NCBI GenBank assembly: GCA_903813345.2
Contig: CAIIXF020000012.1
Location: forward strand, 21,216,184 to 21,280,183
Length of the DNA stretch: 64,000 nucleotides
Source: Owenia fusiformis
Taxonomy: Eukaryota; Annelida; Polychaeta; Sabellida; Oweniidae
Reading direction: 5' to 3'
Part shown: positions 1 to 64,000 of the stretch, in pieces
Position numbering within the stretch: the stretch's first letter is position 1
Layout of the letters: each line of letters opens with the position of its first letter
Program-made: the position numbers and the translations under genes
The notes under the pieces: model-generated
Seen by the model: only the letters and a program-made list of their open reading frames with translations
Database searches by the model: none
Told to the model about the DNA's origin: nothing

Positions 1-2563
1 ACCCTGTGTAGCCGCTTAGCCAGTGTTGCAAGCAAAGCCACCGAATGCCTCCTCCTAAGATTACATCCAGACCCTGTGTAGCTGCGTAATGAGTTTAGCT
101 AGCGTAGCTACTGCATACATTATCCTAAGGTTACCTCTGTACCCTCTCTAGCCGCGTAGCGAGTATAGCTAGCGCAACCACCGCATGCATGCTCCTTAGG
201 TTACCTCTATACACTCTGTACTAGCGTATCTAGTGTATCTAGCGTAGCCACCGCATGCATGCTCCTTAGCTTACATCTATACACTGTAGTACCTTACCCA
301 GTGTATCTAGCGTAGCCACTGCATGCATGCTCCTTAGCTTACCTCTAGCTATACACTGTAGTACCGTACCCAGTGTAACTAGCGTAGCCACTGAATGCAT
401 GCTCATAGGGCTTACAACCAGACCCTTTGTAGCCGCTTAGCCAGTGTGGCTAGCAAAGCCACCGAATGCCTGCTCCTAAGCTTACCGCCAGACCCTGTGT
501 AGCCGCGTAGCGAGTTTACCTAGTGTAACTACCGCATGCATGCTCCTAAGGTTACCTCTTTACCCGTTACCTCTATACCCGCTAGCCGCATAACGAGTAT
601 AGCTAGGCTTACCTTCGCATGCATGCTCCTAAGGTTACCTCTATACACTCTGTACTAGCGTTCCTAGTGTATCCCGTGTAGCCACCGTATGCATGCTCCT
701 TAGCTTACCTCTATACACTGATGTAGAGTACCCAGTGTAGCTAGCGTAGCCACTGAATGCATGCTCCTAGGCTTACAACCAGACCATTTGTAGCCGCTTA
801 GCCAGTGTGGCTAGCAAAGCCACCGAATGCCTGCTCCTAAGCTTACCTCTATACCCTCTCTAGCCGTGTAGCGAGTTTAGCTAGCGTAGCTACCGCATAC
901 ATTATCCTAAGTTTACCTCTATACCCTCTCTAGCCGCGTAGCGAGTATAGCTTGCGCAACCACCGCATGTATGCTCCTAAGGTTACCTCTATACACTTTG
1001 TACTAGCGTACCTAGTGTAGCTAGCGGAGCCACCGAATGGCTGCTCCTTAGCTTACCTCCAGACCGTGTGTAGCTGCGTAGCGAGTTTAGATAGTGTAGC
1101 TACCGCATGCATGCTCCTAAGGTTACCTCTATACCCTCTCTAGCCGCGTAGCGAGTATAGCTAGCGCAACCACCGCATGCATGCTCCTTAGGTTACCTCT
1201 ATACACTCTGTACTAGCGTTCCTAGTGTATCTAGCGTAGCCACCGCATGCAAGCTCCTTAGCTTACCTCTATACACTGTTGTAGCGTACCCAGTGCAGCT
1301 AGGGTAGCCACTGAATGCATGCTCCTAGGCTTACAACCAGACCCTTTGTCAGTATGGCTAGCAAAGCCACCGAATGCCTGCTCCTAAGCTTACCTCCAGA
1401 CCCTCTCTAGCCGCGTAGCGAGCTTAGCTAGTGTAGCTACCGCATGCATGCTCCTAAGGTTACCTCTATACCCTCTCTAGCTGCGTAGCGAGTATAGCTA
1501 GCGCAACCACGGCATGCATGCTCCTAAGGTTACCTCTATACACTTTGTACTAGCGTACCTAGTATATCTAGCGTAGCCACCGCATACATGCTCCTAAGGT
1601 TACCTCTATACACTGTTGTAGCGTACCCAGTGTAGCTAGCGTAGCCACTGAATGCATGCTCCTAGGCTTACAACCAGACCCTTTGTAGCCGCTAAGCCAG
1701 TGTGGCTAGCAAAGCCACCGAATGCCTGCTCCTAAGCTTATCTCCAGACCCTGTGTAGCCGCGTAGCGAGTTTAGCTAGTGTAGCTACCGCATGCTTGCT
1801 CCTAAGGTTACCTCTATACACTCTGTACTGGCGTACCTAGAGCTCCTAAGGTTACCTCTATACACTTTGTATTAGCGTACCTAGTGTAGCCACTGAATGC
1901 ATGCTCTTAGCCTTACATCCATACCCTGTGTAGCCGCTTAGCCAGTGTGGCAAGCAAAGCCACCGAATGCCTGCTCCTAAGATTACATCCAGGCCCTGTG
2001 TAGCCGCGTAATGAGTTTAGCTACACTGTAGTAGCGTACCCAGAGTAACTAGCGTAGCCACTGAATGCATTTTCCTAGGCTTACAACCAGACCCTTTGTA
2101 GCCGCTTAGCCAGTGTGGTTAGCAAAGCCACCGAATGCCTGCTCCTAAGCTTATCTCCAGACCCTGTGTAGCCGCGTAGCGAGTTTAGCTAGTGTAGCTA
2201 CCGCATGCTTGCTCCTAAGGTTACCTCTATACACTCTGTACTGGCGTACCTAGAGCTCCTAAGGTTACCTCTATACACTTTGTATTAGCGTACCTAGTGT
2301 AGCCACTGAATGCATGCTCTTAGCCTTACATCCATACCCTGTGTAGCCGCTTAGCCAGTGTGGCAAGCAAAGCCACCGAATGCCTGCTCCTAAGATTACA
2401 TCCAGGCCCTGTGTAGCCGCGTAATGAGTTTAGCTACACTGTAGTAGCGTACCCAGAGTAACTAGCGTAGCCACTGAATGCATTTTCCTAGGCTTACAAC
2501 CAGACCCTTTGTAGCCGCTTAGCCAGTGTGGTTAGCAAAGCCACCGAATGCCTGCTCCTAAGC
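1..2563. repeat. Left copy of a long duplicated satellite segment
   Basis: The first bases, including rare variants such as AGTGTTGCAAGC and GAATGCCTCCTCC, recur from 19200 in the same order with a constant offset of 19199 bp up to about 2150. After the extra 413-bp tandem copy in this segment, the correspondence resumes at an offset of 18786 bp. Only isolated substitutions were seen. This is a block duplication above the monomer level, not just shared monomer type. Confidence 0.85.
1738..2563. repeat. Two tandem copies of a 413-bp satellite block
   Basis: The rare string TTATCTCCAGACC begins at 1738 and again at 2151, and the following monomers match. These include the unusual short monomer with CTGGCGTACCTAGAGCTCC and the truncated GAGTTTAGCTACACTGTAG junction. 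The counterpart at 20937-21350 has only one copy, so the duplication is private to the left block or was lost from the right one. Confidence 0.85.
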
Positions 2564-5500
2564 TTACCTTCAGACCCTCTGTAGCCGCGGAGCGATTTTA
2601 GCTAGCGTAGGTACCGCATACATTATCCTAAGGTTACCTCTATACCCTCTCTAGCCGCGTAGCGAGTATAGCCAGCGCAACCACCGCATGCATGCTCCTA
2701 AGGTTACCTTTATACACTCTTTACTAGCGTCCCTAGTGCATCTAGCGTAGCTACCGCATGCATGCTCCTAAGGTTACCTCTATACACTCTCTAGCCGCGT
2801 AGCGAGTATAGCTAGCGCAACCACCGCATGCATGCTCCTCTATACACTCTGTACTAGCGTACCTAGTGTATCTAGCGTAGCCACCGCATGCATGCTCCTT
2901 AGCTTACCTCTATACACTGTTGTAGCGTACCCAGTGTAGCTAGCGTAGCCACTGAATGCATGCTCCTAGGCTTACAACCAGACCCTTTGTCACTGTGGCT
3001 AGCAAAGCCACCGAATGCCTGCTCCTAAGCTTACCTCCAGACCCTGTGTAGCCGCGTAGCGAGTTTAGCTAGTGTATCTACCGCATGCATGCGCCTAAGG
3101 TTACCTCTATACACTCTGTATCTAGCGCAGACACCGCATGCATGCTCCTTAGCTTACCTCTATACACTGTTGTAGCGTACCCAGTGTAGCTAGCGTAGCC
3201 ACTGAATGCATGCTCCTAGGCTTACAACCAGACCCTGTGTAGCCGCGTAGCGAGTTTAGCTAGTGTATCTACCGCATGCATGCTCCTAAGGTTACCTCTA
3301 TACACTCTGTATCTAGCGCAGACACCGCATGCATGCTCCTTAGCTTACCTCTATACACTGTTGTAGCGTACCCAGTGTAGCTAGCGTAGCCACTGAATGC
3401 ATGCTCCTAGGCTTACAACCAGACCCTGTGTAGCCGCGTAGCGAGTTTAGCTAGCGTAGCTACCGCATACATTATCCTAAGGTTACCTCTATACCCTCTC
3501 TAGCCGCGTAGCGAGTATAGCTTACGCAACCACCGCATGCATACTCCTAAGGTTACCTCTATACACTTTGTACTAGTGTACCTAGTGTAGCTAGCGGAGC
3601 CACTGAATGCATTGTCTTAGGCTTACATCCAGACCCTGTATAGCCGCTTAGCCAGTGTGGCAAGCAAAGCCAACGAATGCCTGCTCCTAAGATTACATCC
3701 AGACACTGTGTAGCCGCGTAGCGAGTCTAGCTGGTGTAGCTACCACATGCATGCTCCTTATGTTACCTCAGTAGTGGCGTACACTGTAGTAGCGTACCCA
3801 GTGTAGCTAGCGTAGCCACTGAATGCATGCTCCTAAGCTTACAGCCAGACCCTTTGTCAGTGCGGCAAGCAAAGCCAACGAATGCCTGCTCCTAAGATTA
3901 CATCCAGACACTGTGTAGCCGCGTAGCGAGTGTAGCTGGTGTAGCTACCACATACATGCTCCTTATGTTACCTCAGTAGTGGCGTACACTGTAGTAGCGT
4001 ACCCAGTGTAACTAGCGTTGCCACTGAATGCATGCTCCTAGGCTTACAACCAGACCCTTTGTAGCCGCTTAGCCAGTGTGGCTAGCAAAGCCACCGAATG
4101 CCTGCTCCTAAGCTTACCTCCAGACCCTGTGTAGCGCGTAGCGAGTTTAGCTAGCGTAGCTACCGCATACATTATCCTAAGTTTACCTCTATACCCTCTC
4201 TAGCCGCGTAGCGAGTATAGCTTGCACAACCACCGCATGCATGCTCCTAAGGTTACCTCTATACACTTTGTACTAGCGTACCTAGTGTAGCTAGCGGAGC
4301 TACTGAATGCATGGTCTTAGGCTTACAGCCAGACCCTTTGTCAGTGTGGCTAGCAAAGCCACCGAATGCCTGCTCCTAAGCTTACCTCCAGACCGTGTGT
4401 AGCCGCGTAGCGAGTTTAGCTAGTGTAGCTACCGCATGCATGCTCCTAAGGTTACCTCTATACCCTCTCTAGCCGCATAGCGAGTATAGCTAGCGGAACC
4501 ACCGCATGCATGCTCCTAAGGTTACCTCTATACACTCTGTACTAGCGTTCCTAGTGTATCTAGCGTAGCCACCGTATGCATGCTCCTTAGCTTACCTCTA
4601 TACACTGTTGTAGCGTACCCAGTGTAGCTAGCGTAGCCACTGAATGCATGCTCCTAGGCTTACAACCAGACCATTTGTAGCCGCTTAGCCAGTGTGGCTA
4701 GCAAAGCCAACGAATGCCTGCTCCTAAGCTTACCTCTATACCCTCTCTAGCCGCGTAGCGAGTATAGCTAGCGCAACCACCGCATGTATGCTCCTCAGGT
4801 TACCTCTATACACTCTGTACTAGCGTACCTAGTGTATCTAGCGTAGCCACCGCATACATGCTCCTTAGGTTACCTCTATACACTGTTGTAGTGACCCAGT
4901 GTAGCTAGCGTAGCCACTGAATGCATGCTCCTAGGCTAACAACCAGACCCTTTGTAGACGCTTAGCCAGTGTGGCTAGCAAAGCCACCGAGCTTACCTCC
5001 AGGCCCTGTGTAGCCGCGCAGCGATTTTTGCTAGCGTAGGTACCGCATACATTATCCTTAGGTTCCCTCTATACCCTCTCTAGCCGCGTAGCGAGTATAG
5101 CTAGCGCAACCACCGCATGCATGCTCCTAAGGTTACCTCTATACACTTTGTATTAGCGTACCTAGTGTAGCCACTGAATGCATGCTCTTAGCCTTACATC
5201 CATACCCTGTGTAGCCGCTTAGCCAGTGTGGCAAGCAAAGCCACCGAATGCCTGCTCCTAAGATTACAGCTAGCGTAGCTACTGCATATATTATCCTAAG
5301 GTTACCTCTATACCCTCTCTAGCCGCGTAGCGAGTATAGCTAGCGCAACCACCGCATGCATGCTCCTTAGGTTACCTCTATACACTCTGTACTAGCGTAC
5401 CTAGTGTATCTAGCGTAGCCACCGCATGCATGCTCCTTAGCTTACCTCTATACACTGTAGTACAGTACCCAGTGTAACTAGCGTAGCCACTGAATGCATG

Positions 5501-8500
5501 CTCCTAGGGCTTACAACCAAACCCTTTGTAGCCGCTTAGCCAGTGTGGCTAGCAAAGCCACCGAATGCCTGCTCCTAAGCTTACCGCCAGACCCTGTGTA
5601 GCCGCGTAGCGAGTTTACCTAGTGTAACTACCGCATGCATGCTCCTAAGGTTACCTCTTTACCCGTTACCTCTATACCCGCTAGCCGCATAGCGAGTATA
5701 GCTAGGCTTACCACTGCATGCATGCTCCTAAGGTTACCTCTATACACTCTGTACTAGCGTTCCTAGTGTATCCCGCGTAGCCACCGTATGCATGCTCCTT
5801 AGCTTACCTCTATACACTGATGTAGCGTACCCAGTGTAGCTAGCGTAGCCACTGAATGCATGCTCCTAGGCTTACAACCAGACCATTTGTAGCCGCTTAG
5901 CCAGTGTGGCTAGCAAAGCCACCGAATGCCTGCTCCTAAGCTTACCTCCAGACCCTGTGTAGCCGCGTGGCGAGTTTAGCTAGTGTAGCTACCGCGTGCA
6001 TGCTCCTAAGGTTACCTCTATACCCTCTCTAGCCGCGTAGCGAGTATAGCTAGCGCAACCACCGCATGCATGCTCCTAAGGTTACCTCTATACCCTCTCT
6101 AGCCGCATAGCGAGTATAGCTAGGCTTACCACTGCATGCATGCTCCTAAGGTTACCTCTATACACTCTGTACTAGCGTTCCTAGTGTATCCCGCGTAGCC
6201 ACCGTATGCATGCTCCTTAGCTTACCTCTATACACTGATGTAGCGTACCCAGTGTAGCTAGCGTAGCCACTGAATGCATGCTCCTAGGCTTACAACCAGA
6301 CCATTTGTAGCCGCTTAGCCAGTGTGGCTAGCAAAGCCACCGAATGCCTGCTCATAAGCTTACCTCCAGACCCTGTGTAGCCGCGTGGCGAGTTTAGCTA
6401 GCGTAGCTACCTCATGCATTATCCTAAGGTTACCTCTATACCCTCTCTAGCCGCGTAGCGAGTATAGCTAGCGCAGCCACCGCATGTATGCTCCTCAGGT
6501 TACCTCTATACACTCTGTAGTAGCGTACCCAGAGTAACTAGCAAAGCCACTGAATGCATGCTCCTAGGCTTACAACCAGACCCTTTGTAGATGCTTAGCC
6601 AGTGTGGCTAGCAAAGCCACCGAATGCCTGCTCCTAAGCTTACCTCCACACCCTGTGTAGCGCATAGCGAGTTTAGCTAGCGTAGCTACCGCATACATTA
6701 TCCTAAGGTTACCTCTATACCCTCTCTAGCCGCGTAGCGAGTATAGCTAGCGCAACCACCGCATGCATGCTCCTTCGGTTACCTCTATACACTCTGTACT
6801 AGCGTACCTAGTGTATCTAGCGTAGCCACCGCATGCAAGCTCCTTAGCTTACCTCTATACACTGTTGTAGCGTACCCAGTGCAGCTAGGGTAGCCACTGA
6901 ATGCATGCTCCTAGGCTTACAACCAGACCCTTTGTCAGTATGGCTAGCAAAGCCACCGAATGCCTGCTCCTAAGCTTACCTCCAGACCCTCTCTAGCCGC
7001 GTAGCGAGTTTAGCTAGTGTAGGTACCGCATGCATGCTCCTAAGGTTACCTCTATACCCTCTCTAGCCGCGTAGCGAGTATAGCTAGCGCAACCACCGCA
7101 TGCATGCTCCTAAGGTTACCTCTATACACTTTGTACTAGCGTACCTAGTGTATCTAGCGTAGCCACCGCATACATGCTCCTTAGGTTACCTCTATACACT
7201 GTTGTAGCGTAACCAGTGTAGCTAGCGTAGCCACTGAATGCATGCTCCTAGGCTTACAACCAGACCCTTTGTAGACGCTTAGCCAGTATGGCTAGCAAAG
7301 CCACCGAGCTTACCTCCAGGCCCTGTGTAGCCGCGCAGCGATTTTAGCTGCACCGCATGCATGCTCCTTAGGTTACCTCTATACACTCTGTACTAGCGTA
7401 CCTAGTGTATCTAGCGTAGACACCGCATGCATGCTCCTTAGCTTACCTCTATACACTGTATTACAGTACCCAGTGTAACTAGCGTAGCCACTGAATGCAT
7501 GCTCCTAAGGCTTACAACCAAACCCTTTGTAGCCGCTTAGCCAGTGTGGCTAGCAAAGCCACCGAATGCCTGCTCCTAAGCTTACCGCCAGACCCTGTGT
7601 AGCCGCGTAGCGAGTTTACCTAGTGTAACTACCGCATGCATGCTCCTAAGGTTACCTCTTTACCCGTTACCTCTATACCCGCTAGCCGCATAGCGAGTAT
7701 AGCTAGGCTTACCACTGCATGCATGCTCCTAAGGTTACCTCTATACACTCTGTACTAGCGTTCCTAGTGTATCCCGCATAGGTCCTTAGCTTACCTCTAT
7801 ACACTGATGTAGCGTACCCAGTGTAGCTAGCGTAGCCACTGAATGCATGCTCCTAGGCTTACAACCAGACCATTTGTAGCCGCTTAGCCAGTGTGGCTAG
7901 CAAAGCCACCGAATACCTGCTCATAAGCTTACCTCCAGACCCTGTGTAGCCGCGTGGCGAGTATAGAGCAACCACCGCATGCATGCTCCTCTATACACTC
8001 TGTACTAGCGTACCTAGTGTATCTAGCGTAACCATCGCATGCATGCTCCTTAGCTTACCTCTATACACTGTATTAGCGTACTCAGTGTGGCTAGCGAAGC
8101 CACTGAATGCATGCTCCTAGGCTTACAAACAGAACCTTTGTCAGTGTGGCTAGCAAAGCCACCGAATGCCTGCTCCTAAGCTTACCTCCAGACCCTGTGA
8201 AGCCGTGTAGCGAGTTTAGCTAGCGTAGCTACCGCATACATTATCCTAAGGTTACCTCTATACCCTCTCTAGCCGCGTAGCGAGTATAGCTTGCGCAACC
8301 ACCGCATGCATACTCCTAAGGTTACCTCTATACACTTTGTACTAGTGTACCTAGTGTAGCTAGCGGAGCCACTGAATGCATTGTCTTAGGCTTACATCCA
8401 GACCCTGTATAGCCGCTTAGCCAGTGTGGCAAGCAAAGCCAACGAATGCCTGCTCCTAAGATTACATCCAGACACTGTGTAGCCGCGTAGCGAGTCTAGC

Positions 8501-8879
8501 TGGTGTAGCTACCACATGCATGCTCCTTATGTTACCTCAGTAGTGGCGTACACTGTAGTAGCGTACCCAGTGTAGCTAGCGTAGCCACTGAATGCATGCT
8601 CCTAAGCTTACAGCCAGACCCTTTGTCAGTGCGGCAAGCAAAGCCACCGAATGCCTGCTCCTAAGCTTACCTCCAGACCCTGTTTAGCGCATAGCGAGTT
8701 TAGCTAGCGTAGCTACCGCATACATTATCCTAAGTTTACCTCTATACCCTCTCTAGCCGCGTAGCGAGTATAGCTTGCGCAACCACCGCATGCATGCTCC
8801 TAAGGTTACCTCTATACACTTTGTACTAGCGTACCTAGTGTAGCTAGCGGAGCCACCGAATGCCTGCTCCTTAGCTTAC

Positions 8880-11800
8880 CTCCAGACCGTGTGTAGCTGC
8901 GTAGCGAGTTTAGCTAGTGTAGCTACCGCATGCATGCTCCTAAGGTTACCTCTATACCCTCTCTAGCCGCGTAGCGAGTATAGCTAGCGCAACCACCGCA
9001 TGCATGCTCCTAAGGTTACCTCTATACACTCTGTACTAGCGTTCCTAGTGTATCTAGCGTAGCCACCGCATGCAAGCTCCTTAGCTTACCTCTATACACT
9101 GTTGAAGCGTACCCAGTGCAGCTAGGGTAGCCACTGAATGCATGCTCCTAGGCTTACAACCAGACCCTTTGTCAGTATGGCTAGCAAAGCCACCGAATGC
9201 CTGCTCCTAAGCTTACCTCCAGACCCTCTCTAGCCGCGTAGCGAGTTTAGCTAGTGTAGGTACCGCATGCATGCTCCTAAGGTTACCTCTATACCCTCTC
9301 TAGCCGCGTAGCGAGTATAGCTAGCGCAACCACCGCATGCATGCTCCTAAGGTTACCTCTATACACTTTGTACTAGCGTACCTAGTGTATCTAGCGTAGC
9401 CACCGCATACATGCTCCTAAGGTTACCTCTATACACTGTTGTAGCGTACCCAGTGTAGCTAGCGTAGCCACTGAATGCATGCTCCTAGGCTTACAACCAG
9501 ACCCTTTGTAGCCGCTAAGCCAGTGTGGCTAGCAAAGCCACCGAATGCCTGCTCCTAAGCTTACCTCCAGACCCTGTGTAGCCGCGTAGCGAGTTTTGCT
9601 AGTGTAGCTACCGCATGCTTGCTCCTAAGGTTACCTCTATACACTGTTGTAGCGTACCCAGTGTAGCTAGCGTAACCACTGAATGCATGCTCCTAGGCTT
9701 ACAACCAGACCCTTTGTAGCCGCTAAGCCAGTGTGGCTAGCAAAGCCACCGAATGCCTGCTCCTAAGCTTACCTCCAGACCCTGTGTAGCCGCGTAGCGA
9801 GTTTAGCTAGTGTAGCTACTGCATGCTTGCTCCTAAGGTTACCTCTATACACTCTGTACTGGCGTACCTAGAGCTCCTAATGTTACCTCTGTACACTTTG
9901 TATTAGTGTACCTAGTGTAGCCACTGAATGCAATGCATGCTCTTAGCCTTACATCCATACCCTGTGTAGCCGCTTAGCCAGTGTGGCAAGCAAAGCCACC
10001 GAATGCCTGCTCCTAAGCTTACCGCCAGACCCTGTGTAGCCGCGTAGCGAGTTTACCTAGTGTAACTACCGCATGCATGCTCCTAAGGTTACCTCTTTAC
10101 CCGTTACCTCTATACCCGCTAGCCGCATAGCGAGTATAGCTTGGCTTACCACCGCATGCATGCTCCTAAGGTTACCTCTATACACTCTGTACTAGCGTTC
10201 CTAGTGTATCCCGCGTAGCCACCGTATGCATGCTCCTTAGCTTACCTCTATACACTGATGTAGCGTACCCAGTGTAGCTAGCGTAGCCACTGAATGCATG
10301 CTCCTAGGCTTACAACCAGACCATTTGTAGCCGCTTAGCCAGTGTGGCTAGCAAAGCCACCGAATGCCTGCTCCTAAGCTTACCTCCAGACCCTGTGTAG
10401 CCGCGTGGCGAGTTTAGCTAGTGTAGCTACCGCGTGCATGCTCCTAAGGTTACCTCTTTACCCGTTACCTCTATACCCGCTAGCCGCATAGCGAGTATAG
10501 CTTGGCTTACCACCGCATGCATGCTCCTAAGGTTACCTCTATACACTCTGTACTAGCGTTCCTAGTGTATCCCGCGTAGCCACCGTATGCATGCTCCTTA
10601 GCTTACCTCTATACACTGATGTAGCGTACCCAGTGTAGCTAGCGTAGCCACTGAATGCATGCTCCTAGGCTTACAACCAGACCATTTGTAGCCGCTTAGC
10701 CAGTGTGGCTAGTAAAGCCACCGAATGCCTGCTCCTAAGCTTACCTCCAGACCCTGTGTAGCCGCGTGGCGAGTTTAGCTAGTGTAGCTACCGCGTGCAT
10801 GCTCCTAAGGTTACCTCTATACCCTCTCTAGCCGCGTAGCGAGTATAGCTAGCGCAACCACCGCATGCATGCTCCTAAGGTTACCTCTATACACTCTGTA
10901 CTAGCGTACCTAGTGTATCTAGCGTAGCCACCGCATACATGCTCCTTAGGTTACCTCTATACACTGTTGTAGCGTACCCAGTGTAGCTAGCGTAGCCACT
11001 GAATGCATGCTCCTAGGCTAACAACCAGACCCTTTGTAGACGCTTAGCCAGTATGGCTAGCAAAGCCACCGAGCTTACCTCCAGGCCCTGTGTAGCCGCG
11101 CAGCGATTTTAGCTAGCGTAGGTACCGCATACATTATCCTAAGGTTCCCTCTATACCCTCTCTAGCCGCGTAGCGAGTATAGCTAGCGCAACCACCGCAT
11201 GCATGCTCCTAAGGTTACCTCTATACACTTTGTATTAGCGTACCTAGTGTAGCCACTGAATGCATGCTCTTAGCCTTACATCCATACCCTGTGTAGCCGC
11301 TTAGTCAGTGTGGCAAGCAAAGCCACCGAATGCCTGCTCCTAAGATTACAGCTAGCGTAGCTACTGCATATATTATCCTAAGGTTACCTCTATACCCTCT
11401 CTAGCCGCGTAGCGAGTATAGCTAGCGCAACCACCGCATGCATGCTCCTTAGGTTACCTCTATACACTCTGTACTAGCGTACCTAGTGTATCTAGCGTAG
11501 CCACCGCATGCAAGCTCCTTAGCTTACCTCTATACACTGTTGTAGCGTACCCAGTGCAGCTAGGGTAGCCACTGAATGCATGCATGCCGCATACATGCTC
11601 CTTAGGTTACCTCTATACACTGTTGTAGCGTAACCAGTGTAGCTAGCGTAGCCACTGAATGCATGCTCCTAGGCTTACAACCAGACCCTTTGTAGACGCT
11701 TAGCCAGTATGGCTAGCAAAGCCACCGAATGCCTGCTCATAAGCTTACCTCCAGACCCTGTGTAGCCGCGTGGCGAGTTTAGCTAGCGTAGCTACCTCAT

Positions 11801-14800
11801 GCATTATCCTAAGGTTACCTCTATACCCTCTCTAGCCGCGTAGCGAGTATAGCTAGCGCAGCCACCGCATGTATGCTCCTCAGGTTACCTCTATACACTC
11901 TGTACTAGCGTACCTAGTGTATCTAGCATAGCCAACGCATTCATGCTCCTTAGCTTACCTCTATACACTGTAGTAGCGTACCCAGTGTAACTAGCGTAGC
12001 CACTGAATGCATGCTCCTAGGCTTACAACCAGACCCTTTGTAGCCGCTTAGCCAGTGTGGCTAGCAAAGCCACCGAATGCCTGCTCCTAAGCTTACCTCC
12101 AGACCCTGTGTAGCGCGTAGCAAGTTTAGCTAGCGTAGCTACCGCATACATTATCCTAAGTTTACCTCTATACCCTCTCTAGCCGCGTAGCGAGTTTAGC
12201 TTGCGCAACCACCGCATGCATGCTCCTAAGGTTACCTCTATACACTTTGTACTAGCGTACCTAGTGTAGCTAGCGGAGCCACCGAATGCCTGCTCCTTAG
12301 CTTACCTCCAGACCGTGTGTAGCCGCGTAGCGAGTTTAGCTAGTGTAGCTACCGCATGCATGCTCCTAAGGTTACCTCTATACCCTCTCTAGCCGCGTAG
12401 CGAGTATAGCTAGCGCAACCACCGCATGCATGCTCCTAAGGTTACCTCTATACACTCTGTACTAGCGTTCCTAGTGTATCTAGCGTAGCCACTGCATGCA
12501 AGCTCCTTAGCTTACCTCTATACACTGTTGTAGCGTACCCAGTGCAGCTAGGGTAGCCACTGAATGCATGCTCCTAGGCTTACAACCAGACCCTTTGTCA
12601 GTATGGCTAGCAAAGCCACCGAATGCCTGCTCTTAAGCTTACCTTCAGACCCTCTCTAGCCGCGTAGCGAGTTTACCTAGTGTAGGTACCGCATGCATGC
12701 TCCTAAGGTTACCTCTATACCCTCTCTAGCCGCGTAGCGAGTATAGCTAGCGCAACCACCGCATGCATGCTCCTAAGGTTACCTCTATACACTTTGTACT
12801 AGCGTACCTAGTGTATCTAGCGTAGCCACCGCATACATGCTCCTAAGGTTACCTCTATACACTGTTGTAGCGTACCCAGTGTAGCTAGCGTAGCCACTGA
12901 ATGCATGCTCCTAGGCTTACAACCAGACCCTTTGTAGCCGCTAAGCCAGTGTGGCTAGCAAAGCCACCGAATGCCTGCTCCTAAGCTTACCTCCAGACCC
13001 TGTGTAGCCGCGTAGCGAGTTTTGCTAGTGTAGCTACCGCATGCTTGCTCCTAAGGTTACCTCTATACACTGTTGTAGCGTACCCAGTGTAGCTAGCGTA
13101 ACCACTGAATGCATGCTCCTAGGCTTACAACCAGACCCTTTGTAGCCGCTAAGCCAGTGTGGCTAGCAAAGCCACCGAATGCCTGCTCCTAAGCTTACCT
13201 CCAGACCCTGTGTAGCCGCGTAGCGAGTTTAGCTAGTGTAGCTACTGCATGCTTGCTCCTAAGGTTACCTCTATACACTCTGTACTGGCGTACCTAGAGC
13301 TCCTAATGTTACCTCTATACACTTTGTATTAGTGTACCTAGTGTAGCCACTGAATGCAATGCATGCTCTTAGCCTTACATCCATACCCTGTGTAGCCGCT
13401 TAGCCAGTGTGGCAAGCAAAGCCACCGAATGCCTGCTCCTAAGATTACAGCTAGCGAAGCTACTGCATATATTATCCTAAGGTTACCTCTATACCCTCTC
13501 TAGCCGCGTAGCGAGTATAGCTAGCGCAACCACCGCATGCATGCTCCTAAGGTTACCTCTATACACTCTGTACTAGCGTACCTAGTGTATCTAGCGTAGC
13601 CACCGCATACATTCTCCTTAGGTTACCTCTATACACTGTTGTAGCGTACCCAGTGTAGCTAGCGTAGCCACTGAATGCATGCTCCTAGGCTAACAACCAG
13701 ACCCTTTGTAGACGCTTAGCCAGTATGGCTAGCAAAGCCACCGACCTTACCTCCAGGCCCTGTGTAGCCGCGCAGCGATTTTAGCTAGCGTAGGTACCGC
13801 ATACATTATCCTAAGGTTCCCTCTATACCCTCTCTAGCCGCGTAGCGAGTATAGCTAGCGCAACCACCGCATGCATGCTCCTAAGGTTACCTCTATACAC
13901 TTTGTATTAGCGTACCTAGTGTAGCCACTGAATGCATGCTCTTAGCCTTACATCCATACCCTGTGTAGCCGCTTAGCCAGTGTGGCAAGCAAAGCCACCG
14001 AATGCCTGCTCCTAAGATTACAGCTAGCGTAGCTACTGCATATATTATCCTAAGGTTAGCTCTATACCCTCTCTAGCCGCGTAGCGAGTATAGCTAGCGC
14101 AACCACCGCATGCATGCTCCTTAGGTTACCTCTATACACTCTGTACTAGCGTACCTAGTGTATCTAGCGTAGCCACCGCATGCATGCTCCTTAGCTTACC
14201 TCTATACACTGTAGTACAGTACCCAGTGTAACTAGCGTAGCCACTGAATGCATGCTCCTAGGGCTTACAACCAAACCCTTTGTAGCCGCTTAGCCAGTGT
14301 GACTAGCAAAGCCACCGAATGCCTGCTCCTAAGCTTACCGCCAGACCCTGTGTAGCCGCGTAGCGAGTTTACCTAGTGTAACTACCGCATGCATGCTCCT
14401 AAGGTTACCTCTTTACCCGTTACCTCTATACCCGCTAGCCGCATAGCGAGTATAGCTAGGCTTACCACTGCATGTATGCTCCTCAGGTTACCTCTATACA
14501 CTCTGTACTAGCGTACCTAGTGTATCTAGCATAGCCACCGCATTCATGCTCCTTAGCTTACCTCTATACACTGTAGTAGCGTACCCAGTGTAACTAGCGT
14601 AGCCACTGAATGCATGCTCCTAGGCTTACAACCAGACCCTTTGTAGCCGCTTAGCCAGTGTGGCTAGCAAAGCCACCGAATGCCTGCTCCTAAGCTTACC
14701 TCCAGACCCTGTGTAGCGCGTAGCGAGTTTAGCTAGCGTAGCTACCGCATACATTATCCTAAGTTTACCTCTATACCCTCTCTAGCCGCGTAGCGAGTAT

Positions 14801-17240
14801 AGCTTGCGCAACCACCGCATGCATGCTCCTAAGGTTACCTCTATACACTTTGTACTAGCGTACCTAGTGTAGCTAGCGGAGCCACCGAATGCCTGCTCCT
14901 TAGCTTACCTCCAGACCGTGTGTAGCCGCGTAGCGAGTTTAGCTAGTGTAGCTACCGCATGCATGCTCCTAAGGTTACTTCTATACCCTCTCTAGCCGCG
15001 TAGCGAGTATAGCTAGCGCAACCACCGCATGCAAGCTCCTAAGGTTACCTCTATACACTCTGTACTAGCGTTCCTAGTGTATCTATCGTAGCCACCGCAT
15101 GCATGCTCCTTAGCTTACCTCTATACACTGTTGTAGCGTACCCAGTGCAGCTAGGGTAGCCACTGAATGCATGCTCCTAGGCTTACAACCAGACCCTTTG
15201 TCAGTATGGCTAGCAGAGCCACCGAATGCCTGCTCCTAAGCTTACCTCCAGACCCTCTCTAGCCGCGTAGCGAGTTTAGCTAGTGTAGGTACCGCATGCA
15301 TGCTCCTAAGGTTACCTCTATACCCTCTCTAGCCGCGTAGCGAGTATAGCTAGCGCAACCACCGCATGCATGCTCCTAAGGTTACCTCTATACACTTTGT
15401 ACTAGCGTACCTAGTGTATCTAGCGTAGCCACCGCATACATGCTCATAAGGTTACCTCTATACACTGTTGTAGCGTACCCAGTGTAGCTAGCGTAGCCAC
15501 TGAATGCATGCTCCTTGGCTTACAACCAGACCCTTTGTAGCCGCTAAGCCAGTGTGGCTAGCAAAGCCACCGAATGCCTGCTCCTAAGCTTACCTCCAGA
15601 CCCTGTGTAGCCGCGTAGCGAGTTTTGCTAGTGTAGCTACCGCATGCTTGCTCCTAAGGTTACCTCTATACACTGTTGTAGCGTACCCAGTGTAGCTAGC
15701 GTAACCACTGAATGCATGCTCCTAGGCTTACAACCAGACCCTTTGTAGCCGCTAAGCCAGTGTGGCTAGCAAAGCCACCGAATGCCTGCTCCTAAGCTTA
15801 CCTCCAGACCCTGTGTACCCGCGTAGCGAGTTTAGCTAGTGTAGCTACTGCATGCTTGCTCCTAAGGTTACCTCTATACACTCTGTACTGGCGTACCTAG
15901 AGCTCCTAATGTTACCTCTATACACTTTGTATTAGTGTACCTAGTGTAGCCACTGAATGCAATGCATGCTCTTAGCCTTACATCCATACCCTGTGTAGCC
16001 GCTTAGCCAGTGTGGCAAGCAAAGCCACCGAATGCCTGCTCCTAAGATTACAGCTAGCGTAGCTACTGCATATATTATCCTAAGGTTACCTCTATACCCT
16101 CTCTAGCCGCGTAGCGAGTATAGCTAGCGCAACCACCGCATGCATGCTCCTTAGGTTACCTCTATACACTCTGTACTAGCGTACCTAGTGTATCTAGCGT
16201 AGCCACCGCATGCATGCTCCTTAGCTTACCTCTATACACTGTAGTACAGTACCCAGTGTAACTAGCGTAGCCACTGAATGCATGCTCCTAGGCTTACAAC
16301 CAGACCCTTTGTAGCCGCTTAGCCAGTGTGGCTAGCAAAGCCACCGAATGCCTGCTCCTAAGCTTACCTCCAGACCCTGTGTAGCGCGTAGCGAGTTTAG
16401 CTAGCGTAGCTACGGCATACATTATACTAAGTTTACCTCTATACCCTCTCTAGCCGCGTAGCGAGTATAGCTTGCGCAACCACCGCATGCATGCTACTAA
16501 GGTTACCTCTATACACTTTGTACTAGCGTATCAGTGTAGCTAGCGGAGCCACCGAATGCCTGCTCCTTAGCTTACCTCCAGACCGTGTGTAGCCGCGTAG
16601 CGATTTTAGCTAGTGTAGCTACCGCATGCATGCTCCTAAGGTTACCTCTATACCCTCTCTAGCCGCGTAGCGAGTATAGCTAGCGCAACCACCGCATGCA
16701 TGCTCCTAAGGTTACCTCTATACACTCTGTACTAGCGTTCCTAGTGTATCTAGCGTAGCCACCGCATGCAAGCTCCTTAGCTTACCTCTATACACTGTTG
16801 TAGCGTACCCAGTGCAGCTAGGGTAGCCACTGAATGCATGCTCCTAGGCTTACAACCAGACCCTTTGTCAGTATGGCTAGCAAAGCCACCGAATGCCTGC
16901 TCCTAAGCTTACCTCCAGACCCTCTCTAGCCGCGTAGCGAGTTTAGCTAGTGTAGGTACCGCATGCATGCTCCTAAGGTTACCTCTATACCATCTCTAGC
17001 CGCGTAGCGGGTATAGCTAGCGCAACCACCGCATGCATGCTCCTAAGGTTACCTCTATACACTTTGTACTAGCGTACCTAGTGTATCTAGCGTAGCCACC
17101 GCATACATGCTCCTAAGGTTACCTCTATACACTGTTGTAGCGTACCCAGTGTAGCTAGCGTAGCCACTGAATGCATGCTCCTAGGCTTACAACCAGACCC
17201 TTTGTAGCCGCTAAGCCAGTGTGGCTAGCAAAGCCACCGA
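8880..17240. repeat. Large-scale satellite blocks repeated at ~3.4, ~2.6 and ~1.7 kb spacing
   Basis: A marker monomer with CCAGACCGTGTGTAG occurs near 8883, 12309, 14911 and 16579 within this interval, and also near 1061, 4390 and 20269. After the first three markers here, the same train of variant monomers follows, including GTGCAGCTAGGGTAGCC, TTTGTCAGTATGG and CTGGCGTACCTAGAGCTCC. Each train is about 1.1 kb or longer. Spacings are about 3.42, 2.60 and 1.67 kb. This is a second, irregular level of higher-order organisation, expected from unequal exchange of blocks. Confidence 0.7.
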
Positions 17241-17640
17241 ATGCCTGCTCCTAAGCTTACCTCCAGACCCTGTGTAGCCGCGTAGCGAGTTTAGCTAGTG
17301 TAGCTACCGCATGCTTGCTCCTAAGGTTACCTCTATACACTGTTGTAGCGTACCCAGTGTAGCTAGCGTAGCCACTGAATGCATGCTCCTAGGCTTACAA
17401 CCAGACCCTTTGTAGCCGCTAAGCCAGTGTGGCTAGCAAAGCCACCGAATGCCTGCTCCTAAGCTTACCTCCAGACCCTGTGTAGCCGCGTAGCGAGTTT
17501 AGCTAGTGTAGCTACCGCATGCTTGCTCCTAAGGTTACCTCTATACACTGTTGTAGCGTACCCAGTGTAGCTAGCGTAGCCACTGAATGCATGCTCCTAG
17601 GCTTACAACCAGACCCTTTGTAGCCGCTCAGCCAGTGTGG
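17102..17640. repeat. Local three-monomer (B-E-A) variant with 208-bp period
   Basis: Here subtypes C and D are missing and the order is B-E-A-B-E-A. The string ATGCTTGCTC recurs at 17311 and 17519, exactly 208 bp apart, which equals 70+68+70. Similar B-to-E junctions without C and D occur near 9640 and 13060. This shows that subtype order is not fixed and that shortened units have themselves been amplified. Confidence 0.8.
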
Positions 17641-19199
17641 CTAGCAAAGCCACCGAATGCCTGCTCCTAAGATTACATCTAGACCCTGTGTAGCCGCGTA
17701 ATGAGTTTAGCTAGCGTAGCTACTGCATACATTATCCTAAGGTTACCTCTATACCCTCTCTAGCCGCGTAGCGAGCATAGCTAGCGCAACCACCGCATGC
17801 ATTCTCCTTAGGTTACCTCTATACACTCTGTACTAGCGTACCTAGTGTATCTAACGTAGCCACCGCATGCATGCTCCTTAGCTTACCTCTATACACTGTA
17901 GTAGCGTACCCAGAGTAACTAGCGTAGCCACTGAATGCATTTTCCTAGGCTTACAACCAGACCCTTTGTAGCCGCTTAGCCAGTGTGGTTAGCAAAGCCA
18001 CCGAATGCCTGCTCCTAAGCTTACCTCCAGACCCTCTGTAGCCGTGGAGCGATTTTAGCTAGCGTAGGTACCGCATACATTATCCTAAGGTTACCTCTAT
18101 ACCCTCTCTAGCCGCGTAGCGAGTATAGCTAGCGCAACCACCGCATGCATGCTCCTAAGGTTACCTCTATACACTTTGTATTAGCGTACCTTGTGTAGCC
18201 ACTGAATGCATGCTCTTAGCCTTACATCCATACCCTGTGTAGCCGCTTAGCTAGTGTGGCACGCAAAGCCACCGAATGCCTGCTCCTAATATTACATCCA
18301 GACCCTGTGTAGCCGCACAATGAGTTTAGCTAGTGTAGCTACCGCATGCATGCTCCTAAGGTAACCTCTATACCCTCTATAGCCGCGTAGAGAGTAAAGC
18401 TAGCGCAACCAACGCATGCATGCTCCTAAGGTTACCTCTATACACTCTGTACTAGCGTACCTAGTGTATCTAGCGTAGCCACCGCATGCATGCTCCTTAG
18501 CTTACTTCTATACACTGTAGTAGCGTACCCAGTGTAGCTAGCGTAGCCACCGCATGCATGCTCCTAGGGCTTACAACCAGACCCTTTGTAGCCCCTTAGC
18601 CAGTGTGGCTAGCAAAGCCACCGAATGCCTGCTCCTAAGCTTACCTCCAGACCCTGTGTAGCCGAGTAGCGAGTTTACCTAGTGTAGCTACCGCATGCAT
18701 GCTCCTAAGGTTACCTCTATACCCTCTCTAGCCGCGTAGCGAGTATAGCTAGCGCAACCACCGCATGCATGCTCCTTAGGTTACCTCTATACACTCTGTA
18801 CTAGCGTACCTAGTGTATCTAGCGTAGCCACCGCATACATGCTCCTTAGGTTACCTCTATACACTGTAGTAGCGTACCCAGGGTAACTAGCGTAGCCACT
18901 GAATGCATGCTCCTAGGCTTACAACCAGACCCTTTGTAGCCGTTTAGCCAGTGTGGTTAGCAAAGCCACCGAATGCCTGTTCCTAAGCTTACCTCCAGAC
19001 CCTGTGTAGCCGCGGAGCGATTTTAGCTAGCGTAGGTACCGCATACATTATCCTAAGGTTACCTCTATACCCTCTCTAGCCGCGTAGCGAGTATAGCTAG
19101 CGCAACCACCGCATGCATGCTCCTAACGTTACCTCTATACACTTTGTATTAGTGCACATAGTGTAGCCACTGAATGCATGCTCTTAGCCTTACATCCAT

Positions 19200-22060
19200 A
19201 CCCTGTGTAGCCGCTTAGCCAGTGTTGCAAGCAAAGCCACCGAATGCCTCCTCCTAAGATTACATCCAGACCCTGTGTAGCTGCGTAATGAGTTTAGCTA
19301 GCGTAGCTACTGCATACATTATCCTAAGGTTACCTCTGTACCCTCTCTAGCCGCGTAGCGAGTATAGCTAGCGCAACCACCGCATGCATGCTCCTTAGGT
19401 TACCTCTATACACTCTGTACTAGCGTATCTAGTGTATCTAGCGTAGCCACCGCATGCATGCTCCTTAGCTTACATCTATACACTGTAGTACCTTACCCAG
19501 TGTATCTAGCGTAGCCACTGCATGCATGCTCCTTAGCTTACCTCTAGCTATACACTGTAGTACCGTACCCAGTGTAACTAGCGTAGCCACTGAATGCATG
19601 CTCATAGGGCTTACAACCAGACCCTTTGTAGCCGCTTAGCCAGTGTGGCTAGCAAAGCCACCGAATGCCTGCTCCTAAGCTTACCGCCAGACCCTGTGTA
19701 GCCGCGTAGCGAGTTTACCTAGTGTAACTACCGCATGCATGCTCCTAAGGTTACCTCTTTACCCGTTACCTCTATACCCGCTAGCCGCATAACGAGTATA
19801 GCTAGGCTTACCTTCGCATGCATGCTCCTAAGGTTACCTCTATACACTCTGTACTAGCGTTCCTAGTGTATCCCGTGTAGCCACCGTATGCATGCTCCTT
19901 AGCTTGCCTCTATACACTGATGTAGAGTACCCAGTGTAGCTAGCGTAGCCACTGAATGCATGCTCCTAGGCTTACAACCAGACCATTTGTAGCCGCTTAG
20001 CCAGTGTGGCTAGCAAAGCCACCGAATGCCTGCTCCTAAGCTTACCTCTATACCCTCTCTAGCCGTGTAGCGAGTTTAGCTAGCGTAGCTACCGCATACA
20101 TTATCCTAAGTTTACCTCTATACCCTCTCTAGCCGCGTAGCGAGTATAGCTTGCGCAACCACCGCATGTATGCTCCTAAGGTTACCTCTATACACTTTGT
20201 ACTAGCGTACCTAGTGTAGCTAGCGGAGCCACCGAATGGCTGCTCCTTAGCTTACCTCCAGACCGTGTGTAGCTGCGTAGCGAGTTTAGATAGTGTAGCT
20301 ACCGCATGCATGCTCCTAAGGTTACCTCTATACCCTCTCTAGCCGCGTAGCGAGTATAGCTAGCGCAACCACCGCATGCATGCTCCTTAGGTTACCTCTA
20401 TACACTCTGTACTAGCGTTCCTAGTGTATCTAGCGTAGCCACCGCATGCAAGCTCCTTAGCTTACCTCTATACACTGTTGTAGCGTACCCAGTGCAGCTA
20501 GGGTAGCCACTGAATGCATGCTCCTAGGCTTACAACCAGACCCTTTGTCAGTATGGCTAGCAAAGCCACCGAATGCCTGCTCCTAAGCTTACCTCCAGAC
20601 CCTCTCTAGCCGCGTAGCGAGCTTAGCTAGTGTAGCTACCGCATGCATGCTCCTAAGGTTACCTCTATACCCTCTCTAGCTGCGTAGCGAGTATAGCTAG
20701 CGCAACCACGGCATGCATGCTCCTAAGGTTACCTCTATACACTTTGTACTAGCGTACCTAGTATATCTAGCGTAGCCACCGCATACATGCTCCTAAGGTT
20801 ACCTCTATACACTGTTGTAGCGTACCCAGTGTAGCTAGCGTAGCCACTGAATGCATGCTCCTAGGCTTACAACCAGACCCTTTGTAGCCGCTAAGCCAGT
20901 GTGGCTAGCAAAGCCACCGAATGCCTGCTCCTAAGCTTATCTCCAGACCCTGTGTAGCCGCGTAGCGAGTTTAGCTAGTGTAGCTACCGCATGCTTGCTC
21001 CTAAGGTTACCTCTATACACTCTGTACTGGCGTACCTAGAGCTCCTAAGGTTACCTCTATACACTTTGTATTAGCGTACCTAGTGTAGCCACTGAATGCA
21101 TGCTCTTAGCCTTACATCCATACCCTGTGTAGCCGCTTAGCCAGTGTGGCAAGCAAAGCCACCGAATGCCTGCTCCTAAGATTACATCCAGGCCCTGTGT
21201 AGCCGCGTAATGAGTTTAGCTACACTGTAGTAGCGTACCCAGAGTAACTAGCGTAGCCACTGAATGCATTTTCCTAGGCTTACAACCAGACCCTTTGTAG
21301 CCGCTTAGCCAGTGTGGTTAGCAAAGCCACCGAATGCCTGCTCCTAAGCTTACCTTCAGACCCTCTGTAGCCGCGGAGCGATTTTAGCTAGCGTAGGTAC
21401 CGCATACATTATCCTAAGGTTACCTCTATACCCTCTCTAGCCGCGTAGCGAGTATAGCCAGCGCAACCACCGCATGCATGCTCCTAAGGTTACCTTTATA
21501 CACTCTTTACTAGCGTCCCTAGTGCATCTAGCGTAGCTACCGCATGCATGCTCCTAAGGTTACCTCTATACACTCTCTAGCCGCGTAGCGAGTATAGCTA
21601 GCGCAACCACCGCATGCATGCTCCTCTATACACTCTGTACTAGCGTACCTAGTGTATCTAGCGTAGCCACCGCATGCATGCTCCTTAGCTTACCTCTATA
21701 CACTGTTGTAGCGTACCCAGTGTAGCTAGCGTAGCCACTGAATGCATGCTCCTAGGCTTACAACCAGACCCTTTGTCACTGTGGCTAGCAAAGCCACCGA
21801 ATGCCTGCTCCTAAGCTTACCTCCAGACCCTGTGTAGCCGCGTAGCGAGTTTAGCTAGTGTATCTACCGCATGCATGCGCCTAAGGTTACCTCTATACAC
21901 TCTGTATCTAGCGCAGACACCGCATGCATGCTCCTTAGCTTACCTCTATACACTGTTGTTGCGTACCCAGTGTAGCTAGCGTAGCCACTGAATGCATGCT
22001 CCTAGGCTTACAACCAGACCCTGTGTAGCCGCGTAGCGAGTTTAGCTAGTGTATCTACCG
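19200..22060. repeat. Right copy of the long duplicated satellite segment
   Basis: This matches the first ~2.8 kb of the window almost base for base, with offset 19199 and then 18786 after the 413-bp copy-number difference. Beyond about 22060 the local order of monomers changes and the correspondence weakens. Confidence 0.85.
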
Positions 22061-23938
22061 CATGCATGCTCCTAAGGTTACCTCTATACACTCTGTACTA
22101 GCGTACCTAGTGTATCTAGCGTAGCCACCGCATGCATGCGCCTAAGGTTACCTCTATACACTCTGTATCTAGCGCAGACACCGCATGCATGCTCCTTAGC
22201 TTACCTCTATACACTGTTGTAGCGTACCCAGTGTAGCTAGCGTAGCCACTGAATGCATGCTCCTAGGCTTACAACGAGACCCTTTGTAGCCGCTTAGTGG
22301 CTAGCAATGCCATCGAATGCCTGCTCCTAGGCTTACAACCAGACCCTGTGTAGCCGCGTAGCGAGTTTAGCTAGCGTAGCTACCGCATACATTATCCTAA
22401 GGTTACCTCTATACCCTCTCTAGCCGCGTAGCGAGTATAGCTAGCGCAACCACCGCATGCATGCTTCTTAGCTTACCTCTATACACTGTAGTAGCGTACC
22501 CAGTGTAACTAGCGTAGCCACTGAATGCATGCTCCTAGGCTTACAACCAGACCCTTTGTAGCCGCTTAGCCAGTGTGGCTAGCAAAGCCACCGAATGCCT
22601 GCTCCTAAGCTTACCTCCAGACCCTGTGTAGCCGCGTAGCGAGTTTAGCTAGCGTAGCTACCGCATACATTATCCTAAGGTTACCTCTATAACCTCTCTA
22701 GCCGCGTAGCAAGTATAGCTAGCGCAACCACCGCATGCATGCTCCTAGGGTTACCTCTATAAACTCTGTAGTAGCGTACCTAGTGTATCTAGCGTAGCCA
22801 CCGCATGAATGCTCCTTAGCTTACCTCTATACACTGTAGTAGCGTACCCAGTGTAGCTAGCGTAGCCACTGAATGCATGCTCCTAGGCTTACAACGAGAC
22901 CCTTTGTAGCCGCTTAGTGGCTAGCAATGCCATCGAATGCCTGCTCCTAAGCTTACCTCTTGACCCTGTGTAGCCGCGTAGCGAGTTTAGCTAGTGTAGC
23001 TACCGCATGCATGCTCCTAAGGTTACCTCTATACCCTCTCTAGCCGCGTAGCGAGTACAGCTAGCGCAACCACCGCATGCATGCTCCTAAGGTTACCTAT
23101 ATACACTCTGTACTAGCATACCTAGTGTATCTAGCGTAGCCACCGCATGCATGCTCCTAAGGTTACCTCTATACACTCTGTACTAGCGTACCTAGTGTAT
23201 CTAGCGTAGCCACCGCATGCATGCTCCTAAGGTTACCTCTATACACTCTGTACTAGCGTACCTAGTGTGTCTAGCGTAGCCACTGCATGCATGCTCCTTA
23301 GGTTACCTCTATACACTGTAGTAGCGTACCCAGTGTAACTAGCGTAGCCACTGAATGCATGCTCCTTTGCTTACAACCAGACCCTTTGTAGCCGCTTAGC
23401 CAGTGTGGCTAGCAAAGCCACCGAATGCCTGCTCCTAAGCTCTCCTCCAGACCCTGTGTAGCCGCGTAGCGAGTTTAGCTAGCGTAGCTACCGCATACAT
23501 TATCCTACCTCTATACCCTCTCTAGCCGCGTAGCGAGTATAGCTAGCGCAACCACCGCATGCATGCTCCTCTATACACTCTGTACTAGCGTACCTAGTGT
23601 ATCTAGCGTATCCATCGCATGCATGCTCCTTAGCTTACCTCTTTACCTTAATGTTCAACCTGGGGCCAAAATTCATTGGAAATCAGGCGTTTATTTTGCC
23701 CAGAACGCAAATTATATGCATATAAGAAAGACAAAATGTAAAATAAGTACATTTTCAGGTTTTTGTACTCATACACTGAGATTTGAACTTTTTCCTCTTT
23801 CACCTTTCGTTTTACCATATTTTGACGTTTTTATTGTCTTCCTTGAAAAAGTATATTGATTCCATATATATGAGCAAGTGTGTAATAGACCTTTATTAGA
23901 GAAAATATCAAAATGTAAAATATCTTTGCGAAATGTAT

Positions 23939-24021
23939 CACAGCCCGTTGGTGCAATGTTAAGCTATGTTGATCGCTTAAAACTCTCAATGTCATGGGTT
24001 CTATTCCTACTGTCCCCTATC
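23939..24021 (+). other. tRNA-like module 1 (A/B-box-like), representative copy
   Basis: The usual form is GGCCCGTTGGTGCAATGGTA, then about 40 bp, then GGGTTCGATTCCTAC, and then GTCCCC. These resemble a Pol III A box (TGGTGCAATGG) and B box (GGTTCGATTCC). This first copy is damaged (GGGTTCTATTCC and an insertion in the A-box side). Cleaner copies lie at 26821-26892 and 57777-57848 and in every unit. The anticodon arm does not fold well, so this is tRNA-derived sequence, not a tRNA gene. Confidence 0.65.
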
Positions 24022-24110
24022 TATAATTTTTTTGTGACATTTATTATGATATTATAAACTTCAAAATGCAAGAAATTTCTGTGTCTCATATGTCTGTTCA
24101 AGTTTAGCTT

Positions 24111-24166
24111 TGTGGCATCGTACTCGCTAACAATGGTAATGTTATGAGTTCAATTCATGGGAGGTT
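24111..24166 (+). other. tRNA-like module 2 (weak), representative copy
   Basis: Contains GTGGCATCGTACTCGCTAAC followed by AATGGTAATG and then GAGTTCAATTCATGGGAGG. The GAGTTCAATTC segment resembles a degenerate B box and the upstream part a poor A box. It lies about 150 bp after the B box of module 1 and recurs in each basic repeat, except the last unit near 60000, where it is deleted. Confidence 0.4.
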
Positions 24167-24245
24167 CTTTAGCATAGTATAACTTTTTGATTTTTGTACA
24201 GGACTATTAGGAAATGTAAAAATAGAATACATTCTTTAACAATAG

Positions 24246-24324
24246 GGCTTGGTCAAGATGGCCTAGTGGCCTTAGGCACTTGCTGGGGTCCCGAGATGCT
24301 ATGGGTTCGAAACTCTTCAGGGAG
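24246..24324 (+). other. tRNA-like module 3 (A box TGGCCTAGTGG, B box GGTTCGAAACT), representative copy
   Basis: GGTCAAGATGGCCTAGTGG matches the A-box pattern TRGCNNAGTGG very well, and GGGTTCGAAACTSTTCAGGG supplies a B-box-like GGTTCGAAAC about 45 bp later. The inter-box length fits a class II (Leu/Ser-like) tRNA ancestor. This is the best A-box match in the unit. It recurs in every basic repeat of both arrays. The 570-bp B insert lies shortly downstream of it. Confidence 0.65.
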
Positions 24325-24600
24325 TATTAAAAGACACACTTGTATTTTATTCTTTAATTCTCATGATTAATGAGTTTCATTGTGATATCACTTTCATTTT
24401 GATATAAGTTGCTAAAATATTTTACTTTACTGTCGAATTCCGCCAATTTTCGTTGGTGGTTGTGAAATAGATATGGTGTAACGAGCAAGATAATTCATTA
24501 TTTCAAGCCATTTATTAGATATTACGACAATTTTATCAAAATCAAGTATTTTCGGCCTATAAAAATCCAAATGTAAGATATCTTGGTGCCACGCATCATT

Positions 24601-24682
24601 GGCCTGTTGGCTCACTGGTATGTTGATGGCTTGAATTGCTCGAATATTTGCATATCATAGTCCTTAATGTTCAACCTGGGGA
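24601..24682 (+). other. tRNA-like module 4, paralogous to module 1
   Basis: The first half, GGCCTGTTGGCTCACTGGTA then TGTTGATGGCTTGAA, is a clear sister of module 1 (GGCCCGTTGGTGCAATGGTA then TGTTGATCGCTTAAA). The B-box position holds a degenerate TGTTCAACCTGGGG. The similarity suggests the ~1-kb basic repeat grew by internal duplication of a smaller tRNA-derived repeat. Confidence 0.6.
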
Positions 24683-24771
24683 CAAAATTCGTTGGAAATC
24701 AGGCGTTTATTTTGCCCAAAACGCAAATTATATGTATATAAGAAAGACAAAATGTAAAATCAGTACATTTT

Positions 24772-25678
24772 ACGTGTCGCAAAAAGGTCGCTCACGCATT
24801 GTTACACATTTTCGCTTTTTAACACCACAGAATGTGACGTTTTTTGAGAAAAATGTGCACATATGGAAATCCTTTCGTCCTCCACATTTGCCTCTATATC
24901 TCAAAATATTTAAGGCGAATAACTCTGATATCGTATGTATTAAAAATGGGATAGGAGCATCATAAAACACGAATCAATTGATATTTTAGTTGAAATACTG
25001 TAAATATACGTGTTGCTGTGCTTGAAAATAGGCGAATGGCGTAAATTAGCCCTATTTTAATGAATTTTGAAAACCTTTCGTCCTCCACTTTTCCACATAC
25101 AACAGAAAACACATACTTCTGCGAACAAAATCAACTATTCATTAATAAACTAGAGTTTAAGAGCAAAATCATCATGTATGATTTATTAAAAATTGATCTT
25201 GTTGTTTTTTTGTTCTTATTTTTTGTTTAATGTACACCTGAAAAGTTGAGGGTAACAAAAAATGAGCAAAAAAGGTCGCTGTCAACAGATTCTATTTTTC
25301 AAACTCTATGACGTCACAATAGGGGACGCTTACTAAAATTCAACCTTTGAAATAAAACTTCCATCTACCTTTATCAAGACGAAAAATAAGTATAATAGTC
25401 ATATATTGTTTGAGTAATGAGCGTTTAAAGACGAAAAATAATTCAAAATGTAACGTGTCAACAGGGGATATTTGCCAGATGTTTTGGTAAAAAACTCTTA
25501 TTTTAAAAAAGAACGCGCAGGAATCGTGAACGGAGTGTAATTGATCTAAAAACTTCATCGAAACAGCTTTAAAATGATATATAACTTTAATTAGAATATT
25601 ATCGTATAATCCGGGGAATCAAAGTTACATTCACGCGATACCCTCAAAAAACAAATGCGAGACCTTTTTGCGACACGT
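24772..25678. mobile_element. MITE with 18-bp perfect TIRs (ACGTGTCGCAAAAAGGTC), copy in A1
   Basis: The left end ACGTGTCGCAAAAAGGTC at 24772-24789 is matched by its exact complement at 25661-25678, giving a 907-bp AT-rich element. An internal GCAAAAAAGGTCGCT near 25265 repeats the terminal motif. Two blocks with CCTTTCGTCCTCCAC (near 24866 and 25077) form an internal repeat. A TGACGTCA site lies at 25309-25316. Basic repeats without the element read directly from CAGTACATTTT into CAACGGTTT, then ACACTGAGATTTGAAC, so the insertion interrupts the unit between modules 4 and 1, with a small loss of host sequence. No transposase frame is visible. Superfamily unassigned; no clear target-site duplication. 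Confidence 0.75.
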
Positions 25679-25775
25679 CACTGACATTTGAACTTTTTTC
25701 TCTTTCACCTTTCGTAAATTTACCATATTTTGACGTTTTTATTGTCTTCTTGAAAAAGTATATTGATTCCATATA

Positions 25776-26746
25776 CAGGGCGTCCACAAAAAAAGTATAC
25801 CCAACTTCAAAGCCAGGATACAAGAATTCTGAGCAATCTTTTAAAAATACGAAGGTAGCAGTAAAAGGGCTAGTTTGTCCTCCATCCAATGGAACATAGA
25901 TTATTGTGTAACTGCCATGGATTACTGAGCAATCATGACTTTTATGAAAGGTGTGAAAATTAGTACTGTGCCAAGTTAGCATTCAAGTAGGAATGACACA
26001 GTGAATGTTTTTTTGTGTTTAAAACATTATTAATGTTCAAATTCAAATTTGTTTCATGTTCTTCATACTTTTGCATAAATTTTAGTTGGTACCTCCCTCT
26101 CGAGAAATTGGATCTGAAGAGCCTCTTAATCAGCAATGAAACTTCTACTTGATAATATGCAGCTTTGAAGTCAATTGTATCCCCGTGTAAAGTCAATATC
26201 CCTTGCTGAAATCCTCATTTTCTCAGAAGATCTCAAGTTTATTGAGTTTAAACAAGTAGATCCATGTGGGTCAGTATTGCTAGATTCCATTTCAATAGTA
26301 AGAATAGGGGTTCTATACAAAGTACATGGGACTTACTTTTTAGAAATTTTTGTTGGCTCTATTGCTCAGGTGTCGGTTGAACCATTTTTGCAGGCCAATT
26401 TCCAGTAGGTTAAGCTTTTTGCCAAACCTTTTTTCTTAAGAGAGTTACTCAAGTCCAGTTCAGTATGGAAGGCCTGTCCTCTAACTTAATGTAACAGAAA
26501 AAGAATACTAAGCCAATTACACATCAATTGCCACACAGGGAGGTAACTTGGCATGGTGCTAATTTTACCACTTCTCACAATGGTCAAGATTGCTCGGTCA
26601 TACATGACAGTTACTTAATGATCTTGGTACCATTTGATGGAAAATAAGTTAGGCTTTTTACTACTACCTTTGTATTTTATAGAAACTGCCTAGGATTCTA
26701 GCAATTTGGATTTGAAGTTGGGTATACTTTTTTAGTGGACGCCCTG
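25776..26746. mobile_element. Mariner-type MITE (CAGGGCGTCC ends, TA duplication), copy in A1
   Basis: The left end TA|CAGGGCGTCC lies at 25774-25785 and the right end GGACGCCCTG|TA finishes at 26748. Long diverged inverted arms of ~200 bp share GTATACCCAACTTC at the left and GAAGTTGGGTATAC at the right. Length is 971 bp. The empty site is preserved at 23862, where GATTCCATATATATGAGC equals the flanks joined at one TA. CAGGG termini with TA duplication are typical of Tc1/mariner elements. No transposase remains: the 77-codon frame at 26175-26408 has no recognisable motif. Confidence 0.85.
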
Positions 26747-27304
26747 TATATGAGCAAGTGTGTAACAGACCTTTATTATAGAAAAGATCAAAATGTAAAA
26801 TATCTTTGAGAAAAGTATCACGGCCCGTTGGTGCAATGGTATGTTGATCGCTTAAAGTCCTCAATGTCATGGGTTCGATTCCTACTGTCCCCTATCTATA
26901 TTTTTGTGACATTTATTATGATATTTTAAACTTCAAAAGGCAAGAAATTTCTGTGTCTTGTATGTCTGTTCAAGTTTAGCTTTGTGGCATCTTACTCGCT
27001 CACAGTGGTAATGTCATGAGTTCAATTCATGGGAGGTCCTTAAGCATAGTATAACTTTTTGATTTTTGTAAAGGACTATAAGAAAATGTAAAAATCGAAT
27101 ACACTCTTTAACAATAAGGGCTTGGTCAAGATGGCCTAGTGGCCTTAGGCACTTGCTAGCGTCCCGTCATGCTGGGTTCGAAAATGTTCAGGGAGTATAA
27201 AAAGACACACTTGTATTTTATGCTTTTATTCTCATGATTAATGAGTTTCATTGTGATATCACTTTCATTTTGATATAAGTTGCTAAAATATTTTACTTTA
27301 CTGT

Positions 27305-28884
27305 CGAATTCCGCCAATTTTCGTTGGTGGTTGTGAAATAGGTATGGTGTAACGAGCAAGATAATTCATTATTTCAAGCCATTTATTAGATATTTCAAGT
27401 ATTTTCGGCCTAGGGAAAATCCAAATGTAAGATAAGTCTTGGTGCCATGTATCATTGGCCGGTTGGCTCACTGGTATGTTGATGGCTAGAATTGCTCGAA
27501 TATTTGCATTTCATAGTCCTTAATGTTCAACCTGGGGCCAAAATTCGTTGGAAATCAGGCGTTTATTTTGCCCAAAACGCAAATTATATGCATATAAGAA
27601 AGACAAAATGTAAAATCAATACATTTCAACGGTTTCTGCACTCATACACTGAGATTTTAACTTTTTCCGCTTTCAACTTTCGTAAATTTACCATATTTTG
27701 ACGTTTTTATTGTCTTCCTTGAAAAAGTATATTGATTCCTTATATACGAGCAAGTGTGTAATAGACCTTTATACAGGAAAAATATCAAAATGTAAAATAT
27801 CTTTGAGAAATGTATCACGGCCCGTTGGTGCAATGGTATGTTGATCGCTTAAAGCCCTCAATGTCATGGGTTCGATTCTTACTGTCCCCTATCTTTAATT
27901 ATTTTTTGTGACATTTATTATGATATTATAAACTTCAAAATGCAAGAAATTTCTGTGTCTCATATGTCTGTTCAAGTTTAGCTTTGTGGCATCGTACTCG
28001 CTAACAATGGTAATGTTATGAGTTCAATTCATGGGAGGTTCTTTAGCATAGTATAACTTTTTGATTTTTGTACAGGACTATTAGGAAATGTAAAAATCGA
28101 ATACATTCTTTAACAATAAGGGCTTGGTCAAGATGGCCTAGTGGCCTTAGGCACTTGCTGGGGTCCCGTGATGCTATGGGTTCGAAACTCTTCAGGGAGT
28201 ATTAAAAGACACACTTTTATTCCATGATGGTGAAATTCCCTGCAATCTGATTGGTCCACGTGACTTAAATATATTCTGTATTTACACGCACTTTCCAGTG
28301 TCAATGACGTCAGCGTTGGGATACGGTCCAGTATCCCAACGCCCCAGATTTCCATCCAGGATATGACTGGTACTGAAAAAATCAATGGCGATTACTTTAC
28401 ACCAACGCATGCTTATCTTTGGATTTTGCTATAAATATCTGATTCAAATATCAAAAACGTATACTGTGATCACCACAATCAATAATTTTAAGATAAAACA
28501 CGCAAACAAAAAGCAAACAACAAGGCCATAAAGATTTTGAAGGAATATCGATTAAAAATCTCTGAGGTGAGAAGGTTAATCTGTTCCTCCGGCCCCGAGC
28601 CAACGGATTTGATTTAGGCGAGTTTCATATGGGTAATCATGGAATAAAATCGTTATTCAATGATTTCTTGTGAAATACAGAAAATATTCTTCCCTTGAAC
28701 GTCTGTATTTCACTCTGCCAGCGCATCGTGAAATACGACCTTCTCGGGAAGAATATTTTCTGTATTTCACTCGAATCATTGAATAACTTATAGTATTTTA
28801 TTCTTTAATTCTCATGATTAATGAGTTTCATTGTGATATCACTTTCATTTTGATATAAGTTGCTAAAATATTTTACTTTACTGT
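27305..28884. repeat. Macrosatellite unit B1 (1580 bp)
   Basis: Basic repeat with modules 4, 1, 2 and 3 and a 570-bp insert after module 3. It lacks both A-form MITEs. Diagnostic B variants include CGGCCTAGGG and GGCCGGTTGG in module 4. Confidence 0.9.
28217..28786. mobile_element. 570-bp insert defining form B, with promoter-like motifs and hairpins (copy in B1)
   Basis: Basic repeats read ACACACTTGTATTTTATGC here; in B units the insert begins TTATTCCATGATGG and ends CATTGAATAA. The ends are weakly inverted (TTATTCMATGAT), and a possible 3-bp duplication CTT flanks them at 28214-28216 and 28787-28789. The left part contains ATTGG (inverted CCAAT, 28250-28254), CACGTG (28257-28262) and TGACGTCA (28305-28312). 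These are followed by a perfect 11-bp stem, CGTTGGGATAC with GTATCCCAACG, at 28314-28341. The right part holds a long imperfect hairpin (28653-28694 with 28746-28786). No coding similarity was seen. Probably a non-autonomous DNA element; class unknown. Confidence 0.65.
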
Positions 28885-29222
28885 CGAATTCCGCCAATTT
28901 TCGTTGGTGGTTGTGAAATAGATATGGTGTAACGAGCAAGATAATTCATTATTTCAAGCCATTTATTAGATATTACGACAATTTTATCAAAATCAAGTAT
29001 TTTCGGCCTATAAAAATCCAAATGTAAGATATCTTGGTGCCACGCATCATTGGCCTGTTGGCTCACTGGTATGTTGATGGCTTGAATTGCTCGAATATTT
29101 GCATATCATAGTCCTTAATGTTCAACCTGGGGACAAAATTCGTTGGAAATCAGGCGTTTATTTTGCCCAAAACGCAAATTATATGTATATAAGAAAGACA
29201 AAATGTAAAATCAGTACATTTT

Positions 29223-30129
29223 ACGTGTCGCAAAAAGGTCGCTCACGCATTGTTACACATTTTCGCTTTTTAACACCACAGAATGTGACGTTTTTTGAGA
29301 AAAATGTGCACATATGGAAATCCTTTCGTCCTCCACATTTGCCTCTATATCTCAAAATATTTAAGGCGAATAACTCTGATATCGTATGTATTAAAAATGG
29401 GATAGGAGCATCATAAAACACGAATCAATTGATATTTTAGTTGAAATACTGTAAATATACGTGTTGCTGTGCTTGAAAATAGGCGAATGGCGTAAATTAG
29501 CCCTATTTTAATGAATTTTGAAAACCTTTCGTCCTCCACTTTTCCACATACAACAGAAAACACATACTTCTGCGAACAAAATCAACTATTCATTAATAAA
29601 CTAGAGTTTAAGAGCAAAATAATCATGTATGATTTATTAAAAATTGATCTTGTTGTTTTTTTGTTCTTATTTTTTGTTTAATGTACACCTGAAAAGTTGA
29701 GGGTAACAAAAAATGAGCAAAAAAGGTCGCTGTCAACAGATTCTATTTTTCAAACTCTATGACGTCACAATAGGGGACGCTTACTAAAATTCAACCTTTG
29801 AAATAAAACTTCCATCTACCTTTATCAAGACGAAAAATAAGTATAATAGTCATATATTGTTTGAGTAATGAGCGTTTAAAGACGAAAAATAATTCAAAAT
29901 GTAACGTGTCAACAGGGGATATTTGCCAGATGTTTTGGTAAAAAACTCTTATTTTAAAAAAGAACGCGCAGGAATCGTGAACGGAGTGTAATTGATCTAA
30001 AAACTTCATCGAAACAGCTTTAAAATGATATATAACTTTAATTAGAATATTATCGTATAATCCGGGGAATCAAAGTTACATTCACGCGATACCCTCAAAA
30101 AACAAATGCGAGACCTTTTTGCGACACGT
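29223..30129. mobile_element. ACGTGTCGC MITE, copy in A2
   Basis: Same 18-bp TIRs and length as the copy at 24772-25678, shifted by 4451 bp. Amplified with the array rather than independently inserted. Confidence 0.75.
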
Positions 30130-30226
30130 CACTGACATTTGAACTTTTTTCTCTTTCACCTTTCGTAAATTTACCATATTTTGACGTTTTTATTGTCTTC
30201 TTGAAAAAGTATATTGATTCCATATA

Positions 30227-31197
30227 CAGGGCGTCCACAAAAAAAGTATACCCAACTTCAAAGCCAGGATACAAGAATTCTGAGCAATCTTTTAAAAATA
30301 CGAAGGTAGCAGTAAAAGGGCTAGTTTGTCCTCCATCCAATGGAACATAGATTATTGTGTAACTGCCATGGATTACTGAGCAATCATGACTTTTATGAAA
30401 GGTGTGAAAATTAGTACTGTGCCAAGTTAGCATTCAAGTAGGAATGACACAGTGAATGTTTTTTTGTGTTTAAAACATTATTAATGTTCAAATTCAAATT
30501 TGTTTCATGTTCTTCATACTTTTGCATAAATTTTAGTTGGTACCTCCCTCTCGAGAAATTGGATCTGAAGAGCCTCTTAATCAGCAATGAAACTTCTACT
30601 TGATAATATGCAGCTTTGAAGTCAATTGTATCCCCGTGTAAAGTCAATATCCCTTGCTGAAATCCTCATTTTCTCAGAAGATCTCAAGTTTATTGAGTTT
30701 AAACAAGTAGATCCATGTGGGTCAGTATTGCTAGATTCCATTTCAATAGTAAGAATAGGGGTTCTATACAAAGTACATGGGACTTACTTTTTAGAAATTT
30801 TTGTTGGCTCTATTGCTCAGGTGTCGGTTGAACCATTTTTGCAGGCCAATTTCCAGTAGGTTAAGCTTTTTGCCAAACCTTTTTTCTTAAGAGAGTTACT
30901 CAAGTCCAGTTCAGTATGGAAGGCCTGTCCTCTAACTTAATGTAACAGAAAAAGAATACTAAGCCAATTACACATCAATTGCCACACAGGGAGGTAACTT
31001 GGCATGGTGCTAATTTTACCACTTCTCACAATGGTCAAGATTGCTCGGTCATACATGACAGTTACTTAATGATCTTGGTACCATTTGATGGAAAATAAGT
31101 TAGGCTTTTTACTACTACCTTTGTATTTTATAGAAACTGCCTAGGATTCTAGCAATTTGGATTTGAAGTTGGGTATACTTTTTTAGTGGACGCCCTG
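30227..31197. mobile_element. Mariner-type MITE, copy in A2
   Basis: Identical position in the unit and intact CAGGGCGTCC ends with flanking TA, shifted 4451 bp from the A1 copy. Confidence 0.85.
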
Positions 31198-31755
31198 TAT
31201 ATGAGCAAGTGTGTAACAGACCTTTATTATAGAAAAGATCAAAATGTAAAATATCTTTGAGAAAAGTATCACGGCCCGTTGGTGCAATGGTATGTTGATC
31301 GCTTAAAGTCCTCAATGTCATGGGTTCGATTCCTACTGTCCCCTATCTATATTTTTGTGACATTTATTATGATATTTTAAACTTCAAAAGGCAAGAAATT
31401 TCTGTGTCTTGTATGTCTGTTCAAGTTTAGCTTTGTGGCATCTTACTCGCTCACAGTGGTAATGTCATGAGTTCAATTCATGGGAGGTCCTTAAGCATAG
31501 TATAACTTTTTGATTTTTGTAAAGGACTATAAGAAAATGTAAAAATCGAATACACTCTTTAACAATAAGGGCTTGGTCAAGATGGCCTAGTGGCCTTAGG
31601 CACTTGCTAGCGTCCCGTCATGCTGGGTTCGAAAATGTTCAGGGAGTATAAAAAGACACACTTGTATTTTATGCTTTTATTCTCATGATTAATGAGTTTC
31701 ATTGTGATATCACTTTCATTTTGATATAAGTTGCTAAAATATTTTACTTTACTGT

Positions 31756-33335
31756 CGAATTCCGCCAATTTTCGTTGGTGGTTGTGAAATAGGTATGGTG
31801 TAACGAGCAAGATAATTCATTATTTCAAGCCATTTATTAGATATTTCAAGTATTTTCGGCCTAGGGAAAATCCAAATGTAAGATAAGTCTTGGTGCCATG
31901 TATCATTGGCCGGTTGGCTCACTGGTATGTTGATGGCTAGAATTGCTCGAATATTTGCATTTCATAGTCCTTAATGTTCAACCTGGGGCCAAAATTCGTT
32001 GGAAATCAGGCGTTTATTTTGCCCAAAACGCAAATTATATGCATATAAGAAAGACAAAATGTAAAATCAATACATTTCAACGGTTTCTGCACTCATACAC
32101 TGAAATTTTAACTTTTTCCGCTTTCAACTTTCGTAAATTTACCATATTTTGACGTTTTTATTGTCTTCCTTGAAAAAGTATATTGATTCCTTATATACGA
32201 GCAAGTGTGTAATAGACCTTTATACAGGAACAATATCAAAATGTAAAATATCTTTGAGAAATGTATCACGGCCCGTTGGTGCAATGGTATGTTGATCGCT
32301 TAAAGCCCTCAATGTCATGGGTTCGATTCTTACTGTCCCCTATCTTTAATTATTTTTTGTGACATTTATTATGATATTATAAACTTCAAAATGCAAGAAA
32401 TTTCTGTGTCTCATATGTCTGTTCAAGTTTAGCTTTGTGGCATCGTACTCGCTAACAATGGTAATGTTATGAGTTCAATTCATGGGAGGTTCTTTAGCAT
32501 AGTATAACTTTTTGATTTTTGTACAGGACTATTAGGAAATGTAAAAATCGAATACATTCTTTAACAATAAGGGCTTGGTCAAGATGGCCTAGTGGCCTTA
32601 GGCACTTGCTGGGGTCCCGTGATGCTATGGGTTCGAAACTGTTCAGGGAGTATTAAAAGACACACTTTTATTCCATGATGGTGAAATTCCCTGCAATCTG
32701 ATTGGTCCACGTGACTTAAATATATTCTGTATTTACACGCACTTTCCAGTGTCAATGACGTCAGCGTTGGGATACGGTCCAGTATCCCAACGCCCCAGAT
32801 TTCCATCCAGGATATGACTGGTACTGAAAAAATCAATGGCGATTACTTTACACCAACGCATGCTTATCTTTGGATTTTGCTATAAATATCTGATTCAAAT
32901 ATCAAAAACGTATACTGTGATCACCACAATCAATAATTTTAAGATAAAACACGCAAACAAAAAGCAAACAACAAGGCCATAAAGATTTTGAAGGAATATC
33001 GATTAAAAATCTCTGAGGTGAGAAGGTTAATCTGTTCCTCCGGCCCCGAGCCAACGGATTTGATTTAGGCGAGTTTCATATGGGTAATCATGGAATAAAA
33101 TCGTTATTCAATGATTTCTTGTGAAATACAGAAAATATTCTTCCCTTGAACGTCTGTATTTCACTCTGCCAGCGCATCGTGAAATACGACCTTCTCGGGA
33201 AGAATATTTTCTGTATTTCACTCGAATCATTGAATAACTTATAGTATTTTATTCTTTAATTCTCATGATTAATGAGTTTCATTGTGATATCACTTTCATT
33301 TTGATATAAGTTGCTAAAATATTTTACTTTACTGT
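31756..33335. repeat. Macrosatellite unit B2 (1580 bp)
   Basis: Near-identical to B1 with isolated substitutions, for example CTGTTCAGGG in place of CTCTTCAGGG after module 3, and GAACAATATC in place of GAAAAATATC near 32228. Confidence 0.9.
32668..33237. mobile_element. 570-bp B insert, copy in B2
   Basis: Same ends, motif cluster and hairpins as at 28217-28786, offset 4451 bp. Confidence 0.65.
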
Positions 33336-33673
33336 CGAATTCCGCCAATTTTCGTTGGTGGTTGTGAAATAGATATGGTGTAACGAGCAAGATAATTCAT
33401 TATTTCAAGCCATTTATTAGATATTACGACAATTTTATCAAAATCAAGTATTTTCGGCCTATAAAAATCCAAATGTAAGATATCTTGGTGCCACGCATCA
33501 TTGGCCTGTTGGCTCACTGGTATGTTGATGGCTTGAATTGCTCGAATATTTGCATATCATAGTCCTTAATGTTCAACATGGGGACAAAATTCGTTGGAAA
33601 TCAGGCGTTTATTTTGCCCAAAACGCAAATTATATGTATATAAGAAAGACAAAATGTAAAATCAGTACATTTT

Positions 33674-34580
33674 ACGTGTCGCAAAAAGGTCGCTCACGCA
33701 TTGTTACACATTTTCGCTTTTTAACACCACAGAATGTGACGTTTTTTGAGAAAAATGTGCACATATGGAAATCCTTTCGTCCTCCACATTTGCCTCTATA
33801 TCTCAAAATATTTAAGGCGAATAACTCTGATATCGTATGTATTAAAAATGGGATAGGAGCATCATAAAACACGAATCAATTGATATTTTAGTTGAAATAC
33901 TGTAAATATACGTGTTGCTGTGCTTGAAAATAGGCGAATGGCGTAAATTAGCCCTATTTTAATGAATTTTGAAAACCTTTCGTCCTCCACTTTTCCACAT
34001 ACAACAGAAAACACATACTTCTGCGAACAAAATCAACTATTCATTAATAAACTAGAGTTTAAGAGCAAAATAATCATGTATGATTTATTAAAAATTGATC
34101 TTGTTGTTTTTTTGTTCTTATTTTTTGTTTAATGTACACCTGAAAAGTTGAGGGTAACAAAAAATGAGCAAAAAAGGTCGCTGTCAACAGATTCTATTTT
34201 TCAAACTCTATGACGTCACAATAGGGGACGCTTACTAAAATTCAACCTTTGAAATAAAACTTCCATCTACCTTTATCAAGACGAAAAATAAGTATAATAG
34301 TCATATATTGTTTGAGTAATGAGCGTTTAAAGACGAAAAATAATTCAAAATGTAACGTGTCAACAGGGGATATTTGCCAGATGTTTTGGTAAAAAACTCT
34401 TATTTTAAAAAAGAACGCGCAGGAATCGTGAACGGAGTGTAATTGATCTAAAAACTTCATCGAAACAGCTTTAAAATGATATATAACTTTAATTAGAATA
34501 TTATCGTATAATCCGGGGAATCAAAGTTACATTCACGCGATACCCTCAAAAAACAAATGCGAGACCTTTTTGCGACACGT
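33674..34580. mobile_element. ACGTGTCGC MITE, copy in A3
   Basis: Same 18-bp TIRs, offset 8902 bp from the A1 copy. Confidence 0.75.
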
Positions 34581-34677
34581 CACTGACATTTGAACTTTTT
34601 TCTCTTTCACCTTTCGTAAATTTACCATATTTTGACGTTTTTATTGTCTTCTTGAAAAAGTATATTGATTCCATATA

Positions 34678-35648
34678 CAGGGCGTCCACAAAAAAAGTAT
34701 ACCCAACTTCAAAGCCAGGATACAAGAATTCTGAGCAATCTTTTAAAAATACGAAGGTAGCAGTAAAAGGGCTAGTTTGTCCTTCATCCAATGGAACATA
34801 GATTATTGTGTAACTGCCATGGATTACTGAGCAATCATGACTTTTATGAAAGGTGTGAAAATTAGTACTGTGCCAAGTTAGCATTCAAGTAGGAATGACA
34901 CAGTGAATGTTTTTTTGTGTTTAAAACATTATTAATGTTCAAATTCAAATTTGTTTCATGTTCTTCATACTTTTGCATAAATTTTAGTTGGTACCTCCCT
35001 CTCGAGAAATTGGATCTGAAGAGCCTCTTAATCAGCAATGAAACTTCTACTTGATAATATGCAGCTTTGAAGTCAATTGTATCCCCGTGTAAAGTCAATA
35101 TCCCTTGCTGAAATCCTCATTTTCTCAGAAGATCTCAAGTTTATTGAGTTTAAACAAGTAGATCCATGTGGGTCAGTATTGCTAGATTCCATTTCAATAG
35201 TAAGAATAGGGGTTCTATACAAAGTACATGGGACTTACTTTTTAGAAATTTTTGTTGGCTCTATTGCTCAGGTGTCGGTTGAACCATTTTTGCAGGCCAA
35301 TTTCCAGTAGGTTAAGCTTTTTGCCAAACCTTTTTTCTTAAGAGAGTTACTCAAGTCCAGTTCAGTATGGAAGGCCTGTCCTCTAACTTAATGTAACAGA
35401 AAAAGAATACTAAGCCAATTACACATCAATTGCCACACAGGGAGGTAACTTGGCATGGTGCTAATTTTACCACTTCTCACAATGGTCAAGATTGCTCGGT
35501 CATACATGACAGTTACTTAATGATCTTGGTACCATTTGATGGAAAATAAGTTAGGCTTTTTACTACTACCTTTGTATTTTATAGAAACTGCCTAGGATTC
35601 TAGCAATTTGGATTTGAAGTTGGGTATACTTTTTTAGTGGACGCCCTG
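34678..35648. mobile_element. Mariner-type MITE, copy in A3
   Basis: Same CAGGG ends and TA flanks, offset 8902 bp from the A1 copy. Confidence 0.85.
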
Positions 35649-36206
35649 TATATGAGCAAGTGTGTAACAGACCTTTATTATAGAAAAGATCAAAATGTAA
35701 AATATCTTTGAGAAAAGTATCACGGCCCGTTGGTGCAATGGTATGTTGATCGCTTAAAGTCCTCAATGTCATGGGTTCGATTCCTACTGTCCCCTATCTA
35801 TATTTTTGTGACATTTATTATGATATTTTAAACTTCAAAAGGCAAGAAATTTCTGTGTCTTGTATGTCTGTTCAAGTTTAGCTTTGTGGCATCTTACTCG
35901 CTCACAGTGGTAATGTCATGAGTTCAATTCATGGGAGGTCCTTAAGCATAGTATAACTTTTTGATTTTTGTAAAGGACTATAAGAAAATGTAAAAATCGA
36001 ATACACTCTTTAACAATAAGGGCTTGGTCAAGATGGCCTAGTGGCCTTAGGCACTTGCTAGCGTCCCGTCATGCTGGGTTCGAAAATGTTCAGGGAGTAT
36101 AAAAAGACACACTTGTATTTTATGCTTTTATTCTCATGATTAATGAGTTTCATTGTGATATCACTTTCATTTTGATATAAGTTGCTAAAATATTTTACTT
36201 TACTGT

Positions 36207-37786
36207 CGAATTCCGCCAATTTTCGTTGGTGGTTGTGAAATAGGTATGGTGTAACGAGCAAGATAATTCATTATTTCAAGCCATTTATTAGATATTTCAA
36301 GTATTTTCGGCCTAGGGAAAATCCAAATGTAAGATAAGTCTTGGTGCCATGTATCATTGGCCGGTTGGCTCACTGGTATGTTGATGGCTAGAATTGCTCG
36401 AATATTTGCATTTCATAGTCCTTAATGTTCAACCCGGGGCCAAAATTCGTTGGAAATCAGGCGTTTATTTTGCCCAAAACGCAAATTATATGCATATAAG
36501 AAAGACAAAATGTAAAATCAATACATTTCAACGGTTTCTGCACTCATACACTGAGATTTTAACTTTTTCCGCTTTCAACTTTTGTAAATTTACCATATTT
36601 TGACGTTTTTATTGTCTTCCTTGAAAAAGTATATTGATTCCTTATATACGAGCAAGTGTGTAATAGACCTTTATACAGGAAAAATATCAAAATGTAAAAT
36701 ATCTTTGAGAAATGTATCACGGCCCGTTGGTGCAATGGTATGTTGATCGCTTAAAGCCCTCAATGTCATGGGTTCGATTCTTACTGTCCCCTATCTTTAA
36801 TTATTTTTTGTGACATTTATTATGATATTATAAACTTCAAAATGCAAGAAATTTCTGTGTCTCATATGTCTGTTCAAGTTTAGCTTTGTGGCATCGTACT
36901 CGCTAACAATGGTAATGTTATGAGTTCAATTCATGGGAGGTTCTTTAGCATAGTATAACTTTTTGATTTTTGTACAGGACTATTAGGAAATGTAAAAATC
37001 GAATACATTCTTTAACAATAAGGGCTTGGTCAAGATGGCCTAGTGGCCTTAGGCACTTGCTGGGGTCCCGTGATGCTATGGGTTCGAAACTCTTCAGGGA
37101 GTATTAAAAGACACACTTTTATTCCATGATGGTGAAATTCCCTGCAATCTGATTGGTCCACGTGACTTAAATATATTCTGTATTTACACGCACTTTCCAG
37201 TGTCAATGACGTCAGCGTTGGGATACGGTCCAGTATCCCAACGCCCCAGATTTCCATCCAGGATATGACTGGTACTGAAAAAATCAATGGCGATTACTTT
37301 ACACCAACGCATGCTTATCTTTGGATTTTGCTATAAATATCTGATTCAAATATCAAAAACGTATACTGTGATCACCACAATCAATAATTTTAAGATAAAA
37401 CACGCAAACAAAAAGCAAACAACAAGGCCATAAAGATTTTGAAGGAATATCGATTAAAAATCTCTGAGGTGAGAAGGTTAATCTGTTCCTCCGGCCCCGA
37501 GCCAACGGACTTGATTTAGGCGAGTTTCATATGGGTAATCATGGAATAAAATCGTTATTCAATGATTTCTTGTGAAATACAGAAAATATTCTTCCCTTGA
37601 ACGTCTGTATTTCACTCTGCCAGCGCATCGTGAAATACGACCTTCTCGGGAAGAATATTTTCTGTATTTCACTCGAATCATTGAATAACTTATAGTATTT
37701 TATTCTTTAATTCTCATGATTAATGAGTTTCATTGTGATATCACTTTCATTTTGATATAAGTTGCTAAAATATTTTACTTTACTGT
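36207..37786. repeat. Macrosatellite unit B3 (1580 bp)
   Basis: B form carrying the private changes CAACCCGGGG (near 36430) and CAACTTTTGTAAA (near 36576). It is followed immediately by another B instead of an A. Confidence 0.9.
37119..37688. mobile_element. 570-bp B insert, copy in B3
   Basis: Same ends and hairpins; differs from its siblings by single bases such as ACGGACTTG near 37505. Confidence 0.65.
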
Positions 37787-39366
37787 CGAATTCCGCCAAT
37801 TTTCGTTGGTGGTTGTGAAATAGGTATGGTGTAACGAGCAAGATAATTCATTATTTCAAGCCATTTATTAGATATTTCAAGTATTTTCGGCCTAGGGAAA
37901 ATCCAAATGTAAGATAAGTCTTGGTGCCATGTATCATTGGCCGGTTGGCTCACTGGTATGTTGATGGCTAGAATTGCTCGAATATTTGCATTTCATAGTC
38001 CTTAATGTTCAACCTGGGGCCAAAATTCGTTGGAAATCAGGCGTTTATTTTGCCCAAAACGCAAATTATATGCATATAAGAAAGACAAAATGTAAAATCA
38101 ATACATTTCAACGGTTTCTGCACTCATACACTGAGATTTTAACTTTTTCCGCTTTCAACTTTCGTAAATTTACCATATTTTGACGTTTTTATTGTCTTCC
38201 TTGAAAAAGTATATTGATTCCTTATATACGAGCAAGTGTGTAATAGACCTTTATACAGGAAAAATATCAAAATGTAAAATATCTTTGAGAAATGTATCAC
38301 GGCCCGTTGGTGCAATGGTATGTTGATCGCTTAAAGCCCTCAATGTCATGGGTTCGATTCTTACTGTCCCCTATCTTTAATTATTTTTTGTGACATTTAT
38401 TATGATATTATAAACTTCAAAATGCAAGAAATTTCTGTGTCTCATATGTCTGTTCAAGTTTAGCTTTGTGGCATCGTACTCGCTAACAATGGTAATGTTA
38501 TGAGTTCAATTCATGGGAGGTTCTTTAGCATAGTATAACTTTTTGATTTTTGTACAGGACTATTAGGAAATGTAAAAATCGAATACATTCTTTAACAATA
38601 AGGGCTTGGTCAAGATGGCCTAGTGGCCTTAGGCACTTGCTGGGGTCCCGTGATGCTATGGGTTCGAAACTCTTCAGGGAGTATTAAAAGACACACTTTT
38701 ATTCCATGATGGTGAAATTCCCTGCAATCTGATTGGTCCACGTGACTTAAATATATTCTGTATTTACACGCACTTTCCAGTGTCAATGACGTCAGCGTTG
38801 GGATACGGTCCAGTATCCCAACGCCCCAGATTTCCATCCAGGATATGACTGGTACTGAAAAAATCAATGGCGATTACTTTACACCAACGCATGCTTATCT
38901 TTGGATTTTGCTATAAATATCTGATTCAAATATCAAAAACGTATACTGTGATCACCACAATCAATAATTTTAAGATAAAACACGCAAACAAAAAGCAAAC
39001 AACAAGGCCATAAAGATTTTGAAGGAATATCGATTAAAAATCTCTGAGGTGAGAAGGTTAATCTGTTCCTCCGGCCCCGAGCCAACGGATTTGATTTAGG
39101 CGAGTTTCATATGGGTAATCATGGAATAAAATCGTTATTCAATGATTTCTTGTGAAATACAGAAAATATTCTTACCTTGAACGTCTGTATTTCACTCTGC
39201 CAGCGCATCGTGAAATACGACCTTCTCGGGAAGAATATTTTCTGTATTTCACTCGAATCATTGAATAACTTATAGTATTTTATTCTTTAATTCTCATGAT
39301 TAATGAGTTTCATTGTGATATCACTTTCATTTTGATATAAGTTGCTAAAATATTTTACTTTACTGT
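37787..39366. repeat. Macrosatellite unit B4 (1580 bp), extra B
   Basis: A second B directly after B3 breaks the A-B alternation. It lacks the private changes of B3, so a simple recent duplication of B3 itself is not the only explanation; unequal exchange with another B is possible. Confidence 0.9.
38699..39268. mobile_element. 570-bp B insert, copy in B4
   Basis: Same structure, 1580 bp after the B3 copy; one change, TTCTTACCTTG in place of TTCTTCCCTTG, weakens the right hairpin near 39174. Confidence 0.65.
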
Positions 39367-39706
39367 CGAATTCCGCCAATTTTCGTTGGTGGTTGTGAAA
39401 TAGATATGGTGTAACGAGCAAGATAATTCATTATTTCAAGCCATTTATTAGATATTACGACAATTTTATCAAAATCAAGTATTTTCGGCCTATAAAAAAT
39501 CCAAATGTGAGATATCTTGGTGCCACGCATCATTGGCCTGTTGGCTCACTGGTATGTTGATGGCTTGAATTGCTCGAATATTTGCATATCATAGTCCTTA
39601 ATGTTCAACCTGGGGACAAAATTCGTTGGAAATCAGGCGTTTATTTTGCCTAAAACGCAAATTATATGTATATAAGAAAGACAAAAATGTAAAATCAGTG
39701 CATTTT

Positions 39707-40612
39707 ACGTGTCGCAAAAAGGTCGCTCACGCATTGTTACACATTTTCGCTTTTTAACACCACAGAATGTGACGTTTTTTGAGAAAAATGTGCACATATG
39801 GAAATCCTTTCGTCCTCCACATTTGCCTCTATATCTCAAAATATTTAAGGCGAATAACTCTGATATCTTATGTATTAAAAATGGGATAGGAGCATCATAA
39901 AACACGAATCAATTGATATTTTAGTTGAAATACTGTAAATATACGTGTTGCTGTGCTTGAAAATAGGCGAATGGCGTAAATTAGCCCTATTTTAATGAAT
40001 TTTGAAAACCTTTCGTCCTCCACTTTTCCACATACAACAGAAAACACATACTTCTGCGAACAAAATCAACTATTCATTAATAAACTAGAGTTTAAGAGCA
40101 AAATAATCATGTATGATTTATTAAAAATTGATCTTGTTGTTTTTTTGTTCTTATTTTTTGTTTAATGTACACCTGAAAAGTTGAGGGTAACAAAAAATGA
40201 GCAAAAAGGTCGCTGTCAACAGATTCTATTTTTCAAACTCTATGACGTCACAATAGGGGACGCTTACTAAAATTCAACCTTTGAAATAAAACTTCCATCT
40301 ACCTTTATCAAGACGAAAAATAAGTATAATAGTCATATATTGTTTGAGTAATGAGCGTTTAAAGACGAAAAATAATTCAAAATGTAACGTGTCAACAGGG
40401 GATATTTGCCAGATGTTTTGGTAAAAACTCTTTTTTTTAAAAAAGAACGCGCAGGAATCGTGAACGGAGTGTAATTGATCTAAAAACTTCATCGAAACAG
40501 CTTTAAAATGATATATAACTTTAATTAGAATATTATCGTATTATCCGGGGAATCAAAGTTACATTCACGCGATACCCTCAAAAAACAAATGCGAGACCTT
40601 TTTGCGACACGT
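39707..40612. mobile_element. ACGTGTCGC MITE, copy in A4
   Basis: Both 18-bp termini are intact; internal small indels make it 906 bp, one base shorter than the others. Confidence 0.75.
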
Positions 40613-40709
40613 CACTGACATTTGAACTTTTTTCTCTTTCACCTTTCGTAAATTTACCATATTTTGACGTTTTTATTGTCTTCTTGAAAAAGTATATTGA
40701 TTCCATATA

Positions 40710-41676
40710 CCACCACAAAAAAAGTATACCCAACTTCAAAGCCAGGATACAAGAATTCTGAGCAATCTTTTAAAAATACGAAGGTAGCAGTAAAAGGGCT
40801 AGTTTGTCCTCCATCCAATGGAACATAGATTATTGTGTAACTGCCATGGATTACTGAGCAATCATGACTTTTATGAAAGGTGTGAAAATTAGTACTGTGC
40901 CAAGTTAGCATTCAAGTAGGAATGACACAGTGAATGTTATTTTTGTGTTTAAAACATTATTAATGTTCAAATTCAAATTTGTTTCATGTTCTTCATACTT
41001 TTGCATAAATTTTAGTTGGTACCTCCCTCTCGAGAAATTGGATCTGAAGAGCCTCTTAATCAGCAATGAAACTTCTACTTGATGATATGCAGCTTTGAAG
41101 TCAATTGTATCCCCGTGTAAAGTCAATATCCCTTTCTGAAATCCTCATTTTCTCAGAAGAACTCAAGTTTATTGAGTTTAAACAAGTAGATCCATGTGGG
41201 TCAGTATTGCTAGATTCCATTTCAATAGTAAGAATAGTGGTTCTATACAAAGTACACGGGACTTACTTTTTAGAAATTTTTGTTGGCTCTATTGCTCAGG
41301 TGTCGGTTGAACCATTTTTGCAGGCCAATTTCCAGTAGGTTAAGCTTTTTGCCAAACCTTTTTTCTTAAGAGAGTTACTCAAGTCCAGTTCAGTATGGAA
41401 GGCCTGTCCTCTAACTTAATGTAACAGAAAAAGAATACTAAGCCAATTACACATCAATTGCCACACAGGGAGGTAACTTGGCATGGTGCTAATTTTACCA
41501 CTTCTCACAATGGTCAAGATTGCTCGGTCATACATGACAGTTACTTAATGATCTTGGTACCATTTGATGGAAAATAAGTTAGGCTTTTTACTACTACCTT
41601 TGTATTTTATAGAAACTGCCTAGGATTCTAGCAATTTGGATTTGAAGTTGGGTATACTTTTTTAGTGGACGCCCTG
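40710..41676. mobile_element. Mariner-type MITE with broken left end, copy in A4
   Basis: The right end GGACGCCCTG|TA is intact. At the left, CAGGGCGTCCACAAAA is replaced by CCACCACAAAA, so the terminal ~5 bases are lost. Such a copy should not be mobile, yet it still shares the array position. Confidence 0.8.
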
Positions 41677-42234
41677 TATATGAGCAAGTGTGTAACAGAC
41701 CTTTATTATAGAAAAGATCAAAATGTAAAATATCTTTGAGAAAAGTATCACGGCCCGTTGGTGCAATGGTATGTTGATCGCTTAAAGTCCTCAATGTCAT
41801 GGGTTCGATTCCTACTGTCCCATATCTATATTTTTGTGACATTTATTATGATATTTTAAACTTCAAAAGGCAAGAAATTTCTGTCTCTTGTATGTCTGTT
41901 CAAGTTTAGCTTTGTAGCATCTTACTCGCTCACAATGGTAATGTCATGAGTTCAATTCATGGGAGGTCCTTAAGCATAGTATAACTTTTTGATTTTTCCA
42001 AAGGACTATAAGAAAATGTAAAAATCGAATACACTCTTTAACAATAAGGGCTTGGTCAAGATGGCCTAGTGGCCTTAGGCACTTGCTAGGGTCCCGTCAT
42101 GCTGGGTTCGAAAATGTTCAGGGAGTATAAAAAGACACACTTGTATTTTATGCTTTTATTCTCATGATTAATGAGTTTCATTGTGATATCACTTTCATTT
42201 TGATATAAGTTGCTAAAATATTTTACTTTATCGT

Positions 42235-43250
42235 CGAATTCCGCCAATTTTCGTTGGTGGTTGTGAAATAGATATGGTGTAACGAGCAAGATAATTCATT
42301 ATTTCAAGCCATTTATTAGATATTACGACAATTTTATCAAAATCAAGTATTTTCGGCCTATAAAAAATCCAAATGTGAGATATCTTGGTGCCACGCATCA
42401 TTGGCCTGTTGGCTCACTGGTATGATGATGGCTAGAATTGCTCGAATATTTGCATATCATAGTCCTTAATGTTCAACCTGGGGCCAAAATTCGTTGGAAA
42501 TCAGGCGTTTATTTTGCCCAAAACGCAAATTATATGCATATAAGAAAGACAAAATGTAAAATCAATACATTTTCAACGGTTTCTGCACTCATACACTGAG
42601 ATTTTAACTTTTTCCGCTTTCAACTTTCGTAAATTTACCATATTTTGACGTTTTTATTGTCTTCCTTGAAAAAGTATATTGATTCCTTATATACGAGCAA
42701 GTGTGTAATAGACCTTTATACAGGAAAAAGATCAAAATGTAAAATATCTTTGAGAAATGTATCACAGCCGTTGGTGCAATGGTATGTTGATCGCTTAAAG
42801 CCCTTAATATCATGGGTTCGATTCCTACTGTCCCCATCTATAATTATTTTTTGTGACATTTATTACGATATTATTAACTTCAAAATGCAAGAAATTTCTG
42901 TGTCTCATATGTCTGTTCAAGTTAAGTTTTGTGGCATCTTACTCGCTAACAATGGTAATGTCATGAGTTCAATTCATGGGAGGTTCTTAAGCATAGTATA
43001 GTTTTTTGATTTTTGTACAGTTCTATGAGGAAATGTAAAAATCGAATACATTCTTTAACAATAAGGGCTTGGTCAAAATGGCCTAGTGGCCTAAGGCACT
43101 TGCTAGGGTCCCGTGATGCTGGGTTCGAAACTGTTCAGGGAGTATTAAAAGACACACTTGTATTTTATGCTTTTATTCTCATGATTAATGAATTTCATTG
43201 TGATATCACTTTCATTTGGTATAAGTTTCTAAAATATTTTACTTTATTGT
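42235..43250. repeat. Insertion-free basic macrosatellite repeat (1016 bp)
   Basis: This unit carries modules 4, 1, 2 and 3 but none of the A or B insertions. Together with the second array at 57129-60325 it shows the ancestral organisation. More diverged from A and B than they are from each other, as expected at an array edge. Confidence 0.88.
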
Positions 43251-43421
43251 CGAATTCCGCCAATTTAATTAGATTATTATTACCTTAGATTATTGTGAAA
43301 TAGATGTGGTGTAACGAGCAAGTAAATTCATTATTTCAAGCCATTTATTAGATATTACGACAATTTTATCAAAATCAAGTATTTTCGGCCTAGGAAAAAT
43401 CCAAATGTAAGATATCTTGGT
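43251..43421. repeat. Terminal truncated macrosatellite repeat
   Basis: Begins with the CGAATTCC anchor, has an altered AATTAGATTATTATTACC stretch, and stops after AAATGTAAGATATCTTGG, just before module 4. Beyond this, the sequence is unrelated. Confidence 0.8.
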
Positions 43422-43621
43422 TTTTTTAAACATATTATTTATTTCCTTATAATCAAAAAATACACAAAATATCTACTACCAATCGCCATAGGCATAATAG
43501 GAAGTTTAAATTACAATAGAGGATTGCTTGCAGTGATCATAGATGGTTATTGGTAATGTGAGAGGTTGGGAGGGAGGGGGGGGGGGGTGGGTTGTCACAA
43601 GATACAAAAGAGAATAACATT
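43422..43621. other. Unassigned AT-rich spacer with a G12 run
   Basis: Begins with a T run (TTTTTTTAAACATATTATTT) and contains G12 at 43576-43587 preceded by GGGAGGGA. No gene or known repeat was recognised. The start could be the tail of an unknown retroelement. Confidence 0.5.
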
Positions 43622-44280
43622 AGAGAGATTTCGCACATTAGGGAGGTTAAGATAAGCGTAAAAATATACGTGTACCTATCCCTATCCGTATGTTTGTTAC
43701 GGATACGTATAGGTAATTCGTATTGCAAAATGAGTTTAAGATTAACGTAAAAGGCTACGAAACAGTATTCTACAGTTTATGATAAAGTTAACATCCTAAT
43801 TATAGAATGAAAACCATGCGATGGCTTATATGGCATGTTCCAGTACATGCCACCCCCATGTACCATTTATAGGTAATTACGTATCGTAAAGCCTGTAACT
43901 TAGGTAAAATACCGCTTAGTGTAATAACAAACTACGTATAGGTATAGGTAAATGGGTTATTTACGCTAATCTTAAACTCCCTATAAGTGAAAGTACAACT
44001 TATACGTATACGTATAGTTTAAAGGGTCATGTCGAACTATTATATTTACTAAAATCAATTTTAAATTGTACTTAATGGAACATAACTATTCCCGATATAG
44101 AAAAGCTCCATCAACCAGAGACTGTGAATGCACTGTCATATGCACGTGTAGACTATGCACATTATAATTAGATGCTTGCTTCCATGTCCTAGTACATGTA
44201 GTTGTAGTGTATTCTAAACACGATCCTTTAAAGTGAGTCATGATCTTTTCAAGTGAGTCATTACATAAACAAGTTGATTA
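43622..44280 (+). mobile_element. Dispersed element (AGAGAGATTTCGCAC start), copy 1, interrupted by a nested MITE
   Basis: Starts AGAGAGATTTCGCACA, then after the nested insert AAGTGAAAGTACAACTTATA, TTTAAAGGGTCATGTCGAAC, CTATTCCCGATATAG and GATCCTTTAAAGTGAG, ending near ACAAGTTGATTA. The same series occurs at 60401-60710 (direct) and 56579-56900 (inverted). The TTTAAAGG motif is inverted near the two ends. It is non-coding; the family is unassigned. Confidence 0.75.
43641..43981. mobile_element. Nested MITE with TAA/TTA-type duplication (PIF/Harbinger-like)
   Basis: The left end GGGAGGTTAAGATAAGCGTA is inverted at the right as TACGCTAATCTTAAACTCCC. The intact host copy at 60401 reads CGCACATAAGTGAAAG; here CGCACATTA precedes and TATAAGTGAAAG follows. 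That fits a 3-bp target duplication (TTA and TAA after one change). Length ~341 bp, non-coding, rich in ACGTATAGG-like words. A 3-bp TWA duplication with GGG termini suggests PIF/Harbinger; this is inference. Confidence 0.7.
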
Positions 44281-44386
44281 TTCAGTGGTTTCAGTAACTT
44301 TTTTTACAAGAGGCAGATGAGAAATACAAGGGGCGGTATTCAAAATAACCAATTTTATACTCCCGGAAATGCAAATTCTTGTTATT

Positions 44387-44901
44387 CACTGGTGATCCGC
44401 TCGATTACGCTGGTTACCGAAACGGTTCGTTTTTGGTAACAAAATGTTGGAGCGTCGAAGGTACGATTTTTCTTTTTTCCTTATTTCACGCGTTGTAGGC
44501 AGAATCCCATCGACATTTTTTCTCACAAACTAGTATCAACACCATATGTTTTAGAAAATGTACATGTTTGCGAAAAAAAAGGTCAGAAGACAACAGAATC
44601 GTCGATTTAATTCCTCACTTAAGTTACATAAACGGTTTGGGTTAAAAGTGCAGATCTTAACTGTTTTTCGAAAAAACTTTTATGTAACTTTAGTGAGGAA
44701 TTAGATATGGACGATTCTGTTGTCTTCTGAACTATTTATTCAAAAATATGTACATTTTCTTAAACATATGAAAAAATGTCGTGGAAATTCTGCCTACAAC
44801 GTGTGAAATAAGAAAAGAAAAATCGTACCTTCGATGTTCCGACATTTTGTTACAAAAACGAACCGTTTCGGTAACCAGCGTAATCGAGTGGCACACCAGT
44901 G
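44387..44901. mobile_element. Foldback element, 515 bp, flanked by TTATT
   Basis: Arms 44387-44633 and 44676-44901 are inverted copies. CACTGGTG plus CGATTACGCTGGTTACCG at the left pairs with CGGTAACCAGCGTAATCG plus CACCAGTG at the right. Near the loop, TTCCTCACTTAAGTTACATA pairs with TATGTAACTTTAGTGAGGAA. Arms are ~85-90% similar by eye with a ~42-bp loop. A direct TTATT lies at 44382-44386 and 44902-44906, a likely target duplication. The element is almost all inverted repeat and should form a very long hairpin as RNA or single-stranded DNA. Confidence 0.82.
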
Positions 44902-44906
44902 TTATT

Positions 44907-45686
44907 ATAGCGTCGGCGCACCGAAAGTGGATGAATGGACAGGGAATGTCGAAATTAAAAGTAAATATTTACGAAACAAATGTGTGATATATACACATAT
45001 TTTATACCAAATGCGTGACGTAAACGGCAACCGCGTGCCGAACGTGACCGAACGGAATGCGTTCGCTTTTTTCGCCGTTCGGTATTTTACCGTATCGGCT
45101 TTTCACAAAAATTATCAACAAAATGCGTGATTTGCGTGATATTTGATCATACACGCTAAATTGATGCGTGATTCCTATTTTTCCAGCAAATGCGTGACAA
45201 TCACGCCTAATGCGCGAGGGTTGACAGGGCAGCACTTATTATTGTTCTTGCAAGATTAAAGGCAAAATATACTAAATGTGACAAAAGTGCAAGGATGAAC
45301 AATTCACCTGTGAATATATTTCAGACAATGTATCTCATATACAAGAGTATTGTACAGTAATTCAAAGTTTTGAACATTGAATCCTATTGAGAGGTGATTT
45401 AAAAGATTTTATGTATTGCAGGTTTTCAAAAGTCATTTCCATGTGTGATATTGTCAATTTAATTGACCACAAGACACGGGCTACACAAAATAACACCTTG
45501 AACTGTGGAATGACTAGGGCAACTCATATAGAATGCCATTTTTACCTTTTATATTCTTATAAAAATAATTATGATTTACTCTTCCACAGGTTTCATTTTA
45601 CAAATTCAAATGCACTTCCCGGGTTGAACACTCAATATCGAATGCAACCTGTGTGAATAGAATGCAACCTGTGTGTATACAATGTA
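44907..45686. other. Unassigned segment with clustered ATGCGTGA words
   Basis: From 45009 to 45200 the word ATGCGTGA, or close forms, recurs at least five times, together with CCGAACGG and its inverse CCGTTCGG (GTGACCGAACGGAATGCG, TTCGCCGTTCGG). Near 45640 the string GAATGCAACCTGTGTG is directly repeated. No gene was recognised; TTTATGTATTGCAG and CTCTTCCACAG look like splice acceptors but no exon can be defended. Confidence 0.4.
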
Positions 45687-45891
45687 CAGGGCGTTCAATA
45701 AGTACTGATAAAATGATGTGACTTTTTTAATCTCCCCCCTAAAACTAAAGACAATATTTGGCTTCTGACAACCGGCGAATTATAGAAAACAAACGGCGAT
45801 TTTGGACTCTCGCCCCCTGCTATTGAAAGCCCAGTTATTTCATGATCAGTATAAGTTCAATGAACTTACAAAATTGTATATACACGTAGAT
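45687..45891 (+). mobile_element. Single Tc1/mariner-type end fragment
   Basis: TA followed by CAGGGCGTTCAATAAGTACT at 45685 resembles a mariner terminus. No matching inverted end was found nearby, and the fragment runs into the next transposon at 45892. Probably a decayed element cut by that insertion or truncated. Confidence 0.45.
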
Positions 45892-47073
45892 CAGTCATTC
45901 CAGATAGTAATGCCCCAATCACAATTTTTCTGTCGCCGTGTATTTTCTCTTAAATAACACTGTGTCTGTAGTGTTAATCACTATGGTTGTATAGAATGGT
46001 TCAGTGCCTAATATTGTCGCTAAAAGTTTGGCTCCATTTGTCCACATATGTGTTGTCACAATCAGTTAAAGTCAGAAATTCTTAAATTACGTTATTGTCG
46101 CCAAGAAGCATTTTTAGGTATATGGAAGAAAACAGACTAAGTTTATTGATCACAATCCGTATTATATATTTTCATGCGTAACAATGATGTGTAAGACATA
46201 TTTATGCAAAGTTTCAAATCCAAATACTAACAAGAACCTCTTCTTTTTCACGTTATAATAATGTCGCCAGATTTGTGAAAGTTACTGCCTGTTGCATGTA
46301 TACCTGATATGGAGCTTATACCAGTGTGATGTTTACCTTCAAACAAACATCAAATATTAGTAAACATATAAAATATTCATGAAATATACAGAATTTCAAT
46401 GTATTGACCAAGATATTTCATTTGTGACTTGTCAAAAAATATTTTTTGAAACGTATGGATAAGGACTTTAAACTACGTTACCAAATATCCAACATAATCA
46501 AAGAACGAAGGCACCGTTTTCCACATATGTTGTACTACAGCCTTTGATGACTTTATATGAGACCCTACTGTGTCAGTTAGTAGTGAATTAATAATTGATT
46601 CGCATTAAAATGTCACAAATATTAAATAACGTTACCTTAAACTACGTGAGTCTTTTTTTACGAAACAATCCTATTTGACTTGTTATATAACTACAAGCAC
46701 AATGACAATGGGTCACATGGTTAGTTTTGGTGCGCTATGGCGCCATGTTGACTCAAAGCTGTGTATTATCTCTGACAATCGACTAAATTGCATCAAAATA
46801 GTTGAAAATATGTAAGTAAATACCCAACTCCATTTACAATCTCAGTAAAGAACATTTAAATGATTTTTGGATAATAATTTTGAAGCACATCATTCATTAG
46901 AAACATGGTATTTGTGGTGCAAGAACAAAATTTTCAATTTGAAATATATTTGGTGAAATTCGATATTAAATATTGAATAAATTACGTTATGTTCGGTAAC
47001 GTTACTTAAAACGATTGTCAATCCTTTTCTGACTTGATTTAGAGTTTCAAATAGGGGAACATTCTTTCAGAAA

Positions 47074-47166
47074 ATGGGTAAATCAAGAGCAGTGATTCAA
47101 AAAGCCTATATTGAACGGAAAGGAGAAAAGATGGGGGAAAGTACAGAAAGAAAGGGCGCGTGTTAA
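47074..47166 (+). pseudogene. Remnant N-terminus of a transposon-borne protein
   Basis: A 30-codon frame starts MGKSRAVIQKAYIERKGEKM and ends at TAA. Continuing after a frame change gives further basic residues (KEMVEQKHF). A short basic start with xQxxYxERKxxK is familiar from hypothetical proteins of animal DNA transposons. It lies inside the 29-bp-TIR element and upstream of the other remnant. Assignment is by pattern memory, so confidence is low. Confidence 0.4.
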
Positions 47167-47630
47167 GGAAATGGTGGAACAGAAACATTTTTGAAAAAAA
47201 TTGCAATACCTGCTCATTTTATTTTCTTGTACAAAATAAAATATGAAAGCAAGTAGAAACAGGAAAGTATCGTCACAGTGTCTTCTTTTATTGAGTCGGG
47301 TAAGAGGTAAATCTTAACTCCAGGGAATGCTGAAATTTCATGAAAAACATTTAAAATGGACGTCTTTTCAATTTTCCAATGTTTTCTCAAAGTTTCTGTA
47401 GTAACTTGAGTTGCCATGGACCTTTTACAAAGTTTATCAAAAGAAGATAATATGATAATGTTTTCCTGAAAAACAAGGCAATGCACAAATGCCATCATAC
47501 TTTATTTTCAACAGAAAATAACGTGCAGGTATATCAATTTTTTCAAAAATGTTTTCGTTACACCATTACATTAAGCGGTACCACATACCCAGGGTAAACC
47601 ACACACCCGCCCCTTAAAAACTTTTGTTTC

Positions 47631-47956
47631 TTGCTTTGCCTCATGAAGTGCAAAATGAACCCTGACGCAGTGACGCAGACGAACCCTATCGATAATGAAG
47701 CAGCTGTTATGTACATGATTGAAAATTATACTGCTTCAGTCTATGATGGTGCTTGGTACATTGGAAAAGTAGTTAATGTGGATGGCGTGCTACGAAACAT
47801 CATTTATGATTAACAGACGGGAGTATTTTTAGTGGCCTTCACCAGATGTACTCTGGGCAGCCAGAACATGTACTCTGGGTAGAACATGCTAACGTTCTTT
47901 GCCAAATAGTGGCTTTGATTCCCAAGTGGGAGAATGCTAAAGTTAAAGTTACCTGA
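47631..47956 (+). pseudogene. Decayed transposon-borne protein with a W-Y-I-G-K-V segment
   Basis: The first frame (47631-47813) contains YDGAWYIGKVVNVD and stops at TAA. The reading resumes in another frame (47828-47956) with PEHVLWVEHANVLCQI followed by PKWENAKVKV. In hypothetical proteins of some animal DNA transposons a W-x-G-x-V segment is followed by ...WV..xNILCxI before a proline-rich tail, so these look like two halves of one domain separated by a frameshift. Non-functional here. The precise family is not established. Confidence 0.45.
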
Positions 47957-49370
47957 AAGATTACCTGAACTGATGATGAACTATTTGCCTCCAAAAATTG
48001 AATCAAGAGACAATGACGTCTGATGTGTGATTTTGGACAGATATGATTTGAAAATATGTTTTATTGTAAACATTTACTAGTTCACGTTGACAGTACTGTT
48101 TTAGCGACGTTTCTAGAGATGTTGAATTGAGTGATAAAGTTGTTATAAGAAGTTTACATTTTGCATAGATTTTGAACAATATATTTGCTCTCGTTATCTA
48201 ATGACGACTATACCGTTTCTTAACAAGCGTTACCAAAATTTGCTGATTCAGTTCTAGGATGAGGGGTCTATATACCAAGTACATTTAGCACCATTGTTAT
48301 TCACAATATGTAATGATTGGTTTGTTTTTTTTCATTGAAATGTCTTCTTGATCAGATTTAATGACACATGGAGCTGATGTTCTAAGATGTTAGTCTACGT
48401 TACCATTCGTTTAAATATAGTACACAAATGCTATATTTTACATGAACATAGTGTGTTTTCATAAAATGAGTTTCTCTTATATTTAAAACGGACCAAGCTA
48501 ATTCTTTGGAAACCACTATATTGTGCAACTGATTGAATTGAAAATGTCAGTTCCCAGCAATTAATCTACGTTACAATATAGGCATGTTCAATGCTTGAGT
48601 TTTTTTTACAAATAGATAACCATGACAGTATCCAATATTAGTGTTTAACAATGCAGAGATATACTCCTTTGCTCTGCTAAAAAGTATTAAACCGAGGCAA
48701 TGGTCACAAATGATTTACACTTAATGATTGAATGACTGACACACATTATGGAAATTACAATTTTAAGGACAAACATATAAAATATTTGTAATTGAGCAAA
48801 AAAAGTTCAAAAGCCAACAATCATTAATCCTCCTGATAAGTATCAGTGCCCTAATGTCTGTACTTTAAGGTAAAAAAACATTTTATTTGGTAGCACTGTC
48901 ATAAATTAAGAAGTATTCAAATCAATTAAGATGGTACCTATAACGTAATTTAAAATGGCACAAAAACTTTAGATTTGGACCACATATTTCAAATCAAAAT
49001 TACTTCGAAACCAAAAGAGTCTAAAAGCCAATTTTTTAGTATTATGCTGTAGACATATAACCTCATAAACTGAAAATAACAAGGTATGACGTGAAACGGA
49101 GAAACTTTATTTTTATCATTTTCTGAAAACCGATTGGGGCATTACTATCTGGAATGACTGAGATGATAAACGTATACAGTTGGATCTCCGTATAAAGCTT
49201 TACCTACATGTGTGTGGAACAATTGACCGCAAGCATTTTTTAAAATTAATTGGCTGAGTAGGAACAGTATCCAATCAAATACTTTAACCAACAATTTGAA
49301 ACACCAATCAAACCAGTAGATTCTAGCAATTCCTGGAAACGACCCATTCAGTAGCTCAACAAATGACATA

Positions 49371-49590
49371 CAGGGTGTTTCATAACGAGCATCTCCAAAA
49401 AGTCAATTTGAGAAGAGATGGGTCTATATGTATGTACTATATATGAGCCTATTTTATTCTAGACAAACACATTTGGATCAACTAAACATGCTACAATTGA
49501 AGAAAGTACAAATGGCATCCCTTTGACTTTTATTTATTACAGTCCGAGAAGATCTTTCCTGACGAAAAGCCCACATTATGAAACACCTTG
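49371..49590. mobile_element. 220-bp TA-flanked MITE (CAGGGTGTTTCATAA ends)
   Basis: The left end CAGGGTGTTTCATAA follows TA at 49369-49370. The right end TTATGAAACACCTTG precedes TA at 49591-49592. The 15-bp termini differ at one base. No coding capacity. Tc1/mariner-type by terminus and target. Confidence 0.8.
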
Positions 49591-49599
49591 TATGTTTTC

Positions 49600-49680
49600 T
49601 TATAAGTATAAGTATACGTTATAGAGAATTTTCGTTATAAGTTTTTTAAAAACTTATACGTATACTTATACTTATAAACC
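49600..49680 (-). repeat. Fragment of the dispersed AGAGAGATTT element, forming a palindrome
   Basis: AGAATTTTCGTTATAAG and AAAACTTATACGTATACTTA match the start region of copy 3 (56810-56890, read on its own strand). TATAAGTATAAGTATACG and CGTATACTTATACTTATA inside it are inverse complements and would form a hairpin. Too short to tell a decayed copy from a shared low-complexity module. Confidence 0.45.
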
Positions 49681-51011
49681 CAATAAACAAGCTGTTTCAT
49701 AATTTTCTAATTCGTCGGGAAATATCTCCTAGGACGGTAATAAAAAGGGCCAATGGCATACCATCCGTACCCCCTTGATGTAAAGCATGTTTAGTTGTGT
49801 CATATGTGTTTTCTAGAATCAAATAGGCTGATATAGCACACGGGTTTGACAGATTTATCTACTCTCAAATATATTTTTTGTAGATGAATCTGAAATCGCC
49901 ATTTGAAAGCATCTTTTATCTCCATCAAGTATGACAATAGGCGAGTAGTAATGCCTTTTATGGGACGAGCAGTATAGAGGCTTGGGATCATGAGATCTTG
50001 AAATAGTATGGTGGATTTAGAACACTAAAAAAGATAAATGATCCCCTATCAAAGATGCAATCAAATTTGTAGACCATATAAGGACAAAACGTAATAGGAG
50101 ATTTTTCGTATCTTTTCAGAAAAAATGGCGACAAAAATGACCCATCAACAGAATATGACATTATTTTTTAAAAGGTTGTAATAATGAAATTAATGAGGCA
50201 TTTACCATATAAAAAAATTTGTATGTTAGGAATTCTTTAAAGTTTATTCTGTGAAAATTTCATGAATAAATATTCAAAATTGAGAAAGTTATTGAGAAAA
50301 TAGAGAGGCATGACTTGTTCTGGCCAGGCTACTATGTATATGAATTTATAATTATCAAACCTGTGCAATACTTGGGATAAATTGTTCTATTATACATCAC
50401 TGATACGCAGTCTGACAGTATATGCTTAATGTTCTTGCGATAATAATTCTATTTGGAAGTTAGTGACCAGTGTCTCATAAGCCGACATCGGCTGGTGGTA
50501 TTTTAACTATGTTCTTATATATGTATGACCGGGCTTTCTTTATATTAATTGTACACAATAGTGTGATGTTTTAATTTCTATCTTTTATTTATTTCACTTG
50601 TTTTCACTTCTAATCTACTGCTAAATCTAGTTATGTCTTTTTGAAGTCTAGGCCGAAAAGTGTCCCAAATCTCACATGGCATATAGTATATTCTTCAAAA
50701 CCAGACATCACATGATCACTTCAAATCTGTTATGTAAAAAGTTTAACAATGGGAAGACTGCTTCAAATCCTAATTAGAATCCAAGATATAGAAATGTAAA
50801 TTAAATGTAAATTAAAGAAACATTTGTAAGTCTGAAGATGCTCTGAACAATTGTAATGATTGCATATTTAATGTGAGAAACTGACCAGAGATATTCCAGG
50901 TGTACTACATGACCCGGGTTTATCTAAATGCTTTTTGTATCATGTTTCCATTAATTAATTTACAAAGTAAAAACAAAGTAAAAGTGTAAGATATTAATTA
51001 TAAAATACAAC
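49681..51011. other. AT-rich stretch without recognised genes
   Basis: Only short open frames on both strands. Notable details are an inverted CCGACATCGG at 50482 and a purine/pyrimidine-poor AT background. No TIR pair, tRNA-like box or protein similarity was recognised. Confidence 0.4.
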
Positions 51012-51084
51012 ATGAAAATCACTCCGTCACATTTGCTTCTCCTCCAAAGAATGCGTCCCGCATTCTAAATGAAAATCACTCCGT
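51012..51084 (+). repeat. Two copies of an ATGAAAATCACTCCGT motif around a small hairpin
   Basis: ATGAAAATCACTCCGTCACA lies at 51012 and CTAAATGAAAATCACTCCGT at 51065-51084. A perfect 8-bp stem (AGAATGCG/CGCATTCT, loop TCC) lies between them. The second string recurs exactly at 54610-54629, just outside the truncated gypsy reading frame, so this block marks one edge of a 3.5-kb segment. Confidence 0.75.
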
Positions 51085-51167
51085 TTAATCAGTCCAAGTT
51101 AAAAATATATAACCTGTAATGTTAAATTCTATCAAAGTATAAAATACGTAAAATGTTATATCAACGT

Positions 51168-51220
51168 CCAACGTTGATGTCATCCAACGTTGATGTCATC
51201 GCCCAATGTTGATGTCATTG
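51168..51220 (+). repeat. Short tandem repeat, ~18-20 bp, CCAACGTTGATGTCAT x3
   Basis: Three consecutive copies: CCAACGTTGATGTCAT, CCAACGTTGATGTCATCG and CCCAATGTTGATGTCATTG. Each holds the palindrome AACGTT or its decayed form AATGTT. Confidence 0.85.
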
Positions 51221-51460
51221 CCTGGAGATGAGGAGTGTCATATTGTCCTTCCTTCCTGAAGTAAAGTCACATTGTTTATAATATTAATTGTTGCACTATC
51301 AGAGTTAATATAATTCAGCATAATTTTCATTAATCAAGAAATTCATCATATTAGAAGATTAATAACTCCTCCATAAATTTTTGAGGCCATAAGTCTACCA
51401 ACTTTCAAATTGTCTGCTAGCATTTCTTATTTTAAGCAATTTAGTGTTCAGAGTGGTCGC

Positions 51461-51476
51461 ATATATATATATATAT
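51461..51476. repeat. (AT)8 microsatellite
   Basis: Sixteen bases of perfect AT dinucleotide repeat. Confidence 0.9.
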
Positions 51477-52356
51477 TTTTAAACACCTATTTGTATACTC
51501 TACTTTACAATTTACATACTGTTTATCTAACTAAAATCATCATAAACTACCATAATAATTATAAAACTCAATAAAACAATTATAAACAGGACAATTTCTT
51601 TGTGAAAATACCCAAACTGTAATTAACAACCAACAAAGGTAATTGATCACTCATTATGCACCAGCACAGAATTTCACGTGATGATTCTGTTGCCAGTAAA
51701 AACTTCAACTTGGCACAATCCAATCCTGTATTTTCTTGAGTTAAAAATTACAATCACATGTAAAGGAGAAAAAAAAAATCTTTTATGGCCTATTATAACC
51801 ATATCTAGTTAAAAGTAACTTGCACTAAATCCTACCTTTCTACTAAGTTTTGTTTATAAACACTGTTAATGATGCACATCATAATTGTTTGTGCAAACTT
51901 TATCTGTACCATAATGCTTTGGTATATGACCTTTGTCTGGCACATTTAAATAATAATGAGAAACTCACATTGATGAAGTATAAGAGAAGTAAGGCAAATA
52001 ATCCCTTGCAATTGAACTTCTTAAACAATGTAAACTGACTGTAGCAGTCCATGAATTCAATTTAAGTTGTACATAGATATCCAATTTAGGATTAATTAAT
52101 TATATATTTTGAACAATTAAGATTATTATAAGTTGTCATTCTCAAATTAACTGGTCCCAATTAGTGTCTAGCTCCCAGGAAGTAGTTTGCACCCAGTAAC
52201 TATATTTACCAGAAGGCACTATACTAAATATTAGTAAATAATCCTAACACTTTATTAGTTTACAGGTTAAGACATTTAAAAATATTAGCAGGGTTGGCCA
52301 TGCAATATTGACACTTTTATTTTGGCTCACTATATCTTATCCTTTTTCCTTAGGAT

Positions 52357-52429
52357 TTCACTTGAACTACATTTCTTTCACTTTCACTTGGACTACATTT
52401 GTTTTACTTTCACCTGAACTACATATGTT
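52357..52429. repeat. Three-copy tandem repeat containing ACTTGRACTACAT
   Basis: TTTCACTTGAACTACATTTC, TTTCACTTGGACTACATTTG and TTTCACCTGAACTACATATG follow each other at roughly 25-bp spacing, with TTTCACT spacers. Confidence 0.8.
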
Positions 52430-52781
52430 ATTCTAACTAACGCTTCTACACACTATATGTACTACGTGCTTATGTCAGAACTTGGACTTACCTTACTGTA
52501 TAAATGACAGCAAGGTGGGGTTGCCGCATTCGTGAGCCACTACCTGCCCCTTTAATTAGACGTTAAGACACTGGCTACACAATTACATACACAGATAACA
52601 ACGTCTTATTACTGCATTTGTAATGTGGGGTTTTAGCCATAAGATAACTCAGACTAGGTCGCACGTTGTCCTAGGTTAACCTTTTCTTTAAGGTTTGATC
52701 TTCCTGGGATCCGCAGATCTACTTGTACATTAAATAGACCTGTGTTTTAATCCTCTTGATTGGAACCAGATATTCTCTTTA

Positions 52782-52848
52782 TTTTTCACTTGCTTTATTA
52801 TCATTTCACTTGCTTTATTACATTTCATTTACTTTATTATTTCTCACT
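52782..52848. repeat. Three-copy tandem repeat TTTCACTTGCTTTATTA
   Basis: TTTCACTTGCTTTATTATCA, TTTCACTTGCTTTATTACA and TTTCATTTACTTTATTATT in tandem. On the minus strand each gives AATAAAG, a poly(A)-signal-like word, possibly relevant to the 3' end of the gypsy transcript. Confidence 0.75.
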
Positions 52849-53080
52849 TAATACTCTTTTATCTTTACATTTACACCTGATACCCTTACCTTAATTTAAT
52901 AGCATCATCTCTTATACCTCACCTGTGCTGTATACTTGTACCATAGAATATATCAAACAATAAACTGCTATAGTTTCTTTACAATACCATATCATACATC
53001 ATATAATGCCTACATGTACTTACTCAAACAACTAACTAATATGGGACTCAAATGCATGCATGATGTATCGATTTGCTTTC

Positions 53081-54635
53081 TTATCTAGTTTTCCTTTTCC
53101 TTACTTTACCAGTGTTTGTTTTGGTGATATGGTATTCCCTTATTAAATTTCTTGGAATATTTTCTTCATACTCCCATGTACTCTTTTTCTCATTACGCCA
53201 CTTCACCTTATAACACTTTTTTCCATTGTGTTTACCACATGCCAAGAGTCGCTCAACTTCTTGTACCTGAGGTGGCTGCTGATCACTTTCACTACTACTA
53301 TCACTAATACTACTACTACCTTGATCAATATGATTGTCATCCTGTAATACCTGTCCCTGTTGAACTCTTGGTATATTTGTTGGTCTTGTCTCTGGATCTA
53401 CATAAGGCTTCAATCTATTTGCATGTACCAAAGACCTCAATAAACGATCATCACTACACCTTATTAGTTTGTATGTCATGTTAGCATTAGCCCTTACAAT
53501 ATAATATGGACCATGATATTTTCTACAATGTTTAGGTGTTAAACCTGTTGGAGTTTTAGGCACATGTAACCATACTCTATCACCTACCTTGAACTGTGGT
53601 AGTTTCGCCTTTTTATCATGTTGGGTTTTAGTCTTTATCTTTGCAGCTTCTTGATTCTCTTTAGCTATATCCCTTGCTACCTCTAAGTTAGTCTGTATAT
53701 CTTGTAGTCTGTCTGTGACTGTACTTTGTCCCATACTTACTGGTACCATAGTATCTAGTGGCATAAGGGGTTCCTTACCATACAACAAATAGTAAGGGGA
53801 ATACCCAGTAGACTCAGTTGCTGGTGAAAACCTATAAGAGGCTAAAATACCTGGTAGAAGTTGTGGCCAATTAGATTGTTGTTTATCAACAAAACACCTA
53901 AATGCTTGATTGATTGTACTGTTCATCCTTTCGCAGCTTGAATTGGTCTCAGGGTGATAACTTGAGGTTGCCCTGTGTTCAATACCAAACATTCTACACA
54001 ATTCTTGAATAACTTTTGACATGAAATTCTGGCCTCTATCTGTGATTAAAGTCTTCATGGAACCATATCTACATATGAATTCTGTAAACAATACCCTGGC
54101 TACCTCTGTTGCCTCTATAGATTTCAAGGCTACCGCTTCTGGCCACTTCGAAAATGAGTCTACAATCAAAAGAATGTACTGAAATCCATTTACCTTGTGT
54201 ATAGGTCCTAGTATATCCATGTGGACACGACTGAATAGACTTCCTGTTGGTAATGGTTGTAAGGGTGCTCTCTGGCCATGATACCTTTTTGATTGTTGAC
54301 AAATTTCACATGATTTTACATATTTCTCTATGTCAGAATACATTTTTGGCCAGTAATATTTGTACCTGATTGTGTTGTATGTCCTATCTTGACCTTGATG
54401 CCCTCCCATTAAGGAGTCATGATAACACTGTAGAACATCCTCTCTCAATTGTTGTGGTATTGCTAATTGTATTACAACTCTGTCTGATTTATGACCTTTT
54501 CCCCTTGGATAATACATATGATATAGAATACCATCTTTGATAAGAAAATCCTGACTTTCAAGTATTACCTTTCTTGCTAAGTTCTCTTTGTCTGGTAACT
54601 CATCTTGCTCTAAATGAAAATCACTCCGTCACATA
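53081..54635 (-). pseudogene. Ty3/gypsy pol 3' part: integrase with GPY/F motif and chromodomain, 5'-truncated
   Basis: The reading frame is open from 54635 to the stop at 53081; the first ATG at 54517 is internal, so the true protein began upstream and is cut off. From that ATG (478 residues), the zinc-binding HHCC lies at H33, H40, C70 and C73. The DDE triad is D101 (in MDILGP), D160 (in TDRGQNF) and E196 (in SSCERMN), with the 35-residue D-E spacing of retroviral-type integrases. A GPY motif is at 336-338. A chromodomain-like C-terminus at about 421-464 includes YKVKWRNEKKSTWEYEENIP, followed by a basic tail. Protease, reverse transcriptase and RNase H are absent. The surviving domain has no stop or frameshift, so the copy is fairly young. 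The chromodomain is known in chromoviruses to steer integration to heterochromatin, which fits this neighbourhood. Confidence 0.92.
54610..54634 (+). repeat. Right copy of the 20-bp repeat flanking the gypsy segment
   Basis: CTAAATGAAAATCACTCCGT is identical to 51065-51084 and is followed by CACAT as in the copy at 51012. It starts at the point where recognisable pol homology fades, marking the breakpoint. Confidence 0.8.
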
Positions 54636-54801
54636 TGTATTAATTGTATCATACCAGTGACACTTAAATAAAATATTTTAAACTAAACTAAACCTATTCA
54701 GCCGATTAATTTTAATAAGCCATTCTGGTCAGTAGGTCCACACATATACTATGCGGAGATCCAACTCTGTAAGTTTATAATCTGCGTATAAAGGCCCTAA
54801 T

Positions 54802-56523
54802 AGGGATGTTTCAGCTATTCGGAATCTGAAAGTGAGCTTTACAGGGAAAGTGAAAGTCAGATTTCAGGGGTCATGTCATAAGGGTTTAGAAAGAAACAAC
54901 AATTTATTTCCAAAATTTATTTATTTTTCTTCAAGAATATGTTTTACAAACAAGGAAACCTTATCAGCAAATGTGGATACGTTTCATGTAAACTCTACAA
55001 TAATCAGGTAAACAAATACATATTTATTTATCTAGACTCAATTATTATCAAGAGAATCATAAACAATAATGAATACATACCTTTCTGTTCCGACATTTTA
55101 CAGTCAATTCCCGTGAAGAGTGAACATCAATGAAGAAGGCAATAAGTGTTTGATTTATATCAATAGTATTAAATACTTCAATGAATGTATTGTATACATA
55201 CAAATACTATATATAGTCTACTCTCATACTATATACCCATTGAAGCTTTTGAAATAGATCCTGAGTTGTTTAGGCAATTTCTTCAGGGAGAATGTCAAAA
55301 ATAGTGAAGTATTTTTATGATTGTATTTTCAGTAGAATGCGCACTTTGAGCCTAAGAGAGAAGCATGCATTAGTTGCATTGCTTATGTTTTTAGCTGCAC
55401 CACCACCAGAAGGCCTTCATAGTGAGATAATTCCAACTCTATTGTTTTATTGGCGCCTTCTCCAGATCCGTTGTTAAATTTTCGTAACAGATTGGGCGCA
55501 GATAACAACAATTGGCAAGGACGAGATGTCCTTGGATTATTTGAAAAACACCCATATGAGTTTTTTGAAACTGTTGGTGAAACAGTTAATATGTTTCATG
55601 AGATGGTTGGTAAGTCATTAATGATGTTTGGCCAATATTATGGGAACTATATGCATCCAATGTACGCTGGCCATCTCTTGAAGAATGGAATGCAATGAGG
55701 AATAATTGGAATGATCTCCCATTTGCAATTGACTCTATGGAACATCCCATGAAATTAACAGGCCAGAAAATGAACCCCAAGCACTTTTTTTACTCTGGAA
55801 ATAGAGGATACCATTGTATGCATACCCAAGTAATAGTAGATAATAACAATGACCTTCGTTATGTCCATAGTGGCTTTTTGGGTCATATGAATGATGCACA
55901 AACATTTGGCTATATGGCAAATATTGGGCCCGGGGGACCTTTAGTTTTCCCTGAAGACTGTAGACTTTTAGCTGATAAAATATATCCATGTCGATACCCA
56001 CTCCTTAGGAAGTATAAAAGTTCTGAAATACGCAGAAAATCCCTAAATTTACGTAAAAATGTAAGCGGCTAAACATAAAAATTGGGAGTAGGCGGAGTTA
56101 TGTAGAGCATGTGATTGGTCACATCAAGGTTTTTAAGGTTATTGGTACACTTTTTCGCCACCCACGACAACATCTGGCAAAGCTCACAGAATTGTGTGCC
56201 GGTCTTAGTATAAGGAGGGTTAATCTCTTTGAGACTACTTAAACTGCTCAATCAACTTCAGTACAAGAGAATATACTTTGTGTCATATTTCTAATAAATG
56301 TAATCCACAGCGAATAACAAATAAAAGCATCTTGAAATTATTTTAATGTTGCTTTATTCTCTAAAAAGCACATTGATGTTTTTAGCTTTGAAACTATTGA
56401 TTTATCAGTTATAAATTATAATAAATGTTTAATGCAACTGAACTTATGACATGACCCCTGAAATCTGACTTTCACTTTCCCTGTAAAACTCACTTTCAGA
56501 TTCCGAATAGCTGAAACATCCCT
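54802..56523. mobile_element. PIF/Harbinger-like DNA transposon with 81-bp TIRs
   Basis: The left TIR (54802-54882) starts AGGGATGTTTCAGCTATTCG and the right TIR (56443-56523) is its inverse complement with one mismatch in 81 bp. The 1.72-kb interior carries a broken DDE transposase. The bases outside GGGATG are ATA at the left and TTA at the right, one change from the 3-bp TTA duplication typical of PIF/Harbinger. No companion Myb-like gene is present. Nearly identical TIRs with a broken transposase imply recent mobilisation in trans, or very recent decay. Confidence 0.88.
55292..56072 (+). pseudogene. PIF/Harbinger-like (DDE_Tnp_4-type) transposase, frameshifted and C-terminally truncated
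   Basis: Three overlapping frames make up the gene: 55292-55477, 55450-55698 and 55695-56072. The last frame is also open upstream of its ATG, giving WPSLEEWNAMRNNWNDLPFA in the typical position before the first catalytic residue. Then come IDSMEHPMK (first D; the family usually has IDGT), FFYSGNRGYHCMHTQV, GFLGHMNDAQTF (second D) and LLADKIYPCRYPLL, the usual DKxY block. The expected distal VEHxxxxxK segment with the third acidic residue is missing before the stop at 56070. The protein is inactive through at least two frame changes, an altered first motif and loss of the third catalytic residue. It lies centrally between the 81-bp TIRs. Confidence 0.85.
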
Positions 56524-56578
56524 TATATACGTAAAAACTTAAAAATTGACCTTATAATTTCATGAGAACTTTGAAATG

Positions 56579-56900
56579 ATCGACTCGTTCGTGTAGTGAT
56601 TCACTTTAAAGGGTCTTGTTTATCGTACACTACAAGGACCCGTCAACTAGCGTTTAGTTTATCGTGTTCATAATTGACACTAGCAAAGGACATTGTATTC
56701 GCAGTCCCTAGTTGATGATGGAGCTTGACTATATCGGGAATAGTTATGCCCCACTTGGTACAGATTATGAAAATCAATTTGAATTGATTTTAGTTCGACA
56801 AGACCCTTTAAACTATAAGTATACGTATAAGTTTTTGAAACAACTTATAATGAAAATTCTCTTATAAGTTGTATTTTACGTATGTGCGAAATCTCTCTAT
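56579..56900 (-). mobile_element. Dispersed element (AGAGAGATTTCGCAC), copy 3, inverted
   Basis: On the minus strand it starts at 56900 with ATAGAGAGATTTCGCACATA. It continues through TTTAAAGGGTCTTGTCGAAC, CTATTCCCGATATAG and ACCCTTTAAAGTGAATCA. More diverged than copies 1 and 2, with its own insertions. It lies just outside the right TIR of the Harbinger-like element. Confidence 0.75.
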
Positions 56901-56980
56901 TAATTTGATGGAAACTTATAACAGGCCTGTACAAATTGCATCACTATATCTATCAGGATTATCTGAGAATCAATAGTGAG

Positions 56981-57127
56981 TTAATTTTCATAAATTAAAT
57001 ATTTGACCTGTTCTGTCTTACTAGAAATAAGTTGAGTATCAAACAATAAATTTTGTTCACGAAGTGCAGTCATCATTTTATTACGTTCATTGGTATGGCG
57101 AGGGCAGGTTAGAATGAAATGCTGAAA
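56981..57127 (-). pseudogene. C-terminal remnant of a non-LTR retrotransposon reverse transcriptase
   Basis: The minus-strand frame ends SFQHFILTCPRHTNERNKMM then TALREQNLLFDTQL and a stop at 56981. The HFIL.CP...NERN block is the typical cysteine/histidine tail after LINE reverse transcriptase domains. The upstream side is replaced at about 57128 by the macrosatellite, whose translation makes up the first 21 codons of the open frame. Only about 50 codons of the LINE survive. Confidence 0.7.
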
Positions 57128-57776
57128 TGAAATGATATCACTTTCATTTTGATATAAGTTGCTAAAATATTTTACTTTATTGTCGAATCCCGCCAATTTT
57201 CGTTGGTGGTTAGTGGTTTACTTTACTGTCGAATTCCGCCAATTTTCGTTGGTGGTACCTTAGATTATTGTGAAATAGATGTTGCGTAACGAGCAAGTAA
57301 ATTCATTATTTCAAGCCATTTATTAGATATTTCGACAATTTTATCAAAATCAAATATTTTCGGCCTAGGAAAAATCCAAATGTAAGATAGCTTGGTGCCG
57401 CGCATCATTACTTGGCCGGTTGGCTCACTGGTATGTTGATGGCTTGAATTGCTCGAATATTTGCATATTATAGTCCTTATTGTTCAACCTGGGGCCAACA
57501 TTCGTTGGAAATCAGGCGTTTATTTTGCCCAAAACGCAAATTATATGCATATAAGTAAGACAAAATGTAATATCAGTACATTTTCAACGGTTTTTGTACT
57601 CATACACTGAGATTTGAACTTTTTCCTCTTTCACCTTTCGTAAATTTTCCATATTTTGACGTTTTTATTGTCTTCCATGAAAAAGTATATTGATTCCATA
57701 CAGTATGAGCAAGTGTGTAATAGACCTTTATTATAGAAAAGATCAAAATGTAAAATATCTTTGAGAGATGTATCAC

Positions 57777-57848
57777 GGCCCGTTGGTGCAATGGTATGTT
57801 GATCGCTTAAAGCCCTCAATGTCATGGGTTCGATTCTTACTGTCCCCT
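57777..57848 (+). other. tRNA-like module 1, intact copy
   Basis: GGCCCGTTGGTGCAATGGTA leads to GGGTTCGATTCTTACTGTCC. Box spacing is normal for tRNA. The T-arm can pair partly, but acceptor and anticodon stems cannot, so a functional tRNA is unlikely. Confidence 0.6.
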
Positions 57849-58096
57849 ATCTTTAATTATTTTTTGTGACATTTATTATGATATTATTAACTTCAAAATG
57901 CAAGAAATTTCTGCGTCTCACATGTCTGTTCAAGTTTAGCTTTGTGGCATCTTACTCGCTAACAATGGTAATGTCATGAGTTCAATTCATGGGAGGTCCT
58001 TAAGCATAGCATAACTTTTTGATTTTTGTACAGGACTATTAGGATATGTAAAAATTGAATACATTCTTTAACAATAAGGGCTTGGTCAAGATGGCC

Positions 58097-58160
58097 TAGT
58101 GGCCTTAGGCACCTGTTAGGGTCCCGTGATGCTATGGGTTCGAAACTGTTCAGGGAGTAT
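58097..58160 (+). other. tRNA-like module 3, intact copy
   Basis: TGGCCTAGTGGCCTTAGGC with the downstream B-box-like GGGTTCGAAACTG. Sister copies at 59154 and 60029 show the same two boxes. Confidence 0.6.
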
Positions 58161-60325
58161 TAAAAGACACACTTGTATTTTATGCTTTTATTCTCATGAT
58201 TAATGAGTTTCATTGTGATGTCACTTTCATTTTGATATAAGTTGCTAAAATATTTTACTTTATTGTCGAATTCCGCCAATTTTCGTTGGTGGTTGGTGGT
58301 TTACTTTATTGTCGAATTCCGCCAATTTTTGTTGGTGGCACCTTAGATTATTGTGAAATAGATGTGGTGTAACGAGCAAGTATATTCATTATTTCAAGCC
58401 ATTTATTAGATATTTCGACAATTTTATCAAAATCAAGTATTTTTGGCCTGGGAAAAATCCAAATGTAAGATATCTTGGTGCCACGCATCATTGGCCGGTT
58501 GTCTCACTGGGATGTTGATGGCTTGAATTGCTCGAATATTTGCATATCATAGTCCTTTATGTTCTACCTTGGGCCAAAATTCGTTGGAAATCAGGCGTTT
58601 ATTATATGCATATAAGTAAGACAAAATGTAAAATCAGTACATTTTCAACGGTTTTTGTACTCATACACTGAGATTTGAACTTTTTCCTCTTTCACATTTC
58701 GTAAATTAACCATATTTTGACGTTTTTATTGTCTTCCTTGAAAAAGTATATTGATTCAATATATATGAGCAATTGTGTAATAGACCTTTATTAGAGAAAA
58801 GATTAAAATGTAAAATGTCTTTGAGAAATGTATCTCGACCCGTTGGTGCAATGGTATTTAGATCGCTTAAAGCCCTCAATGTCATGGGTTCGATTCCTAC
58901 TGTCCCCTATCTATAATTTTTTGTGACATTTATTATGATATTATAAACTTCAAAATGGAAGAAATTTCTGTGTCTCATATTTCTGTTCAAATTTTTTTTT
59001 TCGCATCTTACTCGCTCCAAATGGTAATGTCATGAGTTCAATTCATGGGAGGTCCTTAAGCATAGTATAACTTTATGATTTTTGTACAGGACTATTAGGA
59101 AATGTAAAAATCGAATACACTCTTTAACAATAAGGGCTTGGTCAAGATGGCCTAGTGGCCTTAGGCACTTGCTAGGGTCCCGTGATGCTGGGTTCGAAAC
59201 TGTTCAGGGAGAATTAAAAGACACACTTGTATTTTATGCTTTTATTCTCATGATTAATGAGTTTCATTGTGATGTCACTTTCATTTTGATATAAGTTGCT
59301 AAAATATTTTACTTTATTGTCGAATTCCGCCAATTTTCGTTGGTGGTTGGTGGTTTACTTTATTGTCGAATTCCGCCAATTTTTGTTGGTGGTACCTTAG
59401 ATTATTGTGAAATAGATGTGGTGTAACGAGCAAGTATATTCATTATTTCAAGCCATTTATTAGATATTTCGACAATTTTATCAAAATCAAGTATTTTTGG
59501 CCTGGGAAAAATCCAAATGTAAGATATCTTGGTGCCACGCATCATTGGCCGGTTGTCTCACTGGGATGTTGATGGCTTGAATTGCTCGAATATTTGCATA
59601 TCATAGTCCTTAATGTTCTACCTGGGGCCAAAATTCGTTGGAAATCAGGCGTTTATTTTGCCCAAAGCGCAAATTATATGCATATAAGTAAGACAAAATG
59701 TAATACTGAGTATCAGTACATTTTCAACGGTTACACTGAGATTTGAACTTTTTCCTCTCACATTTCTTAAATTAACCATATTTTGACGTTTTTATTGTCT
59801 TCCTTGAAAAAGTATATTGATTCAATATATATGAGCAATTGTGTAATAGACCTTTATTAGAGAAAATATTAAAATGTAAAATATCTCTGAGAAATGTATC
59901 ACGACCCGTTGGTGCAATGGTATGTTGATCGCTTAAAGCCCTCAATGTCATGGGTTCGATTCCTACTGTCCCCTATCTATAATTTTTTGTGACATTTATA
60001 GTCTTTAACAATAAGGGCTTGGTCAAGATGGCCCAGTGGCCTTAGGCACTTGCTAGGTTCCCTTGATGCTGGGTTCGAAACTGTCCAGGGAGTATTAAAA
60101 GACACACTTGTATTTTATGCTTTTATTCTCATGATTAATGCGTTTCATTATGATATCACTTTCATATAAGTTGCTAAAATATTTTACTTTATTGTCGAAT
60201 TCCGCCAATTTTTGTTGGTGGTACCTTAGATTATTGTGAAATAGATGTGGTGTAACGAGCAAGTAAATTCAATATTTTACGCCATTTATTGGATATTTTG
60301 ACAATTAATTAATCGAAATCAAGTG

Positions 60326-60400
60326 AAGTTAATTGAAAACTTGAAAGGAATTAATGAAAAGAGAGTAGCTTACACGAATAAGAACAATTAAGCATTTAAT
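60326..60400. other. Short AT-rich link between the second array and the dispersed element
   Basis: Contains repeated TTAATTGAAAACTTG and TTAATGAAAAG words; nothing further recognised. Confidence 0.35.
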
Positions 60401-60710
60401 AGAGAGATTTCGCACATAAGTGAAAGTACAACTTAAACGTTTACGTATACTTTAAAGGGTCATGTCGAACTTTTATATTTACTAAAATCAATTTTAAATT
60501 GTACTTAATGGAACATAACTATTCCCGATATACTGTATACAGCTCCATCAACTAGAGACTGTGAATGTACTGTCATCTGCACGTGTAGATTAGGCACATT
60601 ATAATTAAATGCTTGCTTCCGTGTCCTAGTTGTTGTAGTGTATTATAAACACGATCCTTTAAAGTGAGTCATGATCCTTTAAAGTGATTCATTACATAAG
60701 CAAGTTGATT
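60401..60710 (+). mobile_element. Dispersed element (AGAGAGATTTCGCAC), copy 2, uninterrupted
   Basis: Runs AGAGAGATTTCGCACATAAG to CAAGTTGATT, about 310 bp, and is the cleanest copy. GATCCTTTAAAGTGA is tandemly duplicated near the right end. It supplies the empty site for the nested MITE of copy 1. Confidence 0.8.
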
Positions 60711-60769
60711 ACAATGAAAATCTGTCAATTCCTCGACAAGACATTAGAATACTTGATCACTAGCGCCAA

Positions 60770-61077
60770 AAAGCTCACTATATGGTGAAGATTAGCACTT
60801 GAAAAAGCTAGACTATTAACTGTAGCCCATATTGTTGCCAAAGTAGTAGCTCTTCCGGTAAGTGGGAGACACATCGACTATTATTTTGATGTAAAACTGA
60901 CTTTAATTTTGGCCAAACAAAAAAGTCTGTGACGTTTTCCCATTTGTGAGTTGAAACATGCTACTTGGCAAATCAATGTAACTTTGGATGAGCTTTTAAA
61001 TGCTATGTGACACATAGTATGGAGCCATTGGTATATGTCTGTCTAGGGGGGGGGGGGCATACTTTCGGGACACCCTG
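60770..61077 (+). pseudogene. Possible 3' end of a mariner-type element, with G12 run
   Basis: Ends CGGGACACCCTG followed by TA (61078-61079), a mariner-type right terminus. About 200 bp upstream, one frame gives AKVVALPVSGRHIDYYFD, loosely like the short G-x-H-I/F-E tail of mariner transposases. A G12 run at 61046-61057 sits close to the terminus. The left end was not found. Confidence 0.35.
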
Positions 61078-61191
61078 TATAGTTCGCAAAATATATATCA
61101 AATATCAAATCGAGAGAGATAAAACCACTCAATGCATCCAATAAAATCTTGCAATGATCAAGCACCCTTTAGTTAGTTAATATAATATATA

Positions 61192-62063
61192 CACTCCCCT
61201 CCATAAGTTTGGCAACCTTTTTTCTCCATTGAACTACGTGTTAAAGCCTCTTTACGTTTGAATTTTTATTTACTTAACCGGCGATGAAATAACTTATAAT
61301 ATTGATGGAAACGTTACTTTATTTCCAATACCTCCAAATTTTCTCAATTTTTTTCCTCAATTACAATAGGTCGAAAATTGATGATGAATTTGATGAATTT
61401 TTGAAAACCGTCATTCCCATGTATTCCAATGGGAAATGGAGGGTTCGGGGCAAATCAGAAATCAGGATATCTTTTCAGTAAAAGATTCAGCAAAAAATAT
61501 TTTTATATAGAAAATTGAATTGTTTAACTTTTTTGAACACTAAGTGTTTAGTTTATTTGATGAATATTAAAGTTACAGCGCTTCAAAGTCATTTTTGAAA
61601 ATAATTTTTCGCCTCCTGTGTTATTTCAATGGGAGAGGTTTTTTGAAAAACAATTTTGACTTTAAAGCCCTTTAACTTTGTTGAACCTGAAGAAACATAT
61701 CAATTTTTTGTTAAATAAAGTTAGCAAATTCAATTACCTGCCTAACTCGTATATTTTGCAAGGACTTGGATGGATGGATATTCTGTCATATGACTTGCTG
61801 CAAACCTACCATTTCCCATTGGTTAACATGGAAATGTCGATTTTCAAAAATTCATCAAATTCATCATCAATTTTCGACCTACTGTAATTGAGGAAAAAAA
61901 TTGAGAAAGTTTGGAGGTATTGGAATTAAAGTCAAATTACGTTTCCATCAATAGTATAAGTATTTTCATCGCAGGTTAAGTAAATAAAAATTCAAAGGTA
62001 AAGAGGCTTTAACACGTAGTTCAATGGGGGAAAAAAGGGTTGCCAAACTTATGGAGGGGAGTG
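61192..62063. mobile_element. 872-bp TA-flanked element with ~250-bp inverted arms
   Basis: TA|CACTCCCCTCCATAAGTTTG at the left is inverted at the right as CAAACTTATGGAGGGGAGTG|TA. The arms match for roughly 250 bp (for example AACACGTAGTTCAATGG at the right against its complement at the left). The interior has runs such as CGCCTCCTGTGTTATTTC and no transposase; the 69-codon frame at 61678-61887 has no known motif. Non-autonomous Tc1/mariner-type by TA target. Confidence 0.85.
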
Positions 62064-62258
62064 TAGATAATTAGTTAAGCTTTTTCATTTTTTCTGTATA
62101 AGCTGTACAACTTGCCCAAAAGTGGGATACAAGTAAATTAAAGCTCATAATAATAATAATAATATATGGTGCATTCTACGCATTTCAAACTGTAATTTGT
62201 TAATGTTTTTTTCAACAAATTTTCAAAATTGCTTTTTTCTGTTTTTTTTTTTTTTTGT
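62064..62258. other. AT-rich spacer with (AAT)n and T15
   Basis: Holds an imperfect AATAATAATAATAATA near 62148 and a T15 run at 62242-62256. No gene recognised. Confidence 0.45.
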
Positions 62259-62283
62259 GGCCATCGCACCCCTGGCTACGCCA
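62259..62283 (-). repeat. Single end of the GGCGTAGCCAGGGG repeat family
   Basis: Reads TCGCACCCCTGGCTACGCC, the inverse of the terminus seen at 62824. The T15 run directly precedes it. Probably one boundary of a solo or truncated copy. Confidence 0.5.
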
Positions 62284-62823
62284 AAGTATTAAAAACATAA
62301 GTCTCTCGGAGGTACAGCCTAAAGATAATTAGTATGTAATTTTAGGCTAATTCTCACAAGAGATTCTATCTGATGGACACATTTGGTTCTACTTTCTGGC
62401 TAATCGCATGTCTTTGATTGACAGCGCTCAGAGATAAGGCGAACCACTATTACTCGTGTTACAACTGGTTACCACGTTAACTGTTGCTTATCGTAGCCTA
62501 ATCTAAACGTTTCTAGGTACCAATTACTGAATAATAATATGTGTAACGCTGTAAAGGGCTGCATCTAAGAAATTTTGTCTAAGATCCAAAATCAGCGTTA
62601 GGATTAATTGACTACAAACACATAGCAGAGACCCACGGAATTCAGAGGTGTCGAGGAACTAAAATTCAAGCAAATTAACTGTATGATGCAGCTTATTGAT
62701 TTTTCAAATCGAAACTTCCTTCCTCATTAAATAAATTCGAAATTATTATGAGGTTTTGAAAATAGATGGATTCGCAATGCACGAGCTGTTTTAGTGTCCT
62801 AATAAATAGCATAAAAGCGCATA
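62284..62823. other. Unassigned unique-looking stretch
   Basis: No TIRs, tandem repeats or protein similarity were recognised over these ~540 bp. Base composition is less AT-rich than the surroundings in places. Confidence 0.35.
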
Positions 62824-63077
62824 GGCGTAGCCACTGGGGGGGGGGGGGGTTGCGATCGCACCCATAACCAATAAAAATATAACCATGAGATAGCATAAGA
62901 AAAGATTTAAAATGCTTTTTTATTTGAAACCTCTAGCTCAATTGTGAAGGAAGTTGCATCAAATTTTGTAAATTCAAGATAAATCTTAATATTTTGGCTT
63001 GTTTTTGCTTGTTTATAGCTGAAAACCGAAATTATTTAGGCGATCGCACCCCCCTGACTGAAAGCTGGCTACGACCC
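62824..63077. mobile_element. Short inverted-repeat element with G14 run (GGCGTAGCC / GCGATCGC ends)
   Basis: The left end GGCGTAGCCACT, then G14 (62836-62849), then TTGCGATCGC. The right end is GCGATCGCACCCCCCTGACT, then GGCTACGACC. The two ends are inverse complements apart from the G-run length and a small insertion. Length ~254 bp with no coding. The family also has the solo end at 62259. Confidence 0.6.
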
Positions 63078-63103
63078 TGAAGCGTAAATGTCTAGGAACC
63101 TAC

Positions 63104-63690
63104 TGTAGTAGTCATTTCTGAAAATCATTTTTCGCCTCCTGTGTTATTTCAATGGGAGAGGTTTTTTGAAAAACAATTTTGACTTTTATTTCTACTCACA
63201 TCTGGGATATTTGTTTTAGTACAGCTTTAAAGTCAAAATTGTTTTTCAAAAAACCTCTCCCATTGAAATAACACAGGAGGCGAAAAATTATTTTCAAAAA
63301 TGACTTTGAAGCGCTGTAACTTTAATATTCATCAAATAAACTAAACACTTAGTGTTCAAAAAAGTTAGACAATTCAATTTTCTATATAAAAATATTTTTT
63401 GCTGAATCTTTTACCGAAAAGATATCCTGATTTATGGTTTGCCCCGAACCCTCCACTTCCCATTGGATTACATGGGAATGACGATTTTCAAAAATTCATC
63501 AAATTTATCATCAATTTTCGACCTATTGTAATTGAGGAAAAAATAGAGAAAATTTGGAGGTATTGGAAATAAAGTCAAGTTATGTTTCCATCAATATTAT
63601 AAGTTATTTCATCGCCGGTTAAGTAAATAAAAATTCAAACGTAAAGAGGCTTTAACACGTAGTTCAATGGGGGAAAAGGGTTGCCAAAAA
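63104..63690 (-). mobile_element. Broken, rearranged inverted copy of the 872-bp TA element
   Basis: From 63223 to 63690 the sequence is the inverse complement of the left half of the 61192-62063 element (for example CCTCTCCCATTGAAATAACA and CATGGGAATGACGATTTTC). The terminal ~25 bases after GGGTTGCCAAA are missing. From about 63113 to 63187 a short piece of the same interior lies in the opposite orientation, so 63113-63187 and 63225-63297 form a ~70-bp perfect-looking hairpin. Confidence 0.8.
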
Positions 63691-64000
63691 TTTACCTGAT
63701 AGGGCCTTCAATAATCTTTCATTTGGTACCAAGATTATTTAAAAACGGATAAGAAATGGGAGAGTTGTACAAAGCAGGTTATTTGTGATTTAAATAGTGT
63801 TAATAGCAGGTATTTTGATTAGTGTCTGTTTCCCTGGCAATCGGATCATTTTCTGAACTTCTCATTATGTGGAAGATGTGGTCGAGATGCTTAGCTGTCA
63901 AAAGATACCATACCAAAAGAAAGGTCTACATTTTGCTGTTTATTTTCCAGCTATGTACTAATTAAAAAGGTGTAGGCTATATCATCTAGACTGTTTGAGC
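63691..64000. other. Right-edge spacer without recognised features
   Basis: About 310 bp of AT-rich sequence; no repeat, TIR or protein similarity was seen. Confidence 0.4.

Follow-up and report, generated by a model that had tools for sequence, protein, structure and literature searches.

A low-copy tandem repeat in Owenia fusiformis that may be a decayed tRNA-gene cluster retaining putative B-box sites

In Xenopus, Pol III transcribes the OAX repeat (satellite I). OAX has a long tandem unit whose central segment is tRNA-derived, and PolIII/TAN of Cynops, Rana/polIII and Hy/polIII are discussed, in the portion of the account used here, as further tandem repeats related to tRNAs; Rana/polIII is given there as up to 10% of some genomes, and doubt is cast on whether Hy/polIII stems from a tRNA (PMC10702118). 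Clusters of tRNA genes are also known, and the relevant sections of two sources describe tandem arrays in Entamoeba, clusters in zebrafish and Nematostella, and the SYY cluster of Arabidopsis (PMC2888827, PMC12308677). Extra TFIIIC (ETC) sites are described as carrying B-box motifs, being bound by TFIIIC and serving as chromatin barriers and insulators (PMC12409998).

Within a 64,000-nucleotide stretch of Owenia fusiformis DNA (the window), we analyzed a repeat that is best read as a multi-module variant of the tRNA-containing tandem repeats already described in amphibians. Like OAX, it has a long tandem unit that contains a tRNA-derived segment, and its arrays are head-to-tail repeats of the OAX and PolIII/TAN kind. 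As far as the cited account describes them, OAX has one tRNA-derived segment per unit, whereas the Owenia unit carries two recognizable isotypes and further modules, at low copy number and on one contig; PolIII/TAN, Rana/polIII and Hy/polIII are amphibian repeats with units of ~200-360 nt and one tRNA-like stretch, compared with a unit of ~1 kb here (PMC10702118). Rana/polIII is listed with 64% identity to a tRNA over 64 nt, which is near the value for our module M1 given below (PMC10702118). The resemblance to OAX, PolIII/TAN and Rana/polIII was judged by description and is one of kind, not of descent.

The initial annotation had placed a tandem array of ~1-kb units in the window. Self-BLAST and module anchors confirmed this array with its ends (23,646-43,421) and its unit length, since M1 and M3 occur ten times each in this array and three times each in another. 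The array was also thought to be of megabase style, which does not hold because the two arrays are only 19.8 kb and 3.2 kb long. The annotation lacked the second array and also a higher-order repeat of 4,451 bp, each copy of which has three inserts. The layout is as follows.

23646..43421, plus strand: array 1, about ten basic units of ~1 kb (self-BLAST and module anchors)
57133..60322, plus strand: array 2, same repeat family as array 1, roughly three basic units
57217..58299, plus strand: reference basic unit, the source of all unit coordinates
60299..60400, plus strand: right end of array 2, resembling by alignment the M4-less unit of cluster B
24342..28792, plus strand: one copy of the higher-order repeat, 4,451 bp, made up of two basic units and three inserts
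28793-33243 and 33244-37694: further higher-order copies
37695-39274: short higher-order variant, 1,580 bp
39275 onward: start of a more diverged higher-order copy
24772..25678, no strand assigned: insert 1, in every higher-order copy, inverted termini ACGTGTCGCAAAAAGG / CCTTTTTGCGACACGT, ends placed by eye
25776..26746, no strand assigned: insert 2, inverted termini CAGGGCGTCC / GGACGCCCTG adjoining TA, ends placed by eye
28222..28792, no strand assigned: insert 3, ends inferred where unit homology breaks

Higher-order copies share 99.2-99.5% identity with one another and 97.7% with the last copy (self-BLAST), and module anchor counts place M1 twice in each 4,451-bp period. Array 2 shows a ~40-bp duplication where units join, and its final unit is without M4. 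The inverted arms of insert 2 are 78.6% identical (self-BLAST), and this insert resembles a Tc1/mariner-type non-autonomous element; a clear terminal repeat was not found for insert 3. Separately, a gypsy-type ORF gave 33-58% identity among the best 120 of its 212 matches, and the named ones are mostly from marine invertebrates.

Each unit had been described as a chain of four tRNA-like modules, two of them strong. The two strong modules are indeed present at the motifs proposed, as M1 and M3; of the others, M2 is weak and M4 is a partial copy of M1.

57777..57849, plus strand: M1, tRNA-Pro-like, A box TGGTGCAATGG, B box GGTTCGATTC, 13 copies in the window
57928..58001, plus strand: M2, weak module, B-box-like stretch GAGTTCAATTC, 12 copies in the window
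58084..58156, plus strand: M3, tRNA-Leu-like, A box TGGCCTAGTGG, B box GGTTCGAAAC, 13 copies in the window
57411..57466, plus strand: M4, partial M1 copy with an A box only, in the window arrays and in fragment D (21.196 Mb)

Aligned to tRNA-Pro, M1 scored 40 (40 of 60 gapless columns), and M3 scored 50 against tRNA-Leu(CAA); neither value was reached by any of 300 shuffles or 158 background stretches. The tRNA-Pro reference used for this comparison is matched letter for letter by host genes. Among unique anchor-carrying copies, the best tRNA match was Pro in 18 of 18 for M1 and Leu in 27 of 27 for M3. Judged by this likeness, M1 and M3 are tRNA-derived beyond chance. When compared with 23 tRNAs, M2 in the window did not outscore its shuffles, and the scores of six unique M2 copies were reached by 69, 6, 3, 27, 25 and 6 of 100 shuffles. 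M4 lacks a B box and on its own does not exceed shuffles for tRNA likeness (18 and 98 of 300).

A/B-box pairs gave a similar division when one unit was compared with 300 dinucleotide shuffles of itself. With at most one A and one B mismatch a single pair was found (M1), and with one A and two B mismatches there were two (M1 and M3), counts reached in none of the shuffles; two mismatches in each box gave three pairs, all in M1 or M3 (3 of 300 shuffles). The enrichment over shuffled controls is lost at the threshold needed to admit M2 (two A and three B mismatches), where four pairs were matched in 43 of 300 shuffles and are not significant. At two mismatches per box, the plus strand holds 33 pairs in array 1 and 10 in array 2, compared with 6 and 2 on the minus strand. 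Of 92 B boxes, 91 have a T run of at least four no more than 60 nt away, compared with a background of 50%; the count represents three module lineages only. The layout of a type-2 Pol III promoter, with its A/B spacing and T-run terminator, is present in M1 and M3 and not in M2 or M4.

A check with the tRNA covariance model, proposed at the outset, came back negative. No tRNA was found at the Rfam cut-off in the window, and none up to E=10 in 23600-64000 or in a single unit; Rfam searches of window parts to E=10 yielded only unrelated sub-threshold matches, and ARAGORN at default called no tRNA in the window. Because Rfam finds no tRNA in the window, no intact cloverleaf above the family cut-off survives there, as a functional tRNA gene cluster would have. 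Clusters B-D likewise have no module at the tRNA cut-off, and their one sub-threshold match is not a module. Relaxed ARAGORN runs were set aside because they called tRNAs widely, including in a 70-bp satellite that pieces of the repeat flank (at the 80% setting, 41 in the satellite versus 14 and 4 in the two arrays). With home-made tRNA models, M1 scored 15.7 bits when structure was modeled and 19.8 bits when it was not, and the 70-bp satellite reached 11.5 bits with the structured model; the M1 gap is only a hint that structure may have been lost, because effective sequence number is not the same in the two. Known tRNA gene clusters resemble the array in that tRNA genes are neighboring or in tandem, and the host too has tandem tRNA-Pro genes (an array spaced at ~162-165 bp). 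However, the known clusters, as presented in the sections cited, include genes taken as intact, whereas no module of this family reaches the tRNA cut-off (PMC2888827, PMC12308677). Our genome search with RF00005 scored 63 of 33,560 candidates and is not a tRNA census.

The paralogy of M1 and M4 was well founded: their local alignment score is 72, compared with a best of 41 among 12 shuffled units, a control scanned on a coarser grid, and the duplication takes in ~43 bp upstream of the tRNA-like start. In clusters 0.9-1.4 Mb away, M1-M2-M3 recur in ~1-kb units with different sequence replacing M4 in the cluster consensuses. M4 is absent from clusters B and C by these consensuses and, for one cluster-B unit, by direct alignment, in which other sequence takes its place. 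Because those clusters have other sequence at this position, M4 appears to be an M1 copy that was added late and has no B box. Growth of the unit from one tRNA-derived ancestor of 160-250 bp, as initially suggested, is therefore unsupported, since M1 matches tRNA-Pro, M3 matches tRNA-Leu and M4 is apparently late.

Given these features, we put a probability of about 0.5 on the reading that this is a low-copy, locally amplified tandem repeat descended from a tRNA-gene cluster that has decayed but retains a chain of putative B-box (TFIIIC) sites. A possible alternative, which we rate somewhat short of an even chance, is that the decayed cluster is a neutral pseudogene array with no present role, in which B-box conservation reflects chance or recent common descent. 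The few copies in one region, the broken cloverleaf and the inserts left in place all fit neutrality, as does the barely tRNA-like M2.

Sequence diversity bears on both readings. Across three clusters it is 0.026 for B boxes, 0.040 for the six boxes and 0.084 for the shared core, so that B boxes have about one-third of the core value, which argues against neutrality. Randomly placed windows were equally low in 0.30% (B boxes) and 0.43% (six boxes) of 10,000 placements. With the box limits set exactly, values as low came up in 2 of 641 circular shifts for B boxes and likewise for the six boxes, and a test of whether both boxes are maintained set these 2 shifts for B boxes beside 170 of 641 for A boxes alone (diversity 0.067), whose conservation is not significant, as the neutral reading would have it; shifts and copies in these tests are not independent. 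The B-box result holds when duplicates or low-identity rows are retained (2 to 5 of 641 shifts) and when any one cluster is left out (2 to 6 of 641). Also counting against neutrality, the A-B intervals are not low in diversity (M1 0.082, M2 0.150, M3 0.103); whole modules stand at 0.081 and show no significant conservation as wholes. Box by box, values below 5% are confined to the B boxes of M2 (1.4%) and M3 (3.9%), with the M1 B box at 21% and A boxes at 18-48%. Of the six, the least diverse is the B-box-like stretch of M2 (0.013), a value shared by some box-free stretches (reference 461-480, 0.013).

Other tests lean toward neutrality. When only copies from the window are compared, the signal is weak (as low in 140 of 641 shifts for the six boxes and in 75 of 641 for B boxes). 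In differences between cluster consensuses, the M1 and M3 boxes stand at 1 of 44 versus 3.6 expected, which is not significant (20% of placements as low). A window-only test with M2 and the M4 A box added gave 10 of 79 (5.9% of placements as low). An eye-catching AATGTA-like motif upstream of the modules shows no significant conservation (7, 14 and 32% of placements as low). Of the Pol III type-2 promoter motifs in the repeat, the B boxes look maintained.

A more specific and unlikely proposal is that the repeat forms a TFIIIC boundary array, in which bound TFIIIC would delimit the chromatin of the 70-bp satellite. Pieces of the repeat in opposite orientations flank a ~42-kb block of this satellite (C12:21,197,943-21,239,830), and B boxes kept while tRNA bodies decay would be expected of such a boundary.

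We consider it improbable that a tRNA-headed SINE was captured and then amplified in tandem. The combination of a tRNA-like head, A and B boxes and no cloverleaf is SINE-like, and the squamate SINE-derived satellites provide a precedent, being tandem parts of tRNA-headed elements, with a box B in the snake unit (PMC10702118). However, those satellites, as that account presents them, have ~70-290 nt units from dispersed SINE families, whereas no dispersed family was found here (PMC10702118). In the 498-Mb genome, all matches with at most three mismatches (30 of 30 for M1 and 30 of 30 for M3) lie on contig C12 at 19.82-21.28 Mb, a span of 1.45 Mb, and the reversed-pattern control gave none; older, more diverged copies would escape this search. 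Because these matches are so confined, the repeat has not dispersed recently across the genome as a SINE. Two isotypes within one unit also count against this origin, and the 5′ flank in the M1/M4 duplication disfavors it because upstream sequence would be missing from an RNA copy whose start lies near the tRNA 5′ end. In one scan of viral contigs, a 27-base M3 pattern had no match.

A conserved structured non-coding RNA as the product of the modules is very improbable. Although the M1 consensus is identical over 91 columns across three clusters (the longest run, reached by 1.5% of random placements), the consensus structures predicted for M1 and M3 have no pair with a compensatory change (0 of 15 and 0 of 22, respectively), and single M1 copies vary like the core (42 of 73 columns variable, 36.6 expected).

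Under the preferred reading of a decayed cluster kept for its B boxes, the ancestor would have been a small tRNA-gene cluster comprising tRNA-Pro, a second tRNA that is no longer recognizable, and tRNA-Leu. Its copies would have lost tRNA structure and retained B boxes beside A-box-like sequence and a downstream T run, such that every unit may be a chain of three TFIIIC landing sites. These could be occupied by TFIIIC alone or give rise to short Pol III transcripts (~90-110 nt by position). The array would have spread through unequal exchange and segmental, partly inverted duplication rather than retrotransposition. ETC sites are similar in that a B box is retained without tRNA function; they are TFIIIC-bound, whereas the array offers candidate sites, in tandem and with A-box-like sequence and T runs (PMC12409998). 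We infer TFIIIC binding, transcription and insulation by the array, and the TFIIIC or insulator activity raised in the initial annotation is plausible.

If the B boxes are selected and the tRNA bodies are not, the repeat would be an example from nature of retention acting on a protein-binding site rather than on the RNA. With ~30 copies per main module, in clusters that differ in divergence, the family may offer a clean test of how tRNA genes become chromatin sites or satellites.

A tandem array with a basic unit of about 1 kb lies where the initial annotation placed it, and related copies occur elsewhere on the same contig (CAIIXF020000012.1, here C12) of the 498-Mb, 525-contig host genome. 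The 64-kb window spans C12:21,216,184–21,280,183. A DNA search of this genome with one unit gave at least 84 matches, and all those listed fall on C12 at 19.82–21.28 Mb. The same interval holds every match, at up to three mismatches, to patterns for two candidate modules of the unit, M1 and M3 (30 matches each; none for the reversed control). The copies are arranged as follows.

Window 23,646–43,421: array 1, tandem
Window 57,133–60,322: array 2, a small tandem array; its unit at 57217–58299 (+) is the reference for positions within the repeat
C12 19.82 Mb: cluster C
C12 20.34–20.37 Mb: cluster B, including head-to-head inverted units with joints within a few bases (20348847/20348853 and 20370423/20370427, in host segments L022 and L023)
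C12 21.197 Mb: fragments D

Array 1 is composed of higher-order repeats of 4,451 bp, and every copy comprises two basic units and three inserts. These copies are 99.2–99.5% identical to one another and 97.7% identical to the last copy; divergence between basic units is approximately 6–13%.

On the left, array 1 adjoins a 70-bp satellite (51% GC; nested periods of 140, 208, and 278 bp) whose array of about 41.9 kb, C12:21197943–21239830, covers window positions 1–23645, extends leftward beyond the window, and has pieces of the tRNA-like unit, in minus orientation, on its own left. Close to that edge is a distinct tRNA-like element (L024, a host segment, 1916–1981, minus), which scores 27.3 bits with our own tRNA model and 20.6 with Rfam against a cut-off of 29. 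Other neighbors include a 515-aa Ty3/Gypsy-type retrotransposon open frame (window 53081–54628, minus), with integrase domains among its matches and, among those listed, named near-top matches from sea cucumber and bivalves at 43–49% identity. Palindromic inverted repeats at window 44387–44901 (~515 bp) and 49440–49835 (~396 bp) are probably foldback elements, as is likely for a palindromic stretch at 63127–63288 (minus) that gave a subthreshold MIR812 match (42.7 bits; cut-off 80).

The modules were compared with 23 reference tRNAs; the tRNA-Pro sequence is also present as host genes on contig C6. M1 matches tRNA-Pro over 60 gapless columns with a score of 40, corresponding to 40 identical columns, and M3 matches tRNA-Leu with a score of 50. 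Neither score was reached by any of 300 dinucleotide shuffles or 158 background stretches of the window. When the unit was scanned on both strands in 100-base windows, M1 and M3 were the only two peaks (next best, 28), and the background maximum in the same scan was 33 (538 windows). Pro is the best match for all 18 unique anchor-carrying M1 copies from the three clusters, and Leu for all 27 such M3 copies. Because host tRNA-Leu(CAA) genes resemble the reference but have an apparent intron, we assign M3 to tRNA-Leu without choosing a single isoacceptor. Of four proposed tRNA-like modules, M1 and M3 stand, whereas M2 is weak (tRNA-eMet is the best match for 14 of its 21 unique copies, and 0–69 of 100 shuffles reach the score) and M4 alone does not exceed shuffles. 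The proposed paralogy of M1 and M4 holds, with M4 being a copy of M1 that lacks the B box.

Patterns for the true host genes gave 49 matches for tRNA-Pro and 12 for tRNA-Leu(CAA), on contigs other than C12 and several in tandem. Many tandem tRNA-Pro genes are spaced ~162–165 bp apart, with some copies apparently damaged (C6:543.8–545.8 kb), and the apparently intron-bearing tRNA-Leu(CAA) genes are ~181 bp apart (C2:4.338–4.340 Mb).

Clusters B and C carry M1, M2, and M3, but hold other sequence at the M4 position (reference 141–220; consensus mismatch 50–70%), which suggests that a three-module unit of ~1 kb probably came first. A direct alignment of one cluster-B unit shows the same, and array 2 ends in a unit similar to it over the M4 region. 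The M1/M4 duplication takes in ~43 bp of M1 5′ flank, and M4 was probably inserted later as a copy of M1 with this flank. This addition and the presence of two isotypes per unit argue against the suggested expansion of one short tRNA-derived monomer. Extra diverged M3-like stretches, ~75% identical to reference 799–965, lie beside cluster B and C units (host segments L019, L021, L022, and L023; e.g., L022:3466–3620).

Tandem repeats with tRNA-like sequence, namely OAX, PolIII/TAN, Rana/polIII, and, questionably, Hy/polIII, as well as SINE-derived satellites of squamates, are described in PMC10702118. Unlike the Owenia repeat, they are described there without several different-isotype modules per unit, and no repeat of that kind was recognized in a literature search judged by titles and abstract openings, largely outside subscription papers.

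tRNA structure has been lost in the modules. Rfam reports no tRNA at its cut-off anywhere in the window, and none to E=10 in window 23600–64000 or in one unit searched alone. Many cloverleaf pairs are marked broken in tRNA-model alignments, and predicted consensus structures show compensatory changes at 0 of 15 pairs for M1 and 0 of 22 for M3 (22 copies each).

The shared core (reference 401–1042), with a median of 26 copies at each column, has a mean pairwise diversity of 0.084, compared with 0.026 for the B boxes of M1–M3 and 0.040 for their six A and B boxes. Equally low values arose in 0.30% and 0.43% of 10,000 random window placements, respectively, and in 0 of 641 circular shifts for either set with the first box limits. 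With exact limits, equally low shifts number 2 of 641 for both the B boxes (0.026) and the six boxes (0.046), compared with 170 for the three A boxes (0.067), and so the constraint is placed on the B boxes. Taken singly, the B boxes of M2 (1.4%) and M3 (3.9%) stand out, and that of M1 (21%) is not distinct. Low box diversity persists when any one cluster is omitted (0–6 of 641 shifts). For the six boxes and the B boxes, respectively, shifts as low number 8 and 30 in cluster B alone, 23 and 37 in cluster C, and 140 and 75 among window copies. In the window, 3 of 44 M1 and M3 box columns vary, compared with 259 of all 1,079 columns (so low a count occurs in 2.1% of placements), or 10 of 79 if M2 and the M4 A box are included (5.9%). 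A–B intervals and whole modules show no conservation, and a coarser cluster-consensus test of M1 and M3 boxes is not significant (1 of 44 columns differs; 3.6 expected); the M1 cluster consensus has 91 columns without change. A T run lies within 60 nt past 91 of 92 B boxes (background 50%), but these boxes represent only three modules.

According to PMC12409998, B boxes provide high-affinity TFIIIC binding, and extra TFIIIC (ETC) sites have B boxes, lack Pol III, and serve barrier and insulator functions. Judged from sequence, the conservation pattern in Owenia fits selection on TFIIIC binding better than selection on an RNA product. The main rival reading is that the array is neutral and decaying. 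TFIIIC may bind the array B boxes, and the modules might be transcribed.
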